Position numbers and translations under genes: made by a program. The notes beneath the pieces were generated by a model, which made no database searches, was not told the DNA's origin, and saw only the letters and a program-made list of their open reading frames with translations. DNA of 38,800 bases from a virus, in the IMG/VR virus record IMGVR_UViG_3300009183_000184, positions 1 through 38,800 of that record. One strand, 5' to 3'. Positions within the stretch are counted from its first letter, which is position 1; the number at the start of each line of letters is the position of its first letter. Positions 1 through 38,800 of the stretch are shown here, in pieces.

Positions 1-150
1 CAATCCATCGAAAACAACGCCATTCTCTTCGAGACAGGCACTGAGCGACTAGCCAATGAGGTTTGCGGGATGTGGAATGACCATCAGGAAATCCCACAAC
101 GCAACGATGGCACGCTCAACTTTGACTCCCTTGACACCCCCCCCGCCTAA
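1..150 (+). CDS. C-terminal fragment of an unidentified early protein
   Basis: An open frame enters from outside the window and runs 49 codons to a TAA at 148-150. The visible part is hydrophilic, contains a W-N-D-H segment and ends L-D-T-P-P-A. I recognise no family. That tail is encoded by the -35 element and C-tract of promoter P1, so the last residues may reflect promoter overlap rather than protein function. The start lies outside the window. It belongs to the run of small rightward genes that precedes the late region. Confidence 0.55.
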   Translation, partial: QSIENNAILFETGTERLANEVCGMWNDHQEIPQRNDGTLNFDSLDTPPA

Positions 151-160
151 ACCTTATAAC
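131..160 (+). promoter_or_regulatory. Early promoter P1 (C-tract type)
   Basis: TTGACA at 131-136 is followed by eight C, an 18-bp spacer in total, and TATAAC at 155-160. The spacer contains the stop codon of the preceding CDS. The next ATG is at 177, giving a predicted leader of about ten bases. Confidence 0.8.
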
Positions 161-176
161 CAATTTGAACACCACT

Positions 177-410
177 ATGAAAGCACCATACGAAACGCTA
201 GAATTGCTCATTGATTTGCAGAAAGAATTGATAGAGATTAGGGATAATTTGAACGACTCCAACCGCAAGGGTTGGCTATCCCACCGAGTCGAGGAGTGCA
301 ATGAAGCCCTAGAAGCCCTCATCGAAGACCTAGACAGCCAAGCCACCTTCCTCCAAGTCACCCCTTACCCCACTGACCTTGACACCCCCCCTCCCTCTTC
401 CGTAGAGTGA
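177..410 (+). CDS. Small acidic helical protein, function unknown
   Basis: This 77-residue protein is acidic and predicted helical, with heptad-like Leu/Ile spacing in the first 60 residues (ELLIDLQKEL, RVEECNEALEALIEDL), so a small coiled coil or helical bundle is likely. I recognise no family. I chose ATG 177 over the in-frame TTG at 165 because the TTG would sit only four bases after the -10 of P1; a leaderless TTG start cannot be excluded. Its last 30 bases contain promoter P2, which supplies the C-terminal D-L-D-T-P-P-P sequence. There is no Shine-Dalgarno. Being promoter-driven and directly upstream of another promoter supports it as a real early gene. Confidence 0.6.
   Translation: MKAPYETLELLIDLQKELIEIRDNLNDSNRKGWLSHRVEECNEALEALIEDLDSQATFLQVTPYPTDLDTPPPSSVE
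379..408 (+). promoter_or_regulatory. Early promoter P2 (C-tract type)
   Basis: TTGACA at 379-384, seven C, an 18-bp spacer, and TAGAGT at 403-408. It lies wholly inside the 3' end of the 177-410 gene and drives the 430-582 gene. AGGAG at 411-415 lies about 14 bases from the ATG, too far to be a convincing ribosome binding site. Confidence 0.75.
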
Positions 411-429
411 AGGAGTACCAATCACTACT

Positions 430-582
430 ATGTATCACATCCAAAACCTAGAAACCGAAGTCACTATCCACACCTGCGACACCTACGCAGAGGCACTTCA
501 CCTCGCCAAGACAATCGCCAAGATGAATGGCTTCACAGTCGGCATCGTGATGGGAGCAGGTGCGGTGACTGTGGTCGCCTAA
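430..582 (+). CDS. 50-residue hypothetical protein
   Basis: The ORF begins at the first ATG after promoter P2 and ends with TAA at 580-582. The protein has a short alpha segment around residues 18-31 (DTYAEALHLAKTIAKM) followed by a small Gly/Ala/Val-rich hydrophobic C-terminus (FTVGIVMGAGAVTVVA), which could be a beta hairpin or a weak membrane-associating segment. I recognise no family. Support comes from its position: a dedicated promoter with an 18-bp spacer just upstream and a strong terminator hairpin just downstream make it a single-gene transcription unit. Confidence 0.55.
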   Translation: MYHIQNLETEVTIHTCDTYAEALHLAKTIAKMNGFTVGIVMGAGAVTVVA

Positions 583-592
583 CCCTTCAGCG

Positions 593-671
593 GAACCCCT
601 TGACACCCCCCCTGCACTCCCTGTAAAAAGGAGAGGACTCGGGGGGGGGGGAGTTGAGGGGTTCTTTTTTT
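593..671 (+). terminator. Intrinsic terminator of the P2 unit, overlapping P3
   Basis: Bases 593-612 pair with 645-664. There are eight perfect outer pairs (GAACCCCT with AGGGGTTC), then U-G, G-U, A-U, C-G, one A-A mismatch, and seven C-G pairs between the promoter C-tract and an eleven-G run at 641-651. Seven T follow at 665-671. The loop of about 32 bases holds a further CTCC/GGAG mini-stem. RNA from upstream can form this hairpin. RNA starting at P3 (near 636) lacks the 5' arm. Confidence 0.75.
600..629 (+). promoter_or_regulatory. Promoter P3 nested in a terminator
   Basis: TTGACA at 600-605, seven C, an 18-bp spacer, and TAAAAA at 624-629, a weaker -10. The predicted start is near 636. 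The -35 and C-tract double as the 5' arm of the terminator hairpin at 593-671. No gene starts until 893, so P3 would make a leader of roughly 250 bases and is the best visible candidate to drive the late gene cluster. Confidence 0.65.
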
Positions 672-892
672 CTCCATTAGGGAGTTGGGTCCAGATACAT
701 ACACTTTTTAATTTAAAAGGGATATACACCTTTAAAGTCAATAGGGACTCTTAAGACGAGGGGGTTATTAGGGGGATTGTTGGATGATGTAACAAGCCTA
801 ATCTTTGTGTATGGTAATGCTATTAGGGAAACTGATATGTCAATGTGTGATTGCTAATAGGGGTATTTTCTAATTGCTATTCAGAAAGGCTT
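672..892 (+). other. Non-coding leader before the late genes
   Basis: No convincing ORF is present here. The stretch is rich in G runs and contains five related heptamers of the form ATTAGGG or AATAGGG at about 676, 740, 767, 822 and 857. A short inverted repeat, CTTTT/AAAAG, lies near 704-717. No further promoter with both good hexamers is evident. It would be transcribed from P3 as a 5' leader. Confidence 0.5.
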
Positions 893-1357
893 ATGAATGA
901 TGTGGTCTCCATGAAGAAGGAATCGTTATTGCGAGAAGAATGGTGTTTAAGTAAGGCTGAGATAGCCGAGCATCGTAAAGAAGCCCCTGAGGGGTATGCC
1001 GTCAAGGAGCAGTCTAAGCGTCCAGAGCGTTTGTGGGGTTATGTTTGGACTGAGGAGGGTCAGGGCTGGCTGGCTGAAAGGCTTAAGGTTAAGACTGTTT
1101 CTGTAGTCAATAATGAAATCAATAATATTGAGAAGCCTGTATCAACTGATGGTATTTTTGAATGCAAGGTGCTTCGTAGCGGATTTACTAATATTCGTCT
1201 AGTTGAGGTTGAGCATAATGGTAAGGCTCTAAAAGCCACATGTAGAACTAATGTCAACATTAAGCCTAGGGCTATTGTCAAGGTTAAGATTGTCGGCAAT
1301 AGTGCTTGTGTTACTGAAATTACTAAGAAACATTTGATTAATAAATACAATGGCTGA
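893..1357 (+). CDS. Unknown protein at the head of the late operon
   Basis: This 154-residue protein has a charged N-terminus (about 1-65) with a Trp-rich patch (RLWGYVWTEEGQGWL) and a C-terminal part (about 80-145) of alternating hydrophobic residues (FECKVLRSGFTNIRLVEV, then AIVKVKIVGN), which suggests a small beta barrel, perhaps OB-like. I recognise no family. The ATG at 893 is preferred because AAAGG at 885-889 lies just upstream; an in-frame ATG at 911 and a TTG at 851 are alternatives. It occupies the position where a small terminase gene is often found, but no helix-turn-helix is visible. It overlaps the next gene by 8 bases. Confidence 0.65.
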   Translation: MNDVVSMKKESLLREEWCLSKAEIAEHRKEAPEGYAVKEQSKRPERLWGYVWTEEGQGWLAERLKVKTVSVVNNEINNIEKPVSTDGIFECKVLRSGFTNIRLVEVEHNGKALKATCRTNVNIKPRAIVKVKIVGNSACVTEITKKHLINKYNG

Positions 1358-2189
1358 GCCAAAACTGCCTTTACCAATTTTTACTGACCCGCTTTACAGA
1401 ACAGGCGGGATTGGTGGTGCGGCTTTGCTTCCAACGCCAGTTACGCTTCCAGCAGGTTCTACTCAAACATTTAGCAGAGTTGGAACGACAGAACAAAAGC
1501 AGAATAGAGATTATCATGTTGGAATGGGTAATCCATTTTTTATTGATTTTGCTGGTGTTGTAAGCCCAGAGCAAGCCGCTCGCCTTGGTAGAAAACTGTT
1601 AAATTTTGGTGAAAATAAGGCTAGAGATTGGATGGGTAATATTCCAACTAATCTTACCACTAATGCTATGAAAGGTGAATTAAATCCATTTAATACTACA
1701 AGTTTCCTTGCACTTGGTTCTCAGGCTGTAAAAGCAACTATTGGAGGAACTATGACTACAGGTCTTGCTACAGGTATCGCTGGTAAAGCGGCTGGCTCAA
1801 TAATTGGTGGTGCGGCAATAGGTGCTATGATAAATCCAACCCAACTTAAGGGCTCAACCATTGACGAAAACCTATGGAGACAAGATTTGTATAGAGAACA
1901 AATGCGTGAGCAAGAGGCTAAAGTTAAAATGATTGACGAAGAGTATGGTAAGAAAATGAAAGGTAAATACGCTGGAATTGAAATGCTAATGGAAACTCCA
2001 ATGTGGAAGCGTGATATATCTGCTCAGTTCACTCCAGAAGAACGAAAACTACAGAACTACGAAGAGGTAATTATTGAAAGAGGCAAAAAATTAGAAGCCG
2101 CCTCAAGGGAGCGAGCAAAGTTAGAAAACGGATTCTACAATGACAAGGGGGACTTTATGTCGGCCCATTTTGCACAAAACTCTAAGTGA
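1350..2189 (+). CDS. Putative virion-associated protein with glycine-zipper segment
   Basis: This 279-residue protein has a Pro-rich N-terminus, a hydrophobic Gly/Ala-rich middle (about 128-165, TTGLATGIAGKAAGSIIGGA) that looks like a glycine-zipper membrane or packing helix, and a charged helical C-terminus from about 172. I do not recognise the family. The layout resembles small internal virion or ejection proteins, but the position before the terminase is unusual for those. The stop TGA at 2187-2189 overlaps the GTG start of the terminase. The ATG lies inside the end of the preceding gene without any Shine-Dalgarno, so translational coupling is likely. Confidence 0.6.
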   Translation: MAEPKLPLPIFTDPLYRTGGIGGAALLPTPVTLPAGSTQTFSRVGTTEQKQNRDYHVGMGNPFFIDFAGVVSPEQAARLGRKLLNFGENKARDWMGNIPTNLTTNAMKGELNPFNTTSFLALGSQAVKATIGGTMTTGLATGIAGKAAGSIIGGAAIGAMINPTQLKGSTIDENLWRQDLYREQMREQEAKVKMIDEEYGKKMKGKYAGIEMLMETPMWKRDISAQFTPEERKLQNYEEVIIERGKKLEAASRERAKLENGFYNDKGDFMSAHFAQNSK

Positions 2190-3805
2190 GCCTAGATATT
2201 AAGAACCTAACACCGCATCCAGTACTTGTCGCACCGACACTGGATGAGATTCGCATTCTTGCAGAAAAGAATGGGGTCGATGTTGTTGCCGAACTACTTC
2301 AACTGCGTGAAGATAAAATACTCGCAGAAAAGATGGACCCATATCGCCACGGATATGAGCCACAACATTGGAAAGAAGTAGATACAATTCTGAAGGCTAA
2401 GAACGAAGTTCTTGTGCTTGGTGGTAATCGTGCGGGTAAGACGGAGTGGGCCGCAAAGCGAGTAATCCAAACTTTAGTTAACAAGCCAGACGCAAGAGTG
2501 TGGTGTCTCCATACTACTAACTCGTCTTCTATTCAGATGCAACAGAATGTACTTTGGAAGTACATGCCGCCAGAACTAAAGAATGCTCGGAAGACCAAGG
2601 TTACTAATATTTCCTACTCACAGAAAAACGGGTTTTCTGACAACACTTTTATTCTACCGAATCGCTCCCAGTGCTTCTTTATGAATTACGCACAGGATAA
2701 GAAAGTCATCGAAGGTGGAGAAGTAGACCTTATCTGGTGCGATGAACTCGTACCGCTCGATTGGATTGAAACTCTTCGCTATCGTGCTATCACCAGACGA
2801 GGTAAGTTGATTACCACCTTTACCCCAGTACTCGGCTACTCGCAGGTCGTTAAGGACTATGTCGCTGGATGCCGATTTAAGAAGACACTCCCAGCAGTCC
2901 TGCTCGATAATGACAAGATTCATGTTGGTGGATGCCCTAAAGGGCATATGCCATACATCGCTGATTCAATGAATTCCAACTGCGGGGTTGTATGGTTTCA
3001 CTCGCAACTGAATCCATACAATCCTTTCGACCAACTTGCGGCTACTTTAGAGGGCAAAACTAGCAATGAAATCAAAATTCGAGCCTACGGCTGGGCTGAG
3101 AATACGGCTGGGTCGCAATTTCCGTCCTTCACTGACCAAAATATCCTCACTGAAGATAAAATCCCTAAAGATGGCACAAATTTCATGGTCATTGACCCTG
3201 CTGGAGCAAGAAATTGGTTCATGTTGTGGGTTCGGGCGGCTAGGGACGGCAATTTATATGTTTATCGTGAATGGCCTGACACTTCAAATGGCGAATGGGC
3301 CTTGCCGAGCGAGAAACCAGATGGAAAAATGGGTTCTGGTCAGAAAAATGGTGCGGGTAGGGGTCTGGACGACTACAAAGACCTGATTCTTGACCTTGAG
3401 GCAGGTGAAGTGATAGCGGAACGCTACATTGACCCTAGGGCTGGTGGGACTCAGGCTGTTTCAGCCGAAGGAGGCACTAGTTTAATTGAACTTCTTGATG
3501 ACGGTGTCAAACCTATGTATTTCCAGCCAGCCGCAGGTGTTCATATCGAACAGGGTGTTGCAATAATAAACGACCTTCTGTTTTATAACGCCAACGAGCC
3601 TATCAGCACGATAAACCAACCGAAACTGTATGTTTCAGATGAATGCCGTAATCTTATCTTTGCGATGAGGGAGTGGACCAACCAAGATGGCGATAAGGGT
3701 GCTTGCAAAGACCCGATTGATTGCCTTAGGTATCTTGCAGTTATGGAACCGTCTTTTGAGGGGGATAGCGTATTTAAATCCAGAGGACAGTCGCATTCTT
3801 ATTGA
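2186..3805 (+). CDS. terL: Terminase large subunit
   Basis: This is the motor of the DNA packaging machine: it hydrolyses ATP to drive genome entry through the portal and cuts concatemers. The 539-residue protein shows an ATPase domain with Walker A L-G-G-N-R-A-G-K-T-E near residues 76-85 and Walker B (VDLIWCDE) near 178-185. A C-terminal RNase H-fold nuclease domain follows, with a catalytic-type Asp in FMVIDPAGA near 334 and another in CKDPIDCLRYL near 509. Length and motif order fit the family. The GTG start at 2186 overlaps the previous stop, and the protein continues S-L-D-I-K-N. The portal gene follows after 30 bases. Confidence 0.95.
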   Translation: MSLDIKNLTPHPVLVAPTLDEIRILAEKNGVDVVAELLQLREDKILAEKMDPYRHGYEPQHWKEVDTILKAKNEVLVLGGNRAGKTEWAAKRVIQTLVNKPDARVWCLHTTNSSSIQMQQNVLWKYMPPELKNARKTKVTNISYSQKNGFSDNTFILPNRSQCFFMNYAQDKKVIEGGEVDLIWCDELVPLDWIETLRYRAITRRGKLITTFTPVLGYSQVVKDYVAGCRFKKTLPAVLLDNDKIHVGGCPKGHMPYIADSMNSNCGVVWFHSQLNPYNPFDQLAATLEGKTSNEIKIRAYGWAENTAGSQFPSFTDQNILTEDKIPKDGTNFMVIDPAGARNWFMLWVRAARDGNLYVYREWPDTSNGEWALPSEKPDGKMGSGQKNGAGRGLDDYKDLILDLEAGEVIAERYIDPRAGGTQAVSAEGGTSLIELLDDGVKPMYFQPAAGVHIEQGVAIINDLLFYNANEPISTINQPKLYVSDECRNLIFAMREWTNQDGDKGACKDPIDCLRYLAVMEPSFEGDSVFKSRGQSHSY

Positions 3806-3824
3806 CTTTTAAAAACTTTATAAT
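3802..3824 (+). promoter_or_regulatory. Possible -10 element before the portal gene
   Basis: A perfect TATAAT at 3819-3824 lies 11 bases before the portal ATG in the only sizeable gap of this part of the cluster. A TTGACT at 3802-3807 is only 11 bases upstream, too close for a normal -35. It may be a -10-driven internal promoter or an AT-rich translation start context. The other gap, at 6229-6253, has a similar TTGACT...TATAAA pair with 13-bp spacing. Confidence 0.25.
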
Positions 3825-3835
3825 AACAAACGAAA

Positions 3836-5983
3836 ATGGACAAACAATCTTACAATACTAAGCGTGATAAACTGGCTATGGCTAGTGACGCTCCTGACAT
3901 TCAGGAATTGATAAGCGAACTAAGACGCTCACTTTACAATGGTGGCAACACTGTTGAACTCACCGACAGTGATGATTTGCGTTACTGCAAATGGTCTGGT
4001 CAGACCAACGATGGCAAGAAGCATTCCGAGAACAGACGAGAAGGGGATGGTGCTATGCCGTTTGAAGGTGCATCCGATGTCCGCATTAGACTTATTGACA
4101 GAGTTATCAACGAGCAGGTCGCTCTTTGGGTCAATTCTTGGAAAAACTCTAAATTGAGGGTTTCTGGCCTTACTATTGACGATGGTGGCAATGCAGAGGC
4201 AATGACCACGCTAATTACCCATATTGTATCCTGCCGTCTACGCATGGAGGCCAGACGAGAGGGCGAACTTTGGGCTCAATATGCCCACCACTATGGTTGG
4301 TCCGCAATGCATATCACATGGGAGCAACAGGTTGGTTTACAGCCTCAAAAGGTTAGACTTTCTGAAATTGACGAGATGGCTATGCAGTTAATGCAAGAAG
4401 AGCCTGATAATCCTGCTACTAGAATCCCTGAAGCCATCCGAAGTGGCGAAGACGACCAGATGGTTGTTTCTATGTTCCAGTCGGTAATGCCTAGCGTTCC
4501 TGAAGAGCAGGTATCTAAGTTAATCAAGGATTTGCGTGAAACTGGCGAAGCCACTGTTTTTGTCGAATCTATCATCAAGAATCTTCCACGCCTTACAGCA
4601 TTGAAGCCTTATGACGAGATTTGCTTCCCGCCTGAGACGATTGAACTCCAAAAGGCTAGAGCAGTGTTTAGGCGTGTCTACATGACCGAGGTTGAACTAC
4701 GCTCCTTTGTTAAGTCCGAGAAATGGAGTCAGGATGCTCTTGAGGAGGCTATTAACACCTCTGGGAACATCAGTTGGTATACTGACCCCAACATCATCCC
4801 TGTAGCGACTCTGATGGGCAACCAGCAGTACAGAAACCGCAACCTGATTGAAGTCATCTACGCCTACACCCGCCAGATAGACGAGTCTGGTAATCTTTGC
4901 ATGTATTATACGGTGTTTTGCCCTAACGCTAAGGGCGACCTATATTTGAAGCACGACAAACTTGCTTACGCTCACAATAAGTATCCTTTTGTGGAACTCA
5001 GACGAGAGCATATTAGAAAGTCAATAATGGAGTCTAGAGGTGTACCTGAACTGCTTGTTACCGAGCAAGCCGAACTTAAGGCTCAGCATGATGCCGTCAG
5101 GGACAGAACCGCTATTGAAACGATGCCTCCTATTCTCATTAAAAAGAGAATTCAGGGTATAAACAGAATTGGTCCAGCCTTGCAACTTCCTGTTACAAGC
5201 CCTGATGACTACAAATTCATGGACCCGCCTAGAGGTTCTCCAAACCTTGCTGAATTGATTATTGCACAGGTCGAGAAAAATGTGGCTAACTACTTTGGGC
5301 TTACACATGAAGCCGTACCCCCACAGAAGACCCAGATGCTCCAGCAGATGTCTGTTGACGGCTGGCTTAACAGTTGGGCAGAGGTCTACACACAACTCTT
5401 GCAGTTATCGCTCCAGTATATGCCACCCGAAGAGGTTCAGCGTATAACAGGCGTTGCTGTCAATGTCGGTGCTACAGATTTATCCAATCAGTTTGACTTT
5501 GAGGTCAAGTTTGATGTCCGTGACCTAGACAATGAGTATGTAATGAAGAAGTTACAGTCTATTAGTCAATTCGTACTTCCGCTCGACTCTGGTGGCGTTG
5601 TTGACAGAAACAAGTTGGTTGCCAAGTTGGTTGAAGCCATTTCGCCAGATGTTGCCAAGGAAATCATCCTTGACCAGCAAAGTGCGTCCCAGAAGATGTA
5701 CAACGATGTCCAGAATGACATTGTCAAGATGCTTATGGGTATTGAGCCTCAGTATGTCGAAAACGACCCTTCGGCTGGCACTAAGATGCAATACATGCAG
5801 GATATCGCTGGTAAATCTCCTAAGGTTCAGCAGATGGCTCAGGGAGACCAAATGACAGCGGCTTTGATGCAGAACTACCAGAAGAACCTCCAGATGTCAA
5901 TAATGCAACAGCAGAACAAGCAGATTGGTAGAACTGGCGTAACGCCTGTTTCTGACGAAATGCAACAGGAGGCACAGCAATAA
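3836..5983 (+). CDS. Portal protein
   Basis: The dodecameric portal forms the DNA gate at one vertex of the capsid, to which the terminase docks and later the tail attaches. The call rests on position directly after the terminase and before the scaffold and capsid genes, on length (715 residues, close to P22-type podoviral portals), and on composition: a mixed alpha/beta body with an extended Gln/Met-rich helical C-terminus (residues about 650-715, QMAQGDQMTAALMQNYQKN) reminiscent of the portal barrel. A segment near 415-500 (ELLVTEQAELKAQHDAVRDR...PPILIKK) has the look of the portal crown/stem of this class. The ATG has no Shine-Dalgarno. Confidence 0.85.
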   Translation: MDKQSYNTKRDKLAMASDAPDIQELISELRRSLYNGGNTVELTDSDDLRYCKWSGQTNDGKKHSENRREGDGAMPFEGASDVRIRLIDRVINEQVALWVNSWKNSKLRVSGLTIDDGGNAEAMTTLITHIVSCRLRMEARREGELWAQYAHHYGWSAMHITWEQQVGLQPQKVRLSEIDEMAMQLMQEEPDNPATRIPEAIRSGEDDQMVVSMFQSVMPSVPEEQVSKLIKDLRETGEATVFVESIIKNLPRLTALKPYDEICFPPETIELQKARAVFRRVYMTEVELRSFVKSEKWSQDALEEAINTSGNISWYTDPNIIPVATLMGNQQYRNRNLIEVIYAYTRQIDESGNLCMYYTVFCPNAKGDLYLKHDKLAYAHNKYPFVELRREHIRKSIMESRGVPELLVTEQAELKAQHDAVRDRTAIETMPPILIKKRIQGINRIGPALQLPVTSPDDYKFMDPPRGSPNLAELIIAQVEKNVANYFGLTHEAVPPQKTQMLQQMSVDGWLNSWAEVYTQLLQLSLQYMPPEEVQRITGVAVNVGATDLSNQFDFEVKFDVRDLDNEYVMKKLQSISQFVLPLDSGGVVDRNKLVAKLVEAISPDVAKEIILDQQSASQKMYNDVQNDIVKMLMGIEPQYVENDPSAGTKMQYMQDIAGKSPKVQQMAQGDQMTAALMQNYQKNLQMSIMQQQNKQIGRTGVTPVSDEMQQEAQQ

Positions 5984-5985
5984 TT

Positions 5986-6228
5986 ATGTCTGAATTCAAA
6001 TACGACCAAGGAGCCCTAGGATTTGATAAGAATCAAGTCTGGGATACTGTTATTTTTATCCTTAAACAGAACATTGAGACTGAAACGGCAGATGCCTTAC
6101 ATGTCAATACCGATGGCGAGGCTAGAATACATGCATGTGGACGAGCCAGTGCCTTAACCGATGTTCTTAATGTTTTGGTGTCTGAAAGGCAAGAAGCACT
6201 AAGAAAGCGTGAAAGAGAAATTATCTAG
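5986..6228 (+). CDS. Small unknown protein between portal and scaffold
   Basis: This 80-residue protein starts two bases after the portal stop. It is acidic in the first half and ends in a basic helix (SERQEALRKREREII). The centre reads QVWDTVIFILKQNI...EARIHACGRASALTDVLNVL, consistent with a small helical bundle. I recognise no family. Tight spacing with the portal and the following 88-base gap suggest that it closes a translationally coupled pair. A minor head component or assembly factor is plausible by position only. Confidence 0.65.
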   Translation: MSEFKYDQGALGFDKNQVWDTVIFILKQNIETETADALHVNTDGEARIHACGRASALTDVLNVLVSERQEALRKREREII

Positions 6229-6316
6229 TTGACTTTCCTAACCACATTATAAAACTCTGCCACAAGTTTCTGCAAACTTTAAATGCTGAACAAAACAAAG
6301 CCTTGCTCTTACTAGC

Positions 6317-7324
6317 ATGAATACAAACCAAAACGGAGAAAGCAATACCTCCCAGCCATCAGGCGAAAGTGTTGTAGACAGAACTGGGTCTAGCCAGTTT
6401 AATGAACAAGACCTTGCGAGTATCCTACGCAGGGATTTCGGAAATCTAGACGATTCCGATACAGCGGCTGAACCTGCTGACAATAATGGCTCAGAAGACC
6501 AGTTTGGAGATACGAGTGCTAGTGAGGATTACTCGGACTCTGCAAATGAAGGCAAAGAAGTTCATTCACAGGAAGAAGAGGCTACGGATAGTGAAAATAG
6601 CGAGTTCCAGACCAAGGGCGTTCAGAAGCGTATCGACAAGTTAACCGCACTGCGAAAGCAAGCGGAAGAACAAGCCGAAAAACTTCAAACAGAGGTAGAT
6701 GGTTTAAAAGCCAAGGTCGAGTCGTCAAAGTCCACAGAAGTTGTTGTCAAGTCGGATGAGGAAATTCCCTACGCACATATTAACACGATAGCAGAAATCG
6801 AGCAAGAAATCGCTCAGGCTAGGTCGGTTAGAAGATGGTGTGAGGAAAACTCAAACGGTGTTGTCGTACAAAACACTGATGGTACTGAAACGGAATACTC
6901 TTACGAAGATGTAAAGCGTATTAAACTAAATGCTATGGACGCTATGGAAGACCACCTGCCAAAGAGACTGAATTATATTCAGACTAAGGCAAGAGTTGAC
7001 ACCGTTGCATACAAGGAGTATCCGTGGTTAAAGGATAAATCGTCAAAAGAACGACAAATTGCAGAATCGTTCATTAAGGCATTTCCCCAAATCACTCGTT
7101 TCCCCGACTACAATGTAGTCATTGGAGACTATATCCGTGGTATGCAAGCCAGAGAGAATGCTAGTAAGGGCAGAAATGTCCAGAGAGCCCCTCATCAGCC
7201 CGCATCTAATTATGCATCACCAAGTCGATACAAGGACAGTACCGACCCAGATGCAACGAGAAGATACGCTAAGTCTAATTCCTCCACTGACCTTGCGGCA
7301 ATCATAAAGTCTAAGTTCATATAA
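6317..7324 (+). CDS. Scaffolding protein
   Basis: Scaffolding proteins guide capsid shell assembly and then leave or are degraded. This 335-residue protein has the expected profile: a low-complexity, strongly acidic Ser/Asp/Glu-rich N-terminal third (residues 1-95), a coiled coil near 105-145 (KRIDKLTALRKQAEEQAEKLQTEV), a helical middle, and a basic C-terminus (ASPSRYKDS...LAAIIKSKFI) that could contact the capsid protein. It lies directly upstream of the major capsid gene. The start is the first ATG after an 88-base gap, which contains a TTGACT...TATAAA pair with too short a spacer to be a convincing promoter. Confidence 0.8.
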   Translation: MNTNQNGESNTSQPSGESVVDRTGSSQFNEQDLASILRRDFGNLDDSDTAAEPADNNGSEDQFGDTSASEDYSDSANEGKEVHSQEEEATDSENSEFQTKGVQKRIDKLTALRKQAEEQAEKLQTEVDGLKAKVESSKSTEVVVKSDEEIPYAHINTIAEIEQEIAQARSVRRWCEENSNGVVVQNTDGTETEYSYEDVKRIKLNAMDAMEDHLPKRLNYIQTKARVDTVAYKEYPWLKDKSSKERQIAESFIKAFPQITRFPDYNVVIGDYIRGMQARENASKGRNVQRAPHQPASNYASPSRYKDSTDPDATRRYAKSNSSTDLAAIIKSKFI

Positions 7325-7345
7325 CTCAAAACTACATATACTACT

Positions 7346-8428
7346 ATGGCAAAACTCACAGAACCCACATTTAACTCTGCGGCTATGGGCAAGCGGGAAG
7401 ACCTCGCTGACCTCATCGCCCTCGTTGATGCTAAGGACACACCCTTCACCTCCATGGCCCCCAAGGGCTCGAAACCTGGAAATACCGTGTTTCGCTGGCA
7501 AGTTGACTCCCTCCCAGCAGCCGCCTCGTCTCAGACTGGCGTTGTTGATGGTACGGATGTTGACCCTAATGGCGGCACAATTCAGAACTTCGTTAAGGAT
7601 GGTGCTACACAGTACCGCTACGAATTGTCTAACCACATTCAGGAATTCCGTAAGGCTGTTCGTGTCTCCCCGCTGACGCTTGACATCGCTGTCATTGCTG
7701 GCGTTAAGGACGAACTCGCTAACAATGTCGCTAAGGGCATCACAATGCTTAAGCGTGACATGGAAAAGACCTTCTGCTCCAACAATCTTCCTAAGGCAGA
7801 CGATGGCTCCTCGCAGGGCTACGCCTCCAGAGGTCTCGATTCTTGGACTCGCCCAGTTCTCCCTACTGGTGGTGTTTTCACTAACGACAACTACTTGGCT
7901 GTTCCTACAGCCTTCCGCACGAAAGCAGCCGCTGTTGCTGGTAATGCTACCGCTACGGTTGAATCTACAACGGCTTCCTCGACTCTCACTGAAATTGTCG
8001 TTCAGGATATCCTGACCGCTATCTACAGTGAAACTGGTCAGTTCCGCTCGTATGACGGCCTTGTTGGTCCTAACCTCAAGAGAGCCTTCACTAACCTCGT
8101 CTACACGAATCGCACTGATACTGCCGCTTCGCAACAGGCCATCAGAACATTCAACCGTAATGCGGCTGAGTCTTCGTACATCTCCTCGATTGATGTCTTC
8201 GAGGGCGACTTCGGTCAGATTCGTCTGCACCCTTCGCTCTTTCTGAAGAATAACTTCTGCGGTTATGTCCTCCCGATGGAGCATGTCGAAATCCGCTACG
8301 GTGGTTCGGTTGCTGGCGTGAAGGAACTGACTGATAACGGTGGTGGTCCTGCCCGCTTGATTAACGCTATTGCGTCCGTCTGCGTGAAGAATCCGCTGGC
8401 CTTCGGTAAGTTCGACTATGTCTCGTAA
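7346..8428 (+). CDS. Major capsid protein, SU10/DUF5309 type
   Basis: This 360-residue shell protein matches what I know of the SU10-like major capsid family (DUF5309), an HK97-fold group found in short-tailed phages. The N-terminal pattern is diagnostic: G-K-R-E-D-L-A-D-L-I near 16-25, then a TPF motif near 33, then an F-R-W-Q-V-D-S-L segment near 49-56 and G-T-D-V-D. A central part with NVAKGITMLKRDMEKTFC and a C-terminal segment with basic and beta-strand character complete the fold. Codon choice here is richer in C-ending codons than in neighbouring genes, typical of the most highly expressed phage gene. It follows the scaffold gene after 21 bases. Confidence 0.85.
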   Translation: MAKLTEPTFNSAAMGKREDLADLIALVDAKDTPFTSMAPKGSKPGNTVFRWQVDSLPAAASSQTGVVDGTDVDPNGGTIQNFVKDGATQYRYELSNHIQEFRKAVRVSPLTLDIAVIAGVKDELANNVAKGITMLKRDMEKTFCSNNLPKADDGSSQGYASRGLDSWTRPVLPTGGVFTNDNYLAVPTAFRTKAAAVAGNATATVESTTASSTLTEIVVQDILTAIYSETGQFRSYDGLVGPNLKRAFTNLVYTNRTDTAASQQAIRTFNRNAAESSYISSIDVFEGDFGQIRLHPSLFLKNNFCGYVLPMEHVEIRYGGSVAGVKELTDNGGGPARLINAIASVCVKNPLAFGKFDYVS

Positions 8429-8433
8429 CTGAT

Positions 8434-8802
8434 ATGTCTGACCCTATCATAGCATCCCTCCAAGAAGCCTTCCCCGAACATTTGTTAGAGGAAGTTAAGA
8501 AGGAATTCCTTCAAGGGTTTGCTATGAATAGGGTGCGGGCAGAAACAGAAGCGAAGCATATTGCTCAGTTCGGTCACTCCAACGAAGCAACAAATATTGA
8601 CGGAGTTGGGAGGCTGGTTGCGAAAATCCCTCCCGACTCTTTTTATTACTGGTCGCATATCCTCGGCCCTCAGTGCTGGGAAGATAAGCAGTTTCTCCGT
8701 GAATTCCTTCGGGACAACCCTGAAGTTGCGGTGAGAAACTATACCAAGAAAACCGTTGTTAACGGTACAATTTTTGATAGTGGTGGTTATATTGCAAAAT
8801 GA
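8434..8802 (+). CDS. Putative head-completion protein
   Basis: This 122-residue protein starts five bases after the capsid stop and overlaps the adaptor gene by ATGA. It is mostly helical in the first 50 residues (IIASLQEAFPEHLLEEVKKEF), then contains an aromatic patch (DSFYYWSHILGPQCWEDKQFLREFL) and a beta-rich end. I do not recognise the family. In related gene orders, small proteins at this position are head-tail joining or capsid-associated proteins, which is an inference from context only. Confidence 0.65.
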   Translation: MSDPIIASLQEAFPEHLLEEVKKEFLQGFAMNRVRAETEAKHIAQFGHSNEATNIDGVGRLVAKIPPDSFYYWSHILGPQCWEDKQFLREFLRDNPEVAVRNYTKKTVVNGTIFDSGGYIAK

Positions 8803-9569
8803 GAACAGTAGATTTTAGCAGAATTATTATTGATGCAGTCCAATTATGTGGTCTGGATAGGGATACCCTTTCTTATGCTACATTCTCGCAGTTGCGTGAT
8901 TTTGCGTCTAACAGACTTAAGATGGTATGGGAGCATGATAAGTTTCCTGACTTGATGCGACTTGAAGAAGTCACTGTAACACACGATACGGCTAACAGTA
9001 TATACTACTTTGTTAAACCAACTCACTTTGGTGAGATATTTAATGTCTGGTATCAAAACCCAAATGCTACTAGCAGGGCTAGGTCAATTGCCTACAAGAT
9101 TACATCCACGGACGCTGATGACCGCATCATCTTAGGTGAACTGTATGGCGGTTCAGTCTTTGTTGAATACAGGATTGTACCACCAGAACTTTCTGGTTCA
9201 CTGTGGAATAACACGACAACATATTATGCTGGCTCTCAAGTTTATGTTGACAGTGGTTCAAATACTGGGACTCTTATTCCTGTTGTTGGCAAGCCGTATT
9301 CCGCTAATTTTTTTAATTGTCTAATTGGACCAAATAACAATACTATCCCTGACCAAAACCCTACAATCTGGTCTAAGGTTAAAATTCCATATGTGTTTGG
9401 TCAATACCTGCCTAGGGCTATATTTGCTGACTATCTTAGGTCTGAAGGTCAATTTGACTCCGCTCAGACAGCAGAGGCAGAAGCAATGCACTTTATCGAC
9501 CTTGAAGTTGATAAGGTCGTAAGACAGCAAGGTCAAATCCAAACATACAACTTTATAAGAACATACTAA
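8799..9569 (+). CDS. Tail adaptor (head-tail connector) protein
   Basis: The 256-residue protein has an N-terminal helical part (TVDFSRIIIDAVQLCGLDRDTLSYATFSQLRDFASNRLKMVWEHDKFPDLM) followed by a beta-rich region carrying an inserted domain (about 125-185) and a C-terminal helix with AEAMHFIDLEVDKVVRQQG. This helix-beta-helix layout and its place after the capsid gene fit the adaptor/tubular-A ring that joins the portal to the podoviral tail. The inserted Tyr/Asn-rich part (YYAGSQVYVDSGSNTGTLIP) resembles carbohydrate-contacting beta loops in fibre proteins. Start ATG 8799 is fixed by the ATGA overlap with the previous stop. Confidence 0.65.
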   Translation: MRTVDFSRIIIDAVQLCGLDRDTLSYATFSQLRDFASNRLKMVWEHDKFPDLMRLEEVTVTHDTANSIYYFVKPTHFGEIFNVWYQNPNATSRARSIAYKITSTDADDRIILGELYGGSVFVEYRIVPPELSGSLWNNTTTYYAGSQVYVDSGSNTGTLIPVVGKPYSANFFNCLIGPNNNTIPDQNPTIWSKVKIPYVFGQYLPRAIFADYLRSEGQFDSAQTAEAEAMHFIDLEVDKVVRQQGQIQTYNFIRTY

Positions 9570-9570
9570 A

Positions 9571-9870
9571 ATGAGTGCCCTTACACTATCATCTCCACTT
9601 CTAAAAGGTTTCATCCACGCTGATGTTACCCTAGGTACATCATCCGCAGTCATTCTTGATGCTAACGCAACTGCATCTAGGCGTATTATTGTTCTTATTC
9701 AGAACAAGTCTTCTACGGCTATAATTGAAGTTAGGTTTGCTGAATTCGGTTCTGTTGGGATTATTGTCCCTCCTCTTTCTAATATCTCTTTAGATAATTA
9801 CAATGGACATGTCAGAGCATTTTCTGACACCGCTGGCTCCATTGCTCATGTTGCTTATTCTGTTGTATAA
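9571..9870 (+). CDS. Small beta-rich structural protein
   Basis: This 99-residue protein consists of alternating hydrophobic strands (RRIIVLIQNKSSTAIIEVRF, SVGIIVPPLSNISLDNY) and looks like a compact beta sandwich. Proteins of this pattern are common as capsid decoration or tail-collar components. I cannot assign a specific family. It starts one base after the adaptor stop, and its TAA overlaps the next ATG as TAATG. Confidence 0.65.
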   Translation: MSALTLSSPLLKGFIHADVTLGTSSAVILDANATASRRIIVLIQNKSSTAIIEVRFAEFGSVGIIVPPLSNISLDNYNGHVRAFSDTAGSIAHVAYSVV

Positions 9871-10337
9871 TGAGTATTAGCGTATCAGTTGGTGTTCAAA
9901 TCCCAACCAATGTAGTTGAAGTTGGTAATGAAATTAGTTCTCAGCAATTAGATGCTATAACAAATGCCTCTACTCCGTCAGCCGCTAATCCTATGGCTAC
10001 GCAGTCCTTTGTAACAGGACAGGGATATATTACATCTGCTCCTCAAACCCAGCCATTACTCCGTCCTTTATCCTTTGGAAGTCAACCACTTGATGAGACT
10101 GATAATTATTACATCTATGTATTAGATAACTCACAGACATTAACTCTCAATGATGATTCTGTGAATAATCCTCCTATTGGAAGTGCTTTCACTATTTTAT
10201 TTATTGCCAGTACTGCTGCTTATATAAGTTGTGATTCTGGCGTTACGCTTAATGGCGGGTCGGGTACTTCTTTCGGGGGTGGTGCTGTTGTTAAAACACT
10301 TATCAAAACAGCGGCTAACACTTGGTGGATTGGTTAA
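9870..10337 (+). CDS. Short fibre-like structural protein
   Basis: The 155-residue protein has an extended Ser/Thr/Asn-rich N-terminus including A-T-Q-S-F-V-T-G-Q-G-Y-I, a wording common in tail-fibre linker regions, and a C-terminal beta domain (YYIYVLDNSQTLTLNDDS...GSAFTILFIASTAAYISCDSGVTLNGG) typical of small virion-surface domains. A short tail fibre or head fibre is likely. It lies between the decoration-like gene and a small membrane protein. Confidence 0.6.
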   Translation: MSISVSVGVQIPTNVVEVGNEISSQQLDAITNASTPSAANPMATQSFVTGQGYITSAPQTQPLLRPLSFGSQPLDETDNYYIYVLDNSQTLTLNDDSVNNPPIGSAFTILFIASTAAYISCDSGVTLNGGSGTSFGGGAVVKTLIKTAANTWWIG

Positions 10338-10347
10338 TTTATATTCT

Positions 10348-10479
10348 ATGTTTACACTCCTTCTATCCCTTACAGTTATTGCCCTAGCCTTTCTTGGAGG
10401 CTTCTACGCTGGCATTAAGAATGCCAAGTCATCCAAGGTTGAGAAAACATTTGAGGTATTTAAAAACCTTAAAGATTAA
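10348..10479 (+). CDS. 43-residue single-pass membrane protein
   Basis: The protein starts with a strong hydrophobic helix (residues 1-22, MFTLLLSLTVIALAFLGGFY) followed by a basic amphipathic tail (KNAKSSKVEKTFEVFKNLKD), so an N-out/C-in single transmembrane topology is expected. It begins ten bases after the previous stop and its TAA overlaps the next ATG (TAATGG). I recognise no family. A membrane protein inside the tail gene block is unusual; it could be a lysis or superinfection factor, or a virion-associated small membrane peptide. Confidence 0.65.
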   Translation: MFTLLLSLTVIALAFLGGFYAGIKNAKSSKVEKTFEVFKNLKD

Positions 10480-12425
10480 TGGCTAACACACAGCGTCAAT
10501 TTGAAGGTGATGCTGGGTTTATAGGTATAGACACAAGAGGGAACCCAGCAACGCTTAAACAAGGAGTCCTTCAGGATGGTAAAAACATTCGGCTGGACCT
10601 TCAAGCGTTGCAGGTAAGAAAAGGTCTACAAAGAACTCTTGATGATGGCTTTGTAAGCACTATTGGTACGGTTGTTGGTAGTGGAATCTATGTTGAGCCT
10701 TCTACTGGATATCAGTATGTAGCCTTAATAGGTTTTAAGGCTGGAGTTAATAGATTCTACTTATTTGACCTTGTTGCTGGGAACTTTGCAACTAACATTG
10801 CCATGCCAGCAGGTAGGGTAATTACCTCTGGTTCTGTTCAGTTACTACAGGCAGTTAATAAGTTATACATACTTAGAGGTGAAGCCACTAGGTATATTAC
10901 TGGGGATGGAACTGTAGGTCAAAGAGCAGTTCCAAATGCGTCTCCGTACACTACGATAACAATTACCACCAGTACCCCTCACGGATTAAATGTTGGAAAT
11001 GAGTTTGTAATTGAAACTGCCCATGCTCAATGGAATGGTCCTACGCCTAGTAACAGTTTTGTTGTAGCGACTACCCCTTCTACCACATCGTTTACATATA
11101 CTATTACTACTGGTCACAACGGAGCGGCTAGTGCGTATGTCATACAGGTTGCGAAGCCTGTCATGGTATTTGACGGAAGTAGCGTTCAAATTGTAAGACA
11201 GGGTATAATTGACGGAACTGTATTTGGAGGAACTAGTCCAACCGCTTGCGACTTCCCGCCTACCTCTACTGCAATATACCATAAAAATAGAATTTACCTA
11301 AAGTACAGTAAGGACGAAATAGCGGTATCCGACTACCTTACCGATGTAACTGGCAACTGGCAGTTTGACCTCACCATTCAGGCAATGACAATCAACCTAG
11401 GTGACGAGCAAGAAATAACTGGCTTTCACCCTTGGACTAGAGATGTAATGCTTGTTTTTAAAACAAATAGCATTTATGAGGCTAAGTTCTCTGATGATGT
11501 TTCCAGTCCAGATATAGTCCTAGCAAGTTCTTATGTTCGTGCTTTGACCTATGATATTGGCTGTGTGGCTAAAAATAGCATAGCAAATGTATCAGGCGTT
11601 GTTTTCTTCCTATCACAGCGTGGTGTATACAAACTAGAGCCACAACTTGATGTTGCATTGCTGGCTAATACCTCACCTATGTCACTTCCAATCCAGAAGT
11701 ATATTGATGGTCTAAACTACGATTATGTCAAGAATGCGGTTGGGATTGTTTGGAATGGTAGGTACTACCTTGCCGTACCACACGGAACTAGTGTTAATAA
11801 TAATTATGTGTTGGTGTATAACCTAAGCAACCAGATGTGGGAGTCGGTTGATAACTTCCCTTCCGCAATCAGAATTGACAATGTGTTGATTACCAGAACT
11901 CAACTTACAAATGTCAATAACACTATGATATATTGCTCTTCAGTGAATGGCATATACCTAGCAGAACAGTCTGAAAGAGACGAGTTTGGTTCGCTTACGA
12001 CATCTCCTACATTTGAGAATTTCCCATATATCGCTGGCCCTCCAACAATACCAGAAGGCATACCACTTGAGTTTCAACTTGAACCATCGATATATAACTA
12101 TGCTGTTATCAGGGGATACGCTAAGACCAGAAGATACACCTTTGGTACACTTCTTGACAAAAAGTATGTTTCAGTTAACACTGATGTCAAGTTTGAGGCT
12201 CTCGGTGCTATCCAAACCGATGTTGTTACATACAACCCTGACACAAGATTGACAGTTGATACTGTTTCATCTGAGGTTGAAGAGGATAACACAAGAAGAT
12301 TTCCAATAAGAAAGATTGCAGTCGGGTGCGAACTTGATTTTTCTTCTTTAAGTGGAAGACCAATTATAAGAAGCGTTACAATTGAAGGTCAAACTGCTGG
12401 AAGAAATATTATAAACAAAGAATAA
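10479..12425 (+). CDS. Tail nozzle / stabilisation protein (gp10-like)
   Basis: This 648-residue protein starts with the pattern G-V-L-Q-D-G-K-N-I-R-L-D near 28-39 followed by L-Q-V-R-K-G-L. That is the hallmark opening of podoviral tail hub/nozzle proteins, which form a beta-propeller-like hexamer closing the tail. Repeated beta blades follow (YVALIGFKAGVNRFYLFDL, KLYILRGEATRY, NRIYLKYSKDEIAVSDYL, DVMLVFKTNSIYEAKFSDD, GVVFFLSQRGVYKL, GRYYLAVPHGTSVNNNYVLVYNL). Position after the adaptor and before the fibre agrees. I infer the specific equivalence to P22 gp10 or T7 gp12 from this pattern, not from an alignment. Confidence 0.65.
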   Translation: MANTQRQFEGDAGFIGIDTRGNPATLKQGVLQDGKNIRLDLQALQVRKGLQRTLDDGFVSTIGTVVGSGIYVEPSTGYQYVALIGFKAGVNRFYLFDLVAGNFATNIAMPAGRVITSGSVQLLQAVNKLYILRGEATRYITGDGTVGQRAVPNASPYTTITITTSTPHGLNVGNEFVIETAHAQWNGPTPSNSFVVATTPSTTSFTYTITTGHNGAASAYVIQVAKPVMVFDGSSVQIVRQGIIDGTVFGGTSPTACDFPPTSTAIYHKNRIYLKYSKDEIAVSDYLTDVTGNWQFDLTIQAMTINLGDEQEITGFHPWTRDVMLVFKTNSIYEAKFSDDVSSPDIVLASSYVRALTYDIGCVAKNSIANVSGVVFFLSQRGVYKLEPQLDVALLANTSPMSLPIQKYIDGLNYDYVKNAVGIVWNGRYYLAVPHGTSVNNNYVLVYNLSNQMWESVDNFPSAIRIDNVLITRTQLTNVNNTMIYCSSVNGIYLAEQSERDEFGSLTTSPTFENFPYIAGPPTIPEGIPLEFQLEPSIYNYAVIRGYAKTRRYTFGTLLDKKYVSVNTDVKFEALGAIQTDVVTYNPDTRLTVDTVSSEVEEDNTRRFPIRKIAVGCELDFSSLSGRPIIRSVTIEGQTAGRNIINKE

Positions 12426-12426
12426 A

Positions 12427-13470
12427 ATGGCTCAAATAAATCAAGGATTTTCATATACAACTAGTGGTGCTAACTCTTATGTTACGGCATCTAACTTAAA
12501 TCAGCATGTGGCTCTTGCACAACTTGCTGGTGGTGCGGTAGTTGAACAGACTCCAAATGCGGCATCAAATAATACTGACAAAATTATCATAGGCACAGGC
12601 TCTGGTGGCTCTGCGGCTATCTGGAGTCAGACCAAGTTGCAGTTCCTTAACTCAATCTCTTCTAGTACAATAAGCGTAAATACATTGTCTGTTGATTCTG
12701 GTGACTTTGACAGTATCACTATAAATGGTGCTTATGCTGTTACTAATTACTTTAACATTGGTAATGCCGCTCTATACAACTCTACTGATGATGGCTTTGT
12801 AATGTTTGGTTATGACAATATTACACATCCACTTCCTGTTGGTCATGTTGGTAACACCTTTAGATTCCACGGCAGGGAAGTGTTATTTACAGACCCAACA
12901 AGTGCTGTAAATTTACTTACTCCTGCAACTGGAATTGATGTGACAATTGCTGGAAGCCTTGCAGTTCAACATTCACTAGATGTAGCAGGTGGGCTTAGAA
13001 ACGCTGGTAAGCAAGTTGTTACAGAGATTGTTGCCGCTAAGACTGGTGTATGTAATGTATTTGGTACTGGAATTTTACACAAGACTGGAGACTTTGACAT
13101 ACCAGCCGATGAAACTTGGGTTCTTACATTTCATGCATCTTGGCAAACTCCTGCTGGTGGAAATACAATGCCAGATTACTGGTATTATGTTAGAGCATTT
13201 GCAGAAAAAGCAACTTACTCTGATGTTCAACTTGGAGAATGGCAGACAACTTACCCAACTCAATCTGGCATAAATAGAATACATGCAATACTTATTCTTA
13301 CTCAATCAAGTCTTGCAAGTTTATCAAAGAAAATTAAGTTTATTGCTTATGCAACAAATTCTAGTACTGTTGTAGCAAACTTATTAGACCCCAATACCAC
13401 TAGTTATTACAACATTACTCTTCAGAAAACTAAAACTGCAACATTCACCACTGATTCCTCTATACTCTAA
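12427..13470 (+). CDS. Tail fibre protein
   Basis: The 347-residue protein has an N-terminal anchor-like part with short helices (ASNLNQHVALAQLAGG), a Ser/Thr/Asn-rich repetitive central shaft (ISSSTISVNTLSVDSGDFDSITING) and a C-terminal jelly-roll-like domain from about residue 200 (FDIPADETWVLTFHASW...IHAILILTQSSLASLSKKIKFIAYATNS) with alternating aromatic strands. This fits a trimeric receptor-binding tail fibre. It lies between the nozzle-like gene and the internal virion genes. The TAA overlaps the next ATG (TAATGG). Confidence 0.65.
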   Translation: MAQINQGFSYTTSGANSYVTASNLNQHVALAQLAGGAVVEQTPNAASNNTDKIIIGTGSGGSAAIWSQTKLQFLNSISSSTISVNTLSVDSGDFDSITINGAYAVTNYFNIGNAALYNSTDDGFVMFGYDNITHPLPVGHVGNTFRFHGREVLFTDPTSAVNLLTPATGIDVTIAGSLAVQHSLDVAGGLRNAGKQVVTEIVAAKTGVCNVFGTGILHKTGDFDIPADETWVLTFHASWQTPAGGNTMPDYWYYVRAFAEKATYSDVQLGEWQTTYPTQSGINRIHAILILTQSSLASLSKKIKFIAYATNSSTVVANLLDPNTTSYYNITLQKTKTATFTTDSSIL

Positions 13471-14582
13471 TGGCTGACGATACACAATATGATTCTGTAG
13501 GTGGCGGTACTACTGGAGCCGCATCTGGTGCAATGTCTGGTGCTATGGCTGGTGCGGCCTTTGGTCCTGTCGGCATGGGTGTTGGTGCTTTAATAGGAGG
13601 CTTGTTTGGCTCTAAGAAGACCAAAGTTCCAAGACCTCCGACTTATGGTCAATTAATGAATAACAACCTTGACGCACAGTCTGGTATTCAAAGCAAGTTA
13701 CTTGCACTTGAATCCGCTAACAGACCACTGTATCAAGGGCTACAAGAGCGTACACTTCAGTCTCAACTTTATGGTGGCGATGGAAACCAAGGCTATATCA
13801 ATATGCTCAACCAGTCTAATGAAGCCCTACAGGGCGTTCAGGCTAGGGCTGGCACTGGTTACATGAATACGCTTGGTGGTTTAACAGGACAGGCTAGAAA
13901 TATGCTTCAGAGCGACCAGTCTAGGGCTATGCATCAGTCTTTAATGTATCAGGCACAAAACGACTTGTCCTTTGGTACATCTCTTAATGCCGATGAACAG
14001 CGACAGGCTTACCAAAGTGCTAACGCTGGCATGGCTATGCGTGGACTTGGTGGCAGACAAGGTGTAGCCGCTGGTGTTCTTTCTAACTATGGCATGGGTC
14101 AAAATAGACTGAACCAGCGTAGACAGTTTGCTGGCGGTATGCTTAGTCAGGATTCTGCTCTTCAGTCTGCGGCTCTACAAATGGGTACTGGTGCTATGGG
14201 TATGTACAATGCTGGTGGTGCATTTATGGGTCAGGCTAATCAAATGCTTGGTCAGTACGCACCTCAAATCTTCACGCCTGAATCCCAGATGGGTACACAG
14301 GCTCAAGGAATGCAATACAATCAGCAGATGGGCATTGCTAGGGCCAATCTACAACAGCAAGCACAATTGATGCAAACTATGGGTTCGTTTGGTGCTATGG
14401 CGGCTCAAGGTGGCTTCAACTTTGGTGGCGGTGGTGGAATGTCCGTTCCAAGCATGGGTTCTAATGTAGCCTCTAATTATGGAGGTGCGGCTGGTAGCAC
14501 AACTTCGGTAGGCTCCCTAGGTGCTGGTGGTGCTAGTATGAACTACGGCAGCAACTATAGTAACATGGGGAACATGGCATAA
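13470..14582 (+). CDS. Gly/Met/Gln-rich internal virion (ejection) protein
   Basis: This 370-residue protein opens with a Gly/Ala-rich glycine-zipper hydrophobic stretch (residues 10-48, GAASGAMSGAMAGAAFGPVG), then K-K-T-K-V-P-R, a long Gln/Met-rich helical centre (LLALESANRPLYQGLQERTLQSQL) and a low-complexity Gly/Ser/Asn tail from about 305. Such proteins in podoviral tail clusters are typically internal core proteins ejected into the host envelope. The hydrophobic head would suit membrane insertion after ejection. The assignment is from composition and position between fibre and the next internal protein. Confidence 0.6.
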   Translation: MADDTQYDSVGGGTTGAASGAMSGAMAGAAFGPVGMGVGALIGGLFGSKKTKVPRPPTYGQLMNNNLDAQSGIQSKLLALESANRPLYQGLQERTLQSQLYGGDGNQGYINMLNQSNEALQGVQARAGTGYMNTLGGLTGQARNMLQSDQSRAMHQSLMYQAQNDLSFGTSLNADEQRQAYQSANAGMAMRGLGGRQGVAAGVLSNYGMGQNRLNQRRQFAGGMLSQDSALQSAALQMGTGAMGMYNAGGAFMGQANQMLGQYAPQIFTPESQMGTQAQGMQYNQQMGIARANLQQQAQLMQTMGSFGAMAAQGGFNFGGGGGMSVPSMGSNVASNYGGAAGSTTSVGSLGAGGASMNYGSNYSNMGNMA

Positions 14583-14587
14583 CTTTT

Positions 14588-16915
14588 ATGGCAATATTTG
14601 GACAATACCAAGGCGGCATGGGCCAAGACTTTAATGTCGGTGGCAACATGGATGCTGTTCTCAAACAGCAACAGAACACGCATCAATCAATGCTTGATGC
14701 AGTTAATAAGTTCAGTCAAGCCAGAGAAGAGATGTCTACCCTGCAACAGCAGACTGGTGCTATCTTGTCTGAGTATGGCGTAGACGAAAAGGGTAAGCCA
14801 GACGATACGGCTCCTAAGTATGTCCACGACCTATTTAAGAATGTAAACAAGGAGGGTGGCATTGCTAACCTTTCTAGGACGCAGTTAGTGTCTGGTCTTA
14901 AGGCTTACGAGACAGGAACGCAGGTGGAGTCGCAGAGACAGAACCAAGCATTTAACGCTCAGAAACTAAGACAGGCTACGCTTACTAATGACATCACAGA
15001 GATGCAGATGCAAGCCGCTCTTAAGCAGGAAAAGGAAAACCAGCGTATTAGAGATGCATATAACAACCCTGAAGTTAGAGATGCCGCTTCAAAGATTGCT
15101 ACAGAAGGCGAAAGAAGTGTCGATAAGGTTACTAAGGAAATTCTTATTAAGGGTGAAACCGTAAAGTTTACAAAAGAAGAAATTGCACCAATATTACAGA
15201 GGCTTAATGACGCTAGATTAAATGAAAATAAAGAAGCAGAACAGAACGCTTTAGACGATATTGGTAGAATGCTTCATGGCAAGACAAGCAAGGGCAGGGA
15301 ATCTAATATAAATATCCTTGACCAACTTGACGAAAATGGAATGTTGATGACGGAAGAAGTTAAAAATCCAGACTATGTTCCGTACCAGACTTCTAGGGAT
15401 GTTGCTAAACTTACTGAAAGAAAAGTTGGTCAAAATACCAATCCTACAATTCCAGATACTTTGCTTCGTGGAATTGCAAACAAGGAACTTGATAAACTTA
15501 AGGCTTCTACTGTAGGAACAACTAGCAATACTGAAAAACAAAGAATTCTTGATAAAGTTGCCAGTACTCCTATTGGTGCTGTTGAGGTATCTACGCAAAA
15601 AGTTGGTGACAAGGTTATAGGTAAAGGATTTTCAAATCCATACCTTCCTAAAACTACTCTTTTATGGAAAAATCCTAAAACACAAAAAATACAAGAAGAA
15701 GTTGACTCAATTGATAAAGAAATTGCAGAAGTTAATAGAGACTTGGACCCTAAGATTCAAGGAAGAAGAGTATCAAATGTTACATCTTCTCTTGAACACT
15801 GGAAAAATGCAAAACCTTCTCTTACTCTTTCACAGAAAAATATACAAGAAAATGTTGCAAAATGGCAGTCAGAAAAAGATACACTTGAAGAAAGCCTTAT
15901 ATCACTTGGGAAACAAAGAAAACAAAAACAAGTTGAAATAGATGCGTCCGAAAATGCTGCATTGTCTGCCGCAACAAAAGCAAGTAAGGCTATCGTTCCG
16001 TATACTGGTGGTGAAGTCCCAGCATCTGCTGATAGTTGGAAGCCTGTTATTGAAAAGGTTCAGGAAAAGTATAAGCGTACTCTTGACGAGCAGACTAATG
16101 ATGAGTTCAACATAATGAATAACTACTTTGAAAAGACTGGTGGAGTCCCTGCTACATTTACCAAGGAGGCTTTCTATGCCTCTAAGGGCATTCAGCGTCC
16201 CATGGTGGTGTCGGCTGGTGGTGGCTATGTCTATGCTGAAGGTAGAGACGGCAAAGGCCATTTCCTTGAGGACAAGACTGGTCAGTCTAGCCAAATGAGT
16301 TACACCGACCAAGAGCGTTTGTGGAAGGCTGGGGAGTTCTCCAAGGCCAGAAACCTCAATAACCTCACTGTCAATGGTTATACTTTTAGGGGAGAAGTTC
16401 GTGTTGGAGATATTGACCAAGCCAATAAAGTTAAGGATGGGGTCTTCAAGACTACTAGAGCCTTGAGTGCCTTGGACTCACTTATTGACATTGCTGACAA
16501 TAAAAGTATGTTTGAGAAGTTACTTCCAACTGAGGTTTCTGGTATTGCTCAGGCTTTGGCTAATACGGTTCAGGCCGCTAATAGAACAGAAGTTGGTGGT
16601 TCTGGTGCATGGTCTAATCAGGACCAAGCCAACATTGACAAGATTATCCGTGACCCTTCTAAGGGACACAATGCTATTTTCACATCTCAGACTATAGCCT
16701 CTCTTAAGGCTTACAGAACAAGACTAGAACAATCTATGGTTGACAGCGGAAGTATTTATGGTTTTGCTTTTGAAAGAAATGGGGGTCAGGGAAGTATGTC
16801 TTCCCAAGTAGGTCAGTTCCGAATTCAGTATGCTACTGGCATGGCTAAATTTGGAGACCCTGCTCAAGCCCTTGAATACGCAAAACAATCCCTGAACTTT
16901 GATGCCAACGAATAA
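14588..16915 (+). CDS. Large internal virion protein with coiled coils
   Basis: The 775-residue protein is highly charged and helical, with coiled-coil stretches at about 115-160 (QMQAALKQEKENQRIRD) and 370-460 (IDKEIAEVNRDLD, KWQSEKDTLEESLISLGKQRKQKQVEID). The C-terminal part (about 535-775) is less charged and more globular, with GGGYVYAEGRDGKGHF and a helical end. It fits a second inner-core/ejection protein next to the Gly-rich one. Its last 14 bases overlap the start of the giant gene. The middle third uses more A-rich codons than its flanks. I recognise no enzymatic motif. Confidence 0.6.
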   Translation: MAIFGQYQGGMGQDFNVGGNMDAVLKQQQNTHQSMLDAVNKFSQAREEMSTLQQQTGAILSEYGVDEKGKPDDTAPKYVHDLFKNVNKEGGIANLSRTQLVSGLKAYETGTQVESQRQNQAFNAQKLRQATLTNDITEMQMQAALKQEKENQRIRDAYNNPEVRDAASKIATEGERSVDKVTKEILIKGETVKFTKEEIAPILQRLNDARLNENKEAEQNALDDIGRMLHGKTSKGRESNINILDQLDENGMLMTEEVKNPDYVPYQTSRDVAKLTERKVGQNTNPTIPDTLLRGIANKELDKLKASTVGTTSNTEKQRILDKVASTPIGAVEVSTQKVGDKVIGKGFSNPYLPKTTLLWKNPKTQKIQEEVDSIDKEIAEVNRDLDPKIQGRRVSNVTSSLEHWKNAKPSLTLSQKNIQENVAKWQSEKDTLEESLISLGKQRKQKQVEIDASENAALSAATKASKAIVPYTGGEVPASADSWKPVIEKVQEKYKRTLDEQTNDEFNIMNNYFEKTGGVPATFTKEAFYASKGIQRPMVVSAGGGYVYAEGRDGKGHFLEDKTGQSSQMSYTDQERLWKAGEFSKARNLNNLTVNGYTFRGEVRVGDIDQANKVKDGVFKTTRALSALDSLIDIADNKSMFEKLLPTEVSGIAQALANTVQAANRTEVGGSGAWSNQDQANIDKIIRDPSKGHNAIFTSQTIASLKAYRTRLEQSMVDSGSIYGFAFERNGGQGSMSSQVGQFRIQYATGMAKFGDPAQALEYAKQSLNFDANE

Positions 16916-19900
16916 TGACCCGCTTTTCCAATCAGGTAAGCAATTCCTAAAGACACAAGCAACTCCAGCGGCAAAGCCCGCTAGTATGCCTATGGGGGAA
17001 TCGCCCCAGCCTTCAGGAGACGGCATTAACTATGAAGATATTGCCAGTGGGCAAGGCAATCATGCTTGGTCTCAGTATGCTAATATTGCAGATGTTAAGG
17101 GTCCAACATCACTTAAGGCACAACAGATAACCAGTCTTAGTGACGAGCAACTAATGGATGCTGTTAAGGCTCCGTTAAGCGGTGAAGAAGTAGCCATGAA
17201 GATGGCGGCTCTTCAAGCCGCTGGTAAGAGAGTTGATGCTTCTACAATTTCAAAGGAAGAGTTTGAAGCATACGACCCTTGGCGTGAAAAACAGCATTTT
17301 AACTTCATGGGTGCTGTTGCTGAAGGTGCAATGTCGGCTGTTAAGGACATTGGCAAAGGTGTGTATTCTGCTGGTACTGACTGGAAGAAACTAGGCTTGG
17401 CTGTTGGCCTTTCTGCTGTTTCATCTCCTGTAGTTGGCTTTGGTGTTGCTTATGGTTCTTCTTTGCTTGAGGGTGCGGCTAGAGGAACAAGAGATTTAGG
17501 CGGTCTTGCTGTTATGGCGGCTAACCATCCTGGGTCTCCTCTTTATAGAATGTTTGTAAACCCTACAAACGATATGAATAAGAAGTATGAAGACTTCTTG
17601 GACCTTGCTAAGTGGAATGCGGATTCTGAAGACATTATTTCTGGTAAGAGTAATGCTTTAATGCCATCAAAGGAGACATATGAAAAACTTTTTGGTAGAG
17701 CATTTGGTAATCAAGTCGATGAATTTATTGGCGTTAACAAGGAACTTGCAACTGCGGCTTCTTATTTCCTAGACCCTACAACACTGTTGATGTTTGCACC
17801 TGCCAACATTGGCGAGAAAATATTTGGCAAGGCGGCGGCGGCGGCTATTAAGTCTGGTGAGGCTGGCAATACCCTTGGTCATGCTATGTCTGCTACTGCA
17901 TCTAGGAACGCTTTTAAGGCAAGTTGGCTTAACTCCCTTGGTGAGAATATGGTTAAGTTCTCTGAAGCCGCAACAAAGCCTATTGATGCCATGTTTGATA
18001 GCATCACGAGGAATGCCGAAGCCGTAACTGGTGCAAGGTCTTCTATTTCCCATGGAGGTACAGTCCGTGTATCCAGAGTTGGTGCTGGTCATGGTGGTAC
18101 AAAGGGACCGACATCTGTCGTTCATGCTGGGATGGGTGCGTTAGGTATGTACTCACTCTTTCACATTCCATATGCTTTACCTATTACATCAGTATACGCT
18201 GGTCTTAAGGGTGTAGGTATGATTGGAGAAACTATTCTTGATGTTGGCAGGAAGGGATTAGAACACAGTTCTACGGTTATGGGTAAGGCTATTAAGGCAT
18301 CACTTCCAATCACAATGTACATGCAAGACCTTGCAAAGACCGCAGTTCATGGTGGCGTGTTTGGTGGTCTTATCGGATATGCGGCTAGTGGCGAAGAAGG
18401 TGCGGCTGGCGGTATCGGAACTGGAGCCGCTCTTGGGGCTATTGGTCACAATGTAGGCTATGCCTATGGAACTTTTAGCGGTCAGTTTGCTAAAGAGGCT
18501 CTATATAAAGAATTTGACAATCACTTTAATGATTTAAAAGAGAAAGGACATATCTTGAAGCATGACCGAGTCCGTGAATTTATTGAAAGAATTAGGGACG
18601 ACCATGGTGATGAAGAAGCAATTCGTGCTATGTCTCATGTGATGGCTCTCGAGAAGAGTAAGAACACGGCTGTTGCATACATGGGTTACAAGGATTTCCT
18701 TGGTGCTTTGGCTAACGACCCTAAGATGTGGGAGTCTGTCATTGGTGAGAATGGTCCTGAAAGAAAACTTTCTCCTACAGGAGAGGTGTTACATAGTGCA
18801 ATGAGGGGAGTTGTGGAAATGGATGGGATTGGAAATGTAGTTAGAGATGGCAACGGAGACCCTATTTTACTTGGAAGGCGTGAGCGGGTAGAGTCACTAA
18901 GACTTACGGAAAAAGATAAAGCCCTTATTGGACCAATGCCTGAACAAGAAGGTGGCGTTGTTAATCCAAATCAAGCCGCTTGGAACGGACTATTCCTAGG
19001 TAAAGATGGCAAGAGTAGCCCTATTAAGATATTTACTGATGGCGAGACAGGCAGAAACCATATTATAATTAACACTGACATGATGGTTGGTGTGCGTGAT
19101 AAGTACGGTAACCCTGTTTACGATACGGCTTTCCGTGAAGGTAGAAGAGCCAATATGGACAAGTCTCAAGACATTCGTGTTCAAGAAACAACTGAAGGAC
19201 CAAGAGTCAGAAGGGAAGAACTACGCAAGAAACCTTGGTTGCTTGAACCAGAAGGTCTTGACGAGTACGGCATGCCCCTGCGGTCTAAGAAGGAAAGAAC
19301 TGTTGCGTATCCTGATGACAGCGTGATTGGCCCTATGCCACCAGAAACTAAGATGGTTTCTAAGAAGTCCGCTGGCGACATCGGTCCAATGCCAGCAGTT
19401 GAAGTTATTTCTGGCAGAAAAATGGTTCAGGCTAAGACTGCTCCTCTTGGAGAGTTGTGGCATGCAATGAACAATGCCTACAGAAAGATTAACCATGGGC
19501 AAGAGATTACAAACTCCGTCCGTGATTGGCTCATCGGCTCTGGCGGTAAGGCTGGAAGAGCATTCTCTGACCGAAAACAAACAGTCCAGTTCATGCACGA
19601 TGTGTATAGAGCCATTGGTGGTGCTTCCAGAGATGGAGAAACTGGGTACAACGGAGCATGGAGAAAGGCTATTAGTGAGTTTGAACAGACTGGTGAGGTT
19701 AAGTCCCCAGAAGTTCAGAGAGCATTTAGAGATTTTATTGAAGAACTTGGTGAATCCATGTTCATTGGTTGGGAAAGCGGTAAGCCATTTGACTATGTAT
19801 ACAGAGGTGGAGACCTAGGCTTTGCTAGAAACCTTGTTGAAAGCGTCAAGGACTCTTTCTTTAACCGCTCGCTTCGTGAAGCAACCAATCTTGGTGCTGA

Positions 19901-22900
19901 CATTAGAAGCAGAGACTTCTTTATTAACTGGTTCAAGGAAGCAAAGGATGGACGCAAGTTCAGAATGGACCCTATCCTTGAGAGTTCCTTTAATGACCTT
20001 GTTCGTTGCTATAGAGACAATGAAATGAAGGATGCTGGCTTGAGAAGAACAGACCTCAACTCCCTTACATCCGCACAACTCAAGAGACAGGCTGAAACAT
20101 ACGGCTTTGAAGACAGGATTGAGATGGACGAAAAGGGTAACTACAAACTTAAGTCAGATGAAAAGTATAACGCTGAACAATTTGCTAAGGCTCAGGAAAT
20201 GGGAATGGAAATGGCACATACATTCCAGACCAACCCAGACCTATTTAATGGCGTAGATGTTCAAGTTGTAACAGACGGAGATGCCAGAGTAGGTACTGTT
20301 GAGTCTAACTTTGTGGCACTTGATGCCGCTAGTCGTGACCCTAATACATCTACAGCCGACACGCTGGCTCAGCGTAGAGGTGCTTTCTTGTTCCAGAATA
20401 AAGATTTTGCAGATGTAGGCGTTGGGATTGACGAAATGCTTACGGCTCAGGCCGAGCAGGTTTATACCAGTGGGGTTTATGCACCACGCACAAAGGGTAG
20501 TTTTGGTGCTAGAGGCAGACCGAGAACTACACCTACTGGCAAACTTCAGGCAGACTTGCTTGAGGCAATGAAGACTGGCAAGAAACTTATCCTTAGGGGT
20601 GTTCCAAACGAAGCCTTATTTGCTATTATCCAGAAGCATGTTCCTAAAAGCGTGTCTGATAACATTAGGCTTCTTGCTCCGCTTATCATTGATGGTGGCA
20701 TTTCTACCGATAATGTTGCTAGAGGTCAGTACCATGGCTTTACTCAGGTAGATAAGGATGGCGTTAAGCGTAACAGAAAAACAGGCGACTCCTTTAATGC
20801 TAGAGAAGTAACATTTGTACCTTACAATTTAGAACTCAGTTGGACTCTTGACAACATCAAGAACCCAGAAATTAATTATGAGCGGGCTCACTTAGCCTAC
20901 AATGTCCAGTCAATGGATATTGATGCTTTTAATAGAAGAATGCATATTCTTTGGAATGAGAGTCCTGAACTTCATGCACTGTATGGAGACATTCAGCAAT
21001 TCATTGACCACACCTATAGAACTGTTGACGAATACAGTGCCAGCAAGGAAATTCCTGCTGTTGATTTCTTCGGGGAAGGTGAAAACGCTAGACAAAAGCG
21101 TAAGTATGTTGTTGCCGCTATTGGTGCATCTCCTAACATTGCTCACCACATGGCTTATAGTCTTGCTGAAGCCGAATGGCATTCGTACCAGTATCAGGAC
21201 AGGAAGCAACAGCAGAACCATCCTTGGCAGAGATTTAGACTTGATGGCTTGACTGGCTTGCAGTCAGTTGACGGAGAGCGGGCTAGAGTGCGTATCAATG
21301 AGACGCAGTATTACAGAAGTATGGTTCCTACGCCTACCTCTGAGGCTGGCTCCATGTGGGTTGATAGTGCTGGTAAGTCAGTGATGTATCAACCTGCTGA
21401 CGGAATAACTCCTGACCTAAGTAAAGTGCCTAACATGAGTCCTCAGAAACTTGGACGCAGGTACGACATGAACTCTGAACAGTGGAAGACAGGTTTTATT
21501 GGAAGAGCCGCAGAAGAGCAACCTACTTGGGTTGATAAGGGAACACCTATGGGGAAGATTGAAACACTTAAGGATAAGGTAGTTGAATTTAAAATTAACC
21601 CAAAGGCTGGAACTGTAACCCTTGAAATAATGACAAAGAAGGGTGGAGAGTCTGTTTCTCATGTTTACGCTGAAGCGTCTAAGGACGGCAAGCGTATAAG
21701 CCATGTAGCGGTTTCAACAATGCCTTCTTGGTTAAGGCGTGGCTATGGTGATGTTGCTTATTCTGAGTTAATTGAAAGAGTAAGAGCGATGGATTTTAAG
21801 GCTTTTGATGGAGAGATTATAAATTCAGCCGCCTTGCCAATGCGTCTTAGAAATAATCGTTTTGGTCATGGAGGTACTTTTATTGTTGGACCTGACTGGA
21901 CGACCATTGTCGATAAGGCTACACAGGCTGAAGTTGTTAGGAGACTTGATAATGATATTGACCTTGGAGTTGAGCATCAAGGCGTAAGAGTTAGTTCGCC
22001 TATTGTTGGTTCTGCATTCTACCAGACGGCTGAGATTGGTGATGGTCCTATCCCCATTAACATGGAGACAATGAAGGACTTTAATCAATCTACAACAGAC
22101 AAGCCTTATAACGCTGATGCTGTTGCTAAGCGATTGAATGACCCACTTGCTCTAGTCAAAGAACTTAACAAACAGAATGAATTTAGGCCCAATAAATCTA
22201 AGCCATTATTCCAACCAGCAGACACATTTGGTGCTAAGTCTCAAGACGAAGCGGACTTCCTTAGAAGTAACTACAAGTGGGCTAACGAGGAAGCAAAGGA
22301 CATTTTTGAGTCTGAAGCGTTAAAGCGTTTTGCTAACCAATTCCGTGTAGGACAGGAACCTGTGACTGTAGTTAAGTGGGCATTGGAAGAGTGGAAGCGT
22401 GTACATGGAGACACTGATGTGTACAACTCTCAGTTTGTTACTGGCAGACCTGTTGTTTTAATTGGAACTCACGGCACTCAAGGTGCTGATTTAATGAAAA
22501 CAATGACATTTAGAGGCGATAAGATAGGCTCTAACACAGATACTGACACAGCAAAGAAGGGTATATTCCATGCAGGTACTCAAGCAACATCTGGCACATA
22601 CGGACGAGTTGTGTCTAGTATGTATGAAGTGCGTTCTAATCTGACTAAGGCAGTAAGTTTGTTAGATTGGAGTCCTAAAGCGGCTTCTGAAAGCAAAATT
22701 AGAGAAGCGGCAAGAAACATGAGGGAATCCATAATGCAATACATGAGTTTAGGTGCAGATGAAAAACAAGCAATTACATTCCTTGAAAGTAGATTTAACG
22801 AAAATCTTTCTGAATACTTTGGTAATACTGTATTTGACTCAATTAAACCATCGCTTAAGGGTGAAATCATTAAATATGCCAATAACCTAGAAAGTTACGC

Positions 22901-25900
22901 TAAAGCCTTTGAAGCCGAGTTCCAAGAAAAGAACAGACAACAGGTTCGGTCTGTTATTGGATACAAGAATCCGCTAGTTGTTGATTATAAAGGTGCTATT
23001 TGGCATCCAATGAATGATGCTAATCTTATTAATTCTGCAATTGCAAATGGACACGATGGTTTAATTGTCTTGAATACAAGAGATTCTTATAGTGGAGTTG
23101 GCTATGAAGACAATTTATATGTAACATTAAAGGAAAACAGAGGCACTCATATTGCAACAATTGACTCATCCCTTACAGGCAAAGCAAAGAACCGTGGGCT
23201 TGGAGGTCAAGAGGGTGGCAGATGGTTGCAACAGCCGTCTGACGATGTGCTACCTGCTGGTGCATTCGGACCTAATAACCCTGACACTGTGAGACTTGCT
23301 AGAGCGTATAAGACTACTACTGGCCTTGCCACTGGTGACGGAAAATTTGTTATTAAACTTAACCCTAACAAGTCGTTTAAGATTGGTAGGGAATACGACA
23401 TCCTTAAGCACGACCCTTACAATCCTAAGGTTAGGGCGGCTTACAAGGCTTTTGGCGATGAAACGCTGGTGCAGATGCAACACATCATTGACGCTGGTTA
23501 TACCCCAGAGATGCATGGTTTGAACAGTGAGCCTTATTCTAGAAGTGCCGATGCCATTGCAGACATTAGAAACAATAAGCGTCTCAAAGTTCTTTCCACT
23601 GATAAAGCCTACGGCACATCAGCAGTTTCTGCAAAAGATATTACTGAAAATCCGTTACTAGCAATGTCTAAGTTTAAGGACGCTAATGGAGTTCCGATGC
23701 GTGTTCTTGATGTGTTTAGGTTTGTGCATGATTTCTTTGGTCACAGTGAGCGTGGCAATGGGTTTGGTCAACTTGGAGAAGAGAACGCATGGGATGTCCA
23801 CGCCAGAATGTATAGCCCTCTTGCTAGACGAGCAATGACAACTAGCACTAGGGGTCAAAACTCTTGGGTTAACTTTATCCATGAACCTAACATGGAAATT
23901 AATAGGAAGCGTGACATGGTCCGTGGTCTTATTCGTGATGGAAGAGTTGCTGAAGCAATGGAAATCCAAAAAACTATTGGTTCAATTCGTTTTGCTGACC
24001 AGAAGATTGGCCTGATGCCTGAGTGGGTTAGCAGACTTGATGAAGAGTTGACACCAATTGAACGACAGGTGTATGGTACGCATGCTACTTCCGAGAAGAC
24101 ATTTGGTCTTTATCAGAATGCAGACGGAGACTCTCATTCTATCCATAGCCCTGAGGCTGAAGAATTTGCTAGAATCGGTAAGGAGTCTCAGGCCGCATCT
24201 AAGTTTGGTACATCAGTAGACATGAAGAATGCAGACGGCTACAAGGGACACACATTGCTTATGTCTGGTGAAGGTAAGGCTCAGGCTTCTATCTCTCCTT
24301 CTGGCGAACTTGGTTCTGTCATTAAGGGTGTCAGTGGTACGGCAAGCGATGTTGAGGCTGTGGTTAAAGCCGCACTATCAACTGGCAAGGTCAGATGGCT
24401 TAACGCCTTTGACACTGTCCTCCCTAGTATGTACGATAAGTTTGGCTTTGAGGCAGTTGCTAGATTGAAGTTTGTTGACGACTACAGACCTGACGGCTGG
24501 GATTATGTCAAGTATGCTAAGTTCAATAGCGGTAGACCTGATGTTGTCTTCATGGCTTATGTCGGTGAAGGCAGGGCTACCCCTTACGAGCGTAACGCCC
24601 GCAAAATACCTACGCTGTTGTCCTATGACGATGCCGTTACACTTACACAGGAGAAGGCTCAGCATGCCAGAGACAATGGCTACCTGATGCAACCTGCCGA
24701 TATGAGCGGGCCTGACCCAGTCAAATTTGAGAACCTCAGGAGCGACACCAAGAAAGACTTAGCGTTTCGTGATGCGATATTTGATTATGCTGAGTTTGTT
24801 AGAATGACAGACGAGCGTATCAAGGCCAGCCAAGAGCCTATGAATAGAGGTCAAATCCTTGCTACTTGGTTCAGGAAGAATGTTGACAGAACTGGTGGTG
24901 GTCAATCTCCTATGACTTGGAACTATGCTGTTGGTGCTGAAGGTAAGCGTATCCCTATTGAAGAGTTCACAAGAGAACACCTTGATGAACTTAAGGATGA
25001 GATAGCCAGAAAAGACCCTAACTTTAAAAAGGTTTACTCTGAATGGGAAAAGACTGTTGGAGAACTGTATACTACAGAGGCTGACAAACTTGCCGCAGAA
25101 CTCAGGGCTCAAGTTGAAGCAGAACAAGCACAGCATACGAATCAAATTCTTGCTGGTGAAACAGGGACACAGAGAGGCAAGCGTCTTGCAAGAGAAAAGT
25201 ATCTCGCAAAGGTACTAGATGCTATATCAAATAAAAAGGCAAGAGGTAGAATTACTTCTGTTGAGTCTATCTTTAGGTCAAACAAAAAGGCCGCAGAAAA
25301 CAGAAGGGCTATACTTGAAGCAAAAGACAAAATGCAACAGCGTCAGGGTAAGTTAAAGGACATAGTTGAACTTGAATTTGTTAATGAAAATGAAGATGCA
25401 GAAAGAAGAGGAATTACTAGGGATAGCGATGAGTATCCTCACAAGGATTTGGCAGAAGACATTGCACAAGAAGTAGACCTTCGTATCGCAGAAGAAGAAG
25501 CACAGGCAGTTCGCAAAAAAGAAAACCTTGCCGACCCAGACCAAGTGGATGAAACAACTGAAATTGAGCCAGAAGGTCTTTCAAAGGAAGACTATGAGAA
25601 ACTTGCAAAATCAAGAGAAGAAAGAAGAAAGGCAAGTGGAGAACGAAGCACTTCTGAAATGTTCTTTGTTGCAGATGAAGAGACTGGAATTGTTCAGGAA
25701 GATAAGATTCTTAAATATGAACCGTTTACGCCAGAAGAAATTGAAAGACTGTTGCGTCAAGAAAATAACAAATCATTTGAAGAAGGTGGGTTCAGGACTT
25801 ATGATGAAACACCCAAGGAGGGAAGCACTACATCTGAATTTGACTATGAACTACAAAGAAGAATAGCCTACAATAATAAACTTGCTGAGATTAAGAAACT

Positions 25901-28900
25901 TACTGAACAAGGACTTGCAAAGGGAAATGGTGTTAATCTAAACACAGGCACTAACTACAGGGTTGGTTCACTTGAGTACCTTGCTCATTATAAGTATGCA
26001 AATTCCGTATGGTTTAATGCAGAGGGTGAATCTATCTTGAGAGAAATTAACGATGGAAAAACAGTTACTACCATTGAAGGCATTGTTGATAGAAGATTCC
26101 TTAACGAAAAGATTCCAGACACGGAAATAACAATTAAGATTGCTGGTCAACCTGATATAAAGAAAAACTTTAGAGATTTGCCAGAGAAGGTAAGGGCAGA
26201 ACTTCTTGATGAAACAAAGGCTAAGCCTGTTTATCCTCCTGAATATCAAGCAGTCATTGACCATAAGCGTATGTTGCTTGATAAATTGCAAAACGCAGAC
26301 ACTAGGCTTTCTACTCCACTTGAGCATTTAATGCCGTTGTTTGGATTGTTTTCCTTGTGGGGCTTCGATGTCAATGAAGCATTAATTTCAAAGGACTTTG
26401 TAGCAGGACATACTGAAGGTGCTATCCCACTTAATGCTACTGGTGCTGAAACCTTAAGGGCTGTACTTTCACAGAGTGGAGTTCTCTTTACTGGATTTGA
26501 TAAACCTGCTAGGTTTACGGATGCACTCAAGGAGTTGCCTGACTTAATGACAACAACCATGGAGGTTCTTTCTGAAATGAGAGAGGGTGCTTACTATGCA
26601 AAGAGAGATAGTAAAGGTAAGATTATTGCAACAAGTGATATTTACTTAGGTAGAAAAGATAACATTACCCTTGACCCCAAGACAATGGAACCGATTAAGG
26701 TGAAGGGTGAGAATCCATTAATCACCGAGTGGCTTGATACTTATCTTGCTAGATACCCAGAGAATAGACATCTTGTTGCTACAATAGTTGAAGGAGAAAC
26801 AAAATCTCCTCTTACCAAGAAAGAATTAGACCGTAAAATTGATAATAGATACAAAGGCAATAATGGTCTGAAGGAGCAATTCCAGAAGAGAAACGGAAGA
26901 AATCCAAACCCCGAAGAGGCTAAAGCAATTCGTGAAAAGATTAGCAAAGAAGTCATTGCTAAACATGAGTTAAAACAACTTGTTGGAAGACCTGAATTCG
27001 TTGGTTCATTCCTAGACGACAGTAGAGGCAAGAAGAATGTCAATTACGGAGACAAGCCTAGCATTGAATATAGAGCATACCTTGAACTTAAGAAACAAAA
27101 CGATGCTCAAGTAGCAAAGAAAGGTGGCAAAGGTTTTAGTGAGATTGCCCTGAAAGATGCGGCAAGACAGACTGCCAAAGAAATAAGATATGAATTCATT
27201 GAGTACATGTTTGACCAGATGAATGCTTATGTTCTTGAACAGGCAGATGTATTTGAAGAAGGCCAAGGACTAATCCCGAAGGATTACAAGACCATACAAG
27301 CAGAACGAAGAAGTCAGGCTAACTACAGGGCTGATACCAGAAGCAAGGCCGTTGCTGATGCCCATGAAGGTGAAGCGGCTAACCTTTCCTCTACACAGGA
27401 AGGTACTGGCGGCATGGGAAGACCTGCAAGTGAGGATGTTTCTACGACTACCAGAGAATTTACTACGGAAGAAGTTGGTGCTACAAAAGAAGCGGAAGTT
27501 GAAATCAAAAGAACTTGGAGAGAACAGGCTGACGCTAAGGGTACATTCCAAGACTCTGAAGGTAAGGGTAAGATTGTCGTATTTGAAAAGAATGTTGGCA
27601 TCAAGGGTGACAAGACTGCTTACAAAGTGTACATCGGTGACAGAATGGTTGGTGGTGCTGTAGGTCTTGATGAAGCCCAGAAGATGTTTGAAACACAACT
27701 TGCTAAGTTTGAAGCCGAAGGTGGCATTGCCAACGAAGCACAAGCCGAGGTTGCTATAGAACAGCCAACACAGGCAACCCCTGTTGCTCAAACCCCAGCA
27801 ACGCATCCGCTTGGCGAAGGATACCTAGCCATGATGAGAGCCGCTGAAGGCGAAGACCAAGGTGCATTTGAGGCTATCCTTGCAGGGAAGAAGGATGCTC
27901 CTGTCAAACCTGTAGCGGAAACAAAGCCTGTTACTAAACCTGTTGAGCCTAAGCCTACGGCTGAAGCACCTAAGAGTAAGTTGTCTGAAAAACTTCAGGG
28001 TCTTACTACTACAAAGTACTTCTTAACTGAACAAGGCAGTAGAGGAATGATTGAGAAAGAAGGACCGACATGGTTCCTTGACAAAAAACATGACGGAATG
28101 GAACTTGCACAAAGGCTTAGAAAGAGATGGTCTATAATTAGCGATGCAGGTAAGCGTATTGCTGTTGAAAGAATTAATCGCACCCTGAAGGAAGTTAAGG
28201 ACAGAACTGTAAGGCAAAAGGAATGGATGAAAGAACCTGAACAGCGAAAGAAGGATGCTGAACTTGCTCTTCGACTGATACAGCAAAATAAGGATGGAAC
28301 TAACCTGACTAACGCTGAGTTTGCAGAAGTTGAAAAGACTGATAAATATAAAAAGATTAGAAAAGAATACGATGACGCAGTTGAGGCATACAACGAAGCA
28401 TACAGCAAGAGGGGCAATCCGTTTGATGATGTTATAGATATTCTCGCAGAGGAAATTGACGCAGAGCCAGAAACTCCTACCACAAAGCCAGCCCAGCCCG
28501 CTTCCTACAAACAGAACACGACAGCAACGCCTCTTCCGTTTGCTGGGTACGATACCCCTATTGGTCCTGAGCGTCCACCGCTTGCCTCGCCCTCACCTAA
28601 GCCTGTTGCTAAACCTGTAACCCCTACTGCTAAGCCAAAGCCTAAGCCCGCAACTCCTGCTGTTGAAGCAGTCAAGACTCAGAACGCTACGGCTCAGGTT
28701 AAGAAAATTGTACAGACGCAAGTTGCACAGGCTCAAGTTAAACCTGTCAATCAGGTTGGTGCATCTCAAGTTGTACTTCAAACCCAAGGTCCGCTTGCGG
28801 CTTCTACTAGGGAAAACCTTGACCACACCCAGTCTGTTCTTGGCATCAAGGACCACTTGACGCTTAAGATGAATGGAACTAGGATTTCCACAGCAGACAA

Positions 28901-29852
28901 GCGTTACATTGTTACTGGCAAGGCTGGCAAGTATGATGTTGTCATGCAAGCCCACGCAAGTCCTTACACTGGTCAGATTATAGACCAGCGTGTGGTTGCT
29001 ATTGTACCTACGCTTGAGCATGCACAGTTGTGTATCCGAGAGTTTGACAACTTACAGCGTAGTCTGGCTGAACTGGAGGGTGTCAATACATCCGCTAACC
29101 TTCAGGCTTCGGCTCCAGTCATGGCTCCCCAGCAGATTGCTCAGGTTGCTACCCAATTGGCTCAGGCTAACGCCCAGAACCCAGTACCCCCTGTTACCTC
29201 TCCTAAGACACAAGCCGAGGTTCACCCTCAATTCAATGCTTGCGTGGTCGGTCTTAGTAAGTTGCGTATCCCTCAGGCTCTCGCCAAGGAACTAGTTACT
29301 AACGCTGTGAATGCCCTAGGAAGCAAGGCTGGTGTAGCCGAGATAGTAGCCCACGCCTTGCATGCTAATCAGGTCACAGCGGCTCAGATAGCCCATGCTA
29401 ATCAGGTGTTCGTAGCCACAGCCAACCAGACCACAGGCCAACCTAACCCTAACGGCATCCATCAGGTAGTCGTATTGCCATCCTTGGCTGGTCTTAATGC
29501 GGCTTGCGGTGCGGTTGTGCCTAGACCTCCTACTATTGCTGGTCTTGGCTGGCCTCCCAACTCTATCCCATCCCCTGTCCAGAATGCCAGTAAGCCTATT
29601 TGGGTTCCTACGGCTGAAAGCCTAGAAAGATTTAACAGGCTTATTAGATTCAATCGTTACAGTAACAAGGTTAAACTACCTAATGGAGCAGAAGGTATCG
29701 GAACTACATTGGTCAATGACCTTGGCTATACAATCATGCAGACATCTCCGTCTAAGTTTAGACTGTTTGCTCCTAACAAGATGCTAATCTCTGTAGCCGA
29801 TAACGAACAACAGGCTTGCGATGACCTACTTAAGCACCACTTCAAGAAATGA
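16902..29852 (+). CDS. Giant polyvalent virion-type protein (ART, two GNAT-like and other modules)
   Basis: This is a single 4316-residue frame. Regions: Pro-rich leader; hydrophobic Gly/Ala segments about 165-195, 406-448 and 470-527 (glycine zippers); GNAT-like domain about 1560-1665 with R-R-G-Y-G-D near 1612; ADP-ribosyltransferase-like domain about 1840-2095 (G-T-H-G-T, then I-F-H-A-G-T-Q-A, N-P-L-V, G-H-D-G-L-I); a module about 2121-2340 with F-V-H-D-F-F-G-H at 2274-2281; a second GNAT-like domain about 2430-2565 (YDKFGFEAVAR, DGWDY, RPDVVFM); coiled coils about 2700-2960; a Pro/Lys linker near 3880-3930; three small similar alpha/beta units toward the C-terminus. This matches the polyvalent-protein concept: many effector domains carried in the virion and injected. 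ATG 16902 overlaps the previous gene by 14 bases; a TTG just before it is the alternative. Domain calls are by pattern, and much of the chain is unassigned. Confidence 0.75.
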   Translation: MPTNNDPLFQSGKQFLKTQATPAAKPASMPMGESPQPSGDGINYEDIASGQGNHAWSQYANIADVKGPTSLKAQQITSLSDEQLMDAVKAPLSGEEVAMKMAALQAAGKRVDASTISKEEFEAYDPWREKQHFNFMGAVAEGAMSAVKDIGKGVYSAGTDWKKLGLAVGLSAVSSPVVGFGVAYGSSLLEGAARGTRDLGGLAVMAANHPGSPLYRMFVNPTNDMNKKYEDFLDLAKWNADSEDIISGKSNALMPSKETYEKLFGRAFGNQVDEFIGVNKELATAASYFLDPTTLLMFAPANIGEKIFGKAAAAAIKSGEAGNTLGHAMSATASRNAFKASWLNSLGENMVKFSEAATKPIDAMFDSITRNAEAVTGARSSISHGGTVRVSRVGAGHGGTKGPTSVVHAGMGALGMYSLFHIPYALPITSVYAGLKGVGMIGETILDVGRKGLEHSSTVMGKAIKASLPITMYMQDLAKTAVHGGVFGGLIGYAASGEEGAAGGIGTGAALGAIGHNVGYAYGTFSGQFAKEALYKEFDNHFNDLKEKGHILKHDRVREFIERIRDDHGDEEAIRAMSHVMALEKSKNTAVAYMGYKDFLGALANDPKMWESVIGENGPERKLSPTGEVLHSAMRGVVEMDGIGNVVRDGNGDPILLGRRERVESLRLTEKDKALIGPMPEQEGGVVNPNQAAWNGLFLGKDGKSSPIKIFTDGETGRNHIIINTDMMVGVRDKYGNPVYDTAFREGRRANMDKSQDIRVQETTEGPRVRREELRKKPWLLEPEGLDEYGMPLRSKKERTVAYPDDSVIGPMPPETKMVSKKSAGDIGPMPAVEVISGRKMVQAKTAPLGELWHAMNNAYRKINHGQEITNSVRDWLIGSGGKAGRAFSDRKQTVQFMHDVYRAIGGASRDGETGYNGAWRKAISEFEQTGEVKSPEVQRAFRDFIEELGESMFIGWESGKPFDYVYRGGDLGFARNLVESVKDSFFNRSLREATNLGADIRSRDFFINWFKEAKDGRKFRMDPILESSFNDLVRCYRDNEMKDAGLRRTDLNSLTSAQLKRQAETYGFEDRIEMDEKGNYKLKSDEKYNAEQFAKAQEMGMEMAHTFQTNPDLFNGVDVQVVTDGDARVGTVESNFVALDAASRDPNTSTADTLAQRRGAFLFQNKDFADVGVGIDEMLTAQAEQVYTSGVYAPRTKGSFGARGRPRTTPTGKLQADLLEAMKTGKKLILRGVPNEALFAIIQKHVPKSVSDNIRLLAPLIIDGGISTDNVARGQYHGFTQVDKDGVKRNRKTGDSFNAREVTFVPYNLELSWTLDNIKNPEINYERAHLAYNVQSMDIDAFNRRMHILWNESPELHALYGDIQQFIDHTYRTVDEYSASKEIPAVDFFGEGENARQKRKYVVAAIGASPNIAHHMAYSLAEAEWHSYQYQDRKQQQNHPWQRFRLDGLTGLQSVDGERARVRINETQYYRSMVPTPTSEAGSMWVDSAGKSVMYQPADGITPDLSKVPNMSPQKLGRRYDMNSEQWKTGFIGRAAEEQPTWVDKGTPMGKIETLKDKVVEFKINPKAGTVTLEIMTKKGGESVSHVYAEASKDGKRISHVAVSTMPSWLRRGYGDVAYSELIERVRAMDFKAFDGEIINSAALPMRLRNNRFGHGGTFIVGPDWTTIVDKATQAEVVRRLDNDIDLGVEHQGVRVSSPIVGSAFYQTAEIGDGPIPINMETMKDFNQSTTDKPYNADAVAKRLNDPLALVKELNKQNEFRPNKSKPLFQPADTFGAKSQDEADFLRSNYKWANEEAKDIFESEALKRFANQFRVGQEPVTVVKWALEEWKRVHGDTDVYNSQFVTGRPVVLIGTHGTQGADLMKTMTFRGDKIGSNTDTDTAKKGIFHAGTQATSGTYGRVVSSMYEVRSNLTKAVSLLDWSPKAASESKIREAARNMRESIMQYMSLGADEKQAITFLESRFNENLSEYFGNTVFDSIKPSLKGEIIKYANNLESYAKAFEAEFQEKNRQQVRSVIGYKNPLVVDYKGAIWHPMNDANLINSAIANGHDGLIVLNTRDSYSGVGYEDNLYVTLKENRGTHIATIDSSLTGKAKNRGLGGQEGGRWLQQPSDDVLPAGAFGPNNPDTVRLARAYKTTTGLATGDGKFVIKLNPNKSFKIGREYDILKHDPYNPKVRAAYKAFGDETLVQMQHIIDAGYTPEMHGLNSEPYSRSADAIADIRNNKRLKVLSTDKAYGTSAVSAKDITENPLLAMSKFKDANGVPMRVLDVFRFVHDFFGHSERGNGFGQLGEENAWDVHARMYSPLARRAMTTSTRGQNSWVNFIHEPNMEINRKRDMVRGLIRDGRVAEAMEIQKTIGSIRFADQKIGLMPEWVSRLDEELTPIERQVYGTHATSEKTFGLYQNADGDSHSIHSPEAEEFARIGKESQAASKFGTSVDMKNADGYKGHTLLMSGEGKAQASISPSGELGSVIKGVSGTASDVEAVVKAALSTGKVRWLNAFDTVLPSMYDKFGFEAVARLKFVDDYRPDGWDYVKYAKFNSGRPDVVFMAYVGEGRATPYERNARKIPTLLSYDDAVTLTQEKAQHARDNGYLMQPADMSGPDPVKFENLRSDTKKDLAFRDAIFDYAEFVRMTDERIKASQEPMNRGQILATWFRKNVDRTGGGQSPMTWNYAVGAEGKRIPIEEFTREHLDELKDEIARKDPNFKKVYSEWEKTVGELYTTEADKLAAELRAQVEAEQAQHTNQILAGETGTQRGKRLAREKYLAKVLDAISNKKARGRITSVESIFRSNKKAAENRRAILEAKDKMQQRQGKLKDIVELEFVNENEDAERRGITRDSDEYPHKDLAEDIAQEVDLRIAEEEAQAVRKKENLADPDQVDETTEIEPEGLSKEDYEKLAKSREERRKASGERSTSEMFFVADEETGIVQEDKILKYEPFTPEEIERLLRQENNKSFEEGGFRTYDETPKEGSTTSEFDYELQRRIAYNNKLAEIKKLTEQGLAKGNGVNLNTGTNYRVGSLEYLAHYKYANSVWFNAEGESILREINDGKTVTTIEGIVDRRFLNEKIPDTEITIKIAGQPDIKKNFRDLPEKVRAELLDETKAKPVYPPEYQAVIDHKRMLLDKLQNADTRLSTPLEHLMPLFGLFSLWGFDVNEALISKDFVAGHTEGAIPLNATGAETLRAVLSQSGVLFTGFDKPARFTDALKELPDLMTTTMEVLSEMREGAYYAKRDSKGKIIATSDIYLGRKDNITLDPKTMEPIKVKGENPLITEWLDTYLARYPENRHLVATIVEGETKSPLTKKELDRKIDNRYKGNNGLKEQFQKRNGRNPNPEEAKAIREKISKEVIAKHELKQLVGRPEFVGSFLDDSRGKKNVNYGDKPSIEYRAYLELKKQNDAQVAKKGGKGFSEIALKDAARQTAKEIRYEFIEYMFDQMNAYVLEQADVFEEGQGLIPKDYKTIQAERRSQANYRADTRSKAVADAHEGEAANLSSTQEGTGGMGRPASEDVSTTTREFTTEEVGATKEAEVEIKRTWREQADAKGTFQDSEGKGKIVVFEKNVGIKGDKTAYKVYIGDRMVGGAVGLDEAQKMFETQLAKFEAEGGIANEAQAEVAIEQPTQATPVAQTPATHPLGEGYLAMMRAAEGEDQGAFEAILAGKKDAPVKPVAETKPVTKPVEPKPTAEAPKSKLSEKLQGLTTTKYFLTEQGSRGMIEKEGPTWFLDKKHDGMELAQRLRKRWSIISDAGKRIAVERINRTLKEVKDRTVRQKEWMKEPEQRKKDAELALRLIQQNKDGTNLTNAEFAEVEKTDKYKKIRKEYDDAVEAYNEAYSKRGNPFDDVIDILAEEIDAEPETPTTKPAQPASYKQNTTATPLPFAGYDTPIGPERPPLASPSPKPVAKPVTPTAKPKPKPATPAVEAVKTQNATAQVKKIVQTQVAQAQVKPVNQVGASQVVLQTQGPLAASTRENLDHTQSVLGIKDHLTLKMNGTRISTADKRYIVTGKAGKYDVVMQAHASPYTGQIIDQRVVAIVPTLEHAQLCIREFDNLQRSLAELEGVNTSANLQASAPVMAPQQIAQVATQLAQANAQNPVPPVTSPKTQAEVHPQFNACVVGLSKLRIPQALAKELVTNAVNALGSKAGVAEIVAHALHANQVTAAQIAHANQVFVATANQTTGQPNPNGIHQVVVLPSLAGLNAACGAVVPRPPTIAGLGWPPNSIPSPVQNASKPIWVPTAESLERFNRLIRFNRYSNKVKLPNGAEGIGTTLVNDLGYTIMQTSPSKFRLFAPNKMLISVADNEQQACDDLLKHHFKK

Positions 29853-30163
29853 GCCCCCCGCCAGACCCAGACCTGACCAACGCAGTCAGAGACTTTCAGA
29901 AGGGAGGCTGGATTGTAGCCATACTTGGAGCCCTAGGTATGATTGCTAGAATGATATTTGACGATGAGAAGCGTCCCCTTGTAGTATGGATTAAGAAAGG
30001 GTTTGCTGGTGCTATATGCGGTGTCCTGATGTACTTTGCACTTCATGGTGCTGACATCGACCCTATATATAAGTCAATACTGTACTCAACCAGTGGAGCC
30101 TTGGCCCCCGAACTGTTTGAAAAACAAATTTACGATAGGATAAAATCTCTATGGAAAAAGTAA
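29849..30163 (+). CDS. Holin (LydA / phage holin-3 type)
   Basis: Holins permeabilise the inner membrane at a programmed time and let the endolysin act. The 104-residue protein has an N-terminal polar segment with the wording D-F-Q-K-G-G-W-I-V-A-I-L-G-A-L-G-M (first membrane helix about 18-37), a basic loop (DEKRPLVVWIKKG), a second helix about 50-66 (FAGAICGVLMYFALHG) and a third weakly hydrophobic stretch about 74-90 before a basic end. This layout is typical of the LydA-like holin family. The ATG overlaps the stop of the giant gene (ATGA) and its 3' end overlaps the spanin-like gene by 13 bases. The endolysin is not adjacent but lies on the opposite strand at 33486-33995. Confidence 0.8.
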   Translation: MSPPPDPDLTNAVRDFQKGGWIVAILGALGMIARMIFDDEKRPLVVWIKKGFAGAICGVLMYFALHGADIDPIYKSILYSTSGALAPELFEKQIYDRIKSLWKK

Positions 30164-30903
30164 TTCTATTTATGGCACTGCTTATGTGTGGCTGTGCTAC
30201 AACACAACAAACAACACAACCTATACCCGCACCACGCATAATAGAAAATGAAAAGAAAGACGCATACATCGACTTCCTCGAAAACGAAGCATCGGAAGGC
30301 TCAGCGGCACTCATCTCCGTTAGTCCTAGCATTGGTGAACCTTATAAAAAAATCATTGACCTCACTATTACTAGGCTTTCTGGAATCAAAAAGCCAACCG
30401 AAGAACAAGTTGAAAGATTTAGATTAGCCTTAAACAACAAGGCAGAACTAGACAAACAGGTCAATATTGCAAAAGGGGTAAACGAAGAAAGCGACAAGGC
30501 TTGGGCCGAGGTCGCTAGGATTGATAAGGAAAACGAAAGCCTCAAAGAGCAGGTTAAACTCCTTGAGGCACAGCGTCAGTTAGATATAAAACAGAAGTCC
30601 TACGATGAGGCTAGGACTACTTGCAACATGCTAGGGGGCATGCTTACCCTTATCGGGGTTGGGCTTTCTCTTGCTTCCATCTGGATTGGTAAAGGGCTTA
30701 AGGGAGGAATTGCTGTTGTCGCCATAGGAACCTTTATTATATTCCTTCCACTCATCATGCAGGATATTGTCGAATCCGAGTGGTTCAAGATTACCATTGG
30801 AGTTTCGTTTATTATTTGCCTTATCTTTGGGGCGTTTAGGTTGTTCCATACTCATAAGCACATTACTTCTTTGCCGAAAGGCGATAGTGAACAGTCGTCC
30901 TAA
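30151..30903 (+). CDS. Spanin-like lipoprotein with C-terminal membrane helices
   Basis: This 250-residue protein begins with a short lipoprotein signal (MEKVILFMALLMCGC, lipidation at C15), followed by a periplasmic-type helical region with coiled coil about 85-155 (EEQVERFRLALNNKAELDKQ, NESLKEQVKLLEAQRQL). It ends in three hydrophobic helices at about 159-179, 185-205 and 212-232 and a short basic tail. An outer-membrane lipid anchor joined to C-terminal inner-membrane anchors is the design of a unimolecular spanin, which fuses the two membranes in the last lysis step. The usual u-spanin has one C-terminal helix, so three is atypical. Overlap with the holin supports a lysis role. Confidence 0.6.
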   Translation: MEKVILFMALLMCGCATTQQTTQPIPAPRIIENEKKDAYIDFLENEASEGSAALISVSPSIGEPYKKIIDLTITRLSGIKKPTEEQVERFRLALNNKAELDKQVNIAKGVNEESDKAWAEVARIDKENESLKEQVKLLEAQRQLDIKQKSYDEARTTCNMLGGMLTLIGVGLSLASIWIGKGLKGGIAVVAIGTFIIFLPLIMQDIVESEWFKITIGVSFIICLIFGAFRLFHTHKHITSLPKGDSEQSS

Positions 30904-31126
30904 GGAAACCATTCTTAGATAAGGTTCTATAGTTTTGCTTTGTTGCGTAACCAAGTTCAATAAGTTTGTCTAATTGACGCTGAGCGTTTGTATGACCAAT
31001 CTTGTTTGACTCTTGGTATTCCTTAGCAGTAAACCATTTATCTGGAACCGTATCTGGCACTGAGCCACCCTTAAGACTGTGAATTTTGAAGGCTTTCTCG
31101 ATTTGCTTTAATCTTGATTTGTTCAT
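30863..31126 (-). CDS. Small winged-helix-like protein
   Basis: The 87-residue protein contains WFTAKEYQESNKIGHTNAQRQLDKLIELGYATKQ followed by a strand-turn-strand wing (YRTLSKNGFLRTTVHYRL), the layout of a winged helix-turn-helix domain. It may be a small regulator. It is the last gene of the leftward block. Its 3' end overlaps convergently with the end of the spanin-like gene by 41 bases, and its 5' part overlaps the upstream gene by 56 bases in another frame, so expression from the same mRNA is likely. No obvious terminator separates the two convergent units. Confidence 0.6.
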   Translation of the reverse strand: MNKSRLKQIEKAFKIHSLKGGSVPDTVPDKWFTAKEYQESNKIGHTNAQRQLDKLIELGYATKQNYRTLSKNGFLRTTVHYRLSAKK

Positions 31127-31253
31127 TGATGGTTTTGGTTGCTTCTATCATTGCTGGGAGGAACATGTCTATCACGCTGGCGTGAACGCCTAGTGATATT
31201 GATGCCGATTCCATGGATGAATTGTATTTCTTTTTAGTTGGAGTATTAATCAT
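31071..31253 (-). CDS. 60-residue hypothetical protein
   Basis: The ORF starts at ATG 31253, just inside the end of the metallophosphoesterase gene (8-base overlap), and ends inside the winged-helix gene. The protein has a polar start (MINTPTKKKYNSS), a central hydrophobic helix (HASVIDMFLPAMIEATKTINEQI) and a basic tail. I recognise no family. A TTG nine bases upstream is an alternative start. Support is mainly the tight overlap chain on both sides. Confidence 0.45.
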   Translation of the reverse strand: MINTPTKKKYNSSMESASISLGVHASVIDMFLPAMIEATKTINEQIKIKANRESLQNSQS

Positions 31254-32028
31254 TTGTGTCAAAGTCTATTGGTGTTACCCACTTACCGCCTACCTTATGG
31301 GCTTGAAGTATCTTCCAGTCCTTGCCCCTGACCCAGCCGTAGCACCAGCCGTTGCCCCATGTAGAGGAGTTGAGGTGGTTCTTAGCGTAGCCAGCGGTAC
31401 GCTGTTTGCCTAGCCAGCCAGCACAGAAGCCTACCACGCCCTTGTGACGCTTGGCATTGGCTTGGGTAATGGTATGGAGGTGGCCTATTACGCAAGCACC
31501 ACCGCTAGGAGCGTAATGGATAGCATGCTCCTTAACGCTGTTCTGGTTGGCTGTATAGCCATGGCAAAAAACAATAGGGCCGAGCCTGTAGGTTCCGTCT
31601 TCCGCATGGTACTTCTTGATGGTCTTGCATCCAACTTCTTTTAAAGTCGATACAATGTAGTCAATAATGTCCTTGCAATAGTCCCTGATGATACCACTAC
31701 CGCTCGACTCCATAGTTTTAAATAAACGGTCTTCATGGTTTCCAAAAAGATATACATGGGGTTTGGTTCTTTTGATGAATTCTATTCCTTGGGAGATATC
31801 TTGTTCGAGAGAGTCGTTTACATCTTTACCCTCTGCTCCCTTGCGGAGAGCCTTGATATCAAAGCCATCCCCACCATGGATACGCAAGTCAGGCTGGAAC
31901 CGCTCCATGAAGGCAACGAGTGCGTCAGTGCATGACTCGTCCTCCATATTTCCATGGTTATCGGAAAAGAATACAAACTTAGTCCACTTGCTTTTCTTTG
32001 CTTTTGGTCTTGATTTTGTTTTTTTCAT
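31246..32028 (-). CDS. Calcineurin-like metallophosphoesterase
   Basis: The 260-residue protein carries the full two-metal phosphoesterase signature in order: S-D-N-H-G (D23, H25), H-G-G-D (D54), G-N-H-E-D (N97, H98), C-H-G (H156) and G-H-L-H (H183, H185). Substrates of phage members include nucleic acids (Mre11/SbcD-like), cyclic nucleotides and phosphoproteins; this single-domain enzyme gives no further clue. The basic N-terminus (KKTKSRPKAKKSK) might bind nucleic acid. ATG 32028 is chosen because the longer frame starts with TTG well inside the upstream gene. It sits in the leftward unit that begins with the RecE-like nuclease, so DNA processing or host takeover is plausible. Confidence 0.85.
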   Translation of the reverse strand: MKKTKSRPKAKKSKWTKFVFFSDNHGNMEDESCTDALVAFMERFQPDLRIHGGDGFDIKALRKGAEGKDVNDSLEQDISQGIEFIKRTKPHVYLFGNHEDRLFKTMESSGSGIIRDYCKDIIDYIVSTLKEVGCKTIKKYHAEDGTYRLGPIVFCHGYTANQNSVKEHAIHYAPSGGACVIGHLHTITQANAKRHKGVVGFCAGWLGKQRTAGYAKNHLNSSTWGNGWCYGWVRGKDWKILQAHKVGGKWVTPIDFDTND

Positions 32029-32188
32029 ATACAGGTATGGTTCTGTGCGAGCGGGGTTTAATGATGTCAATTTCTCTAAGGATAGCCTCTAGTTCTTCTG
32101 GAGTAAACGATGCGTATATTCCTCTACCAATAGCACGACCAGCCACTAAGCGGAACATTTCAATTCCCTTGGTCTTTTTCTGGTTCAT
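31979..32188 (-). CDS. Small basic hypothetical protein
   Basis: This 69-residue protein starts at ATG 32188 and overlaps the phosphoesterase gene by 50 bases. It has a likely helix (FTPEELEAILREIDII) and a strongly basic C-terminus (YEKNKIKTKSKEKQVD). I recognise no family. The overlap is larger than usual, but the amino-acid pattern is protein-like and fills an otherwise empty stretch in the operon. Confidence 0.5.
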   Translation of the reverse strand: MNQKKTKGIEMFRLVAGRAIGRGIYASFTPEELEAILREIDIIKPRSHRTIPVYEKNKIKTKSKEKQVD

Positions 32189-32306
32189 TATATTGAGGTG
32201 CTGTTGTAAGGATATGGAATGCCCAATTTAGTTGTAGTTCGTTTACATCTAATAGGATACAGGCGAGTTTTACACGCCACTTGCTGATATGGGTTATGGT
32301 CTTCAT
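32160..32306 (-). CDS. 48-residue hypothetical protein
   Basis: ATG 32306 overlaps the stop of the preceding small ORF as ATGA, and the frame runs to TGA at 32160-32162, overlapping the next gene by 29 bases. The sequence (MKTITHISKWRVKLACILLD, then LQLNWAFHILTTAPQYN) is predicted helical with a mildly hydrophobic centre. No family is recognised. The ATGA coupling and the lack of any other gene in this interval are the only support. Confidence 0.4.
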   Translation of the reverse strand: MKTITHISKWRVKLACILLDVNELQLNWAFHILTTAPQYNEPEKDQGN

Positions 32307-32431
32307 AGGTTCATCAATTGTTCTATAGTTAGGTCTTCGTTGTCATCGCCATCATCGGCTTCCCATAGGGGAAGGTACGAGTTTGCTGATAACTTCTTCG
32401 ACAATGGAGATTTCTTTCGTAAGTGATGCAT
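32303..32431 (-). CDS. 42-residue hypothetical protein nested at an HTH gene end
   Basis: ATG 32431 lies inside the 3' part of the HTH gene in another frame, and the product ends in an acidic, helix-like tail (EADDGDDNEDLTIEQLMNL). It fills the gap between the HTH gene stop at 32352 and the next ORF, and its TGA overlaps the following ATG as ATGA. The first part is basic (HHLRKKSPLSKKLS). No family is recognised. It is weak as a standalone call, but the coupling pattern on both sides matches the rest of the operon. Confidence 0.35.
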   Translation of the reverse strand: MHHLRKKSPLSKKLSANSYLPLWEADDGDDNEDLTIEQLMNL

Positions 32432-32630
32432 GGACGGTTAGCAATTGCTTCTCCGTCATATCACCATACATAAGTATCCTTCTGTTAGTAATAGTTCTAA
32501 CCAAGGGCGGGAGACCTGCTCGTCTACCGCATTTCCACAACGAAGAGTACTTAATATTGTACTCATAGGAAGCCTCCTTGAAAGTTAAACCTTTCGCCAA
32601 CGCTTCTCTGTAAATGTCTACCATTCTCAT
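32352..32630 (-). CDS. Small helix-turn-helix DNA-binding protein
   Basis: The 92-residue protein starts at ATG 32630, sixteen bases after the nuclease stop. Residues about 4-36 (DIYREALAKGLTFKEASYEYNIKYSSLWKCGRRAGL) form a helix-turn-helix of the homeodomain-like type, with the pattern ALAKG-x(3)-EA-x-x-Y-x-I-x-x-S-S-L-W. The C-terminal half is a helix (TEKQLLTVHASLTKEISIVEEVISKL) that could dimerise. A transcriptional regulator or DNA-binding adaptor is likely. The longer frame to 32696 would overlap the nuclease gene and is not needed. Confidence 0.7.
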   Translation of the reverse strand: MRMVDIYREALAKGLTFKEASYEYNIKYSSLWKCGRRAGLPPLVRTITNRRILMYGDMTEKQLLTVHASLTKEISIVEEVISKLVPSPMGSR

Positions 32631-32646
32631 AGTTATGCAGGTAGGG

Positions 32647-33474
32647 TTATTCGATGTCAATGTAGGTGATGCCATCAGCATAAGAAGGCCAGACATTGTC
32701 AGTCAAACACTTTGACAGGCTCTTGAAGGCTTCGGATACCTTGGGCATACAATTGAACAGGAGGTCGCTAGGAATGATTTCAATGAAGCGTACGCCATGT
32801 GGTGCTTCCTTCTCTACAAAGCAGAATACAAAGCGATACTCGGTATCTGGATGTAGGGCTTTCATCAGGTGAATATAATACAAAGCCTGAATGTCATAAC
32901 CGCTTTTCTTAATGGCCTTCTTGATGCCATAGTTGTTTGCAGTTTCACTGGTAGTCTTAAGGTCTAGGATTACACGATGTTCATGGTTAACCCAGTCAAG
33001 GCGACCCTTGGCTTTAACATTGTCAAAAGCGGTATCAGCAACAATAGACACTTCTGGATTACCAGTCTCAGTGTACTTGATAAAGGTTGGAGAGTTACGA
33101 ACTGCCTCAGTCATGCTAATGCATTGTTCGTAGTGGTCTGGCGTAAGAGAAATCTTATTGCCATTTTCCAGTAAGAACTGTTCTGCTCCAGCCTTTCCCT
33201 CCTTAGTTCGTCTGTCAAACTTAGGCATCATAACAACCTCTTCATGGAAGTGTTGAGGCTGGAAGACGGACAGGTGGGTAGCCGTACCAAGCACCATGGC
33301 ATCGGTCTCTTCGCTAGGCGTGGAGATGTAATGCTGGTAGTGGGCAGGAGACTTGAGCATCTGCTTGATGGCAGACTGGCTGACAGCCTCTAACTGGCGG
33401 TAGGTGCTGTCTTCCATGTTGGTATGCTCGACAGCGTTCTTGAATAGTAGATGGGATTTGGTCATATGGTTCAT
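32647..33474 (-). CDS. RecE-type PD-(D/E)XK exonuclease
   Basis: This 275-residue protein shows the nuclease core expected of RecE/exonuclease VIII C-terminal domains: S-x-S-A-I-K-Q-M-L-K-S-P-A-H near 32-45, H67 in G-T-A-T-H, E141, D160 in K-G-R-L-D-W, the D-L-K motif at 171-173 (ILDLKTT) and Q196 with Tyr 199/200 (YDIQALYY). It would resect double-stranded ends and pass 3' single strands to the ERF annealase encoded just upstream. The gene is driven by promoter P8. The ATG at 33474 is only four bases after the -10, implying a leaderless mRNA; the ATG at codon 4 would give a leader of a few bases. Confidence 0.85.
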   Translation of the reverse strand: MNHMTKSHLLFKNAVEHTNMEDSTYRQLEAVSQSAIKQMLKSPAHYQHYISTPSEETDAMVLGTATHLSVFQPQHFHEEVVMMPKFDRRTKEGKAGAEQFLLENGNKISLTPDHYEQCISMTEAVRNSPTFIKYTETGNPEVSIVADTAFDNVKAKGRLDWVNHEHRVILDLKTTSETANNYGIKKAIKKSGYDIQALYYIHLMKALHPDTEYRFVFCFVEKEAPHGVRFIEIIPSDLLFNCMPKVSEAFKSLSKCLTDNVWPSYADGITYIDIE

Positions 33475-33478
33475 GTAG

Positions 33479-33508
33479 GTTATAATTATCGGGAAGGGGG
33501 GGTGTCAA
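33479..33508 (-). promoter_or_regulatory. Early promoter P8 (C-tract type)
   Basis: On the minus strand TTGACA (33508-33503), seven C, an 18-bp spacer, and TATAAC (33484-33479). It overlaps the last codons of the endolysin gene (L-D-T-P-P-S-R tail) and lies four bases before the ATG of the nuclease gene. Confidence 0.8.
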
Positions 33509-33995
33509 GTACAGCCTTTGCTCGCTTCATATTGATGCGGGTATAGGGGGTTGTAATTTCGTTAAGATTAAAACTGTGACGCTTAGCACCAGAGTATCCC
33601 ATGTTGTAACACATGTACACAGCCATAGGTGTAATCTCTTGCTTGTCTTCCTTGAGCCTGTCGATAATTAATTCGACATAGGCAGTTGCAAGCAGTCTGG
33701 CAGTGAATGGGTCACTGCATGCTTGTTTATGGTCCTTAAGCCTTTTTTGACATGCAAGTAATTCATGTACAAGTTTATGTTTAACTCTGAGCCAAGCCAC
33801 TGAATCAAGAAAGGCATCCTTGTGCATCTGGTATGCACCAATAGCATTTCCGTTATCTCCAATGGCATTGGGGTTGTTGTTAGACTCAATGATTGCAACT
33901 CTATCCATGAAATCTTCTATTTCAAATTTGGTTGGTTTTGAGTATCCAGTGATGCAAGCAAGTACGGACGAAGCGTATGTTAGTAGTCGGTTCAT
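33486..33995 (-). CDS. Endolysin, lysozyme/SLT-like muramidase
   Basis: The 169-residue protein degrades peptidoglycan. The catalytic-type Glu is E37 in R-V-A-I-I-E-S-N-N-N-P, followed by G-D-N-G-N-A-I-G-A-Y-Q, the standard glycosidase signature of SLT/lysozyme-like transglycosylases. A C-terminal helical lobe contains AVYMCYNMGYSGAKRH. Residues 1-17 are hydrophobic (MNRLLTYASSVLACITG), so it may be exported by a signal-arrest helix or as a lipoprotein (V-L-A-C). It is encoded on the early strand, away from the holin. Its ATG lies two bases after the U-tract of a strong terminator, and no promoter is visible, so expression probably depends on read-through. Its end encodes promoter P8. Confidence 0.8.
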   Translation of the reverse strand: MNRLLTYASSVLACITGYSKPTKFEIEDFMDRVAIIESNNNPNAIGDNGNAIGAYQMHKDAFLDSVAWLRVKHKLVHELLACQKRLKDHKQACSDPFTARLLATAYVELIIDRLKEDKQEITPMAVYMCYNMGYSGAKRHSFNLNEITTPYTRINMKRAKAVLDTPPSR

Positions 33996-33997
33996 AT

Positions 33998-34035
33998 AAA
34001 AAAGGGGTAAGGGAGGGGGATTTCACCCCTCCCTT
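33998..34035 (-). terminator. Intrinsic terminator between ERF and endolysin genes
   Basis: On the minus strand a perfect 10-bp stem (AAGGGAGGGG with CCCCTCCCTT, 34035-34026 with 34018-34009, reading the minus strand) closes a 7-base loop. ACCCC and six T (34003-33998) follow. The T-run ends two bases before the endolysin ATG. Confidence 0.8.
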
Positions 34036-34042
34036 TGACTAC

Positions 34043-34819
34043 TTAGAACGGAACTTCGTCAGATGTTTCTGGCTCTTGCTGTGGGCCTTGCGAGTTGTTA
34101 TACAACGCAACAGCAGTGGCCTTTAACTTAGCATCCTTTGCGGTGACACGACCAGTCTTCTCGTAAGGACGAGGTTCCCACTTGGTAGCCCAGTAAGCAA
34201 GGTCATTGCCCTGAAGTTCGCCAATAGGAGTTCCCTTGTTATTGCCAAAAGGCACAGGGATGGATGGGTCTATGTCGCCAGATGCTGGCTCTGAGAAACT
34301 AGGAGCGGACTGAACAGGAGCCTGAGCGACAGGCTTAGGAGCAACATATGGCTTAGGAGCAACAGACTTAACTTGTCTATCAAACTCTGCATCGTCATCC
34401 TCTGTAGCGACACCCGCTACGGAAGCCAATGCATAGCGTCTCAAATAAGTTAGTAATGCACCAGCCTGTTGACCAGTAGTATCAGTGTCGATTGGGACGA
34501 CACAGGACTGTTCAATGCTTTCTCCGTTCTTGTGGATGATAATGGTTTGCACTCCAATAGCACCAATGTTCTTTCGTTCTGCACCAGACCAGAAGGAGTC
34601 GCTTGCCGATGTCGGGAACTGAAGAATACCAAGACCATTCTTTGCGAAGATTGGTTTAATATAATTCAAGTGAGCCGATAAACTGGCGTACTTTGCCTTA
34701 TGGAATGGATTGTTACTGTCTGGGGCAATGTCCTTTGTCTCAAAAAGAGACTTGGCAATTGCCGCAAACAACTCGGAACGCCTCAGTTGAAGGGCGTTGA
34801 TATCATTATCTTGGGTCAT
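34043..34819 (-). CDS. erf: ERF-family single-strand annealing protein
   Basis: ERF proteins anneal complementary single strands for recombination and genome circularisation. The 258-residue protein has the family core at about 8-145: helical start, F-H-K-A-K-Y-A-S-L-S-A-H near 39-50, F-A-K-N-G-L-G-I near 58-65, I-I-I-H-K-N-G-E near 93-100, then Q-Q-A-G-A-L-L-T-Y-L-R-R-Y-A-L near 117-131 and E-D-D-D-A near 140-144. The C-terminus has a Pro/Ala linker and an acidic end (PETSDEVPF) like that of SSB, which may recruit partner proteins. It is a single-gene unit under promoter P7 and ends at a terminator; the RecE-like nuclease downstream is the natural partner. Confidence 0.9.
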   Translation of the reverse strand: MTQDNDINALQLRRSELFAAIAKSLFETKDIAPDSNNPFHKAKYASLSAHLNYIKPIFAKNGLGILQFPTSASDSFWSGAERKNIGAIGVQTIIIHKNGESIEQSCVVPIDTDTTGQQAGALLTYLRRYALASVAGVATEDDDAEFDRQVKSVAPKPYVAPKPVAQAPVQSAPSFSEPASGDIDPSIPVPFGNNKGTPIGELQGNDLAYWATKWEPRPYEKTGRVTAKDAKLKATAVALYNNSQGPQQEPETSDEVPF

Positions 34820-34839
34820 AGGTAATAGGTTCGGTTTTA

Positions 34840-34869
34840 TGTATAAACAAAGTTAGGGGGGGGTGTCAA
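34840..34869 (-). promoter_or_regulatory. Early promoter P7 (C-tract type)
   Basis: On the minus strand TTGACA (34869-34864), eight C, an 18-bp spacer, and TATACA (34845-34840). Five G directly precede the -35, so G5 and C5 can pair around TTGACA. The ERF ATG is 20 bases after the -10, with no Shine-Dalgarno. Confidence 0.75.
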
Positions 34870-34876
34870 CCCCCTT

Positions 34877-34910
34877 AAAAAACTAATGCATAGGGAACCA
34901 CCCCTATGCA
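34877..34910 (-). terminator. Intrinsic terminator after the helicase-loader unit
   Basis: On the minus strand a perfect 9-bp stem TGCATAGGG/CCCTATGCA (34910-34902 with 34895-34887) has a 6-base loop and is followed by TTAG and six T (34882-34877). It ends eight bases before the -35 of promoter P7. Upstream, 34911-34992 contains two further small hairpins (AACC-GAAA-GGTT and AGTGC/GCACT) in the 3' untranslated region. Confidence 0.85.
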
Positions 34911-34992
34911 CCAGAACCTTTCGGTTTTTCATGATGAACCAGCCAGTGCCGTAGCACTCGCCAAGTTGATTTAATAGTTAAGTTGGTTGGAC

Positions 34993-35676
34993 TCAAGCGG
35001 AAATAGCAGAGAAGTAATCCCTTAATCTACGCACTAGGGCTACCCCTGTTTCCTTGTTCTGGAACCGCTCTAGGAGTTTGTCGCCAGTATAGTTGGTCGT
35101 AATGATTGTAGTCTTAAGATTGGAGGTTCTCTCGTCAATAACTGCAAAAAGGTCTGATTCCATTCTCTGCGTTAAACGCTCCTTGCCCAAATCGTCAAGA
35201 ACTAGGATGGGGCAAGAGATAAGAATGTCAAGAACATTGCCATGCTTTCGGTCCTCAAAGCCCTTTTCAATCAATCCTTCAAACTTACGCATCTGGAGGA
35301 AGAACGACTTATCTGGGTAATGCTTTCGCCAGAGTCTATTGAACAGTCTCCATGCCGCCCTAGACTTGCATGTTCCAGTCTCTCCATGCAGGATTAGAGA
35401 CGACTTCTCCTCGGAAGGATGCCAGTCCTCGGCCTTGAGCAACAAAGGGCTCCTATGGACATCTGTGGCTATGTATCCCTCTGGGTACTCGGGGTGCTTG
35501 TTAGCAAAAGCAATGCCCTTCTTTTCAAAGACATCCTTATAGGTATATGGGTGGTCCCAATAATCCTTTGTCATGTAGCACTCTTCGCAGACACGAACAG
35601 ATACATCAAAGAACTTCTTAGTTTCATTCCATGCTGGAACGGCTTGCTTATCGCAATGTACGCACTTGTAGTTCAT
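34993..35676 (-). CDS. DnaC/IstB-like helicase loader ATPase
   Basis: This AAA+ protein (227 residues) probably loads the host replicative helicase at the phage origin, the role of lambda P or DnaC. It has an N-terminal zinc ribbon (C5, C8, C30, C33), Walker A G-E-T-G-T-C-K-S at 98-105, Walker B I-L-V-L-D-D at 157-162, sensor-1 I-I-T-T-N at 191-195 and an arginine-finger region A-L-V-R-R-L-R-D at 213-220. The Cys at 103 replaces the usual Gly of the P-loop. The gene is fourth in the unit that starts with the O-like initiator, and its ATG overlaps the previous stop. Confidence 0.85.
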   Translation of the reverse strand: MNYKCVHCDKQAVPAWNETKKFFDVSVRVCEECYMTKDYWDHPYTYKDVFEKKGIAFANKHPEYPEGYIATDVHRSPLLLKAEDWHPSEEKSSLILHGETGTCKSRAAWRLFNRLWRKHYPDKSFFLQMRKFEGLIEKGFEDRKHGNVLDILISCPILVLDDLGKERLTQRMESDLFAVIDERTSNLKTTIITTNYTGDKLLERFQNKETGVALVRRLRDYFSAISA

Positions 35677-35894
35677 TTAGTTTGGGTTGGGGTATGTTTG
35701 CCAGTACGGATACCAAAGGTATCATTACGGAGAAATTGAAATTGGTCTGAGGAGAAGTGTCGTAGTGTGCCGTCATTGTCAAGAACGATGGCAAACACAT
35801 CATTGGCAAAAGTGCCACCATCACGGACATAGATTACCATGCCGTAGCCCAGAGTGGTTTCCACTGGCATAGGGTTGCGGAATTCGTGAATCAT
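35673..35894 (-). CDS. 73-residue hypothetical protein
   Basis: The protein is beta-rich (YGMVIYVRDGGTFANDVFAIVLDNDGTLRHFSSDQFQFLRN) and resembles a small SH3-like or barrel domain. I recognise no family. It is joined by 4-base ATGA overlaps to both the coiled-coil gene upstream and the helicase loader downstream, so it is translationally coupled to the replication genes and may be an accessory to them. Confidence 0.7.
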   Translation of the reverse strand: MIHEFRNPMPVETTLGYGMVIYVRDGGTFANDVFAIVLDNDGTLRHFSSDQFQFLRNDTFGIRTGKHTPTQTK

Positions 35895-36205
35895 TGTTTG
35901 CCCTCCTTGGCGGAGTTCCAGTCTTTTGCAATAGTCACATAAGGTGGATACGGCATATTAGCAGAGGCATGTTTAAGCATCAAATCTCCTGCCCGTTTAA
36001 GTTTATCAACCTCGGCCTTGAGGCGGGCGTTCTCATCACGCTCGGAACGCAACAGGCGGGAAGTGGGGCTGGTCATTAGGGCTTCGACCTCGGCCTTAAA
36101 TCCGTCAGACGCAGACTTTAAATCAGTCACCTCGGCCTTGAGTCGGGCAATCTCCTGACGGAGTTCGTCTCTGGTCCAGAATATAATATTAGAATCCCTT
36201 GGCAT
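35891..36205 (-). CDS. Coiled-coil protein in the replication unit
   Basis: The 104-residue protein is mostly coiled coil: heptads are clear at about 12-45 (TRDELRQEIARLKAEVTDLKSASDGFKAEVEAL) and 55-75 (ERDENARLKAEVDKLKRAGDL). The two R/L-K-A-E-V blocks look like an internal repeat. It overlaps the initiator gene by 17 bases and the next gene by four. I recognise no family. An oligomeric scaffold or regulator for the replication proteins is possible from context only. Confidence 0.65.
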   Translation of the reverse strand: MPRDSNIIFWTRDELRQEIARLKAEVTDLKSASDGFKAEVEALMTSPTSRLLRSERDENARLKAEVDKLKRAGDLMLKHASANMPYPPYVTIAKDWNSAKEGKQ

Positions 36206-36842
36206 GGTCGTTTTTGGTTAAAGGTTTACCTGACTCGGTTCTGGCTGGTTCAAATAAACCAACCCAGCCATTCTTAATTGACAGTTCAATGGATATAATA
36301 GACTTACTCTCGCCCCACTTCTTTAGGTCAGCAAACTGCTTCTCTATCGTGGATGGAGTTAACTTCTTCTTCAGTTCCTTGCGGTAATCTATCCATGCCC
36401 CCCATGCCCTGTGAAACTCTTCAGAATCAAAAGGAAAAACAGAAGCATCAACAAGACCTTTTATCTTTTTAATATCCTCTTTATTATCTTCTTTACTATA
36501 TGGGTGCAATGAATTGCATGGGGGAGGTGCAATAGATTGCATGGGGGGAGTGCAATGCACTGCATCCCTGAGTGCAATAGAATGCACTGTATGCAATACC
36601 CTGCGTCCAACAGCATTGTACTCACGCACAACAAGTTTCTGCTCAATTAACTTGGCAAGAATGTTCTGCATTTGTCGCTTCTCTACATTAAGGCAGTTCT
36701 GGAGATAGTTATTAGATGCCCAGCATCCATCGTCACCATCCAGTGCGTCAATAAGAGAGAAGCACACCTTCTCGGTCAGTGTCAGAGAGTTAGTCTGGAA
36801 CACCTCCTTGGGCATCCATAGCCCAGTAAATTTAAGGTTCAT
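36189..36842 (-). CDS. O-like replication initiator with internal origin
   Basis: This 217-residue protein has an N-terminal winged helix-turn-helix (about 18-80: TLTEKVCFSLIDAL...SNNYLQNCLNVEKRQMQNILAKLIEQKLVVRE), a low-complexity Pro/His/Cys-rich middle (about 81-113), an acidic/basic stretch and a C-terminal domain (about 128-217) with HRAWGAWIDYRKELKKKLTPSTIEKQFADLKKWG. It fits phage initiators such as lambda O, which bind iterons within their own gene and recruit a P/DnaC-like partner. The iteron array at 36504-36600 encodes the middle segment, and the helicase loader is three genes downstream. ATG 36842 is chosen since it is seven bases after the -10 of P6 (leaderless). Confidence 0.8.
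   Translation of the reverse strand: MNLKFTGLWMPKEVFQTNSLTLTEKVCFSLIDALDGDDGCWASNNYLQNCLNVEKRQMQNILAKLIEQKLVVREYNAVGRRVLHTVHSIALRDAVHCTPPMQSIAPPPCNSLHPYSKEDNKEDIKKIKGLVDASVFPFDSEEFHRAWGAWIDYRKELKKKLTPSTIEKQFADLKKWGESKSIISIELSIKNGWVGLFEPARTESGKPLTKNDHAKGF
36459..36503. other. AT-rich, G-free stretch next to the iterons (putative unwinding element)
   Basis: Bases 36459-36501 on the + strand contain no G and are about 80 percent A+T, giving a pyrimidine-rich strand directly beside iteron 1. This is the arrangement of lambda ori, where an AT-rich strand-asymmetric segment beside the iterons opens first. On the coding strand it encodes a Lys/Glu/Asp-rich piece. Confidence 0.6.
36504..36600. repeat. 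Iteron array, probable replication origin
   Basis: Four tandem repeats begin at 36504, 36527, 36550 and 36572 (+ strand), each starting GTGCAAT. Each holds a dyad of the form TGCAAT-NN-ATTGCA; copies 1 and 2 are perfect, copies 3 and 4 imperfect. A fifth half-site TGCAAT is at 36592-36597. Copies 1 and 2 end in G5-6 A. The periods of 23, 23 and 22 bases are not multiples of three, so conservation is at DNA level and not in the protein. Confidence 0.8.
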
Positions 36843-36849
36843 CGTTTCC

Positions 36850-36879
36850 ACTCTAACCACCAGCCAAGGGGGGTGTCAA
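36850..36879 (-). promoter_or_regulatory. Early promoter P6 (C-tract type)
   Basis: On the minus strand TTGACA (36879-36874), six C, an 18-bp spacer, and TAGAGT (36855-36850). The TGA stop of the upstream HTH gene is the TGA of TTGACA. The initiator ATG begins seven bases after the -10. Confidence 0.75.
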
Positions 36880-37337
36880 GCGGTTGGTTCTTTTGACTCA
36901 ATTTCAATAATTGTCTCACCCTTTAGCATCTTGTTGATGTCATCCTGCGATATTCTCTGGATGCGATGCTCTATCACTGCGGTAGGCTGGTCTTGAAGTA
37001 CTGCAATTTTGTCAATAATAATACCAAGAGCAGTAGGCAAAAAGTTCGGATGTATGTTGTCGATTTCATTGTTAAGTCTATTAGCCCCCTTCATGCCAGC
37101 ATTCTTCATTATGTTAGCCATGTTAGTCTTCCAGTCCTTATCGGACAGGCCAGTCATGTCGCCCTTGATAGCAGACACGCTATGCTCAGACAAGCCAGTT
37201 TCCTTGACTATCTCGTCTCTCGTTATCCCTTGCTTGAGCATTTCTTCACAACGCTGTCTACGCTCAGGCTCAATGTTTTTGGCGTTGCTGTAATGCTGGT
37301 TGTTACGAATTATCTCTTTCTTTGGCTCATATTCCAT
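36876..37337 (-). CDS. HTH DNA-binding protein, regulator or small terminase-like
   Basis: The 153-residue protein has a helix-turn-helix at about 24-58 (ERRQRCEEMLKQGITRDEIVKETGLSEHSVSAIKGD) and a helical remainder containing LPTALGIIIDKIAVLQDQPTAVIEHR near 101-126. That second part resembles phage HTH proteins that I have seen annotated both as regulators and as small terminase subunits. Since no other small terminase is visible, it could fill that role, although its early-strand position argues for a regulator. ATG 37337 is chosen; the longer frame runs back across the divergent promoter P4. No strong promoter of its own is visible; a TTGACT lies opposite P4. Confidence 0.65.
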   Translation of the reverse strand: MEYEPKKEIIRNNQHYSNAKNIEPERRQRCEEMLKQGITRDEIVKETGLSEHSVSAIKGDMTGLSDKDWKTNMANIMKNAGMKGANRLNNEIDNIHPNFLPTALGIIIDKIAVLQDQPTAVIEHRIQRISQDDINKMLKGETIIEIESKEPTA

Positions 37338-37352
37338 GAAAAAGCATTGTGC

Positions 37353-37382
37353 TTGACACCCCCCCCGAGTCAATCGTAAAGT
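37353..37382 (+). promoter_or_regulatory. Early promoter P4 (C-tract type) with dyad
   Basis: TTGACA at 37353-37358, eight C, an 18-bp spacer, and TAAAGT at 37377-37382. TTGAC at 37353-37357 and GTCAA at 37369-37373 form an inverted repeat around the C-tract. The first ATG is seven bases after the -10. Confidence 0.75.
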
Positions 37383-37389
37383 GATTTTG

Positions 37390-37497
37390 ATGAAGAATAC
37401 CATTGCTACTTTAATACTAGGCGTTGCCGTCTGTGTTGTTTATACTGCTGTTGCTACTGTCCTTGGAGGTGTAACAGGCGAGCGGCATGATTCCTAA
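37390..37497 (+). CDS. 35-residue single-pass membrane protein
   Basis: The first ATG after promoter P4 opens a 35-codon frame ending at TAA 37495-37497. Residues 4-29 form one hydrophobic helix (TIATLILGVAVCVVYTAVAT followed by VLGGVTG), and the end is polar (ERHDS). It overlaps the RusA start by 11 bases. No family is recognised. Its place as the first, probably leaderless, gene under an early promoter suggests an early membrane-acting peptide. Confidence 0.6.
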   Translation: MKNTIATLILGVAVCVVYTAVATVLGGVTGERHDS

Positions 37498-37987
37498 AAT
37501 TGTCAATATAAGAATACCCATAGAGGCTCCACCTACACACCAAGCCGCATTGCGTGTGTTAAAAAATAAAAGCGGTAAAATGTTTATAGGCAAAATGTCT
37601 ACAAGCAGTGCCGTTCTTTGGAAGAAATCCTTTCTATTGCTATTACTAAAACACACTCCACCTGAGCCTATATCTGGACCTTTGCGTGTAAGCGTTAACT
37701 TTGGATACGCACTGTTAAAGAAACACCATGCTCAAATTAAGAAGAACAACAGTAATGGCGTTATGGTAGTTGAGGCTAAGGTTACACGCCCCGACTGCGA
37801 TAATCTTGTTAAGTCTGTGCTTGATGCCTTGACAGAGGCTAAGTATATTGTTGATGATTCAAATATAGTTTCACTCAGCGTAAGTAAATGGTTTCATTGG
37901 CGGGCTCCGTTCATTGATGTGATTATTACGCAGGAAAAAAGCAATCCGTGGGTTGTACTTGACACCCCCCCTCCACCAACTGTATAA
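37487..37987 (+). CDS. rusA: RusA-type Holliday junction resolvase
   Basis: RusA enzymes cut four-way DNA junctions and branched replication intermediates before packaging. The 166-residue protein has the family signature R-P-D-C-D-N-L-V-K-S-V-L-D-A-L at 101-115 (acidic D103, D105 and D113, K109) and Y-I-V-D-D at 120-124, in the correct order and spacing. The N-terminal part is extended by about 40 residues compared with a minimal RusA. The start overlaps the small membrane-protein gene. The C-terminal V-L-D-T-P-P-P-P-T-V is encoded by promoter P5. Confidence 0.9.
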   Translation: MIPKIVNIRIPIEAPPTHQAALRVLKNKSGKMFIGKMSTSSAVLWKKSFLLLLLKHTPPEPISGPLRVSVNFGYALLKKHHAQIKKNNSNGVMVVEAKVTRPDCDNLVKSVLDALTEAKYIVDDSNIVSLSVSKWFHWRAPFIDVIITQEKSNPWVVLDTPPPPTV

Positions 37988-37988
37988 A
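37959..37988 (+). promoter_or_regulatory. Early promoter P5 (C-tract type)
   Basis: TTGACA at 37959-37964, seven C, an 18-bp spacer, and TATAAA at 37983-37988. It overlaps the end of rusA. The next ATG starts six bases after the -10, so the mRNA is predicted to be leaderless. Confidence 0.8.
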
Positions 37989-37994
37989 CCAATA

Positions 37995-38450
37995 ATGACT
38001 AACAAGATTACAGACCGAGCCGTTTTCATTATGGAAACAGAGTTCTGGTGTAACTACGAACTGGAAGGCGAAAACCTTACAGAGCGTACCCTAAAGGGTA
38101 GAGTAAAAAAATTACTACAAACGCATATTGACAGATGCTATAGCAATGAAAACAGTGTGCCGTTTGTAATGGTTACGGAGATAAGCAACAGAGAACCCAT
38201 CTGCGAAGATAAAGATGGAGTAACTAAACTGCGTACATCCTGTACGATGACTATGTGTGTTGAAGATGCGGATAATAACCCAGACCAACTGGCTAAAGAA
38301 ATGACCATGCTATTCTTTGACACAATTAAATTTCCATCTTTCAGAGTTAACAAAGCATACCCAACGCCAGATAGCATTGCCATCAAAGATGAGTCATGCA
38401 TGCGTGGGTATGTTCAACTTGATAACTCAGTATTTATTCCAATCACATGA
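37995..38450 (+). CDS. Unknown early protein
   Basis: The 151-residue protein starts at the ATG expected to be the first transcribed codon from promoter P5; the longer frame would begin inside rusA upstream of the promoter. It has mixed alpha/beta character (FIMETEFWCNYELEGENLTERTLKGRVKKLLQTHIDRC, SVPFVMVTEISN, RTSCTMTMCVEDADNNPDQLAKEMTMLFFDTIKF) and several Cys residues without a clear metal-binding spacing. I recognise no family. Its stop overlaps the next ATG (ATGA). Confidence 0.7.
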   Translation: MTNKITDRAVFIMETEFWCNYELEGENLTERTLKGRVKKLLQTHIDRCYSNENSVPFVMVTEISNREPICEDKDGVTKLRTSCTMTMCVEDADNNPDQLAKEMTMLFFDTIKFPSFRVNKAYPTPDSIAIKDESCMRGYVQLDNSVFIPIT

Positions 38451-38659
38451 ACCATAGAGAAATAAGCCGTGTTGAGAGATATCTCATCACCTATCCCCAA
38501 ATTAAGAACAGCCCAGAAGCACTTGAGACTTTAAAGACGCTGTGCCTTGACCCCAAGATTGGACATCCCGCTGATGCTAACAAGCAACGCATGTTCCGCA
38601 ATGCCCGCAAGGGTCGTGATGCGGCTGTGCTTACGCTTGCTAACACAATAACTGCATAA
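38447..38659 (+). CDS. 70-residue hypothetical protein
   Basis: This small basic protein (MNHREISRVERYLITYPQ...HPADANKQRMFRNARKGRDAAVLTLANTI) is predicted to be mostly helical. It is coupled by ATGA to the preceding gene and followed at once by tRNA genes. No family is recognised. The Arg/Lys-rich centre could bind nucleic acid. Confidence 0.65.
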   Translation: MNHREISRVERYLITYPQIKNSPEALETLKTLCLDPKIGHPADANKQRMFRNARKGRDAAVLTLANTITA

Positions 38660-38666
38660 GGATTTT

Positions 38667-38738
38667 ATCCCATTAGTTCAGCGGATAGAACAGTGGTTTT
38701 CTAAACCATTAACCTTGGTTCGATTCCAAGATGGGATA
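38667..38738 (+). tRNA. tRNA-Arg (anticodon UCU)
   Basis: All four stems fold: acceptor ATCCCAT/ATGGGAT, D-stem GTTC/GAAC with an 8-base loop, anticodon stem GTGGT/ACCAT with loop TTTCTAA (anticodon TCT), and T-stem CTTGG/CCAAG with loop TTCGATT. Discriminator A; no CCA is encoded. It reads AGA, a codon visibly frequent in the phage genes. Confidence 0.95.
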
Positions 38739-38743
38739 CTCTT

Positions 38744-38800
38744 GCCCTGTTAGCACAGTGGTAGTGCGTCTGTTTTGTAAACAGAAGGTCGTAGGTTCAA
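38744..38800 (+). tRNA. tRNA-Thr (anticodon UGU), truncated by window end
   Basis: The 5' acceptor GCCCTGT, D-stem GCAC/GTGC, anticodon stem TCTGT/ACAGA with loop TTTGTAA (anticodon TGT) and the start of the T-arm (GTAGG TTCAA) are present. The 3' acceptor lies beyond the window. It is five bases from tRNA-Arg. Confidence 0.9.

Follow-up and report, generated by a model that had tools for sequence, protein, structure and literature searches.

A phage replication origin of the lambda type very probably lies inside the replication initiator gene (36189-36842) of IMG/VR virus record IMGVR_UViG_3300009183_000184, the 38.8 kb of which (positions 1 to 38,800) we analyzed and refer to here as the window. 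The original prediction of an origin made of iterons within the gene, and the presence of an unwinding element beside them, are supported by comparative data, i.e., a layout kept in 44 distinct sequences, constraint on the AT-rich element, clade-specific dyads that change in step with residue 59 of the initiator, and a helicase loader gene in 54 of 55 loci. In the mechanism that we propose, the winged-helix domain of the initiator would bind four 14-bp dyads, each through a single dimer as in the case of lambda O, and the assembled complex would strain the adjoining AT-rich element (about 36456-36501), causing it to open. The C-terminal domain of the initiator, or the opened strand, would recruit the DnaC-like loader (34993-35676), which would then place the replicative helicase of the host. 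A second origin may be present elsewhere. Sequence alone can thus place, with good confidence, the origin of a phage lineage that is uncultured and widely sampled.

Dyads and an AT-rich element in the initiator gene

The initiator gene is encoded on the minus strand, with its ATG at 36842 and its stop at 36189, and specifies a protein of 217 aa with an N-terminal winged helix-turn-helix domain (residues ~5-92), a disordered linker (~93-140) that is encoded by the putative origin DNA, and a C-terminal helical domain (141-217). A profile search matched the protein to PHROG 678, ‘replication initiation O-like’ (E=1.5e-14). The Pfam family HTH_36 (PF13730) scored 23.7 bits (E=4.2e-5), slightly under its curated cutoff of 25; apart from this and weak HTH hits Pfam gave nothing, including no match to the lambda O family Phage_rep_O (PF04492) and no RepA_N domain (PF06970), to which the likeness is at the fold level only (E ~0.007). 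By the tests run, we therefore class the protein as a PHROG 678 O-like initiator and not as a member of PF04492 or RepA_N.

An AlphaFold2 model built from 38 aligned relatives placed helices at 44-51 and 55-67 and strands at 71-75 and 81-85 in a winged helix modelled with confidence, and also has a helical C domain; pLDDT was ~40-60 across the linker, where the repeats and the AT tract are encoded. No match in a PDB fold search passed E=0.001 and none was better than E=0.007; entries 4pt7, 4pql and 5kbj, with initiator and Rep-DNA titles, were among the top matches, and we take these to be the RepA_N plasmid initiators of PMC5703833. Replisome organizers and RepA-like initiators are among the viral fold matches. 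A search of GTDB genomes for a host returned a single weak match (Spirosoma, 47 residues), and no near relative was found among cultured phages by portal protein, the best being 27% identical.

As predicted, a DnaC/IstB-like helicase loader of 227 aa is encoded three genes downstream on the same strand (34993-35676), with matches to PHROG 50 (E=6e-20), PHROG 3277 (E=6.7e-17) and, above its cutoff, Pfam IstB_IS21 (E=2.2e-8). The loader gene is found downstream of the initiator in 54 of the 55 loci that we fetched, the exception (L080) being explained by a contig that ends too early, and a gene for an ERF annealing protein lies further along in 54.

The four tandem repeats that had been predicted inside the initiator gene are present. 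Numbered from the gene start, they are dyad 1 (TGCAATAGAATGCA, 36573-36586), dyad 2 (TGCAATGCACTGCA, 36551-36564), dyad 3 (TGCAATAGATTGCA, 36528-36541) and dyad 4 (TGCAATGAATTGCA, 36505-36518), the last of which adjoins the AT-rich element. All four are 14 bp long and consist of a 4-bp centre flanked by 5-bp arms, and from 36505 upward their starts are separated by 23, 23 and 22 nt, or about two helical turns. Counted from the gene start, 4, 4, 5 and 5 of the 5 arm positions match; two of the dyads contain TGCAATNNATTGCA exactly, and the remaining two have one mismatch each. A degenerate fifth match (36593-36606), with 3 of 5 arm positions matching, is probably not a site. No comparable cluster of dyad matches was found elsewhere in the 38.8-kb window, and random synonymous recoding of the initiator produced a four-dyad chain in 36 of 100,000 trials, which is a conservative result because the repeats partly dictate the amino acids themselves. 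Neither 22 nor 23 is divisible by 3, so adjacent dyads are read in different frames. The expectation that every copy would be read in a different frame held for neighbours but not for dyads 1 and 3, which are 45 nt apart and share a frame (VHSIA and MQSIA).

The adjoining strand-asymmetric, AT-rich segment (about 36456-36501) is purine-rich on the coding strand and G-free on the plus strand, and is the putative DNA unwinding element. It lies beside the repeats as originally described, but its G-free run extends over 46 bases (36456-36501) rather than 43. By nearest-neighbour energy, positions 36459-36501 form the least stable 43-mer in the whole window. The conserved core of the element, CATATARTAAAGAAGATAATAAAGAGGATA (36473-36502, minus strand), is nearly invariant across the 44 relatives according to column counts and a codon-conservation test. 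A DnaA-trio reading of the element was considered by eye, and the pattern mismatched.

Clustered palindromes under a winged-helix protein would also fit a repressor, and the fold of the initiator is MarR-type-like. The dyads might accordingly be an autoregulatory operator, through which the protein limits its own transcription from within the gene while replication starts elsewhere. We consider this improbable, since the dyads lie ~255 nt inside the coding sequence, rather than at a promoter, and an operator leaves unexplained the conserved low-stability AT element at a fixed distance, the O-like family match and the syntenic loader. Autoregulation may nevertheless occur on top of origin function.

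The repeats could otherwise act in RNA, as hairpins in the initiator mRNA that regulate translation or stability: a 5-bp hairpin is possible at each dyad, and the arms covary. RNA hairpins should favour G-U pairs, whereas the arm mismatches were of the G-T type in 20 cases and of the A-C type in 23, counts that are about equal and therefore reveal no RNA-strand preference. In addition, the period of 22-23 nt and the tie to a DNA-reading helix, described below, fit protein-DNA binding, and an RNA-level role for the repeats is highly unlikely.

Conservation of the layout and putative recognition of the half-sites

Related initiators were sought in IMG/VR by one protein scan and one alignment scan. 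The two scans yielded 55 genes including the window's own, representing 44 distinct sequences in which the origin layout is kept. In all relatives, the dyads end right before a near-invariant CATATAAYAAAGAAGATAATAAAGRRGATAAAGATACA on the coding strand (CATATAAYAAAGAAGATAATAAAGRRGATA), at offsets of -14/15, -37/38 and -60/61 from the CATATA element, with an additional dyad at -82 in the clade of the window; most relatives have three dyads and the window's clade has four. Fewer were found in L009 and L108, which have two clear dyads, and in L113 and L116, which have one together with a broken reading frame. The 14-mer chain test misses the TGCGG clade (L091), a result of the clade's degenerate middle unit and of the strictness of the arm rule.

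Two further features of these arrays were observed. In L113 and L116 (~3300-3450), where a single dyad is left, the C-terminal half is out of frame, and the pattern in L113 is consistent with two 23-bp units (46 bp) having been lost from between identical dyads, by deletion or as an assembly effect. The spacers between dyads (e.g. 36519-36527 and 36542-36550 in the window, and likewise in L007, L084 and L091) contain runs of ~5-9 G or C; such runs occur in nearly all relatives, with the coding strand carrying sometimes G and sometimes C.

Codon conservation was assessed over 617 pairs with less than 60% protein identity, taking the same amino acids elsewhere as the expectation. In the AT element (codons 114-125), the fraction of identical codons was 0.89 versus 0.63 for matched amino acids, and the maximum reached by permuting codons within sequences was 0.52 (200 rounds). 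For iteron codons, the fraction was 0.61 versus 0.46 expected, with a permutation maximum of 0.39, and the remainder of the initiator gene was at expectation (0.44 versus 0.45). These results indicate that the AT element and the iterons are constrained at the DNA level, in agreement with the selection on DNA that had been proposed.

The same test bears on whether there is a DNA element at all, or whether a low-complexity linker of Pro/His/Cys and Lys/Glu/Asp gives rise to the repeats and the AT tract as by-products. The amino-acid sequence does carry part of the repeat signal, and the AT 22-mer also occurs in unrelated KEDNKED-coding genes, rich in Lys, Glu and Asp and without dyads, which account for 9 of its 21 exact IMG/VR matches; the 22-mer was accordingly rejected as a stand-alone origin signature. 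However, synonymous codon conservation far over expectation already disfavours a by-product, neighbouring copies differ in both frame and encoded peptide, and among the 21 exact matches it is in this initiator family only that the 22-mer comes with a CATATAAY prefix and dyads. We thus attach very little probability to a purely protein-level origin of the repeats.

The dyads differ in sequence between clades. Half-sites are TGCAA in the window and TGCAG, TGCGG, GGCAA, GGAAG or GGAAA in other clades, and in each case the opposite arm matches. In an association scan, we compared each column of the protein with each half-site base, leaving out the residues encoded by the repeats themselves, and residue 59 was the top column for base 1. 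This residue, which is Gln59 in the window (codon 36666-36668, minus strand), lies within the recognition helix predicted by AlphaFold2 (55-67). Q was found with T in 21 of 21 genes and R or K with G in 21 of 21, so that base 1 and residue 59 agree in all 42 intact genes; L111, with an ambiguous consensus CGCAG, was counted among the T-type sites. This is the comparative result that points to recognition of the repeats by the N domain. Contacts of Arg with G and of Gln with A are among the most common amino-acid/base contacts in DNA recognition. At base 5, A occurs with N at residue 60 in 27 of 29 cases, and 12 of 13 sites with G have a different residue there. The scan gave no clean association between base 3 and recognition-helix residues; within the GG class, S at residue 54 pairs with A at base 3.

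On an N-domain tree built without the recognition helix, site type and residue 59 each switched an inferred 7 times, and they switched 9 times each on a whole-protein tree built without the recognition helix and the linker; on a C-domain tree, site type changes 11 times. On strongly supported branches there are 4 independent pairs, all of which agree (sign test, p=0.125), and this small number limits the phylogenetic strength of the association. The link between residue 59 and base 1 is therefore perfect by count (42 of 42) and moderate by strict phylogeny.

Tandem palindromes are also a general feature of packaging and partition sites. A site of that kind would not be expected to sit in a replication initiator gene, beside an unwinding-type segment and near a loader, with its sequence coupled to the recognition helix of the same protein, and we regard this function for the array as scarcely credible.

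Cassette exchange and comparison with known origins

Comparison of individual relatives revealed breaks in identity at the AT element. L094 and L080 are 0.78-0.98 identical over the N domain and dyads and ~0.6 past the AT element, whereas L094 and L097 are ~0.6-0.8 identical ahead of it and 0.98 at it and just beyond; for the window and L004, the two halves show identities of 0.88 and 0.65. The DNA-reading domain therefore moves together with its own targets, with the joint at the AT element, and these alignments indicate that the N domain and dyads have recombined as a cassette against C-terminal halves. It follows that some of the switches on the trees are exchanges and not new co-mutations.

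A broader but tentative hypothesis, which we think is possible though not probable, is that cassette exchange is how these phages diversify their origin specificity; it would occur at the near-invariant AT element, which would serve as both unwinding element and recombination joint, while a small recognition-helix code would set the target (Q or R/K at residue 59 specifying T or G, and residue 60 specifying the fifth base). Selection might maintain the diversity as a way around incompatibility with related replicons, satellites or origin-directed nucleases, cf. PLE and Odn.

In phage lambda, iterons and an AT-rich tract lie in the middle of the O gene (PMC7466680), and the annotated iterons, at 39034, 39054, 39078 and 39101, are followed by an A-/purine-rich tract. 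The predicted likeness to lambda ori was borne out for the layout: in the window, the origin would likewise lie mid-gene, and the two systems have in common four dyad iterons 20-24 bp apart, often with a central AAAA, a purine-biased AT-rich tract on their downstream side, and a loader gene downstream. Lambda O consists of an N-terminal DNA-binding domain, a flexible linker and a C domain that binds P, with an O dimer on each iteron (PMC6022878), and the order of N domain, linker and C domain is the same in the window protein. The repeats themselves differ from those of lambda, as had also been anticipated, both in sequence and in length (a 14-bp dyad in the window, 18-19 bp in lambda), and unlike in lambda, the loader is DnaC/IstB-like. 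Lambda O itself matches PF04492 at 5.7e-36 and PHROG 678 at 1.7e-35. PHROG 678 and 391 are common to the two initiators, and a direct profile comparison between them gave no significant match.

Other systems share parts of this arrangement. In the staphylococcal RepA_N plasmid pSK41 the Rep boxes are central in rep, and in pPR9 the N domain is HTH_36 (PF13730), the Pfam family closest to the window protein, and is swapped together with the origin (PMC5703833). Both resemble the window in having the origin inside rep and a protein made up of a winged-helix N domain, a dispensable origin-encoded linker and a C domain that recruits the replisome. In contrast, they are Firmicutes plasmids with antisense RNA copy control, and the C domain of pSK41 Rep binds DnaG, whereas the window comes from a phage and encodes a DnaC-like loader. 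Bacillus phage SPP1 has oriL within gene 38 and a separate loader, gp39 (PMC6316719); its gp38 is an origin-binding protein with repeats and an AT-rich unwinding element in its own gene, but, unlike in the window, where neither was found, SPP1 also has a second origin (oriR) and encodes a DnaB-type helicase. In the Vibrio satellite PLE, the N domains of RepA covary with the iterons and swap repeatedly while the C domain is shared (PMC8263062), a specificity swapping like that seen here, although the PLE iterons are noncoding and outside the initiator gene.

By analogy, the putative origin is of the kind used by lambda O, SPP1 gp38 and pSK41/pPR9 Rep, with no new mechanism. While this origin type was already known, what is new is the comparative set that ties a recognition helix to its target, together with cassette exchange at the AT element; exchange of origin modules, known for plasmids and satellites, is here seen in environmental phages. 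Because the same stretch of DNA gives both protein and target, the 44 initiators, each with its own target inside the gene, are a ready-made set for how a winged-helix initiator sets origin specificity.

Gene neighbourhood of the initiator

The window ORFs that we scanned yielded no phage helicase, primase or polymerase, which makes the host helicase the likely partner of the loader. A GC-skew check, also suggested beforehand, placed the cumulative maximum for the window near 35.5-36 kb; this peak is close to the proposed origin but is not independent support for it, because gene orientation switches nearby.

A putative promoter of the initiator gene (36845-36879, minus strand) consists of TTGACA-CCCCCC followed 17 nt on by TTAGAG, and would drive transcription through the origin. 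It is one of eight exact copies of TTGACACCCCCC in the window, which have their first base at 131, 379, 600, 37353 and 37959 on the plus strand and at 36879, 34869 and 33508 on the minus strand. The copies are mostly just ahead of gene starts, with a -10-like hexamer (TTATAA, GTAAAA, TTAGAG or similar) ~17 nt on, and TTGACACCCCCC has the appearance of a recurrent promoter whose spacer opens with a C-run. Elsewhere, at least 10 copies occur in L147, three each in L003-L005, and none in more distant initiator loci.

Upstream of the initiator, a gene for a 154-aa protein (36876-37340, minus strand), with weak transposase-like and Mu Gp27-like matches, is found near the initiator in 49 of the 55 loci, in either orientation. 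At the end of the record, a tRNA-Arg(TCT) gene (38667-38739, plus strand) is followed by what by eye is the start of a second tRNA, cut by the record end (38667-38800); the record is therefore probably incomplete at 38,800. One third of the record is occupied by an ORF of 4317 aa (16899-29852, plus strand) with no Pfam match at E 0.001, and a metallophosphoesterase-like protein (PHROG 221, E=6e-11) is encoded at 31246-32070 on the minus strand.
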